Made by a program: the position numbers and the translations under genes | The notes under the pieces: generated by a model | Databases searched by the model: none | Seen by the model: only the letters and a program-made list of their open reading frames with translations | Told to the model about the DNA's origin: nothing | Assembly (NCBI GenBank): GCA_036362985.1 | Contig: JAYGXS010000004.1 | Coordinates: forward strand, 8,499,583-8,563,582 | Length of the DNA stretch: 64,000 nt | Reading direction: 5' to 3' | Source of the DNA: Ligula intestinalis | Taxonomy: Eukaryota > Platyhelminthes > Cestoda > Diphyllobothriidea > Diphyllobothriidae | Part shown: piece by piece, positions 1 to 64,000 of the stretch | Layout of the letters: each line of letters begins with the position of its first letter | How positions within the stretch are numbered: the first letter of the stretch is position 1

Positions 1-359
1 GCATCTTATTATTTACGGTAGCAGGCAGCGAGTGAGCGATCGACACCTGTTGTTAGCTAGTTTGGCTATAGGTTTGATTTAGCGCATTAATGGCACAGCA
101 GTCAATTCAACCAACTTCTAGGGGTGGCGTTCGGTACATCAAGGCTCCCTTTACTTACGGAGTAAATGTCAAGGCTGGACAATACCACCATAGGTAAACG
201 TAGTGTTATCTAACTAGTACGAAATGAAGGAGGTCGGTAAGGGAAAAATATCTGTCGTGGCAGTGTATCTCGTGCTGGTAGGCTCAAATAACCGTGAAAC
301 TGACGTGTGCTAAAGGATGATTGTGAACGCACGGCAGTTTCGATCGTCGATTTCCATCA

Positions 360-500
360 GGTTCAGCTTGTGCTCGTACTGGATTATAGCAATATTATGT
401 TTGCCTTGCATCTACCCCGCTTTTTCACTGTCCCCCCTCGCCCCTAGGCCCGGGGTCAAGAAAAAATCAAATAGACAGGAGATGGGAGAGGGCGCGTCAG
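360..500 (+). repeat. Dispersed repeat shared with 24020-24180
   Basis: Both stretches share ...ctggattata..., ...gcatctacc..., a C-rich tract followed by ggcccggg/ggcccggc, and ...ggagatggga..., in the same order and orientation. The copy at 24020 lies in KDM3 intron 3. Its nature is unknown. Confidence 0.5.
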
Positions 501-544
501 CCTCACGAGCTCATTGCTACTTCCCTCAATTTGACACTTTTACC

Positions 545-765
545 CAATTGGAGAAGACGAAGAGAGGCCAACTCAAAACCTAGCTCGACTCAGTCCTTCT
601 TCGACCCTCGGTATTTGGCCTCCGGCGTTGGCAAAGAGAATGGATCAGACCGTTCAAGTCTGCCGCCACGGATAGTCGCACGTGGAGAGGTACCATCCGG
701 GACATCATCGAGTCCGGCTAGATCAGGCATGATCACAGACTTAAGAAGTACAAGTTTGTGAGCCT
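545..765 (+). mobile_element. LINE 3' tail fragment (RTE-like family, copy 1)
   Basis: Across frames this reads W-R-R-R-R..GQLKT.LDSV, then REW, then a TWRGTIRDIIE segment ending at a PARSGMI-like end. The same order appears in copies at 31764-32460, 37150-37580 and 62440-63130. This matches the C-terminal end of a non-LTR retrotransposon polyprotein. It is 5'-truncated and frameshifted. Confidence 0.65.
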
Positions 766-3217
766 CGTTCTACGAATGTAGCAGTTAACACACAGGGTTT
801 CATCTCAAATCTATAAAATAATACATCAAACCAGACCAGGCTATGCATTTTTAACCTAGGATGCTTACAAAACCTATCCATAGCGTAATTTCAAAGCGAA
901 CCAGTCCAGCTGTATGTCTCGTGATTCTCTGACCTATGAGCCGGCTGCACGCACATAAGCCTGTATGTGCACACGTGGGCGTTAGTCGTCGTGCCACCCG
1001 CCTGTCCATTAACTGGGTTTTCACATCTGGTCAACTGGACTACGGCGTCGTTTCGAGGGCACAGTTTTGACCATAACAACTGTGCCCTCCTCCTTGTGTC
1101 AGTCCGGCAATTGCACAAGCTTGACGCACCGGAATGGGGAAAACAACGGTAGACACGCTACAACTGGGTAGAAGCCATTGGAAGCAGTCTTCACTTCGTT
1201 TCGGACTTCTGTGTTTGTAAACCTGACCTAACGGTCAAAACGGATTAGAAAAAGCAGAGTGGTTTATTTTCTTGAATTCCAGCTGAGCCATATCTTGCCT
1301 TGCAGACTTTCATTAATTAATCCATCTGATACACCCGTCAATTTGTGATAGGATTATATTTTTCCGAGTAGCACTAAGAATATTTTTTGCCCTGTGGGAG
1401 TCGCATTCTTTGATTTTTCTTCATTGCAGGATGGATCTGTCCCATCTAGGATTCGTCTGTGCGGTTGGATAACTTCAGATTTCTTCAACTAAAGTCAGCG
1501 TAGACGTTAGTATCGCATAACGACTACCAAGCCTGCAGACGTATTACGTGCAGCCCAGGTGGCCTACTCATGTCAGCCGCTTAAGTTGTTTTATCGCCGG
1601 CGTGAAGTGTGTGCCCGCACCTTTGCGCGGCTGTGGTCAATCGATAAAAATAGAAATATCGATCGACGCCATGACCTTGGTGAGCTGAAGATTTAGCCAC
1701 ACGCTTGTGACAAGCTAGCTAGGTGGATACGATGCGGCATGGTAAAGCAGTCGCACTGACGACGGTGAGAGCCACCTACCACAGCAATTACGCCCTCTCC
1801 CCGCCGTCCAAACCGAAGGTCGGCTTATGCGACACCAAAGAAGGTGTGGTAGCCCTATGCCATTCTTGTATTTACTCACAACTGTGTCGTACCTTTATTT
1901 CGGCAAAAATTCCCATTTCGTTTACGATTGAAAAGCCGTATTGGTAAACAGCTGTTTTCGGTCATTCACTTCAGGCCTTTATAGTGACCTGGAGAATGAG
2001 TGAGTGAAGTGGGCAGTTCTGTACAGTGCTTATATCATTCTTGGTGTGAGGGCATTTAGCTGAGAAAGGCAATCGATGATGCGATCCCACGCCAAGAACA
2101 CGTCAAGCCAAGCCGCGTCGTATACCCTGAATATGCGAAAATGACTACGTAACCCGTTTAGTGAAGAATACCAATAGGTAGAAAATATCCGCTATTTCAT
2201 CAACATGCAAACGAGTTAAAGTGTAGCGGGAAACGGTTGTACGCTAACTTAAACAAAAGGTTCTAAATGCAAGTTACAGAAATGCGTAATAGCAAGAGTT
2301 AGTCTAGACAGTTATGTACAAATGAAAATATGGCCAAGTTGTAAATGCGTACAAGTTTGGCAAAGGGCTACCACAGGCATACTGAGTCCGGCACGCAGGA
2401 GACGAGGGAACGACGAGATGGCTAACTGCCCTCCCGCCCCCAATATCACAAACGATATAGGCACTGTACAGAATCGCCCCCTTCACTCGTTTATCTTCCA
2501 TGTTACTGTAAAGGCCTGAAGTGAATGCGCGAAGACAGTACTTTGATTCGTAGACAGCTCTCTAGACTGATTCTATTTATTACGCAGTTCTTTAACTTGA
2601 ATTTATCGCTTATAGTTTAAGTTGGTTTACGCATTGTTAGATGGTACATTTCAATTGTTTTTAAGTACGTTATCAAAAGCGGATATCTTGCTCCTATTGT
2701 TGTTCTTCACTAGACGGTGTAGAGAGTCGACTTCGTCATATCCAGGGTATCGGGTTCGGCTTATCTCGACGTGTTCTTACCATGGGATCGAATCATCGAT
2801 CATTTACTCGCGCTAAAAAGGTTAAAACACATACCTGATAAGAAATGCAGTCAACGACTGCCAAGAGTGGCACTAATCTGGGTGTTGCATAAAGAATTTC
2901 GAATAGGGACGGTCGGAGGTCAGTAAATTTTCGTTCGTTGGGTAGACCTTGCGAATCCCCTGGGACAGCAACCGTGACCAGGTCGACGCTGATCACGTTC
3001 TCCTTGCCGCCGCGAGAGCATCCGAAATGGTTCTTCGTATGGTGATTCCAGCGGCTTGAGGACGCGGTTACGTGAGTGCAGCCGACTGAGCATTAGTCAA
3101 TCGATAGCGTTCGCGAAGTGGCAAGGAATGGCTGTGTGATTATATTAACTGGCAACGGACTATTGTGCGACTTTGTAGCGACCCCCTTCCGCCCGCAACG
3201 CTCAAGCTCTTACGTCT

Positions 3218-3535
3218 GCTAGCACGCATGCGCGTACCAGTGCCTGCCTACCCCAATCCAGTCTGACCAATAACCCTCAAGGTTGGCTCACAAATGACCT
3301 CACTGTGACGGCTGCCACGCTCCCACAATTCGTACACCGGTCTTCTCTCGTGAGTGGTTGTGCACTCGTCCAACAGTCAACCTCCTCCAACGTGTTCTCC
3401 ACTACCTGTGTACAGAATACACTATTACTCCCATCTGGCGTCTATTTTCTCCCCTCCCCCTACGGAACCGGGCCTGAAGATCACAATGGCCAGGGTTTCT
3501 CTTATTAACTTAAGCCACTGCGATAACTTTACCAG
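3218..3535 (-). repeat. Dispersed repeat family A, copy 1 (reverse)
   Basis: On the reverse strand it carries cttcaggcccggttccgtag, then the tgtacacaggtag and gttgactgttggacgagtgcac landmarks, and ends in gcgcatgcgtgctagc. The same landmarks occur in forward copies at 5845, 8597, 37665, 46148 and 51365. About 300 bp, probably a SINE or other short non-autonomous element. Confidence 0.65.
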
Positions 3536-3809
3536 CGAGCACAATCCATAGGCTTGCCATGGGGAAACGGTGAAGGTGAGTTAGGGTAATTTAAAAGATA
3601 GAGAAGGGCTGTAGCACGTTGGCGATGTAAGAAAATGTACATGCCCACCCTCATAGTTCAAGTTGGCTGTTTTTAAGTATAATGAATTTAGGAAAATGTT
3701 CGCATTCCAGGAACGGGTATATTTTTGTATACAGTATTACACGCCTACCTCTAATCCATTGTGTACATTAGGGTTAGAATCCATAGCCGGGCTTGGAGGG
3801 TTGTACAAG

Positions 3810-3810
<1 letters not shown>

Positions 3811-3859
<49 letters not shown>
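3811..3859. repeat. (ATT)n microsatellite
   Basis: About sixteen uninterrupted ATT units. Short A/T trinucleotide tails like this also mark the 3' ends of LINE copies such as the one at 49752. Confidence 0.95.
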
Positions 3860-3861
<2 letters not shown>

Positions 3862-4792
3862 CAAAGGTCTCGACCATATAACCTGGCGCAGACGATGTAC
3901 AAAGCTGCTGGGATTATTGGCGGCACTCTAAAAGGTTATGGTGTAGCGGTCTAAGTTGTGGGTGTACTCGGATCACTACAGTCATCTCAGGCTGAAAGTT
4001 ATAAGGCAGAAGGCACCTGTGAGAGAGACTTATTGTGTGTACTGTTGCTGTCTCAGGTGACAGCAGCTACTGACTGCGTCCAGCCACACCTGAGAGTGTC
4101 GACTGAGTGTTGTGCGGGGCGATGATAGCTGCCTTATTAGGATTGCGGAGCAAGTTCAAGTTGTTTGCTATTAGTGTGTTGCAATTGCTCGAGAGATTGT
4201 TGCCTGTAGAGGTCTTTACTGCATCTGCCGAGGGGTGGTATTTAAGTGTCACTTAGGCAGGCGTGCTTATTTGGACGTACGTGCGTACGTGACTGAATGA
4301 GCTGACGTCAACTATTGGGGCCACTGACACGCCGAAGAACGGAAGACGCTGGCGCAGCTATTATTGTTTAGCCAGAAGCAGCTGCGAGGTCAAACCTCGG
4401 GGAACGGGGTGCCAGTGAAAGAAAGTATTGGAACAGTTGTTTGTGGCGACGCCTGAAGTTTGGGCAGCGGGCCTTGGAGAACGAAGGGGGCAGGCATGTG
4501 GCCGTTCGCTACAATGGCAACCATCTGAAGTAATGTCGAACAGAAATTCGGCGACACTGCTGTTCAGATCTGACTTCAGCGCCACGCGAATACCATGAAG
4601 GGTTAGAGGCAGGTTATCCGACCAGTTTATTGCAACGTAGTGTGGTCTATAACTGGCGGTGGATGCGCTCAACCATACCGTTGCCTTCTGGATGCCGTTT
4701 GAATGCGAACACAGCCAAGAAGGGTGAGGAAGGCTTGGAGGAGGGCAGGCTCAAACTGGGCACCTCCTTCAACCATAATCATGGATGGGGCA
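3860..4792. other. Non-coding, nothing recognised
   Basis: No gene or clear repeat is identified. One full palindromic TGACGTCA (CRE-type) site lies at about 4309. Confidence 0.5.
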
Positions 4793-5070
4793 TCGAACAT
4801 TAAGACCAAGTGGTTAGAACGTTCGACTTCTAATCAAAGGATCCTGGGTTCGGGCCTCGGGAGGGGCACCACTTTGGGCTAGGTATGACTGGCTGATGAC
4901 GGCTAATGAGCCAGAAATGCTCATTCCAGTCTCTCTGTCGACAATGCTATCTACCTAAACGACTAGCCGATATGTGACTGCCAGCGAGGCTCCAGAATGA
5001 GCCCCAAGGCAGAGCCGGACGAGTGAGTTCCGTTAGAGGTCGGTGAACCTTAAGTCTGACTTTAATTTTG
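4793..5070 (+). mobile_element. tRNA-derived SINE (family C), copy 1
   Basis: It contains a diverged A-box (AAGTGGTTAGAACG), a B-box-like gggttcgggcc, then the family body: tatgactggctgatgacggc, taatgagccagaaatg, cattccagtctctc, and cccaaggcagagccggacga. It matches the better preserved copy at 39462-39740 along its whole length. Confidence 0.75.
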
Positions 5071-5129
5071 ATAGACACAAGAAGACCCGCAGAGATGGGC
5101 GTGGTGGAACTATCGCAAATAGTGGTTAA

Positions 5130-5300
5130 GGCTACGATGGTTTAACCCTAACGGATGCGATCTTCCAGGCCCGGTTTCTTAGGAGATTAGAGAGGTCTTG
5201 GGAAACCAGAGTTGTGGGAAGATTGCATTCTGTACAGAATAAATAGGAGAATAGTTAGCAGAAGGGTTGATTTGGTCTGGCGTGCTGTTCGACCGTGAGA
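5130..5300 (+). repeat. Dispersed repeat family B, copy 1
   Basis: Landmarks are aaggctacgatggtttaacc, gcgatcttccaggcccggtt, cttaggaga and ctgtacagaataaat. Family B shares the cttccaggcccggttccttagg core with family A but has a different flank and tail. Confidence 0.65.
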
Positions 5301-5844
5301 GCCATGTGAGAGAGCAGCGACGATGTGTCCGCTCTGTGTGGGAGCGGAATTCCAAGTGAATTTAGCGTCAGTAATCAAGGGCGGCTGCCGAGTCCTCGCT
5401 CAGTCTTGCGGCCTTTATGGCGATTGGTTGGGCCGCACAAACGTAGACATTGGCGTGGGTGGTGAGTGTCGCATGCGCCAGATTTCGTCCGGTCGGAGGC
5501 AGGCCGAAAAGTGCACTCGCGCTAGGACCTGCTCTGAGGGACCTTGTCCGTGACGTCAAGAGTTAGGTGGGTGTTAGGCAGCAGCGACCACTACAAAACT
5601 GTACATCTCCACTAATCAGTTGGCTATTTGGGCGACCAAAACGGAGTCACAAAGGAACCCCCTAATTTCCGGTGCAAAGTTGTCCATCGTCGTCGCCTAA
5701 ATATAATGAAGGAGAAAAGTGGCTGTTCAGAAGAATGTAGGTCTGGTTGATGGCAATGAAAAAGTCTGAAACTATCATTGATATGTTCTCAGAGTTTTAT
5801 AGCACATCCTGCCTAGGACGGAAAAAGGCAAAACGATCACAGAG
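5300..5844. other. Non-coding, GC-rich
   Basis: No gene is recognised. A TGACGTCA site lies at about 5551. Confidence 0.4.
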
Positions 5845-6150
5845 GGTAAAGTTAATAGGCAAAACCCTTGCCGCTGCGCTCTTCAGGCCCAGTTCCATAG
5901 GGGAAGAGAAGAAGTGAGGTGCCAGGTGCAGAAGTAGTAAAGAAGAGGTTGGATGACGTTGACAGTCGTACGAGTGCAGGACCAGCCGCGACGGGGCCGG
6001 TGTGCGAAGTGTGTGGGCGTGGCAGTTGTCACCGTGAGGTCCTGTATGAGCCAGTCCCAGGGAGATGGTGGGCCAGACCGGATTGGGGCAGACAGACGTT
6101 GGTGCTTGCGCACTTGCTAGCTGCCGTGCGATGCGAGCGTTCGTGCGGAG
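5845..6150 (+). repeat. Dispersed repeat family A, copy 2
   Basis: It contains ctcttcaggcccagttccat, aggggaagagaagaagtgag, gttgacagtcgtacgagtgc, gccagaccggattggggcag and gcgcacttgctagctgccgt, in the family order. It has no coding content of its own. Confidence 0.7.
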
Positions 6151-6414
6151 TGGGCTCAACAGATTTGTGGGCCTGGCTGATGACCACGAATTAGTCCGAA
6201 ACTATCATTTGCATATACATATGACTCATGCAATGCACAAATCGCTCATACTGTCTAGGATGGAAGAAGGCAAGACTGTGCGCCCGCTCATTAACTCCAC
6301 AGCAGTCTGCACTACATGGTATACTCATGCGCCATCATAAATACTTTTAGGATGGCCAGCCCTCGTGGCATCACTCAGGCCGTCCTGAGGGCAAGAGAAC
6401 CATCAAAACAATCA

Positions 6415-6885
6415 TGCCAGCGGGCGCATGCAGAACGGGCCAAGAGAGGGACCCTCAAGGGCGGACACCACGCGAGGACGCAAAGGAGTTAAGTGCACGC
6501 GAGACCCCCACCGGCCGGATTTCTGTTATACTGAGGTCACGCCTAGCCAGGGGCAAAGCATGCGCACCAAGTGTCACACTGAGGTCGCCGCACGATGCCT
6601 GCTGGCATGAGCCAATTGCAGAGGGGCTACTAGGGAACAAAGGCCGTTGGTCCTTAAATATGCTGCTATCGACAAGAGGCGAAACTCTGCTGCTGGGGGC
6701 ACGAGATTCTGCTGCTGGTGACACGGAACTCTGCTGCCGAGACGAGACCAAATACAGAAGATATGCTGCTGACAGACGCACAGAAGATAGAGTCGATGTG
6801 CATACAGAAACAGTGATAGTGAACTATTATCTGCCATCCTGTCTGTCTTCTCTTCTTAACACGCAACTGTGGGATATAACCAGTG
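6415..6885 (-). repeat. Dispersed repeat family G, reverse copy
   Basis: On the reverse strand it starts near taccccagttg-like sequence, runs through gaagagaagacagacagg, and contains several ggcagcagagt units. It ends in gtcctcgcgtggtgtc. Forward copies lie at 47010-47320 and 50830-51260. An open frame of 219 codons on the + strand over this stretch is a by-product of the repeat. Confidence 0.65.
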
Positions 6886-8204
6886 TCGACGCACGCACAC
6901 CCAAGTTTATAGCAATTACCTGCCAAATTAAGCAGGAATTTTTACCCAGTATTTGTTGTCAAGTTAGCCTCCATGTGCGCAAATTACCAATCATTTCCAC
7001 TTCCAAACCCCCTGGACTACTAAGATTCTGCATAGCTCTACGGGTCCACTACCAACCTTTCCACTCTATGTGAAACTGGCATCATGACACTGTAAATTTC
7101 GACTGCACTGGGGCACTCCCGCGAACACCTTCACTCTGCACTTCACTCGTCGCGTGGCCCAGGCCACATCTGTGACCAAAGCAGAGTCTTGCGACTGTCA
7201 TCTCTAGCTAGTCCGTTGATTGGTCGAATACGTGTCCCTACCCCGAATCATCACTTTGACGCAGAAAAGGACGAGTCATTAACCGAAAGACTGGTTAACC
7301 GACGGGCAGTTGACAACAGCTGCTGAAAACTTCCTCTCAACCAGTTTTTTTCGAAGCTACACTAAAATTTACTGACCAATTCTGCCTCTCGAACTTCTGA
7401 TTTGTAAACCTCGTGGTTTTCGATTTTTTTTAAAATCTGATATGACCTCTCTCTGTAGCAAACAAACTCCAGTGACGTGACCCGCCTCGTCTGATAAGAA
7501 GGTTTCACCAGCAGCTCGCAAAGTAATGTGCAACTTCTGGATTTTCGATGAGTTGTGTGCTTTTTTATTAGCGCCTAGGCAAGAAGAATGATGGCCGCCT
7601 TGATGATAAAAATGGGAGAGTAATTTACCGAAAGCATTCAGAGTATTTTTACGAAAGCAGAGATATTCGTTTTGTGTGAAGATAGAATAGCACAGTAACG
7701 ATTAAATACGAGCGTACATTACAGTAGATCCTCGGGAGACGAGCAGGCCCATCTACGAGCATTTCAGGTGAGGAGCGAGCCCATAGCAGAACATTTGTTT
7801 CAATTGACGAGCTACCGCTTAGTTAGCAAGTTGTCAATGTCCAAAAGTTGCGAAATTCTCTCACTTCGGGAGTGAGATTAGAGGAAACGCCAACGCCGAA
7901 ATCGAAAGTTACCTAGGTCTCCGGTCGACTAGAACTGTCTGCCTGGACTTAACAAACAGTGTGTCGTTGTCCTGACAAGGTTCTGATTCGGGGATGTAGA
8001 GGTGGACCGTTTAGAAAGACTAAACAAGGTGACTTAACCCTCCTCCTCTTCGCCACCTCCCAAAGATACTGAAGTTGAAGTGGTAGGAGAGTATGCTGGA
8101 CCCTGATATCCTGGAAAGAACCAGCCTCCACAGTGTTCCTGCCATGCTGAGACAGATATAAATACAGAGGAGCTATGACTGTGGGTAGATCACGGTGTGT
8201 TAAG
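6886..8204. other. Non-coding, nothing recognised
   Basis: Only short, unconvincing open frames are present and I see no repeat match within the window. Confidence 0.5.
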
Positions 8205-8560
8205 GCTAATAAAGTTAACTCTAACGACTGCGATCTTCCAGGCTCAGTTCCTTAGGAGAAGAGAGAGAAGTCATGGGAAGGTCAGAGTGATAGGAAGATT
8301 TTATTCTACAGAAGGATTTAAGAAAAGATAGCAGGAGATTTGACTCGCGGACAAGTGCATCCGTTCCCTAGTCGGGTCAGGTCCCGAGTGTCTAGTAGCA
8401 TTAATCCGAGCGGCCACCGGAAGCTGTATTTGTCCTAGCCAGGCTTGATGATAATGGGTCAGACCGCGACTTCGCGTGTTAGTGAGTCACCTCAGACATT
8501 GAGCGAGAGGTGAACGGGGCATTCATCGTGACTGCAGCCCTGGCGTGATGAGTCAGCGAT
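8205..8560 (+). repeat. Dispersed repeat family B, copy 2 (longest forward copy)
   Basis: It contains gcgatcttccaggctcagtt, ccttaggagaagagagagaa, ttttattctacagaagga, gcaggagatttgactcg and gtgcatccgttccctagtcg. It ends near ggcgtgatgagtcagcga. The 3' half matches, in reverse, 55870-56110. Confidence 0.7.
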
Positions 8561-8596
8561 CACAGGTTCCCACAGTGGGCGCTCGCGGCCAAAACA

Positions 8597-8860
8597 GGTA
8601 AAGTTAATGATGGAGGCACTTGCCACTGAGATCTTCAGGCCCGGTTCCGCGTGGAAATGGAAGAAGTAGTGAGACGCCAGAGGTAGGGAAAGTTGACAAC
8701 CGGACTAGTGCACAACCATCCGCGAGTGAATCGGCGCCCGAAGTGTTAAAGCATGGGAGTTTACAGGGCGGTCATGTGTGAGTCAGCCACAGGGAGATGA
8801 TTGGCCAGACCGGATTGGCGTAGATAGGCACTGGTGCGTGCGCACTTGCGCAGAATGGGG
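8597..8860 (+). repeat. Dispersed repeat family A, copy 3
   Basis: It lies about 35 bp after a family B copy. Landmarks are gatcttcaggcccggttccg, gttgacaaccggactagtgc, gccagaccggattggcgtag and gtgcgtgcgcacttgcg. Confidence 0.7.
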
Positions 8861-9749
8861 TCACTATAGGGCAATCGGGGCGGCCACTTTTTCGGTTCTA
8901 CTTCACTAAACCAGTCATCGAAATTTTTTTAATGAAAAAAGCATAGGAAACTGTGATAACTATCTTTGATGCGCGGACAGGAAGCTTGGTTATCCGTCTG
9001 ATCTTTTGCAATTATTCTAAGACTTATCGTCAGAGACAGCACTCGACCTGAAGTATCGCTGATGAGTTTGACTCTATTTCCAACCCAAAACACCATATGA
9101 ATCAATTTCCTCTTCCAGTCATTGCATCTTCTTCTGCTTCATGGAACAGAATTTTTCGCCTGAACTGACCATTTCTGATTTACTTGCTGCCATCAGCTAT
9201 CCATAACTCCGACATGAGGCTTAAAGCCGAGTTAATCAGTTTTTGGCGAGACATTTCTTTACTAGGCGACGAGCGCGGAATGCTGAAGGTCACGGGAAGG
9301 TTTCACCAATTTTTATGACACTGGTCTGTCAAATTATTCCCGGATTTATAATATTATGCGCAAAAACTTGAGGTCCAGATACAACCTGGTTCCAGAAATC
9401 GCCCCTTCTTCCTCTAGCGGGGATGATGAAAGGAATTTATAATAGTTAACCTACAGTTTCAGGTGTCGTAGCACAGAGGTTTAAATGCAAAATGTGGTCG
9501 GGCCGTGAATTCGACTACTCATTTTCAGTTCGGCGTTGGTCATTATTGCTCTCAGTAACTCACTCGTTGCCTGGTTTTTGCAAGCATACACGCTCTTTTC
9601 TGACCTCGTTTCTAACTAGCTCGTAACGCCGTTCACTTACATAAATCACTCCGGTTTATTTCCAGAGGAGCCAACAACGATGTAAATGGTAATCTAGAAT
9701 GCCGTAGCCTGCTATTGTAACACTTTAGGCTTCGTTAAATTTAGGAGTA
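8861..9749. other. Non-coding, nothing recognised
   Basis: AT-rich, with short open frames only. No gene is supported. Confidence 0.5.
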
Positions 9750-10281
9750 ATTATGCCGCAGCTGTCGCAATTAGAGTCCCTACCGCGGCGCAAATCCACC
9801 GAACCTGCCACCACAAGACGCTACAGTCGTGCGTCAGCCACCCAGCTGGTAGTCCGTTTGCTGGCGGATGATTGGCTGACGACGTGACTTCTAACGTGCA
9901 GCTGATTGGTTTACTTGGACTGGCGTCTGATCTGGCGTGAATCACGCTGAGAATAGACGCGAGACCATTGCCAACTGTTCACATCGCGCGTATATTTCTC
10001 TCGTGTGACCTTGCGCGCGCTCTCGGCTGTTAGCCTAAGCATCGCGCGATTCGAAAATGCATTTCAGACGTCAATGATCTGCGACCGGACTGCAGCGTTA
10101 TTCAGACTACGAACAAGTTGTAGGTTACGCACAACCGGAAGAGATTAATTGTTTTTTGCAACATCTTGCCTTCATTTCATATCTGCGCGACATTTTCAGA
10201 TACTGTCTGTCCGGGATACTACCTTCTTGTTATTCTTTGGCGCGTATGCGTCTTTTGTGGACTTTTGTGTAAATTTGTGCC
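9750..10281 (+). promoter_or_regulatory. Putative promoter and 5' leader of the KDM3 gene
   Basis: The stretch just before the first coding ATG has two ATTGG (inverted CCAAT) boxes near 9870 and 9904, a GACGTGAC element between them, and a GC-rich, CpG-containing patch at 9950-10040 (several GCGCG). No clear TATA box is placed well. The assignment comes from position and composition only; untranslated exons further upstream cannot be excluded. Confidence 0.35.
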
Positions 10282-11390
10282 ATGAAAAAACTTTGGGTTG
10301 CCTCAAACGCGAACCCCACAGGCTGTGGTACAGTTATGCAGCCCCTAGCTCCTACTCCGGTCGACGCACAACTTCCAGTTCAACCCAAGGTTCCCATTCC
10401 ACCTTCGCTGCGTCCGAATTTTCCCACCAACCAGTTCAACGCTATACAGCCTGCTGGCGTGCAGTTCATGGTATCTAATACCAAAACTTCCCATCCTGCC
10501 CTCAGAGGCACAACAACTTCAAACTTACAGAGTTCTCCCTCTGCTTGTCTTTCTGACATCTATGTGCCTTCGAGGAAGCGAAGTGATTTAACCACAAGTA
10601 CGCCATCGACGCAGAATGCTCATCTGCTTGATGCTCTATTGGTTGAACCACAGATGGCTGGTCGCAACCTCATGCAACCTGGGAATCGCAATCCCAGGCA
10701 AATGACAGGAGACGTTCTAGTCTGTCAGGATCCCAGTTCTTCAACATCTGGAAGGAATTCCATTCCTGCTCAGAGATCAGAAGCTGCATCTCAGCTCGTC
10801 ATCTCTTCAAGAAGTCCCTTGCGGAGGTCACCGGCATCGACAACGGTGTCCGAGGTCCACCACCAGCCGAACTCTAGTGCGCGACAAGTTTCATTTACTT
10901 TGCGCGAATTTAGCGACATCTCTGTGCAGGGTCTTGCGCAGGCTGACTACTTAAATCAACAGTCCAGGCTGCGTTCTTCCGGTAGCTTTCCGATTGTCCG
11001 ATCCCCAGGTCTTCCAACCCTAACTTCGCAGCCGGTCACATCTTCCAGCTTACTTCAAAATGTGCACCAGTCGACCCCAAGAATAGCCCCTCGAGCCAGT
11101 TATACTCCTCCTGTCGACTATCACCAGAATTCCAAAGATGTTCTAGAACTGCTGGCTTTGCAAAGTCAACAATTGAAGGAGCAGAAGCAGGAGATAAATC
11201 CAGCGGCACTCTTGCAACTGGCTCAACTTGAAAAACTTCGACAAACCTCACCTAATCCCACGGACGTGTTTTCGGCGATGGTTACACTCCTGACCAACGC
11301 GCTTACCCAGGGCGGTGCGCCTAGTAATACTGAATTGACTGGCATCGAAGACCAAACCTCGAGGAAACAAAGCAACTCTTTGAAGACGGG
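10282..11390 (+). CDS. KDM3: KDM3 exon 1 (residues 1-369), disordered N-terminus
   Basis: This is the first coding exon of the proposed gene. The ATG at 10282 has G at -3 and A at +4, and an in-frame TAA at 10270 closes the frame upstream. A second in-frame ATG lies at 10339. The donor is GG|GTAATT at 11391, leaving two bases that pair with the single base opening exon 2. The protein is rich in Ser, Thr, Pro and Gln and has no recognised domain. It contains one LXXLL motif (LDALL, residues 116-120) and a Gln/Leu-rich, probably helical stretch at about 286-322. Linking it to the KDM3 gene depends on a 6.1-kb intron and matching phase, so it is less certain than the C-terminal exons. Confidence 0.65.
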
Positions 11391-14300
11391 GTAATTACTT
11401 TGTTTCTCGACTGATTTTTCCATACTCCATGCTCGACTGCAAATTATATTTTAATCCTTTTGTTCATCCCCTTTTGCGATCTGCATCTTTGATGGCCATC
11501 CACAGGAATTGTATATTTTGTATAACCCCTTTTAAAACTTTGCTACCGCCTAAAATATATATTTTGGCTTGGTTTTTAGTGTCTCTAAATGCCTTATACC
11601 CTAATGGCAATGTTCCGGAACCAAAGGAGAGAGTGGTTCCAGTGGAACAATGGTCCCACTTTAGTTTCACTTTCGTCCCACTGCGCCGTGATTGCGTATA
11701 TGGGCGGTATTCCGTGCACTGGCCGGGATAGTCTACAAGCCGTCATCGAAATCGATGGTCGACCACCCACACACAAGCTCCCCCGTCCGCCTGAGGCTAT
11801 CGTTGCCCCCTACACCTCTACCCCAGACACTCCTCTCCCCTATTTGAACGCGTGTGCCCTGAACACGGGTTTTTCGCCCTAGGCATACGCCGGCAAAATT
11901 TGCCAGAGCAAGGCATCGATCCAGGCGCCGCATTTGGAGAGGGGAGAGGTAGCAAATGCAGGAGGCGTGCGTGCGCGTAGGGTTTTTCTCAGGTGGACGT
12001 GGGAGCTTGTGTGTGGGTGGTCGACTATCGATTTCGATGACGGCTTGTAGACTACCCCGGCCAGTGCACGGAATACCGCCCATATACGCAATCACGGCGC
12101 AGTAGGACGAAACTGGGACCATTGTTCCACTGGAACCACTCTCTCCTTGGGTTCCGGAACATTGCCATTAGGGTAAGAGCTGGTCTAAAATCCACTTTAC
12201 CGAGTCTCAGGCTATAATGTGGTAGCGTCCCGTACTCATCTTGATGTTGTTTCAAGTTTACGGACCGTTCCGTTAGTGGTTGCTGAGTGTTCATCAACGG
12301 GAGCCTGTTTTTAGTGCGTCTGCCTAAACAAGTGAGATACAAAAGAGTGTTAATTACCTTTATGTCAGCATTGACTTACGGAGATGACAATATGCAGGTA
12401 ACAATTGCTATGGCGTTAAGGCATGCTCAACTCGAGAATGTTCCTAGGAAAAACAGTGTCTTTGTGTGATAAACAGAGATTCATAAATATATTAAGGGAC
12501 GACATGTCGGCTCTATATTAGTTTGTACACCAACGTGAATTACTGAGGACATGACTCCGATACCTGGCTGTGGTTGCGACAACCGTCGCATATTAACGCA
12601 TACTGTTTCCTCGTTACGGGCACGCATAATGCGGATGACCGATTTTCCGACCTACGCTGAAGTGGGCCAGTCGATAACGCGGGCTCTACTACGCCAGCGA
12701 CGTGTCGGAGGTACAGCCAGCCAGTATTGCTAAGGCCGCCCCCCCGACTTCGAGCGAAAAATGTGTTCGTTTCTGAACACTGCGCGGCCACAACCGTGTT
12801 TGTTGTCTCCTGATTTTATTACATGCTCGCGAATCCCTCTGGCCTTTGTGGGCGAGGGGTTTTGTCTGCCGACGTCTCGTCGGTCACGCCGCCTGCGTGC
12901 GACACACCCAATGACGTCAAGAGGGTGGCGCGACATCATGACCACTTCGTTCTCACCCCTCTCCCTCCCCCATCTTGCGGCTTGTGACGCCCGCGGGCGG
13001 CGGTGGAAGCGGTGGCTTAGCCCATCAGTTTTCCGCTACGGTCGCTGTCTCCTGCCGACGTAAAGAGACTCCGCGACACACACACACACGACAGTTCCCT
13101 CGTCGATTTCGACTATGGGCACCACGCGCTCCAACAAGCCGCAGCAAACGCTGAAGCAAGCCGCAACAGACACTGAGGTGAGCTGGGCAAGCAACACGAA
13201 ACCAAAGCAAGCTGGAGCAATGCAGAGAACTGGCACGAGAGAAAACAGGAGTTTAGGCAGACTCGCACAGAATCTACCCACTCGCTCGCCAATCCCACCT
13301 CCGTTTCCGGTGTAAAGACAAAGTCAATCAGACCGGGGATGAGGGAGGGTGTAGATGGCTGGTGCGATAAACACTCAGCACGCGCACACTTGACACAGCC
13401 ATCTCGCTAGGTATGCTCCCGACAGCGCGGGAGCGCCATAAAGGCCACATTAAGAGGGAGCTATTGCAGCCTGACTCTCAGTCCTCCCTCTCCTCCCGTA
13501 CGCACACACAGACACAAGCGTACAGAAGGAGCAGCAACGTAGGGGGCCCGAGTTTTCCCGTCAGTTGGCAAACCCTTCAAGCCACGGCTTTTAGCGCACC
13601 GTGATAGATTCAGATGCATTCAGCTTGATTATAGTGAGGAGAGAAACGCGCCGAGGTCGACCTCACTCTCTCCCCCACCGCATAGTGACCGCCTAGCTTT
13701 TCGGTTACCCGCAGTGGGGTCTGAAACCCAGTGGGAGCGCGAGCGCAGTCGCCAACAGGGAATCAGAAGTGAGAGAAAGCGCCTGTGCCTTCCAGGCCGC
13801 AGGGACCGTGGTTGGCTGAAGACTGGCATCGCATGTGCATACAGACCATTAAATCTCAGAAGGGTGAGAGCAGCCCTGCATGAAGCCTGGGCCAACACCC
13901 TCCTGAGGGGGGTAACCAGTCAGTCAACGACTGAAAGGCACTACCCATGCTCCGTTGACGGTCGGCGTCCGTGGGCGAGGCTTGCAGCAGAGAATACAAC
14001 TGACACATGGTGGGGCGCCGAGGACGTCTCATGCTTACACAGAGACGCCTCGCACTCGTACAAGGAGTAGCTGCGCACAGGCAAACAGCCCAACCTCATA
14101 CATGCACTACCCTGTCACCCCGGTGTTAACTGGCGATCCGAAGAAGGCGAGCAAACCTGGCGGGCATCCGACAGGCTAGGCACCCCACCGAAATATTGTT
14201 GGACTACCATGACCGACAGACCAGATGCATACCACCACACACGCACACACACACACCCACACACACACACACGACAGTTCCCCCGTCGATTTCGACGATG

Positions 14301-17300
14301 GGCACCACGCGCTCCAACAAGCCGCAGCAAACGCTGAAGTAAGCCGCAACTGACACAAAGGCGAGCTGGGCAAGCAATACAACGACAGCAAGCAGGAGCA
14401 ACGCAGAGAACTGGCGCAAGTGAAAACAGGAGTTTAGGACACACACTCAGGTCGTTGTGAGGACAAGAGTCCGGGTTAGGGCAGCCGCTCCCGACTGGTT
14501 CTGCCACAAGACCACCCTTGGTAGGCATTTTCCCGACGGCCAGACACGAGTGTTCTATCGCACGATTTTGGCGATAAGGCCATACCGGACCCAAGTCTAA
14601 AAAGGAATCTGTAAAAAAACGTTGCGCGCCCGACTGAAATTGTATTATTTTTTGCAATTTTTGGACGACGATGACGACGACAGCTTATAAGTTCTGTTTG
14701 AAAAAAATGCCCGAATGTTCTTAGGAATTATATGCTCAGTAAAGGTCGTGTTTCCCTCGCATACCTAGCAGCGTTCTCCGTCTTTGATTCCATCCGATGA
14801 TTTGTGGGGTTATTTATTACTGTCAGTGTACAACACGGATCGTGTTCGCTAAATCCGTCGTTCGTTGTCATGCCGGTGACTTCTAATCGAAGTCGCGATT
14901 AAGTATGTTTTTGGCCTTTATAGGCTGATTGGTGCCCCGGCTCCTGCTTTTTACGGACAAAAATGATTGCGATCAACCCAGCGATAATGTTTTAAGACTT
15001 TGTTTGCATGCTCTCCTCGCGTTTTACTATATACCCGAGTTGATTAATTTTCGGTGCATAGCTCGAGGCGGGAATACGCCGTTTTTGGTCCCTGCGTCGG
15101 GCGTCATTGCCAACGGCGTGACGCTGTTGTTGTTGTTGTTGTTGTTGCTAATGGTTAGCTATTAACCGCGCTGTTAACCGCCCTCTATAGCCGGTAGTTG
15201 TAACTTACGCGTCCGTCGAATTTGCGTCCTTTTAAAACCAGTCACTTCCTCCACTCCTTATGTTCCGATGATAAGACCAAATCACAGCGACCGTTGGCGG
15301 GTCTGATTGCGATGGCTGGCCTGGTATAGAAACGTGTACACTAACCACGGCTCCTCCATGTTTACCGAATCGGACTCCACTCAATATGATCGAAATCGGA
15401 CGCACCGCGTACTCTTGTCTCGCCCAGGAGTGGAAGCCAGTACTAGCGTTTGGCTGCTACGCTGAACACAGATGCGAAAGATCGTTCTTTTCGCGTGCGT
15501 TGTGTTTTCCATATCCCACGTCGTGGACCCTAGTTGAGCAGATAACTATCCTTTGTGTTGTGCCCTGCGGGACATATGATGTTTTTGGAGGTGTGGTCCG
15601 CGACACATAGGAATTACCTTTTTTATTGACGTTGAAGGGTAGGTGGCAGGATAGGTTGAACTGTTTTTGCCTAAAGTAGAATAAACCAGACTGAAAAGGA
15701 CTTTCTTTTAAACAAATAGTTTATTAAATAATTAGTTTGTTCCAATTATTTTTGTTAGTTTAGGTCTTGGAACCTGATTTCACAGCCAATCCTGGCCGAA
15801 TGATGTTAATCTCCGCTGGGCTGTGAGCGGCCGGATAGTTCGAAGTTAGTATTACAGATGGGTCCAGTAGTTTCAGGATTCGTTTCTTTCCCGTTGTGTG
15901 TGTGAAACGCTTCGTAGTTCGTCCCTTATATTTTTTTTCAAAGAAGACACCTCACAGTCATCAACCCAATATCTTTATGCAAAATTACCTTCGGTAAATC
16001 ACATGGTTCTTGGAATCCACTTCCACTAAATCGTGTCTGTTGTTAGTTTCTGATTTCCTAATGTTGCCTTTCTTGCAAATTACACCTTTGGAATGGCACA
16101 GCAACTTCGTTTAAACCAGTTTACATAAAAATGTCCGTTCGCGCAACTTGATTTACCCCGCCGACCTCGCCCCAAAATGCACCAACCTTCTAAGCCATGT
16201 CTTCCCACCACACATGTTCAATTAATGAACACAGAGAAAGCCCTAAATAGGTTGATGAGAATCCCATTTTCAAGCGGTCTTTTCCTCTATCCCCCCAAGA
16301 GATTGCATTTATGTTTAGCGCACATGATTATGACTGAATACAGTTTAACTTACAGCGAATTTTGGTGGCAAGCGCCTAACGCGTGAGCAGCCAATGTTGT
16401 ATCGATTTTCTGACTTCGAAAAAAAAGCTAATTACTTCTGCGGCGGTCACCACCGCAAGGTCGAATGACTTAAGGTCAACTTGTAACAATCATCCGGCTA
16501 CTCACGCACGTCTTGGACTGGTCCCTCTCCGTAAATCCATCACTATCAGTCAATGCTTTATGACGAACTTTTGGATTCATCGCCTTCCTTTCGGTTAGTT
16601 CTACGCCAGGCGAAATAAGCAGGAAACCGTCATTTTCTGCGTTTTTCTTGCTGCTTTTGGGAGCCAATGGTAGATAATCTCTACAGGGGGTTGTTTTTTT
16701 TTTCCGCGTAAGATATGCACCAACTCTTTTAAAGAAGTCTTGTGAGTTTGCGTCCTCACTGGAACTACAGAGGAATATTTAGAGGAATTGCGTCCTTCGG
16801 ATACTTATCATTCGGATACACTTATTTTTAGTAATGCCGTCCTGTTTGTTTCTGATGCCGATGAACGTGCTCAGCAGACAGCTGAGCAGGCGAAAAGGCA
16901 GCTGCTCTTTTCCGACAGCCTTGGACGCGCTCTACTTTAATGGAAGTATTTCTCTTTTCTAATCGCAAAGTGCTCGAGATTCGATGTGGTAGATGGCTCC
17001 GAATTAATAGCTTTTATTGCCTCTGCGTGTAAATTGCATTTGAATAATTCAACTCTATTTTGGCTGTTTTTTTTCATTACATCTCCTATTCTAGTCTATT
17101 CAGGTGACTGCTATATTTTCCGCGACTACTGTATTATTAGTAGCCTATACGAATTAAATGTAGAACAGATTGGTTTTATCGGCCAACTGCTTCTGTTGCC
17201 GATTTATTTTGCAATATTTTTTACTGACAACACGAACTAAAACCATATTTTGCGTGAATAAGACCTCGGAAGCGTTTTCTACTTGACTGCTTACATCTTC

Positions 17301-20300
17301 CCGTTTCGGAAATTCTTACATTGGAATACTGTGGCCTGGAGTCTCCAATTTCTTATCCATTTTTTCGTTTTTTTTCTCTTTTTTAACTGTTTGTCTGCCC
17401 TTATCTTCGCAGGACTAGTAGACATGCAGTACTAACATTTATGCGGACCACTAATCGTTCGCTAAACTAACCCATACCTCGTTTTGTTTAGGTACCAAGT
17501 CACTCCCCCACCACCACCACCATCCTCCAACCAGGAATCCAATCCGCAGGCTGCACGCGAAGTTATTTTAAAAAATTCCAGATCAAAAACCTCCGGTTCT
17601 GAGCCGCCTGCGGTTTCCGGTGACGTGAAAATACCGCCATCTTCTTCGGCATCGCCAGGACTGACTGGTCTGTCCGATCCAACGGTCGCTTGGAGCGCAA
17701 GCAAACTGGACTTAGCCGATTTGACGAGCGCCGCCAACGCAACCACCATCGATATCCTGCGGGAGTCCAAACAGGTGTCCATGAATGTGCCTACGAGCCT
17801 ATCATCCCTAACCGCCTCGAGTTTCCCCCAGTCCTCTCCCTCCATCACCACTGCGTCTGTCAGCAGCGGGCCCCATAAGCTGCAGACAGCTCTCTCATCG
17901 TCCTCCTCCTCCTCGTTGCCAGGCGCTTACCCCCATGACAACAAACAACCCACCCGTTTCCTGCTTGGCCAAGCTGATCCTATTGACCATCACTTCCAAG
18001 TGGCTTTGGGAAAAGCGTCTACTCACCCTTCTGCCGCTGCTGCTGCCGCAGCCGCCGCCGTCTTGCTTCCGTCTGGCGGCAGAAAGATGCTGACATCAGA
18101 CTGTCTGCCCGAACCCTCCCGAAACTCACCCGTCCTTGGTTCTTGTAAGCCGGAACAGACTTCTGGTGGTGTCGGGCAGGTGATCTTGATGGATGGCACC
18201 AATGTTGCCGTAAAAGGCAACACTGCCATCACAAATAGCACATTTGAGCCTAAGAGGTCGACGACGACGACGACAACGATGCCATCAAACGAGATGACCC
18301 ACTACCCAGCTCCGCCCAGCATTGTGTGCGGTGCATTCAGCCAGGCGATCTCCTCCTCCTTCTCCTCATCGTCTGCCCTCAAGGAGGAATTAGACAAGAA
18401 ACCGCTTTTGCAGTCGGCTTCCCATGCGGCCAAGCGCCCCCTGATGACAGCCTCCAACAGCAGGCTTGAGGACGCCTGCAGGTTCGCTCTGAAGAAGCGA
18501 CTCATTCAACGCTACGAAGCCGATGGGGCAGCGTCTTTCTGTGATATACCAATTGAAGTGTCATCAAATGCAGCAGGCGGTGGTAGCAAATGCGAGTCGA
18601 CCGATATGAATGAGAAGGCTTCCACAAAGGTCGGAGATGTGTCAGCTGACAACATCGTGGTCCCACTCTCTCAGGTAACTGTTTCTGCCCCCTTGCAAAC
18701 CACCTTTAAAATTTATCAACCGTCACTTAAAAATACCATTTTTTTCTGCTGTAACCACATGCTCATAACTTATCAGGAGCCCACAGGGCACTTTAAACAT
18801 TTTTGAATAGCTCTGTGTACTGTTAGCGTTTGCGCTGGTACCCTCAGACCCCCCCTCGCCAATATTATCAGTCGCTTAAGCTGCCTTGCCCTACAACTTT
18901 GCATGTCGGCGCACATTGCACTCTTGTGCAGGTATGCGTATACACGCGCGCAAGTACGTCTGTCTGAAGTAGAGTCCGTACTGTCGATCGCTACTTGCTG
19001 CTGCCAGGTGAGTCACCTGGTTTAAGACACGTACCCGAATTTGACTACCATGCTAACAAAAGGAGTGCGCCCTTCAGTGAGGCACTGCCTTCTTCTGTTC
19101 TCTCTTGAGGCTCCTCAGGGTGGGATCAGATCCTTGATCTAGATCTTGTCAGTGGGCTGGCTGGCTGGCTAGCATATTTGGTGTTCCGGTCGCCTTCTCC
19201 CTACTCCCGCATAGTAAATACCTTCATTTCGCTAGTTCGCTATTTTCTGCCTTCTTTAGGGCTTACGTCAGATTCGATTTAATCCCGAGGTTGTTGTGTC
19301 CATGTAATCAGGTAGTCTTGTCCAATGCTGATTGTCATGGCTAGAGCGCTAATCATAGTAGAGGAGGAACAATTGCAAAGCAAGTATCTGTCGAATCTTG
19401 TAGACATGCGTATACATAAATGCCACCGCCCACTTTTGCGATTCATCTTGCGCGCGCTCGCATTTTTTTTCACCCGCTGTTCGAAGTACTCTTCATTTAG
19501 GATTTGGGGGATCTCAAAATAAGGGTACTAACTTTTGTTTGCGCCATAGTCCTGCTCACTAATTGCTTGACGACGATAATATTATATGAAAACCTGAGCT
19601 GTGAGAATGTCGCGCGTTGGTTTGGGAAGTCTGGGATCACCTAGTACGCCTCATTGAGGGATAAGAGCCTTGTTGTTCTTTAACTGCCCACTTAAGAAGT
19701 TATACATGGCTTGGTAGGCCTACAGTTCAAGCGAACGTTTAATTTCACCGTACCATAGTCTTTTGTGGTTGTTTACGCTTCTTCTGTTCAATATGATATC
19801 TGCACTTTCTAAACTCCTAAGTGACCGTTATGATAGCTGCAATGATGGGGGAGGGAGAGAGAGATTATTAGTTGGATTTGGAGTTAGCTTTCTCTCAAAG
19901 GGTTTGCTGAGTCCAGACTACAAAAACTCAGTATACTGCTGCCTCCTTTGGTGAACATCACAACCTCAGGGAGCTTGATGGTTGCTTCTAGGGAAAAGGT
20001 AGTGTGACCAGTACCTGAGAAACGAGAAACCAGTTTGTTCGATGTGAAGAAGTCAGGTAGTTGAGCAACGTCGCCTATTTTGCTTTCACGGTCATTTAAA
20101 CTGCACCCCTGGGAAATGTCGTTGTATCCCGAAAATGCAGAAGAGCCAGACTGTGGTGTTGGTTAGGTAGACGGCCTAATCGTCGAGTCGGTAAAAAAGG
20201 TCGACTTTTCTGCTCCAAGCTTGTTTGCTTACATCGCACTACCGATACAGAGTTTTAACATCTGATTTTAATACCTCCCCCTCTTCCACCTCCTGACCTA

Positions 20301-23300
20301 ATGCACATTTCCTATCAAACCACACCCGAGGATGATTCGCAATCGCAATCACCTTTCACTCCATTTGTTTTTATGACTCATCATGAGACTGTGCCGCCCA
20401 CGTAATCTTAAACTTTCATCTCCTTCCGCTTCACGTAGGCCTCCGAAAACCGCTCATCGAAGGCCTTGCCAACCAAGAACGACACCACGAAACTATCCCG
20501 AGTGCTGGAGGAGTCCTCTACTTTCGTATTAGATCGCTCCTCTGGTCAAAACAATGGATCTCTGTCTGAACTCGTGGAGGGCAATGCAACCAACAAGCAG
20601 GTCTCCAAGCACAGCAAACCGAAGACGACCGGTGGCTCCATCGCGGCTGTTCAGAGTCGACGCCAACCACCCGTGCGGGCGACTAAGATCGCTCTCATGA
20701 ACACAGTGAGTCTGAACGAGTCGGCTAAACCCGCGAGGCAGCCGAAGGGGACCGGTTTGCCTCGCAGTGCTAAGGCACCTCGACGGCCTGCTGCGGCCTC
20801 CTCTCGCCGTTCGGATCCCGCCGTCACCACCACCACTGTCGTTAGCACGGCTTCACCCCTCGGCTCGTTAGATGCCAGTCCTCTCGGCAGCGGCCCCCCC
20901 TCGCGGAGTCGCTCCTCCAAGACACCGCGCTTCTTCACGCGCCACCGAGAGAGCGAAACAGACGGCGGCGGACATCGGCACCGTACTGCCTCCCTCCGCG
21001 AAGACCACAATTCGCATTCCAACTCGCCTTTGCCCGACGGCAGCGGTGCTACCACCACCACCACCACTGCCGCCGCGCCCTCCTCCTCCTCCTACTCCGC
21101 CTCCCTTCACGACTTCGATTTTGACGCCTCGGAGTCCAGTCCGGCCGCCAACTCCACCACATCCTCCGCTTGCGCCTCCAGCGCTCCGGGCAGGACACAC
21201 TCCTCCTCTAGGTCGATTCCTCGAAAGCGGGCTAGCGGCAACAGTGCCGAGGACGACCTCTCTCCGGATCAGAAACGTCGGACCCCTGCTGGGAACAGCA
21301 GCAGCAACAGCAGACATCAGTTGCGCACGCCAAAGAGCACACGGTCCCCCGCGGCGGTCTCCACGCCGCCCTCTTCTGGCACTCCGGAGCGTAGCCTGCG
21401 GAAGCAAACTAAACTGGCTAAAGCCAGTGCCGAGGTGCTACCACCTGTTAGGCGGCGTCCCTCCACTCGACCCAAAACCAGTATTAATGCGTCGGCGGAG
21501 CCCTGCTACGTAGAGAACTTCCAAGATGACTTCTCGTCAGACGAGGTGGAGGAGGAGGAGGCGGCGGCGGCTAGCACCGAGCGGCCAATCGCAGCAGAGC
21601 GCAGGGAGCAGCCACACGAGGGTGCAGAGGAGGATGAGGATGTAGAGGAGAAAACTGATGAGACGACGGCAAACGGTCGTGAGAAGACACGGTCGCCAGC
21701 CGTTTGCGGTAAATGTGCTCAACGCTTTGAGCCCTACGGCTACTCCCCCTCGGGCAAGTCTGGTTCCTCACAGACAGATTGTTACGACTTCCAATGTGAT
21801 GACAATCTTTCCACTGAGGAGTTGCTTGAGACTCTCCCTCCGCCACCCGATCGTGAGTTTGTGCTTTGTGTTTGCCTTATTTCATTCATGTACCTTCGCG
21901 TCCTTTCCTTGCGGTTGCTTTTATTGTGTCTTCGGATGAATGTTTCGTCCCTTTACTTCTCCAACTGTATCCAGCAGTTACGCGTACGCCAAAACCAGTG
22001 ATAACAACTATCAAGGTGGTACGGTACTACTAAGAGAAATAGTACACAATAAATACACAAACCTTAACAATGGATACTCCAAGTCAAGAGCAACGGGAGT
22101 CGGTCAAGGGGGCGTGGATCTGTTTTTATAGGATTCCAGCAGGCAGTTCCTGTGGGCTCCCATTGGTCTGAAAACCCAAGCGCCAAAGGGGAGGGGGGGG
22201 GGGCGGACATGAACAGAGGCAATGCTGTCCCAGCAAAGGGGGGGGGGGGGGGAAGGGGGTGGGGGCGGGGGGGGGGGGGGGGGGGGAAGGGGGGGGTGCG
22301 GTGTCGGGGGGGGGGGGGGGGGGTTGAAAGCGTTTGATGTCAGTGGTGGTGGGGTGGCTCGATGAGTGGTTCTCGGATTAGCCGCGGGCGCTGGGTCAAA
22401 GGGGGAACAGACAGATGGGTCGACACCGCCGTCAGGGTGGTCGCAATGTAAATGTGAAAGTCTGAACAAAGGGCCGAGACCGGGGAGGCGGGGGGAAGGC
22501 AGCATTCAGTCATGTGCATTTGAGTCAGTCATGGGCGGGCAGCATTCCAGGGGGGCAGGGGGCAGCCTTCGATAGAGGTAAACAATCATTTTGTAGGTCG
22601 GACAGGGGTTTCGCTGGAGAAGAGACGTGGAGAATTCCAAACTTGTTCAGCCGGAAATAGCAATGAACGCCCAATTGCTGTTCCCCTATAAGTATGTCGA
22701 TGTACAGTTACAATGATACTGTTTTGGCCTCCTTACTGAGTTGGGTTGCTCGCTGCTATTTGCTAGGGTCGAGTCCTGATGCAAAGCAGGGCTCTGCGTC
22801 CTGTCCTGTCCGGTAACCGGGCCGGACCGACGTACGCTAAAAGCTGTGGAACTTTGAACCTCCCAGGTGCTAGCTGGCAGAGCCTTAACCTGCAATACCA
22901 CCGGTAGAACGCCTGATTGAAGCACCAACTGATACTAGGTTCAGATCTGGAACCTTTGGACCGAGGTGTTGGGGGTATGACTGCCTGCCGGCAAAAATAA
23001 GCCGCTTCCAGCCTCCATCCTGTCGGCAATACCTTTCAACAATACTATCATCTCCCATTACCATTGCAGTCTACCTTACCATTGTAATCTGCGGCTAAAA
23101 CACTCCAGCACCTGACCACTCAGTAGGCCTATTTGCAATTGAAATAGGGCAATAAGAGGTAGAATATGCGATCGCTGAAACAATAAATTTATTGGCCTGA
23201 CACCTTTCTAGTTCTGCGATTGCCCTTCTGATGATGGCTTCGAGCGAGAATCTGAAACTTCAGACCAATAAGCTTATTGTTGCATCGATTGTATTTTCTT

Positions 23301-26300
23301 CTTTTGAAGTGTCTCCTGCCTATTCGCTTCTGTCAACAGAGTAGGCCAATAAGGTGAAACGCCGGCTTTAGTGCTTGAAATACTGTCTCGAGCACGTTGC
23401 ACGCACGTGCCTAGATTTGTTGCCTGCAAGAACTGTAGGAAATCCAGAGGCCAGGCTATCGTACGAAAAATATTCGAAAGACTCCCTCTCTGAGTCATGT
23501 TTAATGGAGGTCGTGGTGTGTGCAAGGAATCCACTAAAAAGCTGTTCGGTGCTCTAGGCCGCTTGCAGGAGGTCGTCTTTCCCCCCCCCCCCCCCCTTGA
23601 AGCTCGGTTGTGGCACCCGTCCAGGTTGTCTTCTAGCGACAATCAGTCATGAAAAATTATTGCCTATAGAGCCTAGCGAGACTAAAAAGACATTTCCCAG
23701 CATATTTTTCGGGTATTCTAGAGAAAACAGGACACTGCTATTTTGTCCGGCAACCAGTTCAGGTTAAGGAGCGCCCTTCCCACGTGATCTCAATCCCATG
23801 AATGGCGGCTTATTTGTCTACCCTAGTACCTCGCAAACTTTATTAACCCGTAATGCGCTCAACAGGCCGCATTTATATGTCAGTACAATAAACTCCCGGA
23901 ACAGCCCCTGACACTATTTGCAACCAGCAATGTAAGCCCCGTACACATTACTTGGTTAACCCACGAGAGTTCGACCGTAGTTTTTGACTAGGCCCACCGT
24001 CTGTTCCGCAGCAGGGTGGTGCAAGGGAAGTTGCTTGCGCTGGATTATAATGAGAGTAGACTTTCGATGCATCTACCGTCCTCTCTGTTCCACCCCCCCC
24101 CCGCCCACTTGGGCCCGGCGGTAGTCAAAATAGCCGGAGATGGGATCGGGCGCAGGTGGCTGGCGCGGCCGAAACCGCCCCTAAACGTGCCGCTACACCT
24201 GGTTCAGACGCCAGCTGAGTGGCGCTGCCATAAAGGCCACATTACGAAGGAGATATTTCAGCCTTCACGCAATACAGCGCACACCGCACTGACTACGCCG
24301 TCCATGTTTCCCGTCAGTTGGCATCCTCCCAAGCCACCAGGGCTTTTAGCTTCAAGTGCTCCAGATTGTCTCTAGGGTGGAAAATACAGTGAGCTGTCGA
24401 CCTCTATCTCTTCCCCATCCTGGCAGGCGCGCACACACATAAACCCGACCCGAGACTATTTATCATTATTCTTAGTCATTTTAAAGTGTTTTACCCGATA
24501 CTGATTTTCCAGTGACCCTCACAGCGGTGCATTTGAACAGCATTGGAAAGGGGATACCCAATTCCGCACTCATCTAGTCTGCGCTGTTGTAATTATTTGG
24601 TTCTTGCGTAGAACTGGTTACGTGGGTATTTAGTGGCAGTTTGGTTATAGGCTCTTGCGCTTTTTTTTTAACATTATCATCACCCAACTGCATTTATGCC
24701 TATACCTCTGTCTTTCAGTGGCTGTATTGTCACACCGGTCTCTCTGTGGCTGGGAGCTGCCGGCAGCTTCACAGGCCGAGGGCGAGACCTTCCTCCAGCT
24801 GAACAGTTGTTCGGACCTGGAGAAACTGAAGCCTTCTCTGAGATGCCGCGCCTGTCGAGAGGTCAGCCGAACCGGTCCCCAGCAGGCGATAACAGACGTC
24901 AACTCTGCTGCCTCCGCCGCCGCTGCTCGGAAGGTCAGCAACAATCGCCGACGCGGTCACAATAAACAATCCGCGACGACTTCCCACGTTTCGGCGGCGG
25001 TGACGGTGGATGCTCATCATAACGGCAACAATGGAGCTAAGCATTCTGCACAAAAGGCGGCTGCCTCAGCTGCGGCAGCAGTGGGCCAGCAAAACACCAT
25101 CTCCGTTTTCTGCCGGTTCTGGGGCTTTCGAAAGTAAGCGGCGCTCATCATACCCCCTGCACATCGCCTCCCATCCCCGACACCGCGCTATTCGCGTATC
25201 ACGTGCTTTAGATAGGCGCGAAGTAAAAAAAATGAACCAGTCTCTCCCCCTTCCGCCAAAGTGCTTCTCCAAGCACTTTATTCGCACACTAGTGCTTGCG
25301 AGAAGCGAAGCGCTTCCCTAGAGGGCAATTTCCTGCTCAACTGTCATCTTCAGCTAGCCACTCCGGTTGGGCGGACCGGCAAATTAGAACCGCTGAATCG
25401 GTTGCCGGTAGAAAGTTACCTCACTGCGCCGTAATGAATATTCGTGTAGCGTGTTTGAAATAATCCATCAGGGCTGTTCGGGTTCCTTGAGGTCAAGCCG
25501 ACGTGCTTCCTCTGTCCCCTGGTGGGAAGTGCACACAGCAAAATGTGCCACCACCGAGGCAATGACACTTAGCAGTGTGACACTTAGTGTGTAATAGATT
25601 GCAGCGATCTTTGTGCTGTCAGAAACACCCAGCATTTTTTTCGGAATTGACGGCAATGCCAATTTCTCTCGTCTCTTCACTGACCAACTTTCCCCCCTCC
25701 AGTCATGGCCGTTTAGGAGTCCCTTCAACACGTTAGATTTTAATGTATCACCATGTTTTGCTGCCGTTGCATTGCTAACAAGTGGCCCTTTCTCTTTTTT
25801 GCGGGATGCAATTATTGAGCTTATCTACCCTTACCTCTTTTTATTCCCCCAGGTTGGCCTACGATACCAAGGGCGTGCTCAGTCTGACGGACTTTTGTCG
25901 GACGGTTGAAGCCGACCGCATTGACCGATCACTCTGGTCCTTGCATCGAAACGGTGCGTGACGCGTCTTGTGCGGGGGCAAACGCCCCCGCTCCCACGGT
26001 GTTTGCTATTTTTGGTCTTGCGCACGAACAGAATTTTAATTATATCACTCGAGGCGGTTAGTAGAATCGATATTTGATTATTGCTGGCAGGCTTTTGGTG
26101 ACTTTCTCAAAGTCCTTCAACCAATAGCATCATAGCACCGAACACGCGCGTCTGGGGGCGGCAGATCTTGCTGCGTTGCAGTCTGACTCAGCAGACTCTG
26201 AGCAGTGCTAACAAACCCGACGCAATTCTCTTGCAGGACATCTGAATAACTTTGAAGTGTTTCGTAGTTGCCTTCTTTGTGCATCCGTAAAAAAGCATTT

Positions 26301-29300
26301 GATTGTCCTGACGCCCTCAATCATTAAAATCCCAGTTTGTAACTGCGAGCCAGTGGAACTGACTCATAACTTTGCGTAACGGAGCTCTCCAGAGGCAGCG
26401 AGAAGCCAAGGGTGGTGAATATCATTGCAGTATTTTCACTCGGCCGCGAATGACATCTGTGGGATGACAGGCAGTATACAGTGTATTAAAGCCAGCGTAC
26501 TCGAAAGTCCCTGGCGCCTGGGAGAAGGCGTTTGGCGTGTACTTAACGCCATCCATTGGGAGTAGTCGTCCCGGTCCCTGCCCGGGGCCAAATCCACTGA
26601 ACGCAGTGATAAATGGACCACATAGGCTTAGTATGGATGCTGTAAAGATTAATGATTGGGTTTATGCAGGTAGGCTAGTTTCTCCTCGCAGCGCTTGTGG
26701 CACCCATAATTCAAGTGGACCCACGTGTATACGCACGCGTGCGTTTGCCTAAATCCCCTAAATCGTAGGGTCTGGTTTTCGCGTCAGCCATAGGTGGTCT
26801 GCCCCACGGGTGCTATCTGGTTCGTTTGAGATAAAGGAACCGGCACGTACTTTTGACACACACGCTTAGGGGGGGGGGGAGGAGCTGAGATGTAGACCAC
26901 TCAGACGTGGCAAGAGTGCAGACGGCTCAGAAGAAGCCACCCTAGTCCTGACAAGCGGTAGTGGTTCTTTAAACGGCACACATTCTCTGCACTCTTTGAT
27001 TTCGTATCCGATTCTGGACCTTATGGCGGCTGTAGTTGACATTCCAGCGTCTTCCATTCTGGCTGAAATGACTTGGTTGTCTCCATACCCCCGACCCCTC
27101 CTCCCCAGGCCAGCAATTCCAGGAGTTTTAGACTGGTGCGGTCTATTAGTAGCACAGCGAGGTCAGGTTTTCTCAGTTGTTATCAGAACTAATCCCAGCC
27201 AGCTTGAGGTAGCTTCCGCGCCACCTGAAAGCCAAAACACGAACTGTTCTTCTTCTCTTCGTTTTTTCCGGACATCATTTGCCTAAGTGCGTCCCTTCTT
27301 GGTCGGTTTCAGTTTCACCACCGCTGGACCGCAAGAACGCCCTCCACTTTATCGCCCAGTTGGGTCCGACGGCGTGTCGTCTAATGCTCTCTGAGCTGTC
27401 CATCCTCTCGAGCGTGACCGACAGCCTCAAACGTCAGTGCCACCCCAGTAACGGCACAGAACCGGCCAGGGCAGTGGCCTGGAAACGGCCCGTGCAGGGT
27501 GTCCGTGAAATGTGCGATGTCTGCGAGACGACCATGTTCAACTCGCACTGGGTGTGCACTAAGTGCGGCTACTCGGTCTGCTCAGCCTGCTACTTTGCAA
27601 AGTCTTATGGCCCTCCGCCTACCCTAGTAACGACCTTGAGGACGACCAATAACAGCACCAACGGCCTTGGTCACTCACAGAACCCCGACTCGGATGCTGA
27701 CTCTTCGGTCAAAAATGGTGCGTCCCTTCCCCCCCCCCCCCTCTTGTTCTTATGTTATTTATGACGCCAGGCGTTTTCGCTTGTCTCAAACTTTCAGGAT
27801 AAGACAGAATCCTAAGACCGTTCACTAGTTTGGTTGCCCATCGTTGCACATGCTCGGTGTGATCATTGTTTTTCTTCATCCATGCTGGTATTTCCTATTC
27901 TAAATGCGGTCTAACAAAAGCAGTGGAGATCCGTACAAGCAGTTCGTAAGGAAAGATGACGAAAGCACGCCTAGACCAGTGCATGCTGCTCGGTGCCTTT
28001 TGAACGGCCCTTTTATAACCTTTAGAGGGTAGTAGATTTGGAGCACCCCGAATACCTGGAGCTACGTTCATGCAGTGCTGGTGTTTGGGGAAAGGTCTCC
28101 ACTCAGATCCCAAGGGTAGGGATACACACTTTGTGGGTTCGACTCCCATCGAGGCCGCGAATTTTCCTAAGTAGGGCCAACAGAATTAGGCAAATCTGCC
28201 ATAACCTCCTAACGATTAAGTGAGCCTAGTAGTCTTTTTGGTGGATTCTAGATGATTGCTTAGGAAAACCTGCTTGGGCAGTCAGCTTGCTGTTCCGTAT
28301 CGGTGGATTCCATGCGAGCGGTAAAGTTAAGCGGTCGACCCAAGAGCGTAGACTACATCCATTTTTTGAGGGTTACGAGTGTTAACCCCCTGATTAATGT
28401 GCAGTTGAGATAAACAAAAATGCAATGATATACAGACAGCATAAAATATAGTCACAGGATATTTTTTAAAGCAAAAGTCCAGTAGTGTGATACATTGAAA
28501 TCATCAAGTCCTGCAGCAAGTTTCGTCGGTTATGAAAAAGTAAGTAATCCATCTGCCGTTTGAACACCTTAACGGTATTCGATGCCATTATTTCGTTTGG
28601 GAGGGTGTCCCACGGTCGAATTACCCGCTGACTGAAAGAAGATTTGTGTGGATCTAGGCGTGTATATTCATGTTTGACCTTGTATGGGTGATCGCGCAGA
28701 TGAGTCATGTTTGTAAACTCAAATAAATCTTCGGGTTTCAGCGGACAGGAATGTCTATAGGACAGGATAAAAAATTAAGCTTAATCAGTCTGTCAGGATA
28801 ATACAGAGTCGTAAGACCGTCCACCGGTTTCGTTGCCCGTCGTTGCATCTGCTCGAGGGGATCACTGTATTTCTTCATGCTGGCATTCCGCATTCTAAAT
28901 GCGGTCTAACGAAAGTCCTGAAGATCCGCGCAAACAGTTCGGGCGGAAACACAATGAAAGCACGCCTGATCTATTGCTCGCCGTTCTGCCTTTTGCGCTG
29001 ATAAAATTATCGATCGAATACAACCAAGTCGCTGCCGCCACTATCGCGGGCCAGTTGGCCAAGTTCTCAGGGTCAGAACTGGCAAACAAAAGCTTGCACA
29101 TACTTCGGGTCATGTATTTGCGATTAGAATTTGATTTTTTTTCTATTCTGCAGTACTTAACTCACGAACTAGGCAGTAGACAGTGGAAAACTCGTTTTAA
29201 GCATCTACTAACTGCAGCTTTCCTTCCCCTCCCACACCCGTACACAGAGCCAACAAAAGAGGATTCATTGAGAATGGATGCGTCAAGTTCCGGCTCGATG

Positions 29301-32300
29301 AATGACGAGGAGAACGGCAGCTTCCGGCGCAGCAGCAATGCGGAGCCTGGTCGGTCCTCTTCGCCTGCCTCCTCCTCCTCCCACTTCCCCACGGCCCTGG
29401 TCGAACTGGGTCTGGATAATTACTCAATTCGGCAACCCTGGTCTACTTGTTCGGCTAGTCGTCGACCGCATGACCCCTCACGGCTCATGCTCACAGCCCT
29501 TCTGCCTTGTGGCAGCCTCCACGGTGTATGGCACCAGCTTCATCGGATCGCTGCCGCTTTGGACATTAGTCTGGGCTGTGATTGTAAGACCACCACTAGC
29601 AGCAGTACTACTACAACCGCCGCCCGCAATCAGCCGCCCTCCTGTCCTTCCTCGCCAGCTGGCAGCGTTGCTAACGAGGAGCCTGCGTCACCAGTCACTT
29701 CCACCAGTACCAGCGCGGCCACCTCGTTGGATCTCCTGGCAGAGTTGGCGCTTAAGGCATCGGACGCTACTAGTCCAGAGGACTATCACGCTGCCAACCC
29801 AGAGGTCGACTTATCCGCTGCATCTGCGCAACGTTCGCACTCTTCTTCTCTGTCCTCAACCGCCTCCTCATCGCCTTGTTCCTCATCCTCCTCGGTCATA
29901 AGACGGGGTGGCCCAGTGCCTCGAATGGCCTCCCGTGGGCTCTCCACTGCTGCCGCGGCGCAGTCCCAACGGCCCAGTGTCCTCTATCTGCCGGATCCTA
30001 ATTCGCCTTCCATTTTGGAGGCATTCCGGGTAGGTCTACTGGAATGTTTTTTTAGGGCTTCAAGGGTTTCCAGACCCCCGAAACAGTGAGATAGCGTGCA
30101 GGGGGGGGATGGGTTGTTTATGTGGTCAGGCTCCGTTTGTCCAGCATTGTTTCAGCCTACGCGAGTTGTTGTATCATCCACGGTTTCGTGCTGAAGATAG
30201 GGACTTGGTGCGTTCTGTCTTCTTCCAGCCTTGCCTCCTCTTCGCCCCTCCCCCGAGAAGGGTTTAACATTTGTAGAATTGTAGCCGAGCCGTGCTTCGA
30301 CGCCTGTGAAAAATGCGATCACGGGAACAATAGGTTTGATTTCCTGACGCTTCGGAATCAAACGGGGTTCCATCGTCGAGGGTGGGTATCAAGCTGGCGT
30401 TCTGTTGGCTCTGCGCCTATTGGTGCCGAGTGCCCTCTGGGGGGAGGGGTTCAATCGCCCGATTGAAGCTCCACCCCTCGTCGTCATTCAGTCATACCCA
30501 ACCCCAGGGGGAGTCGCCTCCCCCTCCTCCCAAGCTCAAACCCGCGACCTTATGAGTTAGAAGTTCAGCGTTCTAATTACTGCCTGACGGGCTTGTTGCC
30601 TTGCCGGTTTTCGATCGGGAATGCACATAATTGTAAATAGGCGCTGACTTATCGGATCCCCTTGTTTCTTTGTGCCTTGGAATTCACACTTGAGCTCCGT
30701 CAGCATCCACACAGCAGCTAAGGAGATAGGCAGAATGGCACTATAGACAAGGACAATGGAGACTGTAATGACCATTTCTAGCTCAATGGCTGTCATCAAT
30801 GGTCATTCTGGCCTGCCTCGTATTTTTCCGCTCCACCTTATCATCATAAATTACATGTCGGCATGCTGCGACTGCCTGCGAAAGATGTCCTCTACCTTGG
30901 CGCAATCCAGGTACCTAACCCGACCGAGCGCGTGTGAAGTGTCCCTTCAAGCTGCGGAAGGTACAAGGGGATACCTCAACCCACGAAGATGGGGCTGGTT
31001 AAACTCCCTATTAGCAAGCCCAGGCAGATGAATCTCCCTTCCCTGTCTCCGAGATGGCGATGTGAAACCTGAAGCCTAAAACGATAGCGGTTTATTTGCC
31101 GCTGCCTTCGCCGTCGTGCCTGGCTGCGTTATTACTTGGCACGCTTAATTGCTGCCCCCACCCACTGTACCGCACTTTCCCTTCTTGCTTCCACTGTGTG
31201 CACCCGCATGCTTGCGTGTGTGCCTGCCTTGCTGCTGCTGCTTCCCATAGGAGTCAACAGGACACAGTTTGCGCTATTCGTTTCGGTGTCGTCTCTCTGA
31301 CGTGTCTGGGTCTCTGTCTGGTATGCATGCGTCGCTGCTGCCGCGTACTTTTGCGCAGTCGTGTGCGGTCGCGCAGCGGCTTGTAGGCGTCGACGGTGGC
31401 GGCGGCACACCGCACTGTGCTTCTGTGTGCGTGCGTGCTTGCGTGTGTGTGACCTTACCGACACGTGTACACACGCACCTTAAAAAGGCGAGGTGACAGA
31501 CGACAGCACAACAGCGAGCCAGCTGGCTCGAGCAGTCAGGACTTGCGACCGCGTGTACTGGCTGGCGGACTCCACCACGTTAACGCGCGTACGCTTGTTT
31601 ATTGTTTTCTCTCTGTGTGAGATCCCGGTCTCTGTAGTCGTCGGCCCTCTCCTTCTGGATTGTTTTGTCAGAAGACAAGCACTGGAGTTGCAATTAGAAG
31701 TGGGACTTTATGACTCACGCAGAAGCAATCGAATGTACTTGCGTGTACTTGATACGACCGTGATCATGCCGGTCTAAATGATGCCACGGACGGTACCGCT
31801 ACACGCATGGCGATTAGAGGCAGTAGATCCGGACAATTCACCCATTCTCTTTTCCAGCAAGGGAGACCAACAATCGAAGGTCCAAGAACTGCTTCCATGC
31901 CCTGAAGAACAGTGTCGAGCCAAGTCTTGAGTTGCCCACCTCTTCGATGTCTCCAGGTGGGCTGCGGCGCCGGATCGAGGACAGTGTAGCAAAGTTCTTG
32001 AGGCGTACGACGGAGGACGTGCCCAAACCACCTCAGTCGGCTTTCTTGCATAGCCTGAGATATCCTCGCAATACTGTCACAGTGAGTGCGGACTGCGTAA
32101 TTGGAGACGAAGTCGGTACACTTCACTCGAAGGGTGGTCCTCAGGCAGCGGTGCTCAAATACCTCCAGTAGTCTTCGCTCATATTCAACACACAAAGCCC
32201 AGCATTCATACCCATAGAGGGGGATTGACGGATGAATGCACGGTTTACACGAATCTTCGTGGCGATGGAAACGTTGCGTCGGATCCATAGACGCTTTCGG

Positions 32301-35300
32301 AGTATTGAGAAATGCTGGCGAGCAGCATCGATGCAGGAGACAATATCGTCTTTACTCTGTTTATTTGGTAGCAGCCTGTCCATTTCTTCAAGTTATTGGT
32401 CATGAATCCCCAGGAATGCCTTCTCCTGGTCAGGGATGCAGCTGAAGACTACTTAAGTCTTCCTTGTATTTATGGATAAGCCAACCGACGTAGGTATCTC
32501 ATTCGTCCTATCTGCGCATGACTCAGACTATCGTACCATTACCTATGATTGAGGATTCCCGGTGGAATCCGAAACGTCAGAAAAATAAAACTCTTGTTTC
32601 AGTGGTCGCATCTTCTTCTGAACTACAGACTGTACAGATCACCAAAGCTTGAGGCTAGCAGGGTGTTATCATCGGCGTCCGGGTGCAAGCCCAACACCGT
32701 CCTCTTAACGTAGGGCCTTCCAGTCAACCGGCGTAGTTATAATGGAATGGGCGACGACACAGCCTTCTTGAACGCCAAACCACATAGCAAACTGTCAGCG
32801 AAAGACATCCAGTTGGCAGCGGCGGCCTCTGTGGTGTCTTGACTTTGTCTTGACACGTTCTACCATTGAGCTACGAGGTTTTCTGTGCGCCGTGAATTTA
32901 ATCACACTTGGATTGATTTACCCGCGCAGCTATGCTGATTTCCATCTCTACACCACTCAGTCTAATAATTAGCATTGTTTTTCTTTTCGTCCAGAATGAT
33001 GTCCACTTATTCTTGTTTGTTTTTGTCCTCTTCTCTTCCCCGCCCTCCCCAATTTAGCGGTCATGGGAGATTAGTCAGCCGGTGGTGATATCCAACTGTC
33101 TGAAAAACTTCAATACCGTTCTCTGGAGTCCTCGCGCCCTCAGCCGCGATGGTGATTCGCTTGCTGCTGTCGTTGTCGACTGTGAGACCAATCTCATCGT
33201 CTCCCGTCTACAAATGCGTACCTTCTGGGAGGGCTTCGAGTCGTCTGCAAGTAAGCCCTACCACCTTCTGCCTCTAACTCTGTTCTCCCCCCCCCACTGT
33301 GCACAATTTTTCGGGCAAAAAATATGTTGTCCTGCACTGTGGAGAAGTCAGTAGCACTGAAGTAATTACTTTCAAGGAGGTGGAAACAAAACGCTCGCAA
33401 TTGCACCGGGTCGCGTTTTCAATCCCTTGAACTTCAATCACAATTTTTGCTCGCAGTCCGGAATCGTTACTGCAACGTGGCTGAGTTAGACATGTCTACT
33501 TTTTGATGTGTGGATGTCATGTTGAACGGCAGACTGGCCGAGTTGCGGTCCTGCAGAACGAGGCGTTTGTTGTACCATTCTTTTCGATGCCCGTTTTTTC
33601 ACGTGGTGACCCCCTGAAAATGGATATGGCTAGCTGATGACGTTTTATAAACCAGAAACGGTCATTCCAGTCTGTCTCCTGGCTTTGTTGGCAATGTGAT
33701 TTATCCAGCCAAACCGCCGGTACAGGCTTGTGTTGGATGGTATCAAGCGGGACACCTGATTTCAATTTCCGGCAACATTGCGCTTATAGTACCGTTCTGA
33801 TGATTTGCCAAAACTACATCTCTCCGGTCGTGTGGTTATTACCGCTGCCTCAATAATAAATTATTATATTTAGCACGCATAAGGGTTCCTTTGCTGTAAA
33901 TAACAATATATTGCCAAACGAACTAGCTGTGATTGTGAACATAGGTCGTGGCTAAGGTCCGAAACGAGGAGAGGATGTTAACAGGCGCGAAGATCATCGG
34001 TGCGGGGGCGTATTTAACAGTCGATCAAAATCGTGCGATTGTGCCAATCTGAGAGTTTCAGTCTGAAAAAAACACAGAAGGTAGTATCTGTCAAGTTCTG
34101 TCAGGCGGACCGTTTTAAACGTCCAGCATTTTGAGTGTTCAGACGGCCAATGGGACTTTATGCCTTCCGAGGTCAAGTGCTAATTTAAATTTGCATATCC
34201 ATGTCCTAGTTCTAGTGGAAGCTTACTCCAAAGGAAAGCATAGTCAGATGCTAAAAAGAGCAAGCGTTTAGATGTAGAGAAAGGAGGCGAAGGAATTATG
34301 CATGACGTACGGACCAATATACTCTAGTGTGAGAGCATCAACACGTGTGAAACAGGAAGCAAAGCCAGCTTCCAGTCTCGACGCCGTATTCGTCATCCGA
34401 GAGTCTGCCTGTTGTCCCGCAGTTGTCCTTCGCTGACGGTTGTCTCACCATCTAGTACCGATAGACGCACCCGCCAGTGTTGGCCGCCCACAGTCTTGTG
34501 TGTGTCGTAGGCCACAGTTGGATCAGGAATCCCCGCCAGAATCCAAACTGGGAGTAGTTGGGAGACGGAGAAAAGCCGCCACCTCGACCAGCTTGAGCCA
34601 CAGGTCCGCGGGAGTGAAGTGGGTGCCTGTTCGGGAAATACAGGCAAATAGATGCTGACAGTCATGCTGAGAAGCGTCGCAGTCGTGATAGCAGTCGGGT
34701 GTGGACGGGTCGAGTCGGTGTTGGTACTGGCGAAGGAGCATGCAGTAGTCACTGCGTAGCTCCGCCAGGGTACAGTGCGTGACCCTCGGGAGATGTCGTT
34801 CCGAGGCCGCAATCGGAGGTGGATAGCCACCCAAAAGGACCGGGGGACGGAAACCTCGTTTCTCCTCGACAACAACTCTCGGGTGGAGACGCTGGAAGCC
34901 TGTATTGGTGGCAGAGCTATCAACAGTCGTCGTCTTTCCCTGGTGTTGTTGTCCCGGTCCTGGGCGGCAGTCTGAATGACGGGAACCGTGCCCCTCCCCC
35001 CTCTTCCACCGTGCTACCGGCGTTGTCTCCCCCCTCCTTACATCGTTTTGTGGTAGCGTGTGTGGGCTTATTCGACCCCGAAAGCGGGCTGCCATTTTAG
35101 TAGTAGCTGTCTCTGTGTTGTGCTGTGCAAAGCGGCGCACATCTGAACGTCGCTGTTTCACACACACAGTCTTCACTCCTGCGTAGGCCGCCGGCATGCA
35201 TTGTCCGTGGGGCGGTGACTGTACGCCCAGTCAAGCTGCTTCTCACCATCCCGATCCCACAAAACCACTGGCAGTGTGTGTGTGTGTGTCCACGCATGTT

Positions 35301-38300
35301 TTTGTACATCCCTCTGCGTTGTTATCTTGCGCCCACCATAGACAGCGCCTTGATTCTTAACTTAGCATAGCGACTTGTAATATACGGTGAAGTGGAACCG
35401 ACAAACCACAACGGGATCTCCAGCGACCATCGTCGCCACAGGCATTCGAATTCTTCAGGACACCTGCAGCCCGAGCCGAAAACACACGCTTCGCTGACGT
35501 TCCGTGGTTGCTGCTACCGTTTACCTGCCTGATTATGGGCGACTACTGCATGCTGGCTGTCCGTGTTGCCACTAAAGTACACGTAGCACATGCCGACTAT
35601 AGGCGGGTTTAGGGAGGCGGCTGTAATGTACTTAGATAAAACGTGTTTATGTGCACGCGTTGATTCTACGCACACACCCCAGTCTCTCTCTCTCTCTCGC
35701 ACACACACTTGTACCGCAATGGAATTTGCAACCACGTACGCCGACATTAGTTCTGTGCCATCGAAGGTGCAAGAACCATAACAGTTTAATTCTTGCTGGC
35801 AGTGTCTAACCAACCTATACCGGTGAACCGGCGAACGCAGTATTGATATGGAGTGTAACCGACAAAGAGAAAGGAGATTGGAATGGCCATTTCTGGCTTA
35901 CTAGCCGTCATCAGCCAACCATACCCAATCCCAGGGGGTAGCGACTCGCGAAACTCGAACCCGCTACCGCTGGTCTTTGAATACAACAATCTACCACTGC
36001 ACGACGTGCTCATTGTTTTTATCGGTTGCGATCGGGAATATTATTATGGTAGGGGGCTCACTGATCTGTTTACAGAACATCCTCGTCCCGTGTTGCCTTG
36101 GAGCTCAGTTTCGAGTCCTAGCAGGCGGTCGCAAGGCAACTTGTATTATACGATGGAGTGGAACCGATAAAGGCAAGGAGACCGGAATGGCCATTTCTGG
36201 CTTACTAGCCATCATCAGCCAGACATGCCCAATCCCAAGGGTGGCAACCACCAAGATTCGAACCCGTGAACTTTGGTCATTGAGTACAACAGTCTATAAT
36301 TGCACCACGGGCTTGGTGTCTTCTTCTTCTCCTCTTCTTCTTCTTCCTTCTGCTTCTTCTTCTTATTCGTCTTCTTTTCTCTCTCTTCTCCTCTCTCATT
36401 CACTAAAAAGAACTCCTGCCAATAGTGACCGTGCCTTCGAGCGTCCCCAACTGTGCGCATGTGGTTTAAAGAAATTGATAAAATTGACAATTATTGTTTT
36501 AGCATCCACGTGTAATTTTTACCAGTTGTTATATGCCGCTTGTCTTTCCACCAGTTGTATCCCTGCGCACATTAGTTTTCTCTGAAGGGAAGTGGTAGAA
36601 CAAATAGTTTTCTTTTAAAGCCAGGCTAAAGCCTCTTCCCTTCCTCTTCCCTTCGCTTACTGACTCACTGTTCATCTCCACTTCCTTTTTATGTCCAGAG
36701 CGGAATGCCTCAAAGGACGGGAAGTTGCAGAACTTGAAGATCAAAGAGTGGCCGCCTGCCGATGACCTGACCGAAGTACATCCGGAGAGGTTTGCTGACA
36801 TCATGTCAAATTTGCCAATACCGCAGTACACCCACCGGGACGGACAGTTCAACATGGCTGCCCGCCTGCCCACCTTCTTCGTGCGTCCTGATCTTGGTCC
36901 GCGGTTGCATATTGCTCAAGATCTGGCCGGTGAACCTACGGTGCGTTTCGGACCCTTTCCATCGCCTCTACATCTTATCCCACCTCTGTTTTTGTTTTGC
37001 ATTTAATCTGTTCTTCAGTGCGATCCTGTGACATGTATATCCCCACTACTTTGTCTTGGCTCGTAAGGAGACATTTTCATGAGGGACCTTGGGGCATTCG
37101 GATACAGGCGGGGTGCTCAGTAGCCGCTCGGATTGTTTTTTTCGAGGCTGTCTTCTTAAGCTCTTGGGCTCACGAATCTAACCATAAGGCGGCCGCCATC
37201 TTTCGATTGAAATATACTGACTTCATCTCAAAGGAGAGCATCCGTACTCGCTGCAACAGTAACGCGAGGACAGCTCAGGCCATCCAAGAAAGACAAATAA
37301 GGTGGTTTGAGCACACTCTGCGTCGTACACCTCACAATATTTGCTATGCTGCCCTCGATCCGGCGCCGCAGCCCACCTGGAGGCGTCGAAGAGGAGGGCA
37401 ACTCAAGACTTGACTCTACACGGTCTGTCAAGACGTGGGAGCGGATCATGGACCTTCGGTTTTCCGTGAATGGGTGGAGCTTTCCAGATCTGCTGCCGCC
37501 AATCGTCATGCGTGGACAGGTACCGTCCTTGACGGCAGTGAGGCCGGCTAGATCAGGCATGATCACAGCCTCAACAACTATAGTTATTGCAGGTGGTGAA
37601 GAAGCAGTTATCCTGGGGAAAGTAGTGCTGCATTGTCCTTCGTTCCGAATCGTTTCATTGAAGACACTTGCCCCTGCAATCTTCAGGCCCGGTTCCTTAG
37701 GGGAAGAGCAGAAATTATACGCCGGGCGGAAAGACTAGTTTATTCTCTACAGAAGGAAGTTGAGAATAGGTTGGAGAAAGTTGACTGTCAGACGAGTGCA
37801 CAACCACTAGTGAGAAGGCCGATGTCAGAAGTGTGGGAGTGTGGTAGTCATCACAAGCGCCTTCAGCGAGACCATGTGTGAGTCAGCCTTAAGGAGGTGA
37901 TCGGCTGGACTGGATTGGCGTCGGCCCACAAGTGCGCACCTGATACCAGTCGCGAAAGGTTGAATTTTGCAAGGGGGTGTGGACCACTACACATATGTTT
38001 AGGATTCGAGCTTTCTGCGGGCCGGCAAGGTAGGTCCCATTCGATGGTGAGCATCATTCTCATCATGCCGCCGGGGCTGTTGATGTTTAGATCCGTTCGC
38101 TACCGCATTAGATGATTAGTACCGCTCCATTGCCCGTTACCCATGTCAAAGGACATGCATCGTCTTATCGGAATTCTTTATCTTGCCGATTGATTGGTTG
38201 AGGTGCGTTCAGTCTGAGGTTTATTGCTGACGCCAGCACCCCTTTCCTCCTTTCGTAATACACAAATTCGTATGCATATTCCGAACTCTGTTTATTTTAT

Positions 38301-40525
38301 TTTCATTTACAGGTGGGCACGATGAATCTGCGAGTGGATGTGACTGATGTCTTGAACATTTTGATGCATGCCAGCCCTTCCTTTGAGCCCCGCGACTCCA
38401 CCAAGGAGAAGACCCCCACAGCGATTTTACAGTCTGTGTTGCGTGACGCCGGGCTGGACTCCTCCTCGCAGCCGACTGGCTCCTGCACTAATGGCAAGAC
38501 CGTCCTCGCCAAGGGTAAGCTGCTTGCGCGTGAGGGTAGCGTTGGTCTGGTAGACTGAAATGGCCATTTGTGGCCTATTAGCCGTCATCAGCCAACCATA
38601 CTCAATCCTAGCTGTTGCGGCCAGTTGTTTCCAGTGTGCCATCCACAAAAAAATATGAAGTCAACTGGAACAAGGCGTTTGCACACCGATGTGAAAATCT
38701 GACTTTACTTACTGCGTTGTCTCTTTCTAGTGAGTATATCCAGGAGAGAGTTATTTTATCTATGCTGACGGGCTTGGGCACTGACTCCGCATGCTGGTTT
38801 GAATCACACCCCGCCCTCCTTCCGCTTGATAGATGGCCTGTCAGTCAGTTCTCCTGCTCCCTCACTCACCGTCCCGGTTAAACGACGGCGCGGTCCTTTA
38901 GATGCAGTAGCATGCTCTGCACTCCACGCCATACCCATACTTTCGGCACTCCGTTGTTTTTGGGTCATGCTAATGACTGTTTTGATGCCTATCTAGCGTA
39001 AACAACTGCGTATTCGCAGCCTGTTGTGTCACTGCTGTCAGTTATGTCTGTTGGACGACTAGCAGTTTCTAGTTGGCTTTGATAGTTGTTTGATACTTTT
39101 TTTGGCTGGAATTGTTGACCGTGTCTTCCGGTAAAGTGTGACCAAGCTAACCGCTCTGGTTTGGTCGTCGGACCGTCATGTCGTCAGGTTTTCTATCTCC
39201 TAGCGCCCATGCCGATCGATGACTTCCAGTGAGTTTTGTTTCGTATTAACGACACTGATGGCTTCGTTTCCGTGGTTTCATATAGTTGTTTCGTCAGTTT
39301 CAAAACAGCCAGCCTTATCCTTCAGCGGCAAGAATCACCATATACACAGCAGAAAAGTGGTAGGCCTAGGCAGATAGTATTGTCGGCAAAGATAAGGAAG
39401 CCTGAAATGGTCATTTGTGGCTTATTATCAATGAGTATCAATATTTCCCGATGTAAAGCGGCAAGACAGCCAGCTCGTGGCTCAATGGTTAGAGCGTTAC
39501 ACTTCTGAGCAGGAGGTTGCGAGTTCGAGCCTTGGGTGGTGCACCACTTTCGCTTGGGTATGACTGGCTGATGACGGCTAATAAGCCAGAAATTGCCATT
39601 CCTGTCCCCTTTTCCTTTGCCTATATTACTGGCCGCTATGTGGCTGCTGTCAGGGTTCAAGAAATGAGACCCAAGGCAGCGTAGGACAAGTGAGTTTCGT
39701 TAGCGATCGGTTAACATTCATCAACGAGTACTAGTCCCTTAAAGCCCCCAGAGCCTGAAGTAAAAGCTGTCTTATCCCCCACTGAGACATACAACCAAAC
39801 CTAGGCCGATGCACATGCTCCCTTACCCATCCTCAATTCAGTGGTGCGATTTGGCTGAATTTCTGGCGTCGTAAAATCCAGCTTCGCTAATCTCTCCAAT
39901 TCACCCTGCCATGCTGCTTCCTTTCTCATTTATGCAGATGTGCTTCTCCTTACCATGACAATACTACTTGCTTTGCAGGTTGGCCCGGTGCAATATGGCA
40001 CATATTTCAGCCCTCCGACCTGCGCGCTCTCCGTGAATTTTTGGTGAAACACCAGGTGCCTAGCATCCAGCAGGGTCGTGACGCTGCTGGTGACGTCATC
40101 CATGACCAGCGCATCTACCTGTCTCCAAAACAGCTTAGTCAGTTGGAAGCGGAGACTGGTATCAGGCCCTACACGGTGTTGCAGTATGTCGGTGATGCCG
40201 TCTTCATTCCTTCAGGCTCTGTGCACCAGGTAAGCCTCGCGGACCTAACCATTATGTTTTTTTGGACCCCACTCCTATTATAATGTATCCTTGAATTTTT
40301 TTCCCCTCCTAGGTTCGAAACCTTATGAGTTGCATCAACGTATCCGTGGACTTTGTTTCGGCTGAACATGTGTCTCAGTGCCTTGAACTGACAGAAGAGT
40401 TCCGTCGCCTTCCTCGGAATCATCCCAGTCACGAGGACAAGGTCCAGGTGAAGAACATGATCTATCATACAATAAAGGACTCTTTGTCTACCATTTTGGA
40501 AACCAATCGAAAACGGTCGGACTAG
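10282..40525 (+). CDS. KDM3: KDM3/JMJD1-family JmjC histone demethylase homologue, 12 coding exons
   Basis: Proposed join: 10282-11390, 17492-18674, 20439-21852, 24719-25133, 25853-25953, 27313-27717, 29248-30029, 33058-33250, 36699-36940, 38313-38514, 39979-40229, 40313-40525. The sum is 6510 nt, or 2169 residues plus TAG. All junctions are GT/AG and phase-compatible. KDM3 enzymes are nuclear Fe(II)/2-oxoglutarate oxygenases that remove mono- and dimethyl marks from histone H3K9. Family signatures seen in order are a C2HC4 zinc finger (residues 1475-1500, with [12 protein letters not shown] at its start), a PHDPSRLM segment in exon 7, the EWPPADD and FVRPDLGP motifs in exon 9, IWHIF and IHDQ in exon 11, and FIPSG-x2-HQV followed by NHPSHEDKVQVKN at the C-terminus. 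The first iron ligand is changed (NLRVDV in place of NLHLDV). The length lies between human KDM3B and JMJD1C as I remember them. The C-terminal half is secure; the N-terminal exons rest on phase and open frame only. Confidence 0.9.
11597..12175. mobile_element. Fold-back (long inverted repeat) element, MITE-like, in KDM3 intron 1
   Basis: Left arm 11597-11790 and right arm about 11995-12175 are near-perfect inverted copies. The outer ends are TACCCTAATGGCAATG on the left and CATTGCCATTAGGGTA on the right. The arms run inward through the cgtatatgggcggtattccg / cggaataccgcccatatacg pair to tgtgtgggtggtcga / tcgaccacccacaca. The central ~205 bp is not palindromic. The element starts 206 bp after exon 1. 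No clear target-site duplication is seen. Confidence 0.9.
13078..13260. repeat. Direct repeat unit, copy 1 of 2
   Basis: About 185 bp starting at acacacacgacagttccc, with gggcaccacgcgctccaaca and gagctgggcaagcaa landmarks, ending aaaacaggagtttagg. The second copy at 14262-14446 is in the same orientation and both are preceded by CA repeats. Confidence 0.9.
13411..13600 (+). repeat. Dispersed repeat shared with 24210-24375
   Basis: Shared blocks are gccataaaggccacatta, ttcccgtcagttggca and the aagccac..ggcttttagc segment. Both copies lie in KDM3 introns, in the same orientation. Confidence 0.65.
14262..14446. repeat. Direct repeat unit, copy 2 of 2
   Basis: Same order of landmarks as 13078-13260 with scattered substitutions and small indels. 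It is flanked on the left by a longer (CA)n tract. Confidence 0.9.
15125..15147. repeat. (TTG)n microsatellite
   Basis: Seven to eight uninterrupted TTG/TGT units. Confidence 0.85.
17492..18674 (+). CDS. KDM3: KDM3 exon 2 (residues 370-764), low-complexity region
   Basis: The acceptor TTGTTTAG precedes 17492 and the donor CAG|GTAACT follows 18674. The exon ends in phase 0, matching exon 3. The protein is Ser/Pro/Ala-rich, with a six-proline run just after the exon start encoded by CCA/CCG repeats. It also has poly-Ser and a nine-alanine run near 18030-18060. A more ordered Arg/Lys-rich helix-like stretch (ACRFALKKRLIQRYEADG) lies near 18475-18525. No catalytic domain is seen. The trinucleotide tracts could vary in length between individuals. 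Confidence 0.78.
18675..20438. other. KDM3 intron 2
   Basis: 1764 bp bounded by GTAACT and ACGTAG. No repeat or extra exon is recognised. Confidence 0.7.
20439..21852 (+). CDS. KDM3: KDM3 exon 3 (residues 765-1235), basic/Ser-rich then acidic region
   Basis: The acceptor is CACGTAG before 20439; the TAG itself is in frame, which supports the exon starting here. The donor is GATC|GTGAGT at 21853, leaving one base that forms CTG with exon 4. The first two-thirds is Ser/Arg/Pro-rich with many basic clusters suited to a nuclear protein. It is followed by two Glu/Asp-rich runs near 21535-21560 and 21615-21660. The end holds a possible metal site: C1187-x2-C1190 and C1212-x4-C1217. I cannot match this to a named domain. 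Confidence 0.83.
22188..22322. repeat. Poly-G tract, potential G-quadruplex region
   Basis: Several runs of 8-20 guanines on the sense strand of the KDM3 intron, separated by short spacers. Such runs satisfy the usual G4 pattern many times over. Open frames reading poly-Gly or poly-Pro here are artefacts. Confidence 0.9.
24020..24180 (+). repeat. Dispersed repeat shared with 360-500
   Basis: Same landmarks as the copy at 360-500 (ctggattata, gcatctacc, a C-rich run, ggagatggga). The tail cgggcgcaggtggctggcg also recurs at about 56918-56936. Confidence 0.5.
24210..24375 (+). repeat. Dispersed repeat shared with 13411-13600
   Basis: It contains gccataaaggccacatta and ttcccgtcagttggca blocks in the same order as the intron 1 copy. 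Confidence 0.65.
24719..25133 (+). CDS. KDM3: KDM3 exon 4 (residues 1236-1373)
   Basis: The acceptor CTTTCAG precedes 24719 and the donor AA|GTAAGC follows 25133. The exon contains C1278-x2-C1281 (LRCRACREV), resembling the Cys pair seen upstream of the zinc finger in KDM3 proteins. An Ala/His/Asn-rich insert follows, then the segment SVFCRFWGFRK, which matches the conserved CRF-x-x-FR block of the family. The last codon (Lys) is split with exon 5. Confidence 0.88.
25134..25852. other. KDM3 intron 4
   Basis: 719 bp bounded by GTAAGC and CCCCAG. Nothing else recognised. Confidence 0.75.
25853..25953 (+). CDS. KDM3: KDM3 exon 5 (residues 1374-1407)
   Basis: This short exon was found by following phase: it opens with one base completing the split Lys codon and reads LAYDTKGVLSLTDFCRTVEA, and only this frame is open across the exon. 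The polypyrimidine-rich acceptor is CCCCCAG and the donor is AACG|GTGCGT. It continues the family block that begins CRFWGFRK in exon 4, where KDM3 proteins have a similar KxGVL segment. Confidence 0.88.
25954..27312. other. KDM3 intron 5
   Basis: 1359 bp bounded by GTGCGT and TTTCAG. Short runs of G near 26870 and no recognised repeat. Confidence 0.7.
27313..27717 (+). CDS. KDM3: KDM3 exon 6 (residues 1408-1542), C2HC4 zinc finger
   Basis: The acceptor GTTTCAG precedes 27313 and the donor AATG|GTGCGT follows 27717. After the segment NALHFIAQLGPTACRLMLSE comes the family hallmark [20 protein letters not shown]. The zinc ligands fit C2HC4: C1475, C1478, H1486, C1489, C1492, C1497 and C1500. 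In KDM3 enzymes this finger is needed for demethylation together with the JmjC domain. The last part is Ser/Asn/Asp-rich linker. All seven expected ligands are present. Confidence 0.96.
27785..28350 (-). mobile_element. LINE fragment in KDM3 intron 6 (reverse)
   Basis: About 565 bp closely matching 63420-63985, and for its first ~200 bp also 28790-29010. In the third copy the adjacent sequence encodes the end of a LINE polyprotein, so this is interpreted as an interior piece of that element on the reverse strand. The frame is broken. Confidence 0.6.
28375..29010 (-). mobile_element. CR1-like LINE 3' end in KDM3 intron 6 (reverse)
   Basis: On the reverse strand it reads an EQMQRRATK-like block, then RLIKLN, then HEYTRLDPHKSSFSQRVIRP followed by W-D-T-LPNEI. 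These are typical of the C-terminus of CR1/Jockey-type reverse transcriptases. The 3' tail (28375-28500) also occurs at 59745-59985 and 60755-61010. The LINE ends about 240 bp before exon 7. Confidence 0.7.
29248..30029 (+). CDS. KDM3: KDM3 exon 7 (residues 1543-1803)
   Basis: The acceptor CCGTACACAG precedes 29248 and the donor CCGG|GTAGGT follows 30029. The frame is open upstream of the acceptor into intronic LINE sequence, but only the acceptor at 29248 keeps phase with exon 6. Conserved family elements are RPHDPSRLMLTALLPCGSLH and the Cys pair CDC near 29580, matching the PHDxxxLMPTQIIPG block of KDM3A/B. A long Ser/Ala/Thr-rich insert follows, then LPDPNSPSILEAF, equivalent to the LHDPNN-x5-IF segment just before the JmjC domain. 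Confidence 0.92.
30480..30830 (-). mobile_element. SINE family C, reverse copy or two fragments
   Basis: Reverse-strand landmarks: a B-box-like region (ggtcgcgggtttgag) near 30535-30550, and the body near 30755-30830 (ggccagaatgaccattgatg). The two parts are separated by unlike sequence, so this may be a rearranged copy. Confidence 0.5.
31764..32460 (-). mobile_element. LINE C-terminal fragment (RTE-like family, copy 2, reverse)
   Basis: The reverse strand encodes LLPNKQSKDDIVSCIDAARQ, then a YGYECWALCVEYERRLLEVF block, then RLRWFGHVLRRTPQELCY, then HRRGGQLKTWLDT. The last part alone is open over 174 codons, with a frameshift near 32200-32290. These blocks are well known at the end of RTE-like and related non-LTR retrotransposon polyproteins. 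It sits in KDM3 intron 7, antisense to the gene. Confidence 0.8.
33058..33250 (+). CDS. KDM3: KDM3 exon 8 (residues 1804-1867), start of JmjC region
   Basis: The acceptor AATTTAG precedes 33058 and the donor GCAA|GTAAGC follows 33250. The peptide begins RSWEISQPVVISNC and ends FWEGFESSASK, aligning with the RECWKQGQPVLVSGV and DFWDGFEDV blocks of human KDM3A as I recall them. It forms the N-terminal strands leading into the JmjC fold. Confidence 0.96.
33610..33760 (+). mobile_element. SINE family C, 3' part
   Basis: Contains atggctagctgatgacg, ataaaccagaaacggtcatt and ccagtctgtctcc in the order of the family body. The tRNA-like head is missing. Confidence 0.5.
34440..35000 (-). mobile_element. 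LINE tail (R1/Jockey-like family, copy 1, reverse)
   Basis: The reverse strand encodes ELRSDYCMLLRQYQHRLDPS, then a Cys/His motif ending DCQHLFAC, then a PADLW block. The same string of blocks is found at 42500-42900. It is the C-terminal end of a non-LTR retrotransposon polyprotein, lying in KDM3 intron 8. Confidence 0.75.
35800..36020 (-). mobile_element. SINE family C, reverse copy
   Basis: Reverse strand carries a B-box-like gggttcgagtttcgcgagt, then ggctgatgacggctagtaag and ccagaaatggccattccaat. The A-box region is diverged. Confidence 0.7.
36140..36310 (-). mobile_element. SINE family C, second reverse copy
   Basis: Reverse strand carries cacgggttcgaatcttgg (a good B box), ggctgatgatggctagtaag and ccagaaatggccattccggt. 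It is the same orientation as the neighbour at 35800-36020. Confidence 0.75.
36311..36400. repeat. Pyrimidine (CTT)-rich tract
   Basis: Imperfect CTT/TCT repeats, about 90 bp, next to the A-box end of a reverse SINE. Confidence 0.8.
36699..36940 (+). CDS. KDM3: KDM3 exon 9 (residues 1868-1948), JmjC region
   Basis: The acceptor ATGTCCAG precedes 36699 and the donor CCTACG|GTGCGT follows 36940. The motifs LKIKEWPPADD, PERFADIMSNLPIPQYT and LPTFFVRPDLGPRL are close matches to the KDM3 family. The next AG, two bases downstream, would break the frame, so 36699 is preferred. Confidence 0.97.
37150..37580 (+). mobile_element. LINE C-terminal fragment (RTE-like family, copy 3)
   Basis: Encodes FRLKYTDFIS, then QIRWFEHTLRRTPHNICYAA, then RRRRGGQLKT. 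After a stop and frameshift it continues VKTWERIMDLRFSV and PARSGMI. Same block order as copies 1, 2 and 4. Confidence 0.75.
37665..37925 (+). repeat. Dispersed repeat family A, copy 4
   Basis: Contains caatcttcaggcccggttcc, ttattctctacagaaggaag, gttgactgtcagacgagtgc and gaccatgtgtgagtcagcct. It looks like the best preserved copy in the window. Confidence 0.75.
38313..38514 (+). CDS. KDM3: KDM3 exon 10 (residues 1949-2015), iron-site exon with His-to-Arg change
   Basis: The acceptor TTTACAG precedes 38313 and the donor AAGG|GTAAGC follows 38514. The exon starts VGTMNLRVDVTDVLNILMHA. In KDM3 proteins this block is GTTNLHLDVSD, where His and Asp of H-x-D bind Fe(II). Here the His position is Arg (CGA, R1955) while Asp (D1957) is kept. 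The rest of the block aligns without a gap, so a misplaced splice site is unlikely to explain the change. Confidence 0.95.
38548..38620 (-). mobile_element. SINE family C, short reverse fragment
   Basis: Reverse strand reads ggctgatgacggctaatagg and ccacaaatggccatttcag. A similar short piece lies at 39398-39440. Confidence 0.55.
39462..39740 (+). mobile_element. tRNA-derived SINE (family C), best preserved copy
   Basis: The head has an A box TGGCTCAATGG at 39478-39488 and a B box AGTTCGAGCC at 39522-39531, spaced 33 bp apart as in tRNA genes. The body has tgactggctgatgacggc, taataagccagaaattgcc and cccaaggcagcgtaggacaa. Such elements are transcribed by RNA polymerase III and moved by LINE machinery. 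It lies in KDM3 intron 10, same strand as the gene. Confidence 0.85.
39979..40229 (+). CDS. KDM3: KDM3 exon 11 (residues 2016-2099), JmjC core
   Basis: The acceptor CTTTGCAG precedes 39979 and the donor CACCAG|GTAAGC follows 40229. It encodes WPGAIWHIFQPSD, the VIHDQRIYLS block and VLQYVGDAVFIPSGSVHQ. The final His (H2098) is the second iron-binding histidine of the family. The short loop between the blocks is Gly/Asp-rich, as in other KDM3s. Confidence 0.97.
40313..40525 (+). CDS. KDM3: KDM3 exon 12 (residues 2100-2169), C-terminus
   Basis: An 83-bp intron separates it from exon 11. The acceptor is CCTCCTAG and the stop is TAG at 40523. It encodes VRNLMSCINVSVDFVSAEHV and then NHPSHEDKVQVKNMIYHTIK, both KDM3 signatures. 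Relative to human KDM3A/B, which read HQVHNLYSCIKVAEDF, the second His of HQVHN is Arg and the Lys of SCIK is Asn. Confidence 0.97.
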   Translation, partial: VRNLMSCINVSVDFVSAEHVSQCLELTEEFRRLPRNHPSHEDKVQVKNMIYHTIKDSLSTILETNRKRSD

Positions 40526-42489
40526 TTTCCGCTTCCATCACTACCAACCCTCTATTTCCCGTGTGCACGCACAAATACCACTCCTCAGGCAGAGAGTATA
40601 TGGATTAACGGACGGCCAGAATTCCATCTTCTTGCAACTGCTCGTTTTGCAATTGACTCGGTGATTCCCACCTCCTGTTCTAGAGAACTGAACTTCGCAG
40701 TCCTGTTCGGCGGCAAATCGAGACAGACGCAGAAACAGTCCTGTACCGAACGCCTATGCTATCCTCAGCACACTGTAAAAACTATACATACCTCCACACA
40801 CGCGTGTATACATATATAATTCTTTTTAATTTTCGCACAAGGTAGACATTCCGCGCCTTTTACCTTGGCTCTGTCTTGGCACTGTCTTACCGTCAATTGT
40901 TCCCCCTCTCCACACGTCCCCTTTGTACGCACACACACACGCTTATGCGTATACGACTGAGTTCCAGTGCTGAACGGCAACTCCCCACCCCTCAACTGAC
41001 CTTTTTTTCCTTTACAGTTCTTCTACTTTCGATGTAAATAGCACAAACACACACACACGCACACTACGGGTTTTCAAGAAATCGAGGGAGTGGAAAAATC
41101 CTACATTTGCCGCACGCCTCGCTTGGTTGGTCTGGATGTGGCAGTAGCCGACAGCTGGGACGCACTGTCGCGCACGCACGCTTGCGTGTTTTGCGCTGGA
41201 GTTCACTGTGTGTGTGTGTTTATTGTTTTAGGGCGAGAGTTGCCGCGTGCCGATTGGGGGCGACGCCCGTGGCATGCCGTTATTGATCTTCTCTCGCAGG
41301 CGCGCACCAATCAGCCCCTAATGACGTCAATGGCCTCTCTCGTTTCCCCCCCCGTCTCTCTCTCTCTGGCAAGGCCAGCGTGCGTGCGTGCGTGCGTACG
41401 TGCGTCCGCACCGCCTCTGGCTTGCGTGCGTAGACGTCACGCGCATATGCACGCGCGTGCTTACGTCAGCCGGTCCTCGCCGGCAGCTAGCCTTTATGGG
41501 AGCGTACATCCGTCTCGCCTCAGCAGCGTTCTGCCCACGAGTCTGAGGGGAACCGGTGAACTATGCACAATTAGGGCTGACAATCTTGCGCCGCCGCGCG
41601 CCGCCCCAAGCCAGCATTTGCAGTCGTGAGACTTTGGTGGGCTTGGCGCAGTTGGGAGTTTTGGCGCTTTTCGGCTGTTGGCAAGCCTACGTAGGCTTTC
41701 GACAAATTCTCAACGGACCAGTACATCTGTAGGGGAAAGGGGTAGAAGTTTAAACGCCGCTCAATAATGTTCATCCTATCATACAAGTGAATCGTGGGAA
41801 TAAGTCGATAAGAGAAGGCTGGGTACGCGGGGAGGATTTAGTGGAGCCAGCCTAGGGGAGAGAGAGAGAGCGGACGCGTGCAAGCATTGGAAGCGACTGT
41901 TGACCATGTCAGACGCGGAGCTTGCAGGAGGTACTTTTGTGCACACGAGACCGGCTTTCTCAAGCTGATATCGGTCGCTTCTGCTGTTGCCCTCAGACGC
42001 TGACCCAGGGACTTTGGATAGTTTAGTGTAACCGTATAAATCAGTTACTTCTCCTCAGCTTCGTTTACTTACTGACGCAAGACTTTGTAGGTTGCAGGAA
42101 GGTCAAGATGTCTGTTGATGTAGTTGGTATCTGAATACCAAGCCTCAATCCTTAGTTGATCCATCTTGGAGTTGCCCCGACCTAAGATGTTGGCTCCTTT
42201 AAGATCGAAAGTATGGACAGATTCTCCTGCGTGCGTTTCAAGCCAAAAATTCAGGGTTCAGCTGCCGATTTGTGCTCCCGTAGGCGAGTCTGCAATTTCT
42301 GCCCGGTTTCCTCTACGTACTTGCAGTCTCGTTGCTGATATTTTTTTCAGCAGTATGATGTCTTCGGGCTGCAGCAAGCGGTGGCGAATTTGTGCTTTGT
42401 GTCGGTGGTTATGCCTACTCTGGCGAGTTGAAGCAGTCGAGAAACAGCCTCACAGACTCTTTTAATGTAGGAAGGGAGTTGCTCTCCAG
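40526..42489. other. KDM3 3' flank and GC-rich intergenic DNA
   Basis: The 3' UTR presumably starts at 40526; no AATAAA hexamer is seen in the first 500 bp. CA-rich repeats occur at 40929-40940 and 41045-41062. A GC-rich region at 41150-41520 has many CGTGCGTG units and a TGACGTCA site at about 41336. No gene is recognised. Confidence 0.45.
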
Positions 42490-43560
42490 ACTTCTGGCTG
42501 CTGTCCTCTTAGCCGTCGTGTGTGTGTGTGTGTCGTAGCCCCTGTTGGATCAATAGTCTCCACCGAAGTCCAAACTGGTTGTATTTGGAAGACGGAGGAA
42601 AACCGAGAGCTCTACCGGCTTGAAACGAAGGTCCACGAGGGTGAGTTGGGTGTCCGGCCGGGAACTGCAGGCAAAAAGATGTTGACAGTAATGCGGAGAG
42701 ACGCCACAGTCGGGGCAGCTGTAGCGTGCGGACGGGTCGAGCTGGTGTTGGTACTGGCGAAGGACCATTGAGTAGCCACAGCATTCAGCGAGTGACCCTC
42801 GGGAGTTGTTGTTCGGAGGCCGTAATCGGAAGCGAATAGCCGCCCAAAAGGACCGTGAGATGATAGTTTCGTCTTTCTTTGACAACGGCTCTCTGGCAAA
42901 AATCCTTGAAGCCTGTCATGGTGGCAGAAGCATCAACGGGTAAGTCCGAGAGATACGCAACGACAGCTTCCTTGTGGAGACCTCTAATAAACGGTCTAAC
43001 GTTGAGGCTGGGTTCAGGAACGTGGTAACGGTGGTGATCAGGATGGTCAGGTTGCGAACGGGTCGACGAAAACTGTTGGCCTAAGAGTGCGTTGTGAAGG
43101 CGACCGGCAGAACAGAGGCCTCTGCATGAAATTGATCGGTAGGCGACATTTTATAGCAATCCGTGATTGCGCGGAGGCAGCGTTCTGCGCTGAATGAAGG
43201 CGGCGAAGGCTGGAAGAGCTAATAGTAGAAGACAAGATTAGTACCGCTTAAGTGGGGTACGACTTGAACAGCGTTCTGAATGTGGTTGCCAAAGTCTTTT
43301 GCACAACCTCAGAATATGCTCACTAGAGCCTTGAGGACCCTGGTGCAGCGGCTCACTTTGCCTGTGATCTCCCTGGCATGGTCCGCAAACCTGAAAAGCG
43401 GATCGAAACAGATGCCAAGGAGCTTGGGTTTACGGACGAGTGGTAAGGACGCACCGTTGACGATTATGGCCGGGTGACGATTAAACTCCTTCGGGTTCAG
43501 CGTGAAGGCCACCTTCGCAGGTGCCCGAAGGAGTGGGAGGTCTCCTTAGCCGTCTTCTTT
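42490..43560 (-). mobile_element. LINE 3' region (R1/Jockey-like family, copy 2, reverse)
   Basis: The reverse strand encodes FTLNPKEFNRHPAIIVNGAS, then a LVRKPKLLGICFDPLF block with KVSRCTRVLKAL after it, then ITDCYKMSPTDQFHAEASV, and finally RQYQHQLDPS with CPDCGVSPHYCQHLFAC. These are the post-reverse-transcriptase thumb and C-terminal Cys/His motifs of R1/Jockey-type elements. Frames are broken between blocks. Confidence 0.8.
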
Positions 43561-43689
43561 TAGCTTGGTGCCTGCCTTTCTCGATAAATTTGTTAGAATA
43601 TCCATTAGCCCTGAATAAGTCCTGCAGGTAGAGTCGTTAAGCTCTCTTTTCTGCTAATGTGCGTCGGGAATAGCCGGATGGCCAGTGCA

Positions 43690-43870
43690 TGCTTTTTTGC
43701 AGTAGCCAATCACGTGGCTGATGTATAGACTAGCGGTAGGGCGCGACCTTGAGATGGACAAAGGCTGGCGAGCAGGCGCGGGCCTTGCAGGCGAAAGGCG
43801 TCATGCCTCAGTGGCTGATCTCGGGTTCCAAGTGACTGCTAGAGTCCACTACAAGCCCTCAGAATCTGAA
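43690..43870 (+). repeat. Dispersed repeat shared with 53890-54075
   Basis: Shared landmarks are agccaatcacgtggct, gcgcgaccttga, aaggctggc and the ..gtgactgctagag / gtggctgctagag end. Confidence 0.7.
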
Positions 43871-44019
43871 TCTGGTTGGCCTCATTGCAGGTTATCTGCC
43901 CCTAATATTTGGTGAATCCTAAATTAGTTAACACACTTTTTGATGGACGCTCATCGATCACTAATGGAACTCACCCTCGAGTCCCGCCAGCGGCCACACA
44001 GCAGCTAGTATTATTGACC

Positions 44020-44200
44020 GATGAATGCTACTGGCAAAGCGTTAGAGTTCTGATCAACAGGTCGCGGTTTCGAGCCTTGTATTGTAAACCATCCGAGGCT
44101 CGGTAGAACTGGCTGCTGATGGCTAATGAGCCAGAAATTGTCCTTTCAGACACTCTTGTCTTGGCCGGCAGTGTTTATTAGTAAATATATTCCAGTAGAA
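44020..44200 (+). mobile_element. SINE family C, forward copy
   Basis: It has tggcaaagcgttagag (A-box region), ggtttcgagcc (B box), then ctggctgctgatggctaatg and agccagaaattgtcc. Confidence 0.7.
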
Positions 44201-45484
44201 CAACCCTGCAGGCTATGAGACCAGAATATGACTTTAAACTGTATAATGTCATTACCCTATAAAGGATAGGAGCAATAATTCACCTCGACAGCTCCACCTA
44301 GACTATATATGATTACTTAACTACTAAATTTAGCAGGCCCTCAATGAGCTTGTTGCGCATTGTATTGAAAGTCAGTTTGCATTCCAGTACTTGAAGAAGC
44401 AAGACTTTTCTCCGACTCTGTGCCTCAGACCATAAAAGATGTATGCCGCAGGGTTGTGATTCGCCGACCGACTTGGCGAAGGAAGCGCTTAGATACCGAA
44501 ATCTTTCATAGTACCCTGCAGTGTCATAATAATGAAGTCGTCTTCGCCACCTGTGCAGCATCTCACTGCTAATCAGCACAACCATCTCAAGAGATAATTT
44601 TGCCGACATAATCAGCGCCTAAACCGCCACAATGAACTGATGTGGGAAGCTCTGCGGGCTCTTTTTACGTCCGTGTACTCCACACCAGGATGAGCGCAAG
44701 GACGGCTACTTGTCTGTTAATTAGATTAATGTGAAAATACACTTGCGCGGCACCTAACGTTCCCTCTAATCGCCTCCCATCTGGATCCGGTGTCATGACC
44801 GAATTCGTCACATTTGAAGTGGGAAAGGACGCAGATTGCTGAGATTGCGGGAACCCAGACGTAGGCGTCCCAACCCCCCTCCCACGGGTGGCATTTGTTC
44901 GTGGGTATGTGGCGGTCCTGAAGTCGACGCTTCTATCACTGATCTATGGTTCCTTTGCCTGCGTCCGCACCAACTATCTGCACGCGTGACTGCCTAGCTC
45001 TCGCTCCTTGTCGGGGCACCCGTGTTGTCCACCTCTCTGTCACGTGATGCCTCCAGGTCGGGTGGATGCCTTGACTTTGGCCTAGCAAGCTGTGCACCTT
45101 CTGATTGGTTGGAGGACGGCTCCGGATCCCCTACCCTTGCTCAGAGGGCACACACAACGACTGAGTTATCTACTGCGAGCCGCTCTTTTCTGCAGAGCAT
45201 TTTGTTAACTCCTTTTCTACAGCAAACTGTCCAACCTATTCGGTCTTACTGACTACTGACTTGGGGTACCTTCTGCAGTCAACGATCACTGCTTTCGACA
45301 CTCATGACCCCGACGTGATTTTAAAACGCGAGAAATATCGCAGGGACACGTTGGAAAGTCAACTATACTGCAGAGACATGTCGGAAAGTCACCAATATTG
45401 CAGGGGTAGCAGGCCAGATCAGAAGGTTGCGTGCTCGAATCACGTCAAGTGTCACCAATATCGCCGGGGGTTAAGCAAGTTAAA

Positions 45485-45780
45485 CCCTGACAACTGCGAT
45501 CTTCAGGCCCGATTCCCTAGGAGGCCAGAGTGGAAGGAAGAGTTTATTCTGTACAAAAGGAAGTAGAGAATAGGCTAGAGGAAATGAACTATCAGACGCT
45601 GTCCACTGGCTTGTGGTTGTGCGGTCGTCCAATAGTCAATTTCCTCTGGCCTATGCTTTGCTTCCTTTTGTACAGAATAAACTCTTCCTTCTGCTCTGGC
45701 CTTCCAAAGACTTCTTTCCTCTCCTAAGGAATTGGGTCTGAAGATCGCAGTTGCCAGAGTTAAAATTACTTAACCCCCTA
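45485..45780. repeat. Inverted pair of family B-like repeats
   Basis: The left arm (45485-45600) runs from actgcgatcttcaggccc through agagtttattctgtacaaaa. The right arm (45632-45765) is its reverse complement, from tccttttgtacagaataaac to ctgaagatcgcagttgcc. About 35 bp lie between the arms, so a long hairpin is possible. Confidence 0.85.
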
Positions 45781-46147
45781 CTATAGTGTCACGCAAGGGC
45801 TTATGGGCACACATGAAGACAGTGTGACTGACAGAAACGCAACAGGCCTCCAGAAACATAGGGAACTCGGCTTTCTTGTTAAGCCTGTTTGGAACAGCCC
45901 TGAGCGACTCGTTCGCACGCCGCCCTGACAACCTGCTCCCACGCCGCAATATCGATCGGTCTATTGACCGTGCGCGTGTTTTTATCGCGCAAGCTTTCGA
46001 TAGGATTAGCGCTCTACCCAACCACTCGGATTAGTCGGAAAGCCAAGCAATATGCTAACCTATCAAGGGCGCTAGCGGATTTGTCCAATTGCAGTCCAAA
46101 CTTATACATACGCATATTTCCAGTTTTTGGCCCTAAATACGCTATGA

Positions 46148-46455
46148 GCATACGTCAACACGCTTCTACGGGCCCGGTTCCTTGTAGGTAGAGAAGAAGT
46201 GAGATGCCAGATGGAGGGAATAGTTCGTTCTGTACATAAGGAAATGGAGAATGGGTAGGAGGAAGTTGACTGTCGGAAGAGCATAGGTCTGCACTCAAGT
46301 AAGGCAGTTTCTGAAAAGTTACAGTGCAGCAGTCACCATATGATGCCCTGTGTGAGTCGGCCTTAGGGAGGTGATTAACCAGACCGAATCGGGGGGGGGG
46401 GGGGGTATGCGTTGGTGTGTGCGCACTTGCTAGCCACCGTGAGAGGTTGAGCCTG
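46148..46455 (+). repeat. Dispersed repeat family A, copy 5
   Basis: Contains gggcccggttccttgtaggt, agaagaagtgagatgccaga, ttctgtacataaggaaatgg and gtgcgcacttgctagccacc. A poly-G run has replaced part of the gattggcgtagaca block. Confidence 0.7.
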
Positions 46456-47009
46456 CGACACCCGTGATTGGCTATCCCAGAGGCTGATCGAAACTTGCAA
46501 TCATTTGACCTCATGTGTGGCATGACGCCGAAGATGGAAGGCACTGCAGGGTCACTACAATTCTGTTGCACGACAAACAAATTCCTGCTCAATTCGTCCT
46601 CTCCGAAAACTTTATGTTGCATGTGTCATTTGATGTTATCCCACTCTTCACGTCCATACCCCAGGTCCTTGTTGTTTAAACTATCCGGGTTTTTTGCGTC
46701 AGAGCCTAGCAAGGTGTGTTGTTGTGGCGCGCATTGGAAGGGCGGCCGCGCCAGCCACCTGCGCTCTCCCTCATCTGTGGTCTTTTTCACCGTGTCTTGA
46801 CTCCGGATGCAGGTGGGGGGGGGGGGGGGGCGGCGGGGGGGAGATTTTACGCCAATCTACTTTTACTATCATCCAGCTTGCTGAAGGCAAATGCGGTGGT
46901 CATAGTCGAAATTTATGGTCAAACTGCCATTGGTGTTCCTTACCTGAAAGGAAAATGTATGACGCAGTTCAGCTGTTTGCTGCCTGAGCTTACAGGCATC
47001 GGTTTAAAC

Positions 47010-47320
47010 GAGAAATTATTATTGCCCCAATTGCATGTTAGGAAGGGAAAACAGACAGGATAGTAGAGAAAAGTTTACTGCAACAGTCTCTGTGTGTGAA
47101 CTTCAGCTCCTGTTCGTGCACCTCAACTTCTCAGCGTCCCCGTAGGCAGCGTCGTCTTGCCTACAGCTTCTCCTCGATGTCGGCAGCACACTCGTATGAG
47201 CAGAAAAATGTCGCCTCCGGTGTGCGCTCTTGCACAATCGATCCTTGCTCGCGTTGTCTCGTCCGATTGGCCCATCCGGGCAACCATCGGGTGCTGGTGG
47301 ACCTCCCATAGATAGCATAA
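47010..47320 (+). repeat. Dispersed repeat family G, forward copy 1
   Basis: Starts attgccccaattgcatgtta, then gacaggatagtagagaa, then tcggcagcacactcg and ggcaaccatcgggtgctggt. Matches 50830-51260. Confidence 0.65.
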
Positions 47321-48099
47321 CTCGGCAGCGTTCTTACCCGTGTTCACGGCTCTTTGGGACTGTGCGCTTACGTTGTTTCATGGCCATTTGTCAGGCCTGA
47401 CCTCAGTATGACAAGGGTGATGGCTAACGTGCTCGACCGTCCTCACAGAGACGATTCTCGCGATCGGGAGAAACACACGGTTAATAGGTAACCGCGAGAA
47501 ATGTCAGTTACCGGTCGGCAGACAGCCCTGCCGGCCCGACGGCGACAACAACAGCATGGCTTGACACAAGTGAACTCTTCTGGTGCGTCATCACAGCCAT
47601 CTGCGATGTGGCGGCTTCTTCTTCACCGGACAGACAAAGTCCAGAATACCGGGCAAGTCATGAAGGAGAGCGTGGCACAATACCAGGACGCGCACACACG
47701 CCGGCATGAGTCATCCCACACACACGCACACATCTTGTCTGAGACAAATCATGTAAATTACCCCTAGCCATTGTCTGCGCACAAAGAGGGGTGCTGGAGA
47801 CAAAGATCCAGAAGAATCCCAGTTTTCTGTGGGTTTGCGGACACGTCACGCCTGCGAGCGTGGGGGAGTGTGTAGCGATCTTGTATTTCTTAGCCATGCT
47901 TTCCTCGGACACCGTGGGGACAGGCCATGTCTGGAATGTCCGCCACGTGTTCACAAGAAACAATATTAAACTCCCCAATTCAAGGTCACCCTCTGTCTAC
48001 CTTACTGGTCAACCACTTCTTGAGGCCAGTGCACAAATGAACTTACTGCGGGGTTGTTTACGCTCAGCCACTGAAGAGAATCGGCGATCTACTGTTCGG

Positions 48100-48220
48100 T
48101 TGTAGTTGTTCGGACCCAGTGATCGACTTGCCGGACTGCACCTCTGGACTCCGGTCCATTCATGGCTTGCCTGCGCATGTCTGGGAGTCACTTACCGATT
48201 ACTTACATTCTACTAGTTGA
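48100..48220 (+). repeat. Dispersed repeat shared with 52490-52600
   Basis: Shared landmarks: gactgcacctctggact / gactgcacttgtctggg-type blocks, attcatggcttgcc / gctcatggctggac, and gtctgggagtcacttac / gtctgggggtcacttac. Confidence 0.6.
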
Positions 48221-49755
48221 GATTGTCCAATTCCCCGAGGCTGTTGTTCTTAAGGAACTCTTAAGGTTAAAATAATCTATGTCACCAGGTCCCAACGACG
48301 TACCAGCCAAGATTTTGAAGGAGCTCGCCAATGAGTTGGCCAAACCACTCTCTATGCTCTTCCAAACCTCCTTCGAAACCGGATGCCTACCAGTAGATTG
48401 GAGATCCGCGAGGATTACGCCGCTATACAAGGGGGAAGCCGGGTCTCAGCGAATAATTACCGACCGGTCAGCCTTACTGTTGCAAAATCATGGAAAAAAT
48501 TATCAAGCAACAACTTATGCAGTTCCTGGAACAAAACCATCTGCTATCGAATGCTCAGCATGGTTTTCGTAGAGGTAGGCCCTATGTTACAAATTTGCTC
48601 TACTGTTTAGAACGGTGGACTGAGGCAGTCGATAGTGGAAACTCAGTGCATGCTGTCTATATTGACTTCAAAAAGGCTTTCGATAACGTGCCGCACCACC
48701 GCCTCCTTTATAAAGTTAGCCGCATAGGAGTAAGGGGTAGGCTTCTTGCGTGGATAAAAAGCTTCCTAATCGGTCGCTCGCAAACTGTCCACATCAGCGA
48801 CAAACAGTCAGTCAAGGTTGAGGTTGAGAGTGGTGTTCCCCAAGGCTCCGTTCTCGGCTCTATCTTGTTTGTTATCTACATCAACCACTGTGTCCGCGAA
48901 CTGGATTGCGGTGTCGCCATGTTCGCCGATGATATAAAACTTTGGAGCGTAATTCGAACTGCAGCTGACAAAGTGCACTTACAAACAAATTTAAATAGAC
49001 TTCAGAAATGGTCGGCGGACTGGCTCTTACCATTCAATGAGAGCAAGTGCACCACCATTTGAGTCGGCAAATCCAGTTCTTCAAACGACACGGCTTACCG
49101 ACTGAATGACATACCATTTAAGGTATTGAACGCCCAGAAAGACTTGGGAGTCTGGATCACGCCCTCGCCTTAACCCTCCCTGCATTGCACAAAGGTAGCC
49201 AAGTCCGCGATGTCGATCCTATACCTCGTCAGACGAGCTTTTTCTACCTTCAAGGAAGAGTGCTTCACAAAAGTCTTCGGAACCTTCGTACGACCGCACC
49301 TAGAATCCGCTATCCAAGCTTGGAGACCCTGGGCCATGAAAGACATCAACATCCTCGAAAAGGTACAACGGTGCGCAACCAAACTTGCTATGGGGCAGGG
49401 CTTGCAGCCTTATGAAACACGGCTGTCGAATCTAAACCTCTTCCCATTGCGCTACAGACAGCTTCGGGGGACCTGATACTATCATTCCGCGTATTACGTC
49501 TTCAAGACTCCTGCCGTATATCAGGGGATTTGTTCGAATTAGCAACGACCACGAATCTGAGGGGTCATCCTCTCAAATTAAAGGTGACAGGGGCCAGGCT
49601 GGACGCTCGGAAACACTTTTTTTCTCAAAAAGGGTGGTCGGAGCGTGGAATGCGCTTCCTCCGGACGTCGTTATGTCGGAATCGCTAGAGGGTTTTAAGC
49701 GAAAAGTGGATCAATATAGCAGTGCCCGATGGTTCGGAACTGACAATCTACAATA
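48217..49755 (+). mobile_element. CR1/Jockey-like LINE: reverse transcriptase remnant
   Basis: Starts in the RT N-terminus (FPEAVVLKELLRLK, a stop, then MSPGPNDVPAKILKELANEL), shifts frame near 48430 and 48485, then is open for 190 codons (48490-49062). That stretch holds QHGFRRGRPYVTNLLY, YIDFKKAFDNVPHHRLLYKV, GVPQGSVLGSILFVIYIN and the catalytic FADD. After a stop come VRPHLESAIQAWRPW, ILEKVQRCATKLA and a VVGAWNALPPDVV tail, ending in (AAT)n at 49752. The element is 5'-truncated with no endonuclease, and inactive. Confidence 0.92.
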
Positions 49756-50829
49756 ATAATAATACTTTCAATTTTTCAGTAGTATTAGTTTTTATATTCA
49801 TTCACGTTTGCTATTCATAACGCCCTCCCACGCATAGTCTCATGTGAAGTTCTCCGCGGTCTACCCTACTTGGCTATATGCGTAAAGTGACTACCCCGCT
49901 AGCGATCTTATCAGCCAGAACTGACGGCCTAAACATTCACCCTTGGTTCGACCAAAAACGGACTGTCGATGATCTGGACGGATGCCTTTGTTTTTCCAGT
50001 TCTGTTGGCGGACTTTGCAATCAGTAAGGAAGAATCAGGACGCGGCTTCCACACGGCGATGATCCTGGGAACCTTTCAAAATGCCCCCCGTTGGAACCCC
50101 TTTTTTCTCCTAAATCCCACGCGTTTTCCCCACAAGAGCAACAGTTTTCCTCCTAAAAATCCCTGAGGAGTTTTTTCACTGTCTGCTCCTATTTTCATCC
50201 TATGACACAGGACAACTGGCCTCGCCAACAGTATGAGAAACAAATTTTCTGCTACCACTGCACATATGTACAAATAGGGCACTCAAAGGAATTTTTCCTA
50301 CATATCCCTCAATATACTGATACTGATACTCCAGTTACACCTTGGCAAATTATCCCTAACACTCTGGCCTTCCACGCCTTATATTATCAACTAGTTCATA
50401 ACCGTTGGGATACGTTTTATCATCTATTATCCGGCCAGACCACATCGTATCCCACAAGTGTACTGTCGAGAGATTGTGACAGGTCTAAGTGCCGGGAGGG
50501 TGAGTTAGCGCATGCGCAGAGATAATGGGGACTAGTAGTGGAAATGCTCCAATTAGTCATTACCAGAATGCTAATATGAGCACTGCAGTTTTTGCAGAAG
50601 AAGGGATGGAGGCTGTCACTTGACCACGGAGGTTCGCCTTAACACATTAGGGCTAAGCCCTGCCAATATGTTCGTCAACGAGGAGGGGGAGGGGCTGAAT
50701 AGGACAACAAATGCTGTTGTCAGCATCGGTCGATTTGGTTCCACGCGACGGATGTGATTGGTCGAAACAAGGGTCAGCTTCGCGCATGCCAATGAAGCCA
50801 CATGAGGCTATCGTAGTTAAGAGAGAAAG
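49756..50829. other. Intergenic
   Basis: Contains a repeat at 50310-50462 shared with 52575-52725. No gene is recognised. Confidence 0.45.
50310..50462 (+). repeat. Dispersed repeat shared with 52575-52725
   Basis: Shared blocks are aaattatccctaa, ctggccttccacg, actagttcataa and cgtatcccaca, in the same order. Confidence 0.7.
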
Positions 50830-51260
50830 TGTTATTTACCCCAGTTGTATGTTAGGAAGAGAAGACAGACAGGAAAGCAGAGAATAGTTCACTGTAACCG
50901 CTTCTGCTTGAACATCAAACTCTGCGCGCGTCCCTCAACTTGTCCCGTGTCCGTCAGCTCGTAGTTCCGTTTGCAGCTTGTCTTCTGTGTCTCGGCAGCA
51001 CTCTTTAATGTCGGGCAACAGCTCTCGTGTCGACAGCAGAGTCTCATCTCGGCAGCAGAATGCGCCTTCTGTTCGCAGCCTCGTATTGTAAGGGCCAGCG
51101 GTCCTTGCTCCCTAATCTATTCTTATTGGTTCCTCCGCGAGTGGCTTACACAGGCAACCATCGTGCGGCGACCTCAGTGTAACACAATCCGGCGGCTTTA
51201 TCTCACGTGCGCGTAACTCCTTGCGTCCTCGTGTGGTGTCAGCCCTAAAAGGTCGCGCGT
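50830..51260 (+). repeat. Dispersed repeat family G, forward copy 2
   Basis: Contains taccccagttgtatgttagg, agaagacagacaggaaagca, several cagcagagt/ggcagcagaat units and gcgtcctcgtgtggtgtc. It is the longest copy here and matches 6415-6885 in reverse. Confidence 0.7.
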
Positions 51261-51364
51261 AACCTAGCCCTTTGTGCGACGGCGCTATCGCGAGTTGTCT
51301 CGTTGTCATCCTGATCCGGGGAAGGCTAGATTTTCGACTCATCTTCTGTGCCGTCCTAACAAAG

Positions 51365-51660
51365 CCCTTTGCCACTGCGATCTTCTGGCCCGGTTCCTTC
51401 TGGGAAGAGAAGAAATGGGAGGCCACAGTGGAAGAATAGTTTGTTCTGTACATAAGAATTGGAGAAAAGGTAGGAGGAAGGTGGCAATCGGACGAGCATA
51501 GGTTTGCACCCGAGCAGGACAGAATCCGAAGTGTGTCAGCACAGGAGTCGCCACAAGCGGTCTTGATGTGAGTCAGCCTCAAGAAGGTGATTGGCCTAAC
51601 TAGTCGAAGCAGGCATTGATTTTTGCGCACGCTAGCCACCGTGAGGGATCGAGCGTTGAC
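51365..51660 (+). repeat. Dispersed repeat family A, copy 6
   Basis: Contains gcgatcttctggcccggttc, gggaagagaagaaatgggag, ttctgtacataagaattg and tgtgagtcagcctcaagaag. Confidence 0.7.
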
Positions 51661-53139
51661 ATAGTTTGCGACACCGGTCATTGCCTGTCTAGATGCGGGT
51701 CGAGACTTGCAACCACATGACCTTATGCATGGCATAACGCAGGTGGAAAGCGCTATAGAGTCACTAAAAGTCCACAACTACTGGGTGACAGGCATGTAGC
51801 ACGCCTTTGACGTGGATCACTGTGTCATGTCAGTCATTGCGCGCAATCCTTCTGCCAGCTGGGTGACAGAATAGGACGGTGAACGTTAATGGCTTCTGCA
51901 GGGCGTGGCCTTTGTGACATGCTCAATGTGAGGTCTGAAATGCCTCCACAAGTAACGGGCATCAGGTCCTGTGTGTGTGCGCGCGCGTTGCACGCGTAGA
52001 CGATATTTTTTGCTTTCTTATCTACTGAAACCCCGCCCAGCTCTACTACTACTACTACTTCAGCCCTTAATACGATCCCGCACCATCTTCTTAAACAAAC
52101 GTCTGAATGCGGCTCTCGAGGCTGGGCTGTCTCTTGGCCTGGGGAATATTTCACTTCCCGCACTCAATTCCTTCAATGCGGCAATCGAAAATCCACGATC
52201 TTTCCCAAGACCTGTGAAGTTTTCCATGGGTCTATAATGATCTCGCATTCTAAGACATGCTTTGCTTGTACACTTCTGGGGCAAGTCTGGCCTGTCTGTC
52301 ACTCGTGTTCACTAAGCAAGTGTGCACCAGAGCGAGTCAAAAGCAGATTAAGGTCACATAATTGTCTGTCTGTATATTCTAACTGGCCAACAAATTTCCA
52401 AGGTCAGCCCACAAAGGAACCTATTGCGGGGATTGCATACGGTCAGAGACTCCCGGAGCCGACGATCTCAGTGTCGGTTGCAGACACCCAGACCCGATGA
52501 CCTCACCATCGGAATGCGACTCTGGATTCGGCCCGCTCATGGCTGGACTGCACTTGTCTGGGGGTCACTTACCCATTGTTCATATTCTAATCCTACACTT
52601 TATTAAATTATCCCTAAAATGCTGGCCTTCCACGTCTTACCTTATTGACTAGTTCATAATCATTGGGATATGTTCAATCATCTAGTATCCAGTCGGTCCA
52701 GTTCGTATCCCACAGGTCTGTGTGCCGAAGCCTCTGAAATAGGTCTTGCCTTACATCAGAGTATCAGCAATCTGTACTCCCATAACTAGCACGCTACCTC
52801 ACGCGTGAATGAACGGAAATCGAGAAGTTCAAAGCCAACCTGTCTCCATAACAGGTGTGGATATCGTGTAACTGTGTAACTTTAAGTATTCCATGACCAT
52901 TTACCCTACCCTATCCCTTGGTCTCCGTGAATAGAGTCATCGTTTGCTAAAATTATTTGATATTTACCCTCTAACTAAAGTAAATATGCATATATCTAAT
53001 TCTACCACGATAACAAAAACTGCTGCTCCCACCCCAATTATTTCCACTCTCCCACAACACTACAATTATCAAAATGACAAAAGAGATTCGCAGATTATCA
53101 TGTTGACTGTCTAAACCACCAGCACAACAGTAAACCCTT
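51661..53139. other. Intergenic, minor repeats
   Basis: Has (CTA)n near 52043-52059 and the two repeat matches at 52490-52600 and 52575-52725. No gene is recognised. Confidence 0.45.
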
Positions 53140-53330
53140 GTCAATACGATCGTTCAGGTCCGGTTGCTCAGAATAAAAGCGAATGCACGGGAAGATCAGA
53201 GTGGTAGGAAGAGTTTATTCTGTACGGAAGGATGGGAAGAATAGGAAGAAGGAGATTTGACTCGGACGAGTGCAATCTGTTCCCTAATCGGCTCGGGTCT
53301 GAAGTGATACCTGGTGACGATCACCACATT
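53140..53330 (+). repeat. Dispersed repeat family B, copy
   Basis: Contains gatcgttcaggtccggttgc, gtggtaggaagagtttattc, tgtacggaagga and gatttgactcggacgagtgc. Confidence 0.6.
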
Positions 53331-53687
53331 GAAGTCTGTGTCCAGATGAATGGAGGCCAACCTACTAAAGGAGGTTAGTCTACTAACGCGAGAATCTCAT
53401 TGGACGGATTGAGGCCAGGACGGAGATGAATGGTGCGCACGTTCGCCAGTAGTGAGGGTTCGCGCGTCAGTTTGCGCCTGGCCCGAAGCGCACCGAAAAC
53501 GGCCTTCGCGCAAAGTCCTATCCTCTGAGTGACCTCCTCTCTAGCGTCACGCGTAACGAGGGTGTCGGTCTGCAAAGCTTTTGCAAATGTCGTCCGTGTA
53601 CGGACACAAACATCAGGACAGTGTCACTTCAGGAAGATCAATGTCGTCTTTAAGCGCAAGTGAAACGGGAGGACCTATCAAAAAGCT

Positions 53688-53850
53688 TTAAGGCTAAGAA
53701 GGTTTAACCCTAACTCCTATGATCTTCCAGGCCCATGATTCCTTCAGGTGAAGAGAGAAGAATGTTAGATTGTTTGGGATAGTGTATTCTGCACAGAAAG
53801 ATAGGAAAATAGATAGAAAGCGTTTTGACTCTTGGATGACTGCAGTCCGG
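53688..53850 (+). repeat. Dispersed repeat family B, copy
   Basis: Starts aaggctaagaaggtttaacc, then gatcttccaggcccatgatt, then ttctgcacagaaagatagg and cgttttgactcttggatgac. Confidence 0.65.
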
Positions 53851-53889
53851 CTGCGAAGGCGTAAATTCCGGAATGACGAGAGCATCGGG

Positions 53890-54075
53890 ACTCAACGGCG
53901 TATGCTTTGTTACGGCAGCCAATCACGTGGCTATTGTCTAACCTAAAGGTGGAGGCGCGACCTTGATATAGGTGAAGGCTGGCTAGCGTGGGCGTGCAGG
54001 CCTCTGAGGCTAAAGACGCCATACGTCAGCTGCTGATCTTGCGTTCCGAGTGGCTGCTAGAGGCCATTACCGACC
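53890..54075 (+). repeat. Dispersed repeat shared with 43690-43870
   Basis: Contains agccaatcacgtggct, gcgcgaccttgatata, aaggctggctagcg and gtggctgctagagg. It directly follows a family B copy. Confidence 0.7.
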
Positions 54076-55869
54076 GGCCACGTATGTCCGTCCGTAGTGT
54101 CAGGACATCATGACATGATGCGCGCATCAAGCACTGGTTAAGATCAAGGACGTGCGTGCACCCATCTCCTTGTTCTGGCCAGCCTTTACAACTAGCCAGC
54201 GGGTTCATCCCTGTCTTTGTTCCGACTGGGTTCCTCTCAGCCTCTTACGTTTAAGCCTCTCCATAAATCCCTCTTTGATAAAATGACTCGTCACTTGAAC
54301 TGTACCTTCGTCCTCAGTACACGTCCTACCTACAAACAGTCCTGCGTTTTGCATATATGAAATTCTGCCTACAGACAGCTGTCTGTTTTATATACATTAC
54401 ATTCGTCCTGCCTACAGACTGCTTTTCATTTTCAATGCATAACATGACCCACGCATGGGCTCCATCTAACATAGGAAGCCTTCACACCGTGTCGGATAAA
54501 ATATCTATGGATAACGGCGACTTGCTCTGTTGAGATGGCGAGCAGTACCCTCGGCGTATCCACCTGCCACTACGTATGATAGAAGATATTCTAGACAGAA
54601 TGCGCACATAGCTAGGACACGATGGCATCTACAAGACCCAGTGGGCCCTTATGTGCATATATAAATGATCTAACGTGAAAAGCTCGGTGTGAAATTTCAT
54701 TCGCTGCTGCTACCAAACAATATTAATATGACGAATGAACAGGGTTCTTCTTCAGCTACGCCTCACAGGACATTCCAACGAACGCGTTTGTGTTGACATA
54801 GTTGGACCCATACTGCCCACAGCTATCACTTTAAACTAACTCGCACGCAATGTGCTGACCTTCATTAGATGATCTGCCTTTCGGCCCGACCCCCCCCCTC
54901 GATTTCATTGACTCTGTCTTGGCACCGTCCTCAGAGGGGTGATGGAAGAGAGAGTGCGCTAGGCGCGGCACAAATGTACATTCACTGAAAACTAAATACG
55001 TGCAAGTCACTACCCCTGCACTGACCTGTTTAGAGCGTACGGTGGACATAATCGACATCGTTGGGTCGAACTGTCGTGTGTGTTGCACGCGTAGATGGTC
55101 TGTTTATTTTTTTCCACAACGACTGCGCTCACGCCTGGTCGCCCTGACACTGTCTTGCCATGGGAGAAAATGGCTAATGGAAGAGCGAGCGCAGTAGATA
55201 CTTCACAAGTCTGCCCACTAGGAAAAAGTATGCACGGAAGAATTCTGAGTGCTGTTATATCGCCGTGGGAAACGCGATAGACATCGACATTTGTGACTGT
55301 TAAACTCTCACCGTTGATCGATATCTGCGTATTTTTTAATGTTCTGGCATCACTGAGTAGAACGAAGAGCTTTAGTTTACTCGGAAAGGCGGATGAGAAC
55401 CAAGCGGAGATTGCAAGTGTCCTTTATGGTACTTCCATACCATGGGAATCACTTCTAGTCAACCATTTATACAAATCATCTCGACGACACAACAGGTCTT
55501 ATCTTGTTCCAAAATCTCAGTAACTTTGAAAACTTACCGGACTTTAGTTGGCGACAGACGTTGTCAATGCAATTTTATGCGTATTGCTTTTCAGATGTGA
55601 GATTTTTAATTAACTGAAACATTTCTGCCCATATGTAGGCTTTAATCTTAGTGGGTCTGGACAACTGTTCTTATAGTCGTCTAAATAATGTTTAAACCGT
55701 AGCCAACTGCCAACTGGAAAAAAATTGGTGCGGATAATGTTTTAAATCGGTTCGTTTTAATGAGAACGTAGAAATATCTTAACGAGGGGAACTACTTGGG
55801 TGAAAATCAGACCTGCAACAAGGTTTGGCATGTCTTCAATAACTGCGAGCGTCCACTGTGGGGAGTCGT
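54076..55869. other. Intergenic, nothing recognised
   Basis: Short open frames only. A C-run lies at 54890-54897. Confidence 0.45.
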
Positions 55870-56290
55870 GCTGGCTGACTCATCATGCCAAGGCTGCAGT
55901 CGCGATGAATGCCCGCACCCTGCCCACCTCTCGCTCAATGTCTGGCGTTAACCACTAACACGCGAGGTTGCGGTCTGACCAAATAACATCAAGACTGACT
56001 GACACAAGGACACCTAAGGGTGCTGCTCAAATGACTGCGGCCAGACATCACTCAGAATTCTGACCCACCAGGGAGCGGCCTCAGGCAGCGCTGTCAGTGC
56101 CATTGAAGATCTCACGGTCGCATGCCTGCCAATCCGAGTCAAATCTCCTGCTATCTATTCTTTGATCATTCTGCAGAATAAACTCTTCCTACCACGCTGG
56201 CCTTCCCACGACTCCGCTCTTCTCTTAAGGAACCGTGCCTGGAAGATCGTAGCAGTAAGGGTTAAGCCTTCTTAGCCTTAACGCCTCTCC
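55870..56290 (-). repeat. Dispersed repeat family B, reverse copy (long)
   Basis: Reverse strand starts aaggctaagaaggcttaacc, then gatcttccaggcacggttcc, ttaagagaagagcgg, tttattctgcagaatg, and gcaggagatttgactcgg. It ends with gcgggcattcatcgcgactg and gatgagtca, as in 8205-8560. Confidence 0.75.
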
Positions 56291-56494
56291 ATATGTCCTG
56301 TCCTCTGTAACTACAGACTTTATCGGAAATCGATGCTAGGAGGCCCTTCTGTGTTTGTCAAGGCATGCAAATGCCATAGAAAGGGACTTCCAAGAATTCT
56401 AACAGTGTAGACAACTTTGAGAATCTGGTAATGATCTTTGTCCCGTAATCTGTTAACTTAACGCACTTCTGGCATGTTTAATATTCCAAATGAT

Positions 56495-56640
56495 GACCGA
56501 CAGGGCAACAAGCCGGTCCCTTGGACTTAATAACGCGAGTTCGAGTCTCAGGCGATACGAACTTGGGGTTCGGTGTTGGTCGCGACTGATGGCTTATAAG
56601 CCAGAAGTGGCCATTCCAGATTACCTTGCCTAACGTTCCG
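56495..56640 (+). mobile_element. SINE family C, forward copy
   Basis: Contains gcgagttcgagtctcagg (B box), then ggtcgcgactgatggcttat and agccagaagtggccattcca. The A box is diverged. Confidence 0.65.
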
Positions 56641-57704
56641 GTACCTCAGAAACCGCAAAAGCCACCTTTCTGTGGCAGGCCGAAACAGTCTCGAGGGAGC
56701 CGGTAGTTTCGGGCCGTTTTGGTTCGTTCAAACCAACCACATTTCTGAACAGCTACAAATCGAACCGTCGTTTCCGCTATGTGCCGCACATCATGGTGTG
56801 CGCGGTGACGGTGATTCATGTGATGAAGACTCGCGACGCATCTACCACACTATATCTTCCCTCTACCCACCCTCAGCGCAGGGTCATGGCCGAGTCAGAA
56901 GGACCGGAGGCGCGCTCGGGCGCAGGTGGCTGGCGGGGCTTGTGTCCGCGCCTATGCATGACGTTATTTATGGGTGCGCACCGCTCCTTCCCCCAACCCG
57001 TATAATTGATCCCGTACCTTGCCGTCCTTCGTGTTAATCCAACACATTTGTCACATAGCACTGCAGACCTCCGCAGTCCACATGAAAAATAAGTGAGGTA
57101 AAATCCGTGGGTAGATGATATCTAAAAAGTGTAGGTTTTACCACTACCTATCAGCCTGTGTCTAGGTAAGCTAACTATTTTCTCCCCTTAGAAGGTGCAC
57201 ACATCCACAGAAGGAAGTCTCAGTTCAAACTTGCTTCAACCTCTTCCAATCGCAAGGCGGCGAAACCTATTGGGTCATATGGAGATCAAATAAACTGTAG
57301 CAAAGGTATTCCGGTCCAAAGGGGAGGACTAGGACCAGTTTGTATACGGTCGCAGGTATCGTTAATATCAGAAGGAAATAAAAGTGAAGCACGTCCTACG
57401 TAGTGGCGCCTGTTACACGTCTGCGCCTCTCGCAAATGCTCGTACGTGCGCATCATTGATAGTCTGCTGCTCGGCCAATCACGGCCTCACAATAGCCGCC
57501 AATCAGCTTCAAGGTCGTGTCACGCATGCTCTCGCTCAAAGCACTGGGACGACTCCAATTAGCACTCGGACACTAGCTGCATTCTCTCCTACGACTGCTG
57601 ACTTCTTCCAACAGCCTCATCTCCACTTTTTTCTGTACATAATGTCAAATCTTCCTAAATAGCGTCCTACTTCACTTCCTACTTGGGAACTGTGCTGGAA
57701 AGAA
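56641..57704. other. Intergenic, nothing recognised
   Basis: No recognised gene. A short stretch near 56918-56936 (cgggcgcaggtggctggcg) also occurs at 24149-24167. Confidence 0.45.
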
Positions 57705-59060
57705 TTGCATAGACTGCCTATACTCACGGCCGGTCAACGTAATTTGACGACTTTAGGTCAACAAATACACTACCCGAAGGCCGTGGTGACCTTGAGAGAA
57801 GACAAGATGATGCGTCATCTAACGGAGAACAGCATACTTAATGCGCCTCAGCATGGGTTCCTCGAAAACGACCTTGTGACACCTGTCAGCTCTCCTTCTT
57901 CGATCATGAGGTACAATCTAGAGGCAGCGATTTTGCACTTTAAATCCTCTATTTATTTTGCCAAAAAGGCATTTGAACGTATTGACTATGATCTCCTCCT
58001 CCTGAAACCTGCCTCTTTCGGTATCGATAACAATGTTCTGAATTCACTATCCCCCTATTTGGATGCTCGCACACAGAGTTAAAAGTTCCAATATTACCTC
58101 TAATTCAACGCATGTGAAGAGTGGAGTTATTCAGGGTAGCATGTTTCGCCCGCTATTATTTTATCTTTTTCTCACCAATATTTCAGATTTGTTTAAGTAT
58201 AGTAGGCTCTGTATGTAGGCTGACGATTTAAAAGTTGCTTATTGATATAAACCGGCAGATCGCATCATCGCGCTTGGGCTCATGAAAAACAGTTATTCGA
58301 GCTATTCCCCAGTGGCACTGCACATGGCACCTTTCACTTTTTAGCACAAATACTCCGTTATGATTGTTGGGGACGATAATCAGCCTCAGTTAAGTATAGA
58401 ATTTCACGAACTTAATCTGCCAGGAGTTATTAAGGATCTGATTATATAATATTCTAATGGTATTAATCTATGAGAGCATTGCACCCTGGTTGTCTTGAAA
58501 GCACGCCAAACTACCGGATCTATTCTCGGAAATTTTGAAACCGTCAATGGTATAACCAACCTTTATGAAATGTACGTTAGACCTGGTGTGGGTTGCTGCT
58601 TGTTTCTAGTGAAGCTTATGCGCGCTAGAAAACACAGGAAAATAGAATCGGTCCAGCAGTTCTTTACTAAAAGAAGCTTCACCTCAGAACACCGTAACCT
58701 GTCCTACGATCCACGTCGTGAGCTTACTAAGCTTGATCCGCTGTGGTTTCGCAGATTACGGAAGGGGCATTTTTTTCTGTTTAAACTTTTAAAAATTCGT
58801 ACATTTAAGTCCCTTACTACTCTGAGGCAGCATGACCATTGTTGACCCACCAGTTTGCAAGATGGCTTTTTATTTCACCCTGTGGTACGCACAGTTACAT
58901 ATCGCCAGTTACTTTCAGTAAGTACCATAACAATCTGGAATAAGCTACCCAGAAGTATCAAAACTCAGCAAAACTATTCTTTGTTCAAGAGACCTAGCAT
59001 AAGTTTTCTACATTCAGGAGAACTTTCACGAATTTTGGGCGCTAACTCGGTGGCATTGTA
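57705..59060 (+). mobile_element. Second LINE: decayed reverse transcriptase
   Basis: Encodes LTENSILNAPQHGFLENDLV, then IYFAKKAFERIDYDLLLLK (the palm aspartate of the usual DFxKAFD is lost), then SGVIQGSMFRPLLFYLFLTN and ADDLKVAY after a stop. It continues with EHRNLSYDPRRELTKLDPLW and RRLRKGHFFLFKLL. Several stops and frameshifts show that it is dead. It differs from the CR1-like copy at 48 kb. Confidence 0.8.
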
Positions 59061-59744
59061 GGAGTCTAGGCTGCGAGTGTGCTCAGAACACTACAATTAT
59101 TATGCCCAGTTGCGTACAGTAAGAGAAGGACTAAGACCAGTAGGAGTTGTTTATTGTGTACAGGAACTCAGTGGTGGTCTGAAGCCCCGATGCGCGGTAG
59201 ACCCGGGCCTTGCTCGCGCGTCTGTCTGTGAGCGTGCTGTGGGCGTGAATGGGTAAACGTCATGCGAGAGTGAGTTACTGACTGCTTGCTCAACTGCTTG
59301 GCCAATAGCAGTCTACGCCACTTGTGCTTGGCTGTTCAGAAGCGGATAGGGAGGGGATCGCGGTCACGTGACGATCTGGGGGGCTGGGCGCCAGCGCCAC
59401 AGAATCCCTCTTTCGCTCTGGTGGCGTTCGCGGACTCTGAGCTCTCTGTCAGGCTTCGTGCTGAGGACAATGGAACTGACTGCAGCCCACAATCGGCTAA
59501 TTCTTCAGTCGACAGCGAGCAACCGTTCGCCGACACACATTTCTCTGCAGCGGACTACCCGATCCGTAACACTCAAGGGAGATTGAAAACATGGTGTTCA
59601 TGCGCAAGTATCTTCACTCTCCCGAACATAAATCATTCAACGAGCTGCATTTTTTTCGCCGGAATTTTTTCACTTTCAGTTCCATCCATTACTTTACATC
59701 CCCTTCGGCCTTGCCTGTAAACTAGCAATGAATCAATGAATAAA
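59061..59744. other. Intergenic
   Basis: No gene is recognised. ATGAATCAATGAATAAATAG at 59727 resembles the short tandem 3' ends of some LINEs. Confidence 0.4.
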
Positions 59745-59985
59745 TAGATTGGAAGACTGGGGTGCCATAAAGAAGTCCGAAACAGTCTGCATTTGAACTG
59801 ACTTCCAGCCTTATTACGTGTGTATGCATATTTTGAGGAGTACGGACGTTAGCCCTTGATGAGCCTACTCGTGTTTATTCGAGATAAAAAAATGCAATGA
59901 TATACAGACAACATAAAATACAGTCAAAAGCATTTTCACTAAAATATCTGTACAACAAATAGGCAGTAGTGTGATGCATATAAAT
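59745..59985 (-). mobile_element. LINE 3' tail copy (same as 28375-28500)
   Basis: Contains gattggaagactggggtgcc, ttatttgtaca-type reverse landmarks, and aaaaatgcaatgatatacag followed by acaacataaaatacagtc. It matches 28420-28500 and 60755-61010. Confidence 0.65.
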
Positions 59986-60754
59986 TGAACTTTGCCTGTA
60001 AAATGGCAATGAATAAATAAGTTATACCTGCTAAGGTATCATAGCTTGGGCTGCGTGGCATTAAAAAAAGCCCGACAGCTTCCTGTAGCGCCCGTCTCTG
60101 TCCTCATCTCTTCCGATCCACCTCTGATCGGGCACGAACGAAGCCCGCTGCCTCCGTGACGTTAACCAAGTCGGTGTGCATTCACGCCTTATGGTCGTTT
60201 GAAACGCACACCTGGGAGGATTTCGGCATTTGGCCCGAGCGGGTAACTCGCGCCAGCTATGCCCGCGCGACACGCCCCAGCCGACTGCTGGGGGCGGGAG
60301 TTTGGAAATGCACTTTTATCGCGCATTGTACTTTCAGCGTGTCAGCTGCACACAAAGCGACGATCAAAGGGTGATTTTCTGCGAGGACTGCCAGACATTC
60401 AGCGTAGCCCGCCACTGGCCGTGCTAATTAGGCGCACGGCTGCGGCAGAAAATATCGATTTTATGATCCGTCATCCAGTCAGAGATTTGGTGAGCCTCCA
60501 TGACAAAGGCAAATGGCTAATTCAAAAGAACGTTTCTTCGCAAATGGACACAGCTTCAGCAGGCGTGGACTGGGTGAGACGTCGCAGCAATTAGCTCAGA
60601 AATTGATTAACATCATCAAGAATTAGCTTAGCACAGTGTCTGTCCATTGTATCGTTGCAGGCATCAGCGGGCATGCATGCAATGCGGCTTTAAATGAGAG
60701 CATCCATTTAAATAATAGGATTATCGAAAAGTGTGTTGGAAGCGTGCAGGTACA

Positions 60755-61010
60755 ACGAGGGATTGGAAGACTGCGGTGCCAGAAAGAATGCCGAAACAGC
60801 CTGCATTTGAACGGACTTCAAACCTGTTTGCATGCAGATGCAGGTGTTGAGGATTACGGGAATCACCCCATGATGACCTTATTCATGTATAGTCCAAATA
60901 AAAAATGCGATGATATAAAGACAGCATAAAAGATAGTCGGGCGTAAGACTCACAGAAACATCTGTACAGCAAGTAGATCGTAGTGGGATGTATATAAATT
61001 GAAATACGGG
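60755..61010 (-). mobile_element. LINE 3' tail copy
   Basis: Begins gattggaagactgcggtgcc, with gaatgccgaaacagcctgca, aaaaaatgcgatgatataaa and gacagcataaaagatagtc. Close relative of 59745-59985, same orientation, 1 kb apart. Confidence 0.65.
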
Positions 61011-61084
61011 CATCACAAGATATTAAATGAAGAAGAGGAAAACTTCGTTGGGAAGGTTAACACTTTACTGTGTAAATTTTCGAG

Positions 61085-61665
61085 TCAGGTTCCCCCGCTC
61101 GTCTTCAGACCTGAGAAAAGTGCACAAAAAACAATTGAAATTTTCTATGTCCAGAAAAATCAATAATCACATGAACTGTACATCAATTGACAGGCTTATG
61201 TCAGTCTGCGCAGGTAGACGTTACATGCATTTCATCATTCCGCTGTGGTTGGTCGCGCGCGTTGAACTTGGCCTTGAGGTAACTATAGCTGGCGTCCAAA
61301 TCGACATGCGTGTTGATGCATGCTTCGTCTGAGTGCACTGCTTCCACGAATTCGCGGTCTTTTCTTGTTGGATAAGCGCCAATAATCCGTGTGTTCTCCC
61401 TTGCGAATATGTGGCCGGTTTCCACTGTGCGCATGGCATCTGGGGATAAATGGTCTTGTCTTCTGATCACTGGTTGGTGTTGCTGTATGAGGGTTGAGGC
61501 GGAATGACGAAATACATTTAACGCCTACCGGCGCGGACTGACATAATCCTGCCAATCGGTGTGCACTTCAGATGATTATTGATTTTTCTGGACGTTAACA
61601 ATTATAATTGTTTGGTGCACATTTTCTCAGGTTTGAAGACGGGCGGGGGAACCTGTCTCAAAAAT
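61085..61665. repeat. Inverted repeat, arms ~160 bp
   Basis: The left arm (61085-61240) contains caggttcccccgctcgtctt and tccagaaaaatcaataatca, then gtcagtctgcgcaggtagac. The right arm (61500-61665) is the reverse complement of a close relative: gaaagtccagaaaaatc-type and gtcagtccgcgccggtaggc read on the opposite strand. The ~260-bp centre is unpaired. Confidence 0.8.
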
Positions 61666-62085
61666 TTAAACATTTCAGTTTCAGCCTTTCCAAAGAAATT
61701 GAAATAGGAGTTCATCTTCTGCTCATCAGAATAAATTTGCAGGTTTGCTGACATTTCGGACAGCTGTGCCGGTTGCCCTTTGTCGAAACCAATACCGATT
61801 TTTATCGATCAGCAAGTTTAACTTTGCGGCTGTATATATTGGCCTTGGGCTGATCGATTTTTTTGTCCGTTCACTGTTTGGCTCTGCGTGTGGATTTTGG
61901 CTTGGCAGTTAGTGGTCTGTTTCGTCCCCATGAAGTCGAGGTCATCATAGACCATATTGCGCTCACCGGAATCTATATGTTTCTTCGCTGACGTTTCAGA
62001 AAGCTGGGCCGGCTGTCCTTTTTCAAAGCGTGAACTGACTTTATCGATCACCGATTCAAAGCTGTGGCTGTACGTGAGCACAATA
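61650..62085 (-). repeat. Tandem pair of decayed coding-like units
   Basis: On the reverse strand two units in tandem read KGQPAQLSE-[TM]-SAK/N. The first (62081-61920) reads RFEKGQPAQLSETSAKKHID then GERNMVYDDLDFMG. The second (61815-61650) reads GFDKGQPAQLSEMSANLQIY then a DEQKMNSYFNFFG-like end. They are in different frames. I do not recognise the protein. Confidence 0.6.
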
Positions 62086-62229
62086 TGTTATATGATTCTA
62101 CGCCCGGATTTTTGACTTTTGCAAACCTGAATAGAGGTAATGACTGGTCGAAAATATTCTCGTAGGGAAAGTCGGTGGTCATCAAAAAAGCACTGCAACT
62201 GACAGTTGAACACATCCACATGTGTGCAG

Positions 62230-62410
62230 TTATGTCTGCCTACGCTGGTCTGGCCAATCGCCTTCAATCCTGGATCACACAAAGACCACTGTCCAGACAG
62301 TCACGACTTTTATCGCGCTCACGCTACGGATGCCGGCCCATGAGGTTTTTCCCCGTTTCTCCAACCGTCAACTTCCTACCACCTATTTTCCATTTCTTCC
62401 GTGCAGTGCT
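62230..62410 (-). repeat. Family A-like reverse fragment
   Basis: Contains ctggtctggccaatcgcctt and, further on, caaccgtcaacttcctacca, matching reverse-strand family A landmarks (gattggccagacc, ggaagttgactgt). The middle differs. Confidence 0.4.
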
Positions 62411-62439
62411 TTTTGTGCTTGTAATTTTAATGGCTGTGA

Positions 62440-63125
62440 GCATGACTGATCTAGCCGGCCTCAATTATGTTCCGTACGGTGCTTCTCTACGTGCGACGAT
62501 CCGTGGCCACAGGCCTGGACAGTTCAACCCATTCTCTTCGCCAACGCCGGAGACCGAATACACAAGGTCCAAGAAACACTTCCATGTCCGGAAAGACTGA
62601 GTCGCGCCAGATTTTCAGTTGACCTCCTCTTGTACGTTTCCAATTAGGCAACGGTTTCAAGTCGAGGGCAGTAGCACTGAGCTCCTGAAGTTGACAGCGA
62701 TTGCGGACTGTCTAATTTCGGATGAAGTCGGTGAACTTCACTCGAAGGATGCTTCTCAGACAGTAGTGGTCAAAGTCTTCCAGTTTCTGTTCATATTCCA
62801 CGCGCATAGCCCAACATTTGCATCCGTAGAGGAGAATGGACCGCACAGATGCACGGTACATGCGTATCTTTTTTGAGATAGAAATATCGCGTCGGGTGCA
62901 TAAGCATTCCTGAGGGCTGGAGAAAACTCGTCGTGCTGCGTCAGTTTGGAAGACTATTTCATCCTTACTCTGTTCATTCGGTAGCAACCTAGCTCCGAGG
63001 TATTTGAAACTGTCGACTTCTTCAAGTGGAAAGCCACTAGTCTCGAGAGGTGTCATCTCTTTGGCAGGGATGCAGCATGAAAACACTTTGGTCTTCCCGT
63101 CGTTTTTGGACAAACTGACTGATTT
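62440..63125 (-). mobile_element. LINE C-terminal fragment (RTE-like family, copy 4, reverse)
   Basis: The reverse strand encodes SKNDGKTKVFSCCIPAKEMT, FKYLGARLLPNEQSKDEIVF, then ILLYGCKCWAMRVEYEQKLE followed by FDHYCLRSILRVKFTDFI. It goes on, with a deletion, to GQLKIW and a REWVELS block. It is the longest copy of this family here (142 open codons) and extends further 5' than the others. Confidence 0.8.
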
Positions 63126-63240
63126 CGCGACCTCGTTCACCCACTTGTCCTCTCATATATCCTCTTCCCATACGGAACTGGGCCTGAAGATGGCAGAGGC
63201 AAGGGTATACCTGGTAACTTGACTTACTGCGATAAAGCTG
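63126..63240 (-). repeat. Family A reverse fragment
   Basis: Reverse strand carries tgccatcttcaggcccagtt, ccgtatgggaagagg and a gtaagtcaag start. It sits between two LINE fragments. Confidence 0.55.
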
Positions 63241-63985
63241 GACGAAAACACGCTCGGTGTCTTTGTAAAGACAGCGGCGAAAATGAGTCGTGTTTGTAAA
63301 TTCAAAGACATCTTGGGTTACAGTGTACAAACATATCCATGAACAATACGGAATGTCCCTTGCAGGTCGTACCTCGTTTGATAGGGAGAGGATATGGAAG
63401 GCAAATGAAGCTTAATCAGTCTTTCAGGGTAAAACAGATTCCTAAGACAGTTCACTAGTTTGGTTGTCCGTCGTTGCACCTGCTCGATGGAATCACGGCA
63501 TCCATGCTGGTATTCCGTATTCTAAATGCGGTATAACAAAAGTAGTGATGATCCGCGCAAGCAGTTTGGGCGGAAACACTATGGAAGCAGACCTGGTCCA
63601 GTGTATGGTGATCGCCGCCTCTTAAACGACCCTCTTATAATTTTGAGAAGGCAGTAAGTTTGGAGCTGTCCAAATACCTGGATCTTTGTGCGTGCTTTCA
63701 CCGAAAGAACTTTCATTCAGTGCCGGTATTTGAGAAAACGTCTCCACACGGATTCCAAGCATAGAGCTACACTTTTTGTGGACTCGAATCCCACCAAGGT
63801 CGCGAAATTTTCAAAATTGTGTCAACTGAATTCAGAAAATCTGCCAAAACACCCTAACAATTAAGTGCGCCTAGTAGTCAATCTGGTGAAGTCTACATTA
63901 TTGCTTAGGAAATCCTGGTTGGGCAGGTGGTTTGCTGTTTTTTAATGGTAGATTCCAATAAGTTGGGCGGGTAAAATCGACCCGA
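63240..63985 (-). mobile_element. LINE fragment (same family as 27785-29010), reverse
   Basis: 63420-63985 matches 27785-28350 over about 565 bp. 63280-63420 corresponds to the segment beside the LINE copy at 28660-28790 (acatgactcatctgcgcgat region). No intact frame remains, and the copy may continue past the window. Confidence 0.6.
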
Positions 63986-64000
63986 CTGTGATTGAATTCA

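Follow-up and report, generated by a model that had tools for sequence, protein, structure and literature searches.

The KDM3/JMJD1 orthologue of tapeworms has probably become a pseudo-demethylase, a change that would have taken place on the cestode stem, with the protein kept for non-catalytic work. By sequence and predicted structure, it fits the pattern of a pseudo-demethylase in that the JmjC fold is retained while a metal-binding His and probable co-substrate contacts are lost. The gene was studied on the + strand of a 64,000-nt stretch of Ligula intestinalis DNA (the window), where its JmjC domain is 92.5% identical to that of Spirometra.

To describe the locus, the exons were placed by tblastn using the Spirometra KDM3 (P0040) as query, which gives approximate ends for exons 1 to 8. 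Exon 1 (~10282..11391, 80% identity) begins with an ATG (Met) start and is followed by exons 2 (~17541..18680, 68%), 3 (~20439..21869, 66%), 4 (~24670..25134, 71%), 5 (~25818..25952, 74%), 6 (~27300..27716, 90%), and 7 (~29247..30029, 69%), with the 27-residue KDM3 zinc finger (27513-27593) inside exon 6. Exon 8 (~33058..33255, 92%), N-terminal of JmjC, was also found with other KDM3s, and exon 9 (36699..36940, start 36699 or 36701), set by tblastn and splice sites, encodes the N-terminal part of JmjC. Exon 10 (38313..38514), placed by its AG acceptor, GT donor, and frame, carries the altered iron site. Exon 11 (39979..40229), placed by frame, splice sites, and alignment, ends with the codons of the distal His and Gln, and exon 12 (40313..40525), placed by frame and splice sites, includes the stop TAG. 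The reading frame is open through exons 10, 11, and 12 to this TAG. The numbering R1955/H2098 depends on the gene model; the counterpart Arg in Spirometra is residue 1861 of 2077.

The original prediction had assigned this gene to the KDM3 family, and the assignment was confirmed by the best PDB sequence matches of the JmjC domain (KDM3B, 6.1e-61; JMJD1C, 1.8e-58), by named protein matches, which are mostly KDM3s, and by a JmjC tree that agrees with KDM3 descent. The zinc-finger pattern upstream of JmjC is present in all six proteins examined (three cestodes, two trematodes, and dog KDM3B), and the JmjC fold is retained in the prediction for the H. diminuta domain.

Within exon 10, the codon CGA (38331..38333) places Arg where the first Fe(II)-binding His is expected, read in frame in an exon with clean AG/GT borders and with gap-free flanks in the alignment to the KDM3B and JMJD1C sequences, just as predicted. 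The partner Asp (GAT, 38337..38339) and the distal His (CAC, 40224-40226) are retained. The JmjC alignment over the site comprised 9 cestode rows from two orders and 257 non-cestode rows, 10 of them trematode. Arg occupies the first His position in all 9 cestode rows and His in all 257 others, and none of the 9 cestode rows departs from the Asp or the distal His, so that the His-x-Asp...His triad of active KDM3s reads Arg-x-Asp...His in every aligned cestode. As judged from this comparison with related worms, the Arg is no error and is not private to L. intestinalis. Point mutation of the same His is reported to inactivate demethylation by KDM3A and KDM3B (PMC3623819).

Two further deviations downstream had been proposed, and only one of them stood. 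SCIN for SCIK is real and cestode-specific among the aligned rows: Asn (AAC, 40337..40339) replaces Lys at +10 of the distal His in 9/9 cestode rows, with Lys in 255/255 of the others having a residue there. HQVRN, in contrast, was rejected as a deviation and is the usual invertebrate form (among 154 rows aligned there, Arg in 123 and His in 28). A second substitution lies at -3 of the iron-binding His, where a Met codon (ATG, 38322..38324) stands for Thr; this position is Met in eight cestode rows, Val in one, and Thr in 257/257 other rows. Thr(-3) and Lys(+10) are probable contacts of the 2-oxoglutarate C5-carboxylate, in roles that are partly inferred. Lys(+10), the sole fully invariant basic core residue, is a candidate for the co-substrate role. 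On the other side, cestodes still have a basic residue at the remaining candidate positions, with Arg167 (98.8% outside) kept and Lys69 (100%) changed to Arg. Gln is found at +10 in human JMJD1C, whose important residues are nevertheless called conserved in PMC4233403, and in a plant row (P0077) left out of the alignment. A nonpolar residue is listed at the -3 position for the No66/Mina subgroup (PMC2453528), whose members are described as oxygenases (PMC8667043), and therefore the -3 change alone need not abolish activity. Also weighing against the pseudo-demethylase reading, the five catalytic columns are no more than marginally enriched among the changes common to cestodes (p = 0.05).

It is unlikely that the protein has remained an oxygenase through an unusual metal site, formed by Asp, His, and water or another side chain, and acts as a demethylase or hydroxylase that is weak or of a different kind. 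The invariance of Asp and distal His among the cestode rows speaks for this possibility and means that weak metal binding is possible; moreover, Hairless, in which this site is substituted as well, is called a histone demethylase in the title of PMC9564370. However, Arg is long and positively charged, two probable co-substrate contacts were lost along with the His, and mutation of this His inactivates the mammalian enzymes.

Gene decay, with the active site lost from a domain that had become dispensable, seems improbable. In its favour, the JmjC tree shows a long stem branch for the cestodes (0.78), and 18 of the 92 highly conserved columns are altered in all aligned cestode rows. Against decay, the JmjC exons keep an open frame and close identity to Spirometra, the altered residues are themselves common to two orders, and the distal His, Asp, and zinc finger are retained.

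It also appears quite improbable that the window's gene is a paralogue and that an intact second KDM3 elsewhere performs demethylation, even though active and inactive KDM3 paralogues coexist in mammals (PMC3623819). When the 644 Mb genome was searched by protein, no second, intact KDM3 was found: the 4 matches were all exons of the window's gene. A JmjC Pfam search gave 8 matches at five places besides the window. Seven of the eight were read, and these appear to resemble KDM4, KDM5 (two places), KDM6, and JMJD6; iron residues were kept in these other JmjC genes wherever readable. Both searches work exon by exon on an assembly that is possibly incomplete. A sequencing, assembly, or annotation error, or a canonical motif supplied by an alternative exon, is very hard to credit, for although the DNA-level reading comes from one genome assembly only, the error reading is already refuted by the presence of this Arg in records from eight further cestode species, the frame and splice borders are in order, and a scan of the entire window in all six frames ([NK]L[HR]x[DE] or [TM]NLxx[DE]) returned 6 matches, of which only exon 10 itself has KDM3-like flanks and the other 5 do not, so no alternative NLHxD exon was seen in the window.

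The suggestion that the protein is non-catalytic is supported by the Arg in all aligned cestode rows, the changes at two probable co-substrate contacts, and the lack of a second KDM3 in the searches; reader or scaffold would be its putative role. For the pseudo-demethylase, we propose that conversion on the cestode stem replaced the metal His by Arg and, at the likely C5-carboxylate contacts, Thr by Met or Val and Lys by Asn, while the predicted JmjC fold and the zinc finger persisted. From the mammalian His mutants, we infer that the domain would no longer bind Fe(II) and 2-oxoglutarate productively or remove methyl groups, and that tapeworm KDM3 is catalytically inactive. Because the iron site is altered alike in the other tapeworms examined, the protein is probably a chromatin-binding protein rather than an enzyme. 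JMJD1A has a demethylation-independent scaffold role, and by analogy with this, Hairless, JARID2, and Epe1, the tapeworm protein would most likely still act on chromatin, whether H3K9-methylated or not, where it would serve partner proteins as a scaffold or reader. More tentatively, the protein may be metal-free, with Arg filling the iron site and pairing with the retained Asp, and the pocket reading methylated H3K9 or binding another ligand without turnover, such that the apparently single KDM3 would have gone from eraser to chromatin protein.

Compared with KDM3A/KDM3B (JMJD1A/B), the tapeworm protein differs in the iron His, Thr(-3), and Lys(+10). Hairless (HR), the fourth KDM3 member, has Fe/2OG-site substitutions, is said to be without the HxD motif, and is considered an improbable enzyme (PMC2453528). 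By this description, it resembles the tapeworm protein in subfamily and substituted site; it is, however, a vertebrate paralogue beside active KDM3s, whereas the only tapeworm KDM3 found is altered. JMJD1C, for which H3K9me1/2 demethylation was not detected in PMC3623819, likewise is without Lys(+10) but keeps the iron His and has Glu in place of Asp. Fission yeast Epe1 is a JmjC protein with a non-enzymatic role against H3K9me heterochromatin (PMC7192584); it is a member of the Jhd1 subgroup and is described as missing the second His rather than the first (PMC2453528). In Arabidopsis, loss of residues that bind iron and 2OG is reported for two of the six KDM3 members (PMC3623819), a likeness by description within a multi-gene plant family.

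The KDM3 family demethylates H3K9me2/me1 (PMC7280979), and in Drosophila, Kdm3 keeps cryptic piRNAs from being produced (PMC10081847). Flukes share Piwi loss (PMC8191739) yet keep intact KDM3 catalytic residues in all 10 trematode rows, and therefore Piwi loss alone is no explanation for the conversion. In at least three cestode records the protein goes under the name lysine-specific demethylase 3A or 3A-A, a label that should be taken with caution, and JmjC inhibitors that bind iron should miss tapeworm KDM3. Pseudoenzymes with a JmjC domain have precedents (Hairless, JARID2, Epe1, and some plant KDM3s); what is new is the probable conversion, throughout tapeworms, of an apparently sole KDM3. 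If the metal-free reader reading is true, tapeworms would be animals without any KDM3-type H3K9me1/2 erasure. With a dismantled catalytic site in their apparently only KDM3, tapeworms would offer a natural separation-of-function experiment, in which the remaining function should be non-enzymatic and could therefore be studied without an engineered catalytic-dead mutant.

The window spans G000:C4:8499583-8563582. The KDM3 homologue lies on its plus strand, where P0040, a KDM3 protein of 2077 residues from Spirometra sp. Aus1, maps as twelve collinear blocks from 10282 to 40522, which agrees with the family assignment of the original prediction. The JmjC domain is encoded by exons at 36699-36940, 38313-38514, 39979-40229, and 40313-40525 on the plus strand, with GT/AG ends and compatible phases, and is 92.5% identical to that of Spirometra KDM3, which suggests that the worm is closely related to Spirometra. 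The window DNA reads CGA (Arg) at codon 38331-38333, the site at which KDM3B and JMJD1C sequences have the first Fe(II)-binding His in an alignment with gap-free flanks, so the predicted replacement of this His was confirmed.

A short interspersed repeat with the tail GGCTGATGACGGCTAATAAGCCAGAAA has six matches in the window at no more than 3 mismatches (0 expected), and the match search placed its copies at 39480-39610 and at 4891, 35890, 36194, 38567, and 44111. The copy near 39480 starts like what we take to be a tRNA-derived SINE, and ARAGORN listed no tRNA in the window. Three open frames at 48457-49062 (plus strand), 31764-32351, and 37228-37734 (both minus strand), two of them inside KDM3 introns, resemble LINE element fragments.

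The distribution of the Arg was assessed in an alignment of 266 rows, comprising the window and 265 of 274 collected proteins, with a JmjC envelope including margins of 230-449 residues required. Arg occupies the site in 9/9 cestode rows reaching it (the window, Spirometra, Mesocestoides corti, Taenia crassiceps, T. solium, T. asiatica, Echinococcus granulosus, Hydatigera taeniaeformis, and Hymenolepis diminuta), which rules out a sequencing error or a private mutation. Since Spirometra belongs to the Diphyllobothriidea, and Mesocestoides, Taenia, and Hymenolepis to the Cyclophyllidea, the change is common to two cestode orders. His is present in 257/257 other rows, including ten from trematodes, a count that covers aligned rows only, could be lowered by plant proteins dropped for length, and derives from redundant rows (many vertebrates and arthropods) selected by similarity. 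The named rows are without human JMJD1C and Hairless; the second protein search contributed the best 120 of 426 matches and the third the best 120 of 2065, and among the matches listed, many of them nameless, no monogenean or free-living flatworm occurs by name. In an earlier, smaller alignment (154 rows from 159 proteins and the window, six dropped for overlong envelopes), the same column held 142 His, nine Arg, two gaps (P0018, P0033), and one misaligned partial sequence (P0038).

Nine proteins were dropped from the main alignment for length. P0018 is a partial Rodentolepis nana protein without the His exon, with Asn ten residues after the distal His (+10), and P0033 a partial Echinostoma protein with Lys there; P0034, P0038, and P0039 were too short, and the plant proteins P0077, P0166, P0167, and P0168 too long. 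P0034 carries NLHLD, while an LHx[DE] motif was not found in P0038, P0077, or P0166-P0168, and the match in P0039 was empty; the iron site of these four plant proteins may be altered as well. The four are KDM3-like and retain HQVRN, and P0077 has Gln at +10.

The cestode changes extend beyond the iron ligand. Outside cestodes 92 columns are at least 97% conserved, 18 of which are changed in all cestode rows; around the altered His (query residues 68-98, a stretch picked post hoc) seven of 14 such columns are changed (p = 0.005), and for the five catalytic columns alone the enrichment among cestode-wide changes gave p = 0.05. Within window exon 9, query residues 69-75 (GPRLHIAQD) are altered in all aligned cestode rows as compared with GPKMYxAYG elsewhere: Arg replaces the Lys, His the first Tyr, Gln or His the second Tyr, and Asp the Gly.

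Two of the changed positions stand out and probably concern the co-substrate. The C5-carboxylate in 2-oxoglutarate enzymes is usually held by a basic residue together with a Ser, Thr, or Tyr hydroxyl (PMC4233403), and the position three residues before the first iron His (-3) is described as an important one, being Ser or Thr in most subgroups and nonpolar in No66/Mina and two further subgroups (PMC2453528). At -3, Thr is present in 257/257 other rows, and cestodes have Met (8/9) or Val (1/9). At +10, Asn in 9/9 cestode rows stands against Lys in 255/255 others with a residue, so that SCIN is a real deviation from SCIK, as originally proposed. HQVRN, proposed as another, is instead the majority form (of 154 aligned rows, 123 have Arg and 28 have His); the partner Asp and distal His are retained in all nine cestode rows, in line with the prediction. 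In the KDM3 core between the Thr and query residue 260, no basic residue except the +10 Lys is fully invariant. As no residue-level account of 2-oxoglutarate contacts in KDM3 was found in the literature, we infer from sequence that this Lys is the basic contact of the C5-carboxylate; the other candidates are Arg167 (98.8%) and, upstream, Lys69 (100%), which is Arg in cestodes. In human JMJD1C (chain 2ypd), Glu replaces the metal Asp and Gln the +10 Lys, both kept by the aligned KDM3s. These substitutions may bear on the dispute over JMJD1C activity, H3K9 demethylation having been undetected in one study (PMC3623819).

No second KDM3 was found in a six-frame search of the 644 Mb genome with the JmjC protein, all four matches being exons of the window gene. 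A Pfam JmjC search of the genome gave eight matches beyond those of the window, and the seven translated were taken by us as KDM5 (two places), KDM4, KDM6, and JMJD6. Where the exon holds it, the first iron motif reads HVE in the presumed KDM4, HTE in one presumed KDM5, and HQE in the presumed KDM6; all five places have the distal His. The JmjC match L005 on contig C1 was rejected as a second KDM3, its translation resembling what we presume to be JMJD6. The only JHD-domain match reported in the genome, L013, is single and weak (G000:C4:63413862-63413978, minus strand).

The substitutions and their conservation are established, and the fold is retained by prediction. Productive binding of Fe(II) and 2-oxoglutarate would be lost in tapeworm KDM3, and demethylation would therefore be lost with it. 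Changing the same His in KDM3A (H1120A) or KDM3B (H1560A) is reported to abolish H3K9 demethylation in cells (PMC3623819), and KDM3A H1120Y serves as an inactive mutant (PMC13149330). By analogy, the tapeworm protein may act as a scaffold or reader: JMJD1A remains able to support hormone-induced gene activation when it carries H1120Y or H1120F (PMC4432656), Epe1 opposes heterochromatin non-enzymatically (PMC7192584), and Hairless and Jarid2 have been judged unlikely enzymes (PMC2453528). The title of PMC9564370, however, names Hairless as a histone demethylase, and changes at the iron site therefore do not by themselves decide activity.

JmjC pseudoenzymes as such are already known, and in Arabidopsis a loss of cofactor residues has been reported for two of the six KDM3 members (PMC3623819). 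A KDM3 is listed for Schistosoma mansoni (PMC4159997). No literature joining KDM3 and cestodes was found, nor, judging by titles and abstract openings, did publications on tapeworms and histone demethylases concern this change. What appears to be new is the same loss across the sampled tapeworms, in a gene that seems to be the sole KDM3 where a tapeworm genome was searched, and, beside it, intact orthologues in trematodes. Tapeworm KDM3 is probably a pseudo-demethylase, fixed on the cestode stem and kept for non-catalytic work. Since other JmjC genes show iron residues where the exon holds them, KDM4 or others could still demethylate H3K9 in the tapeworm.
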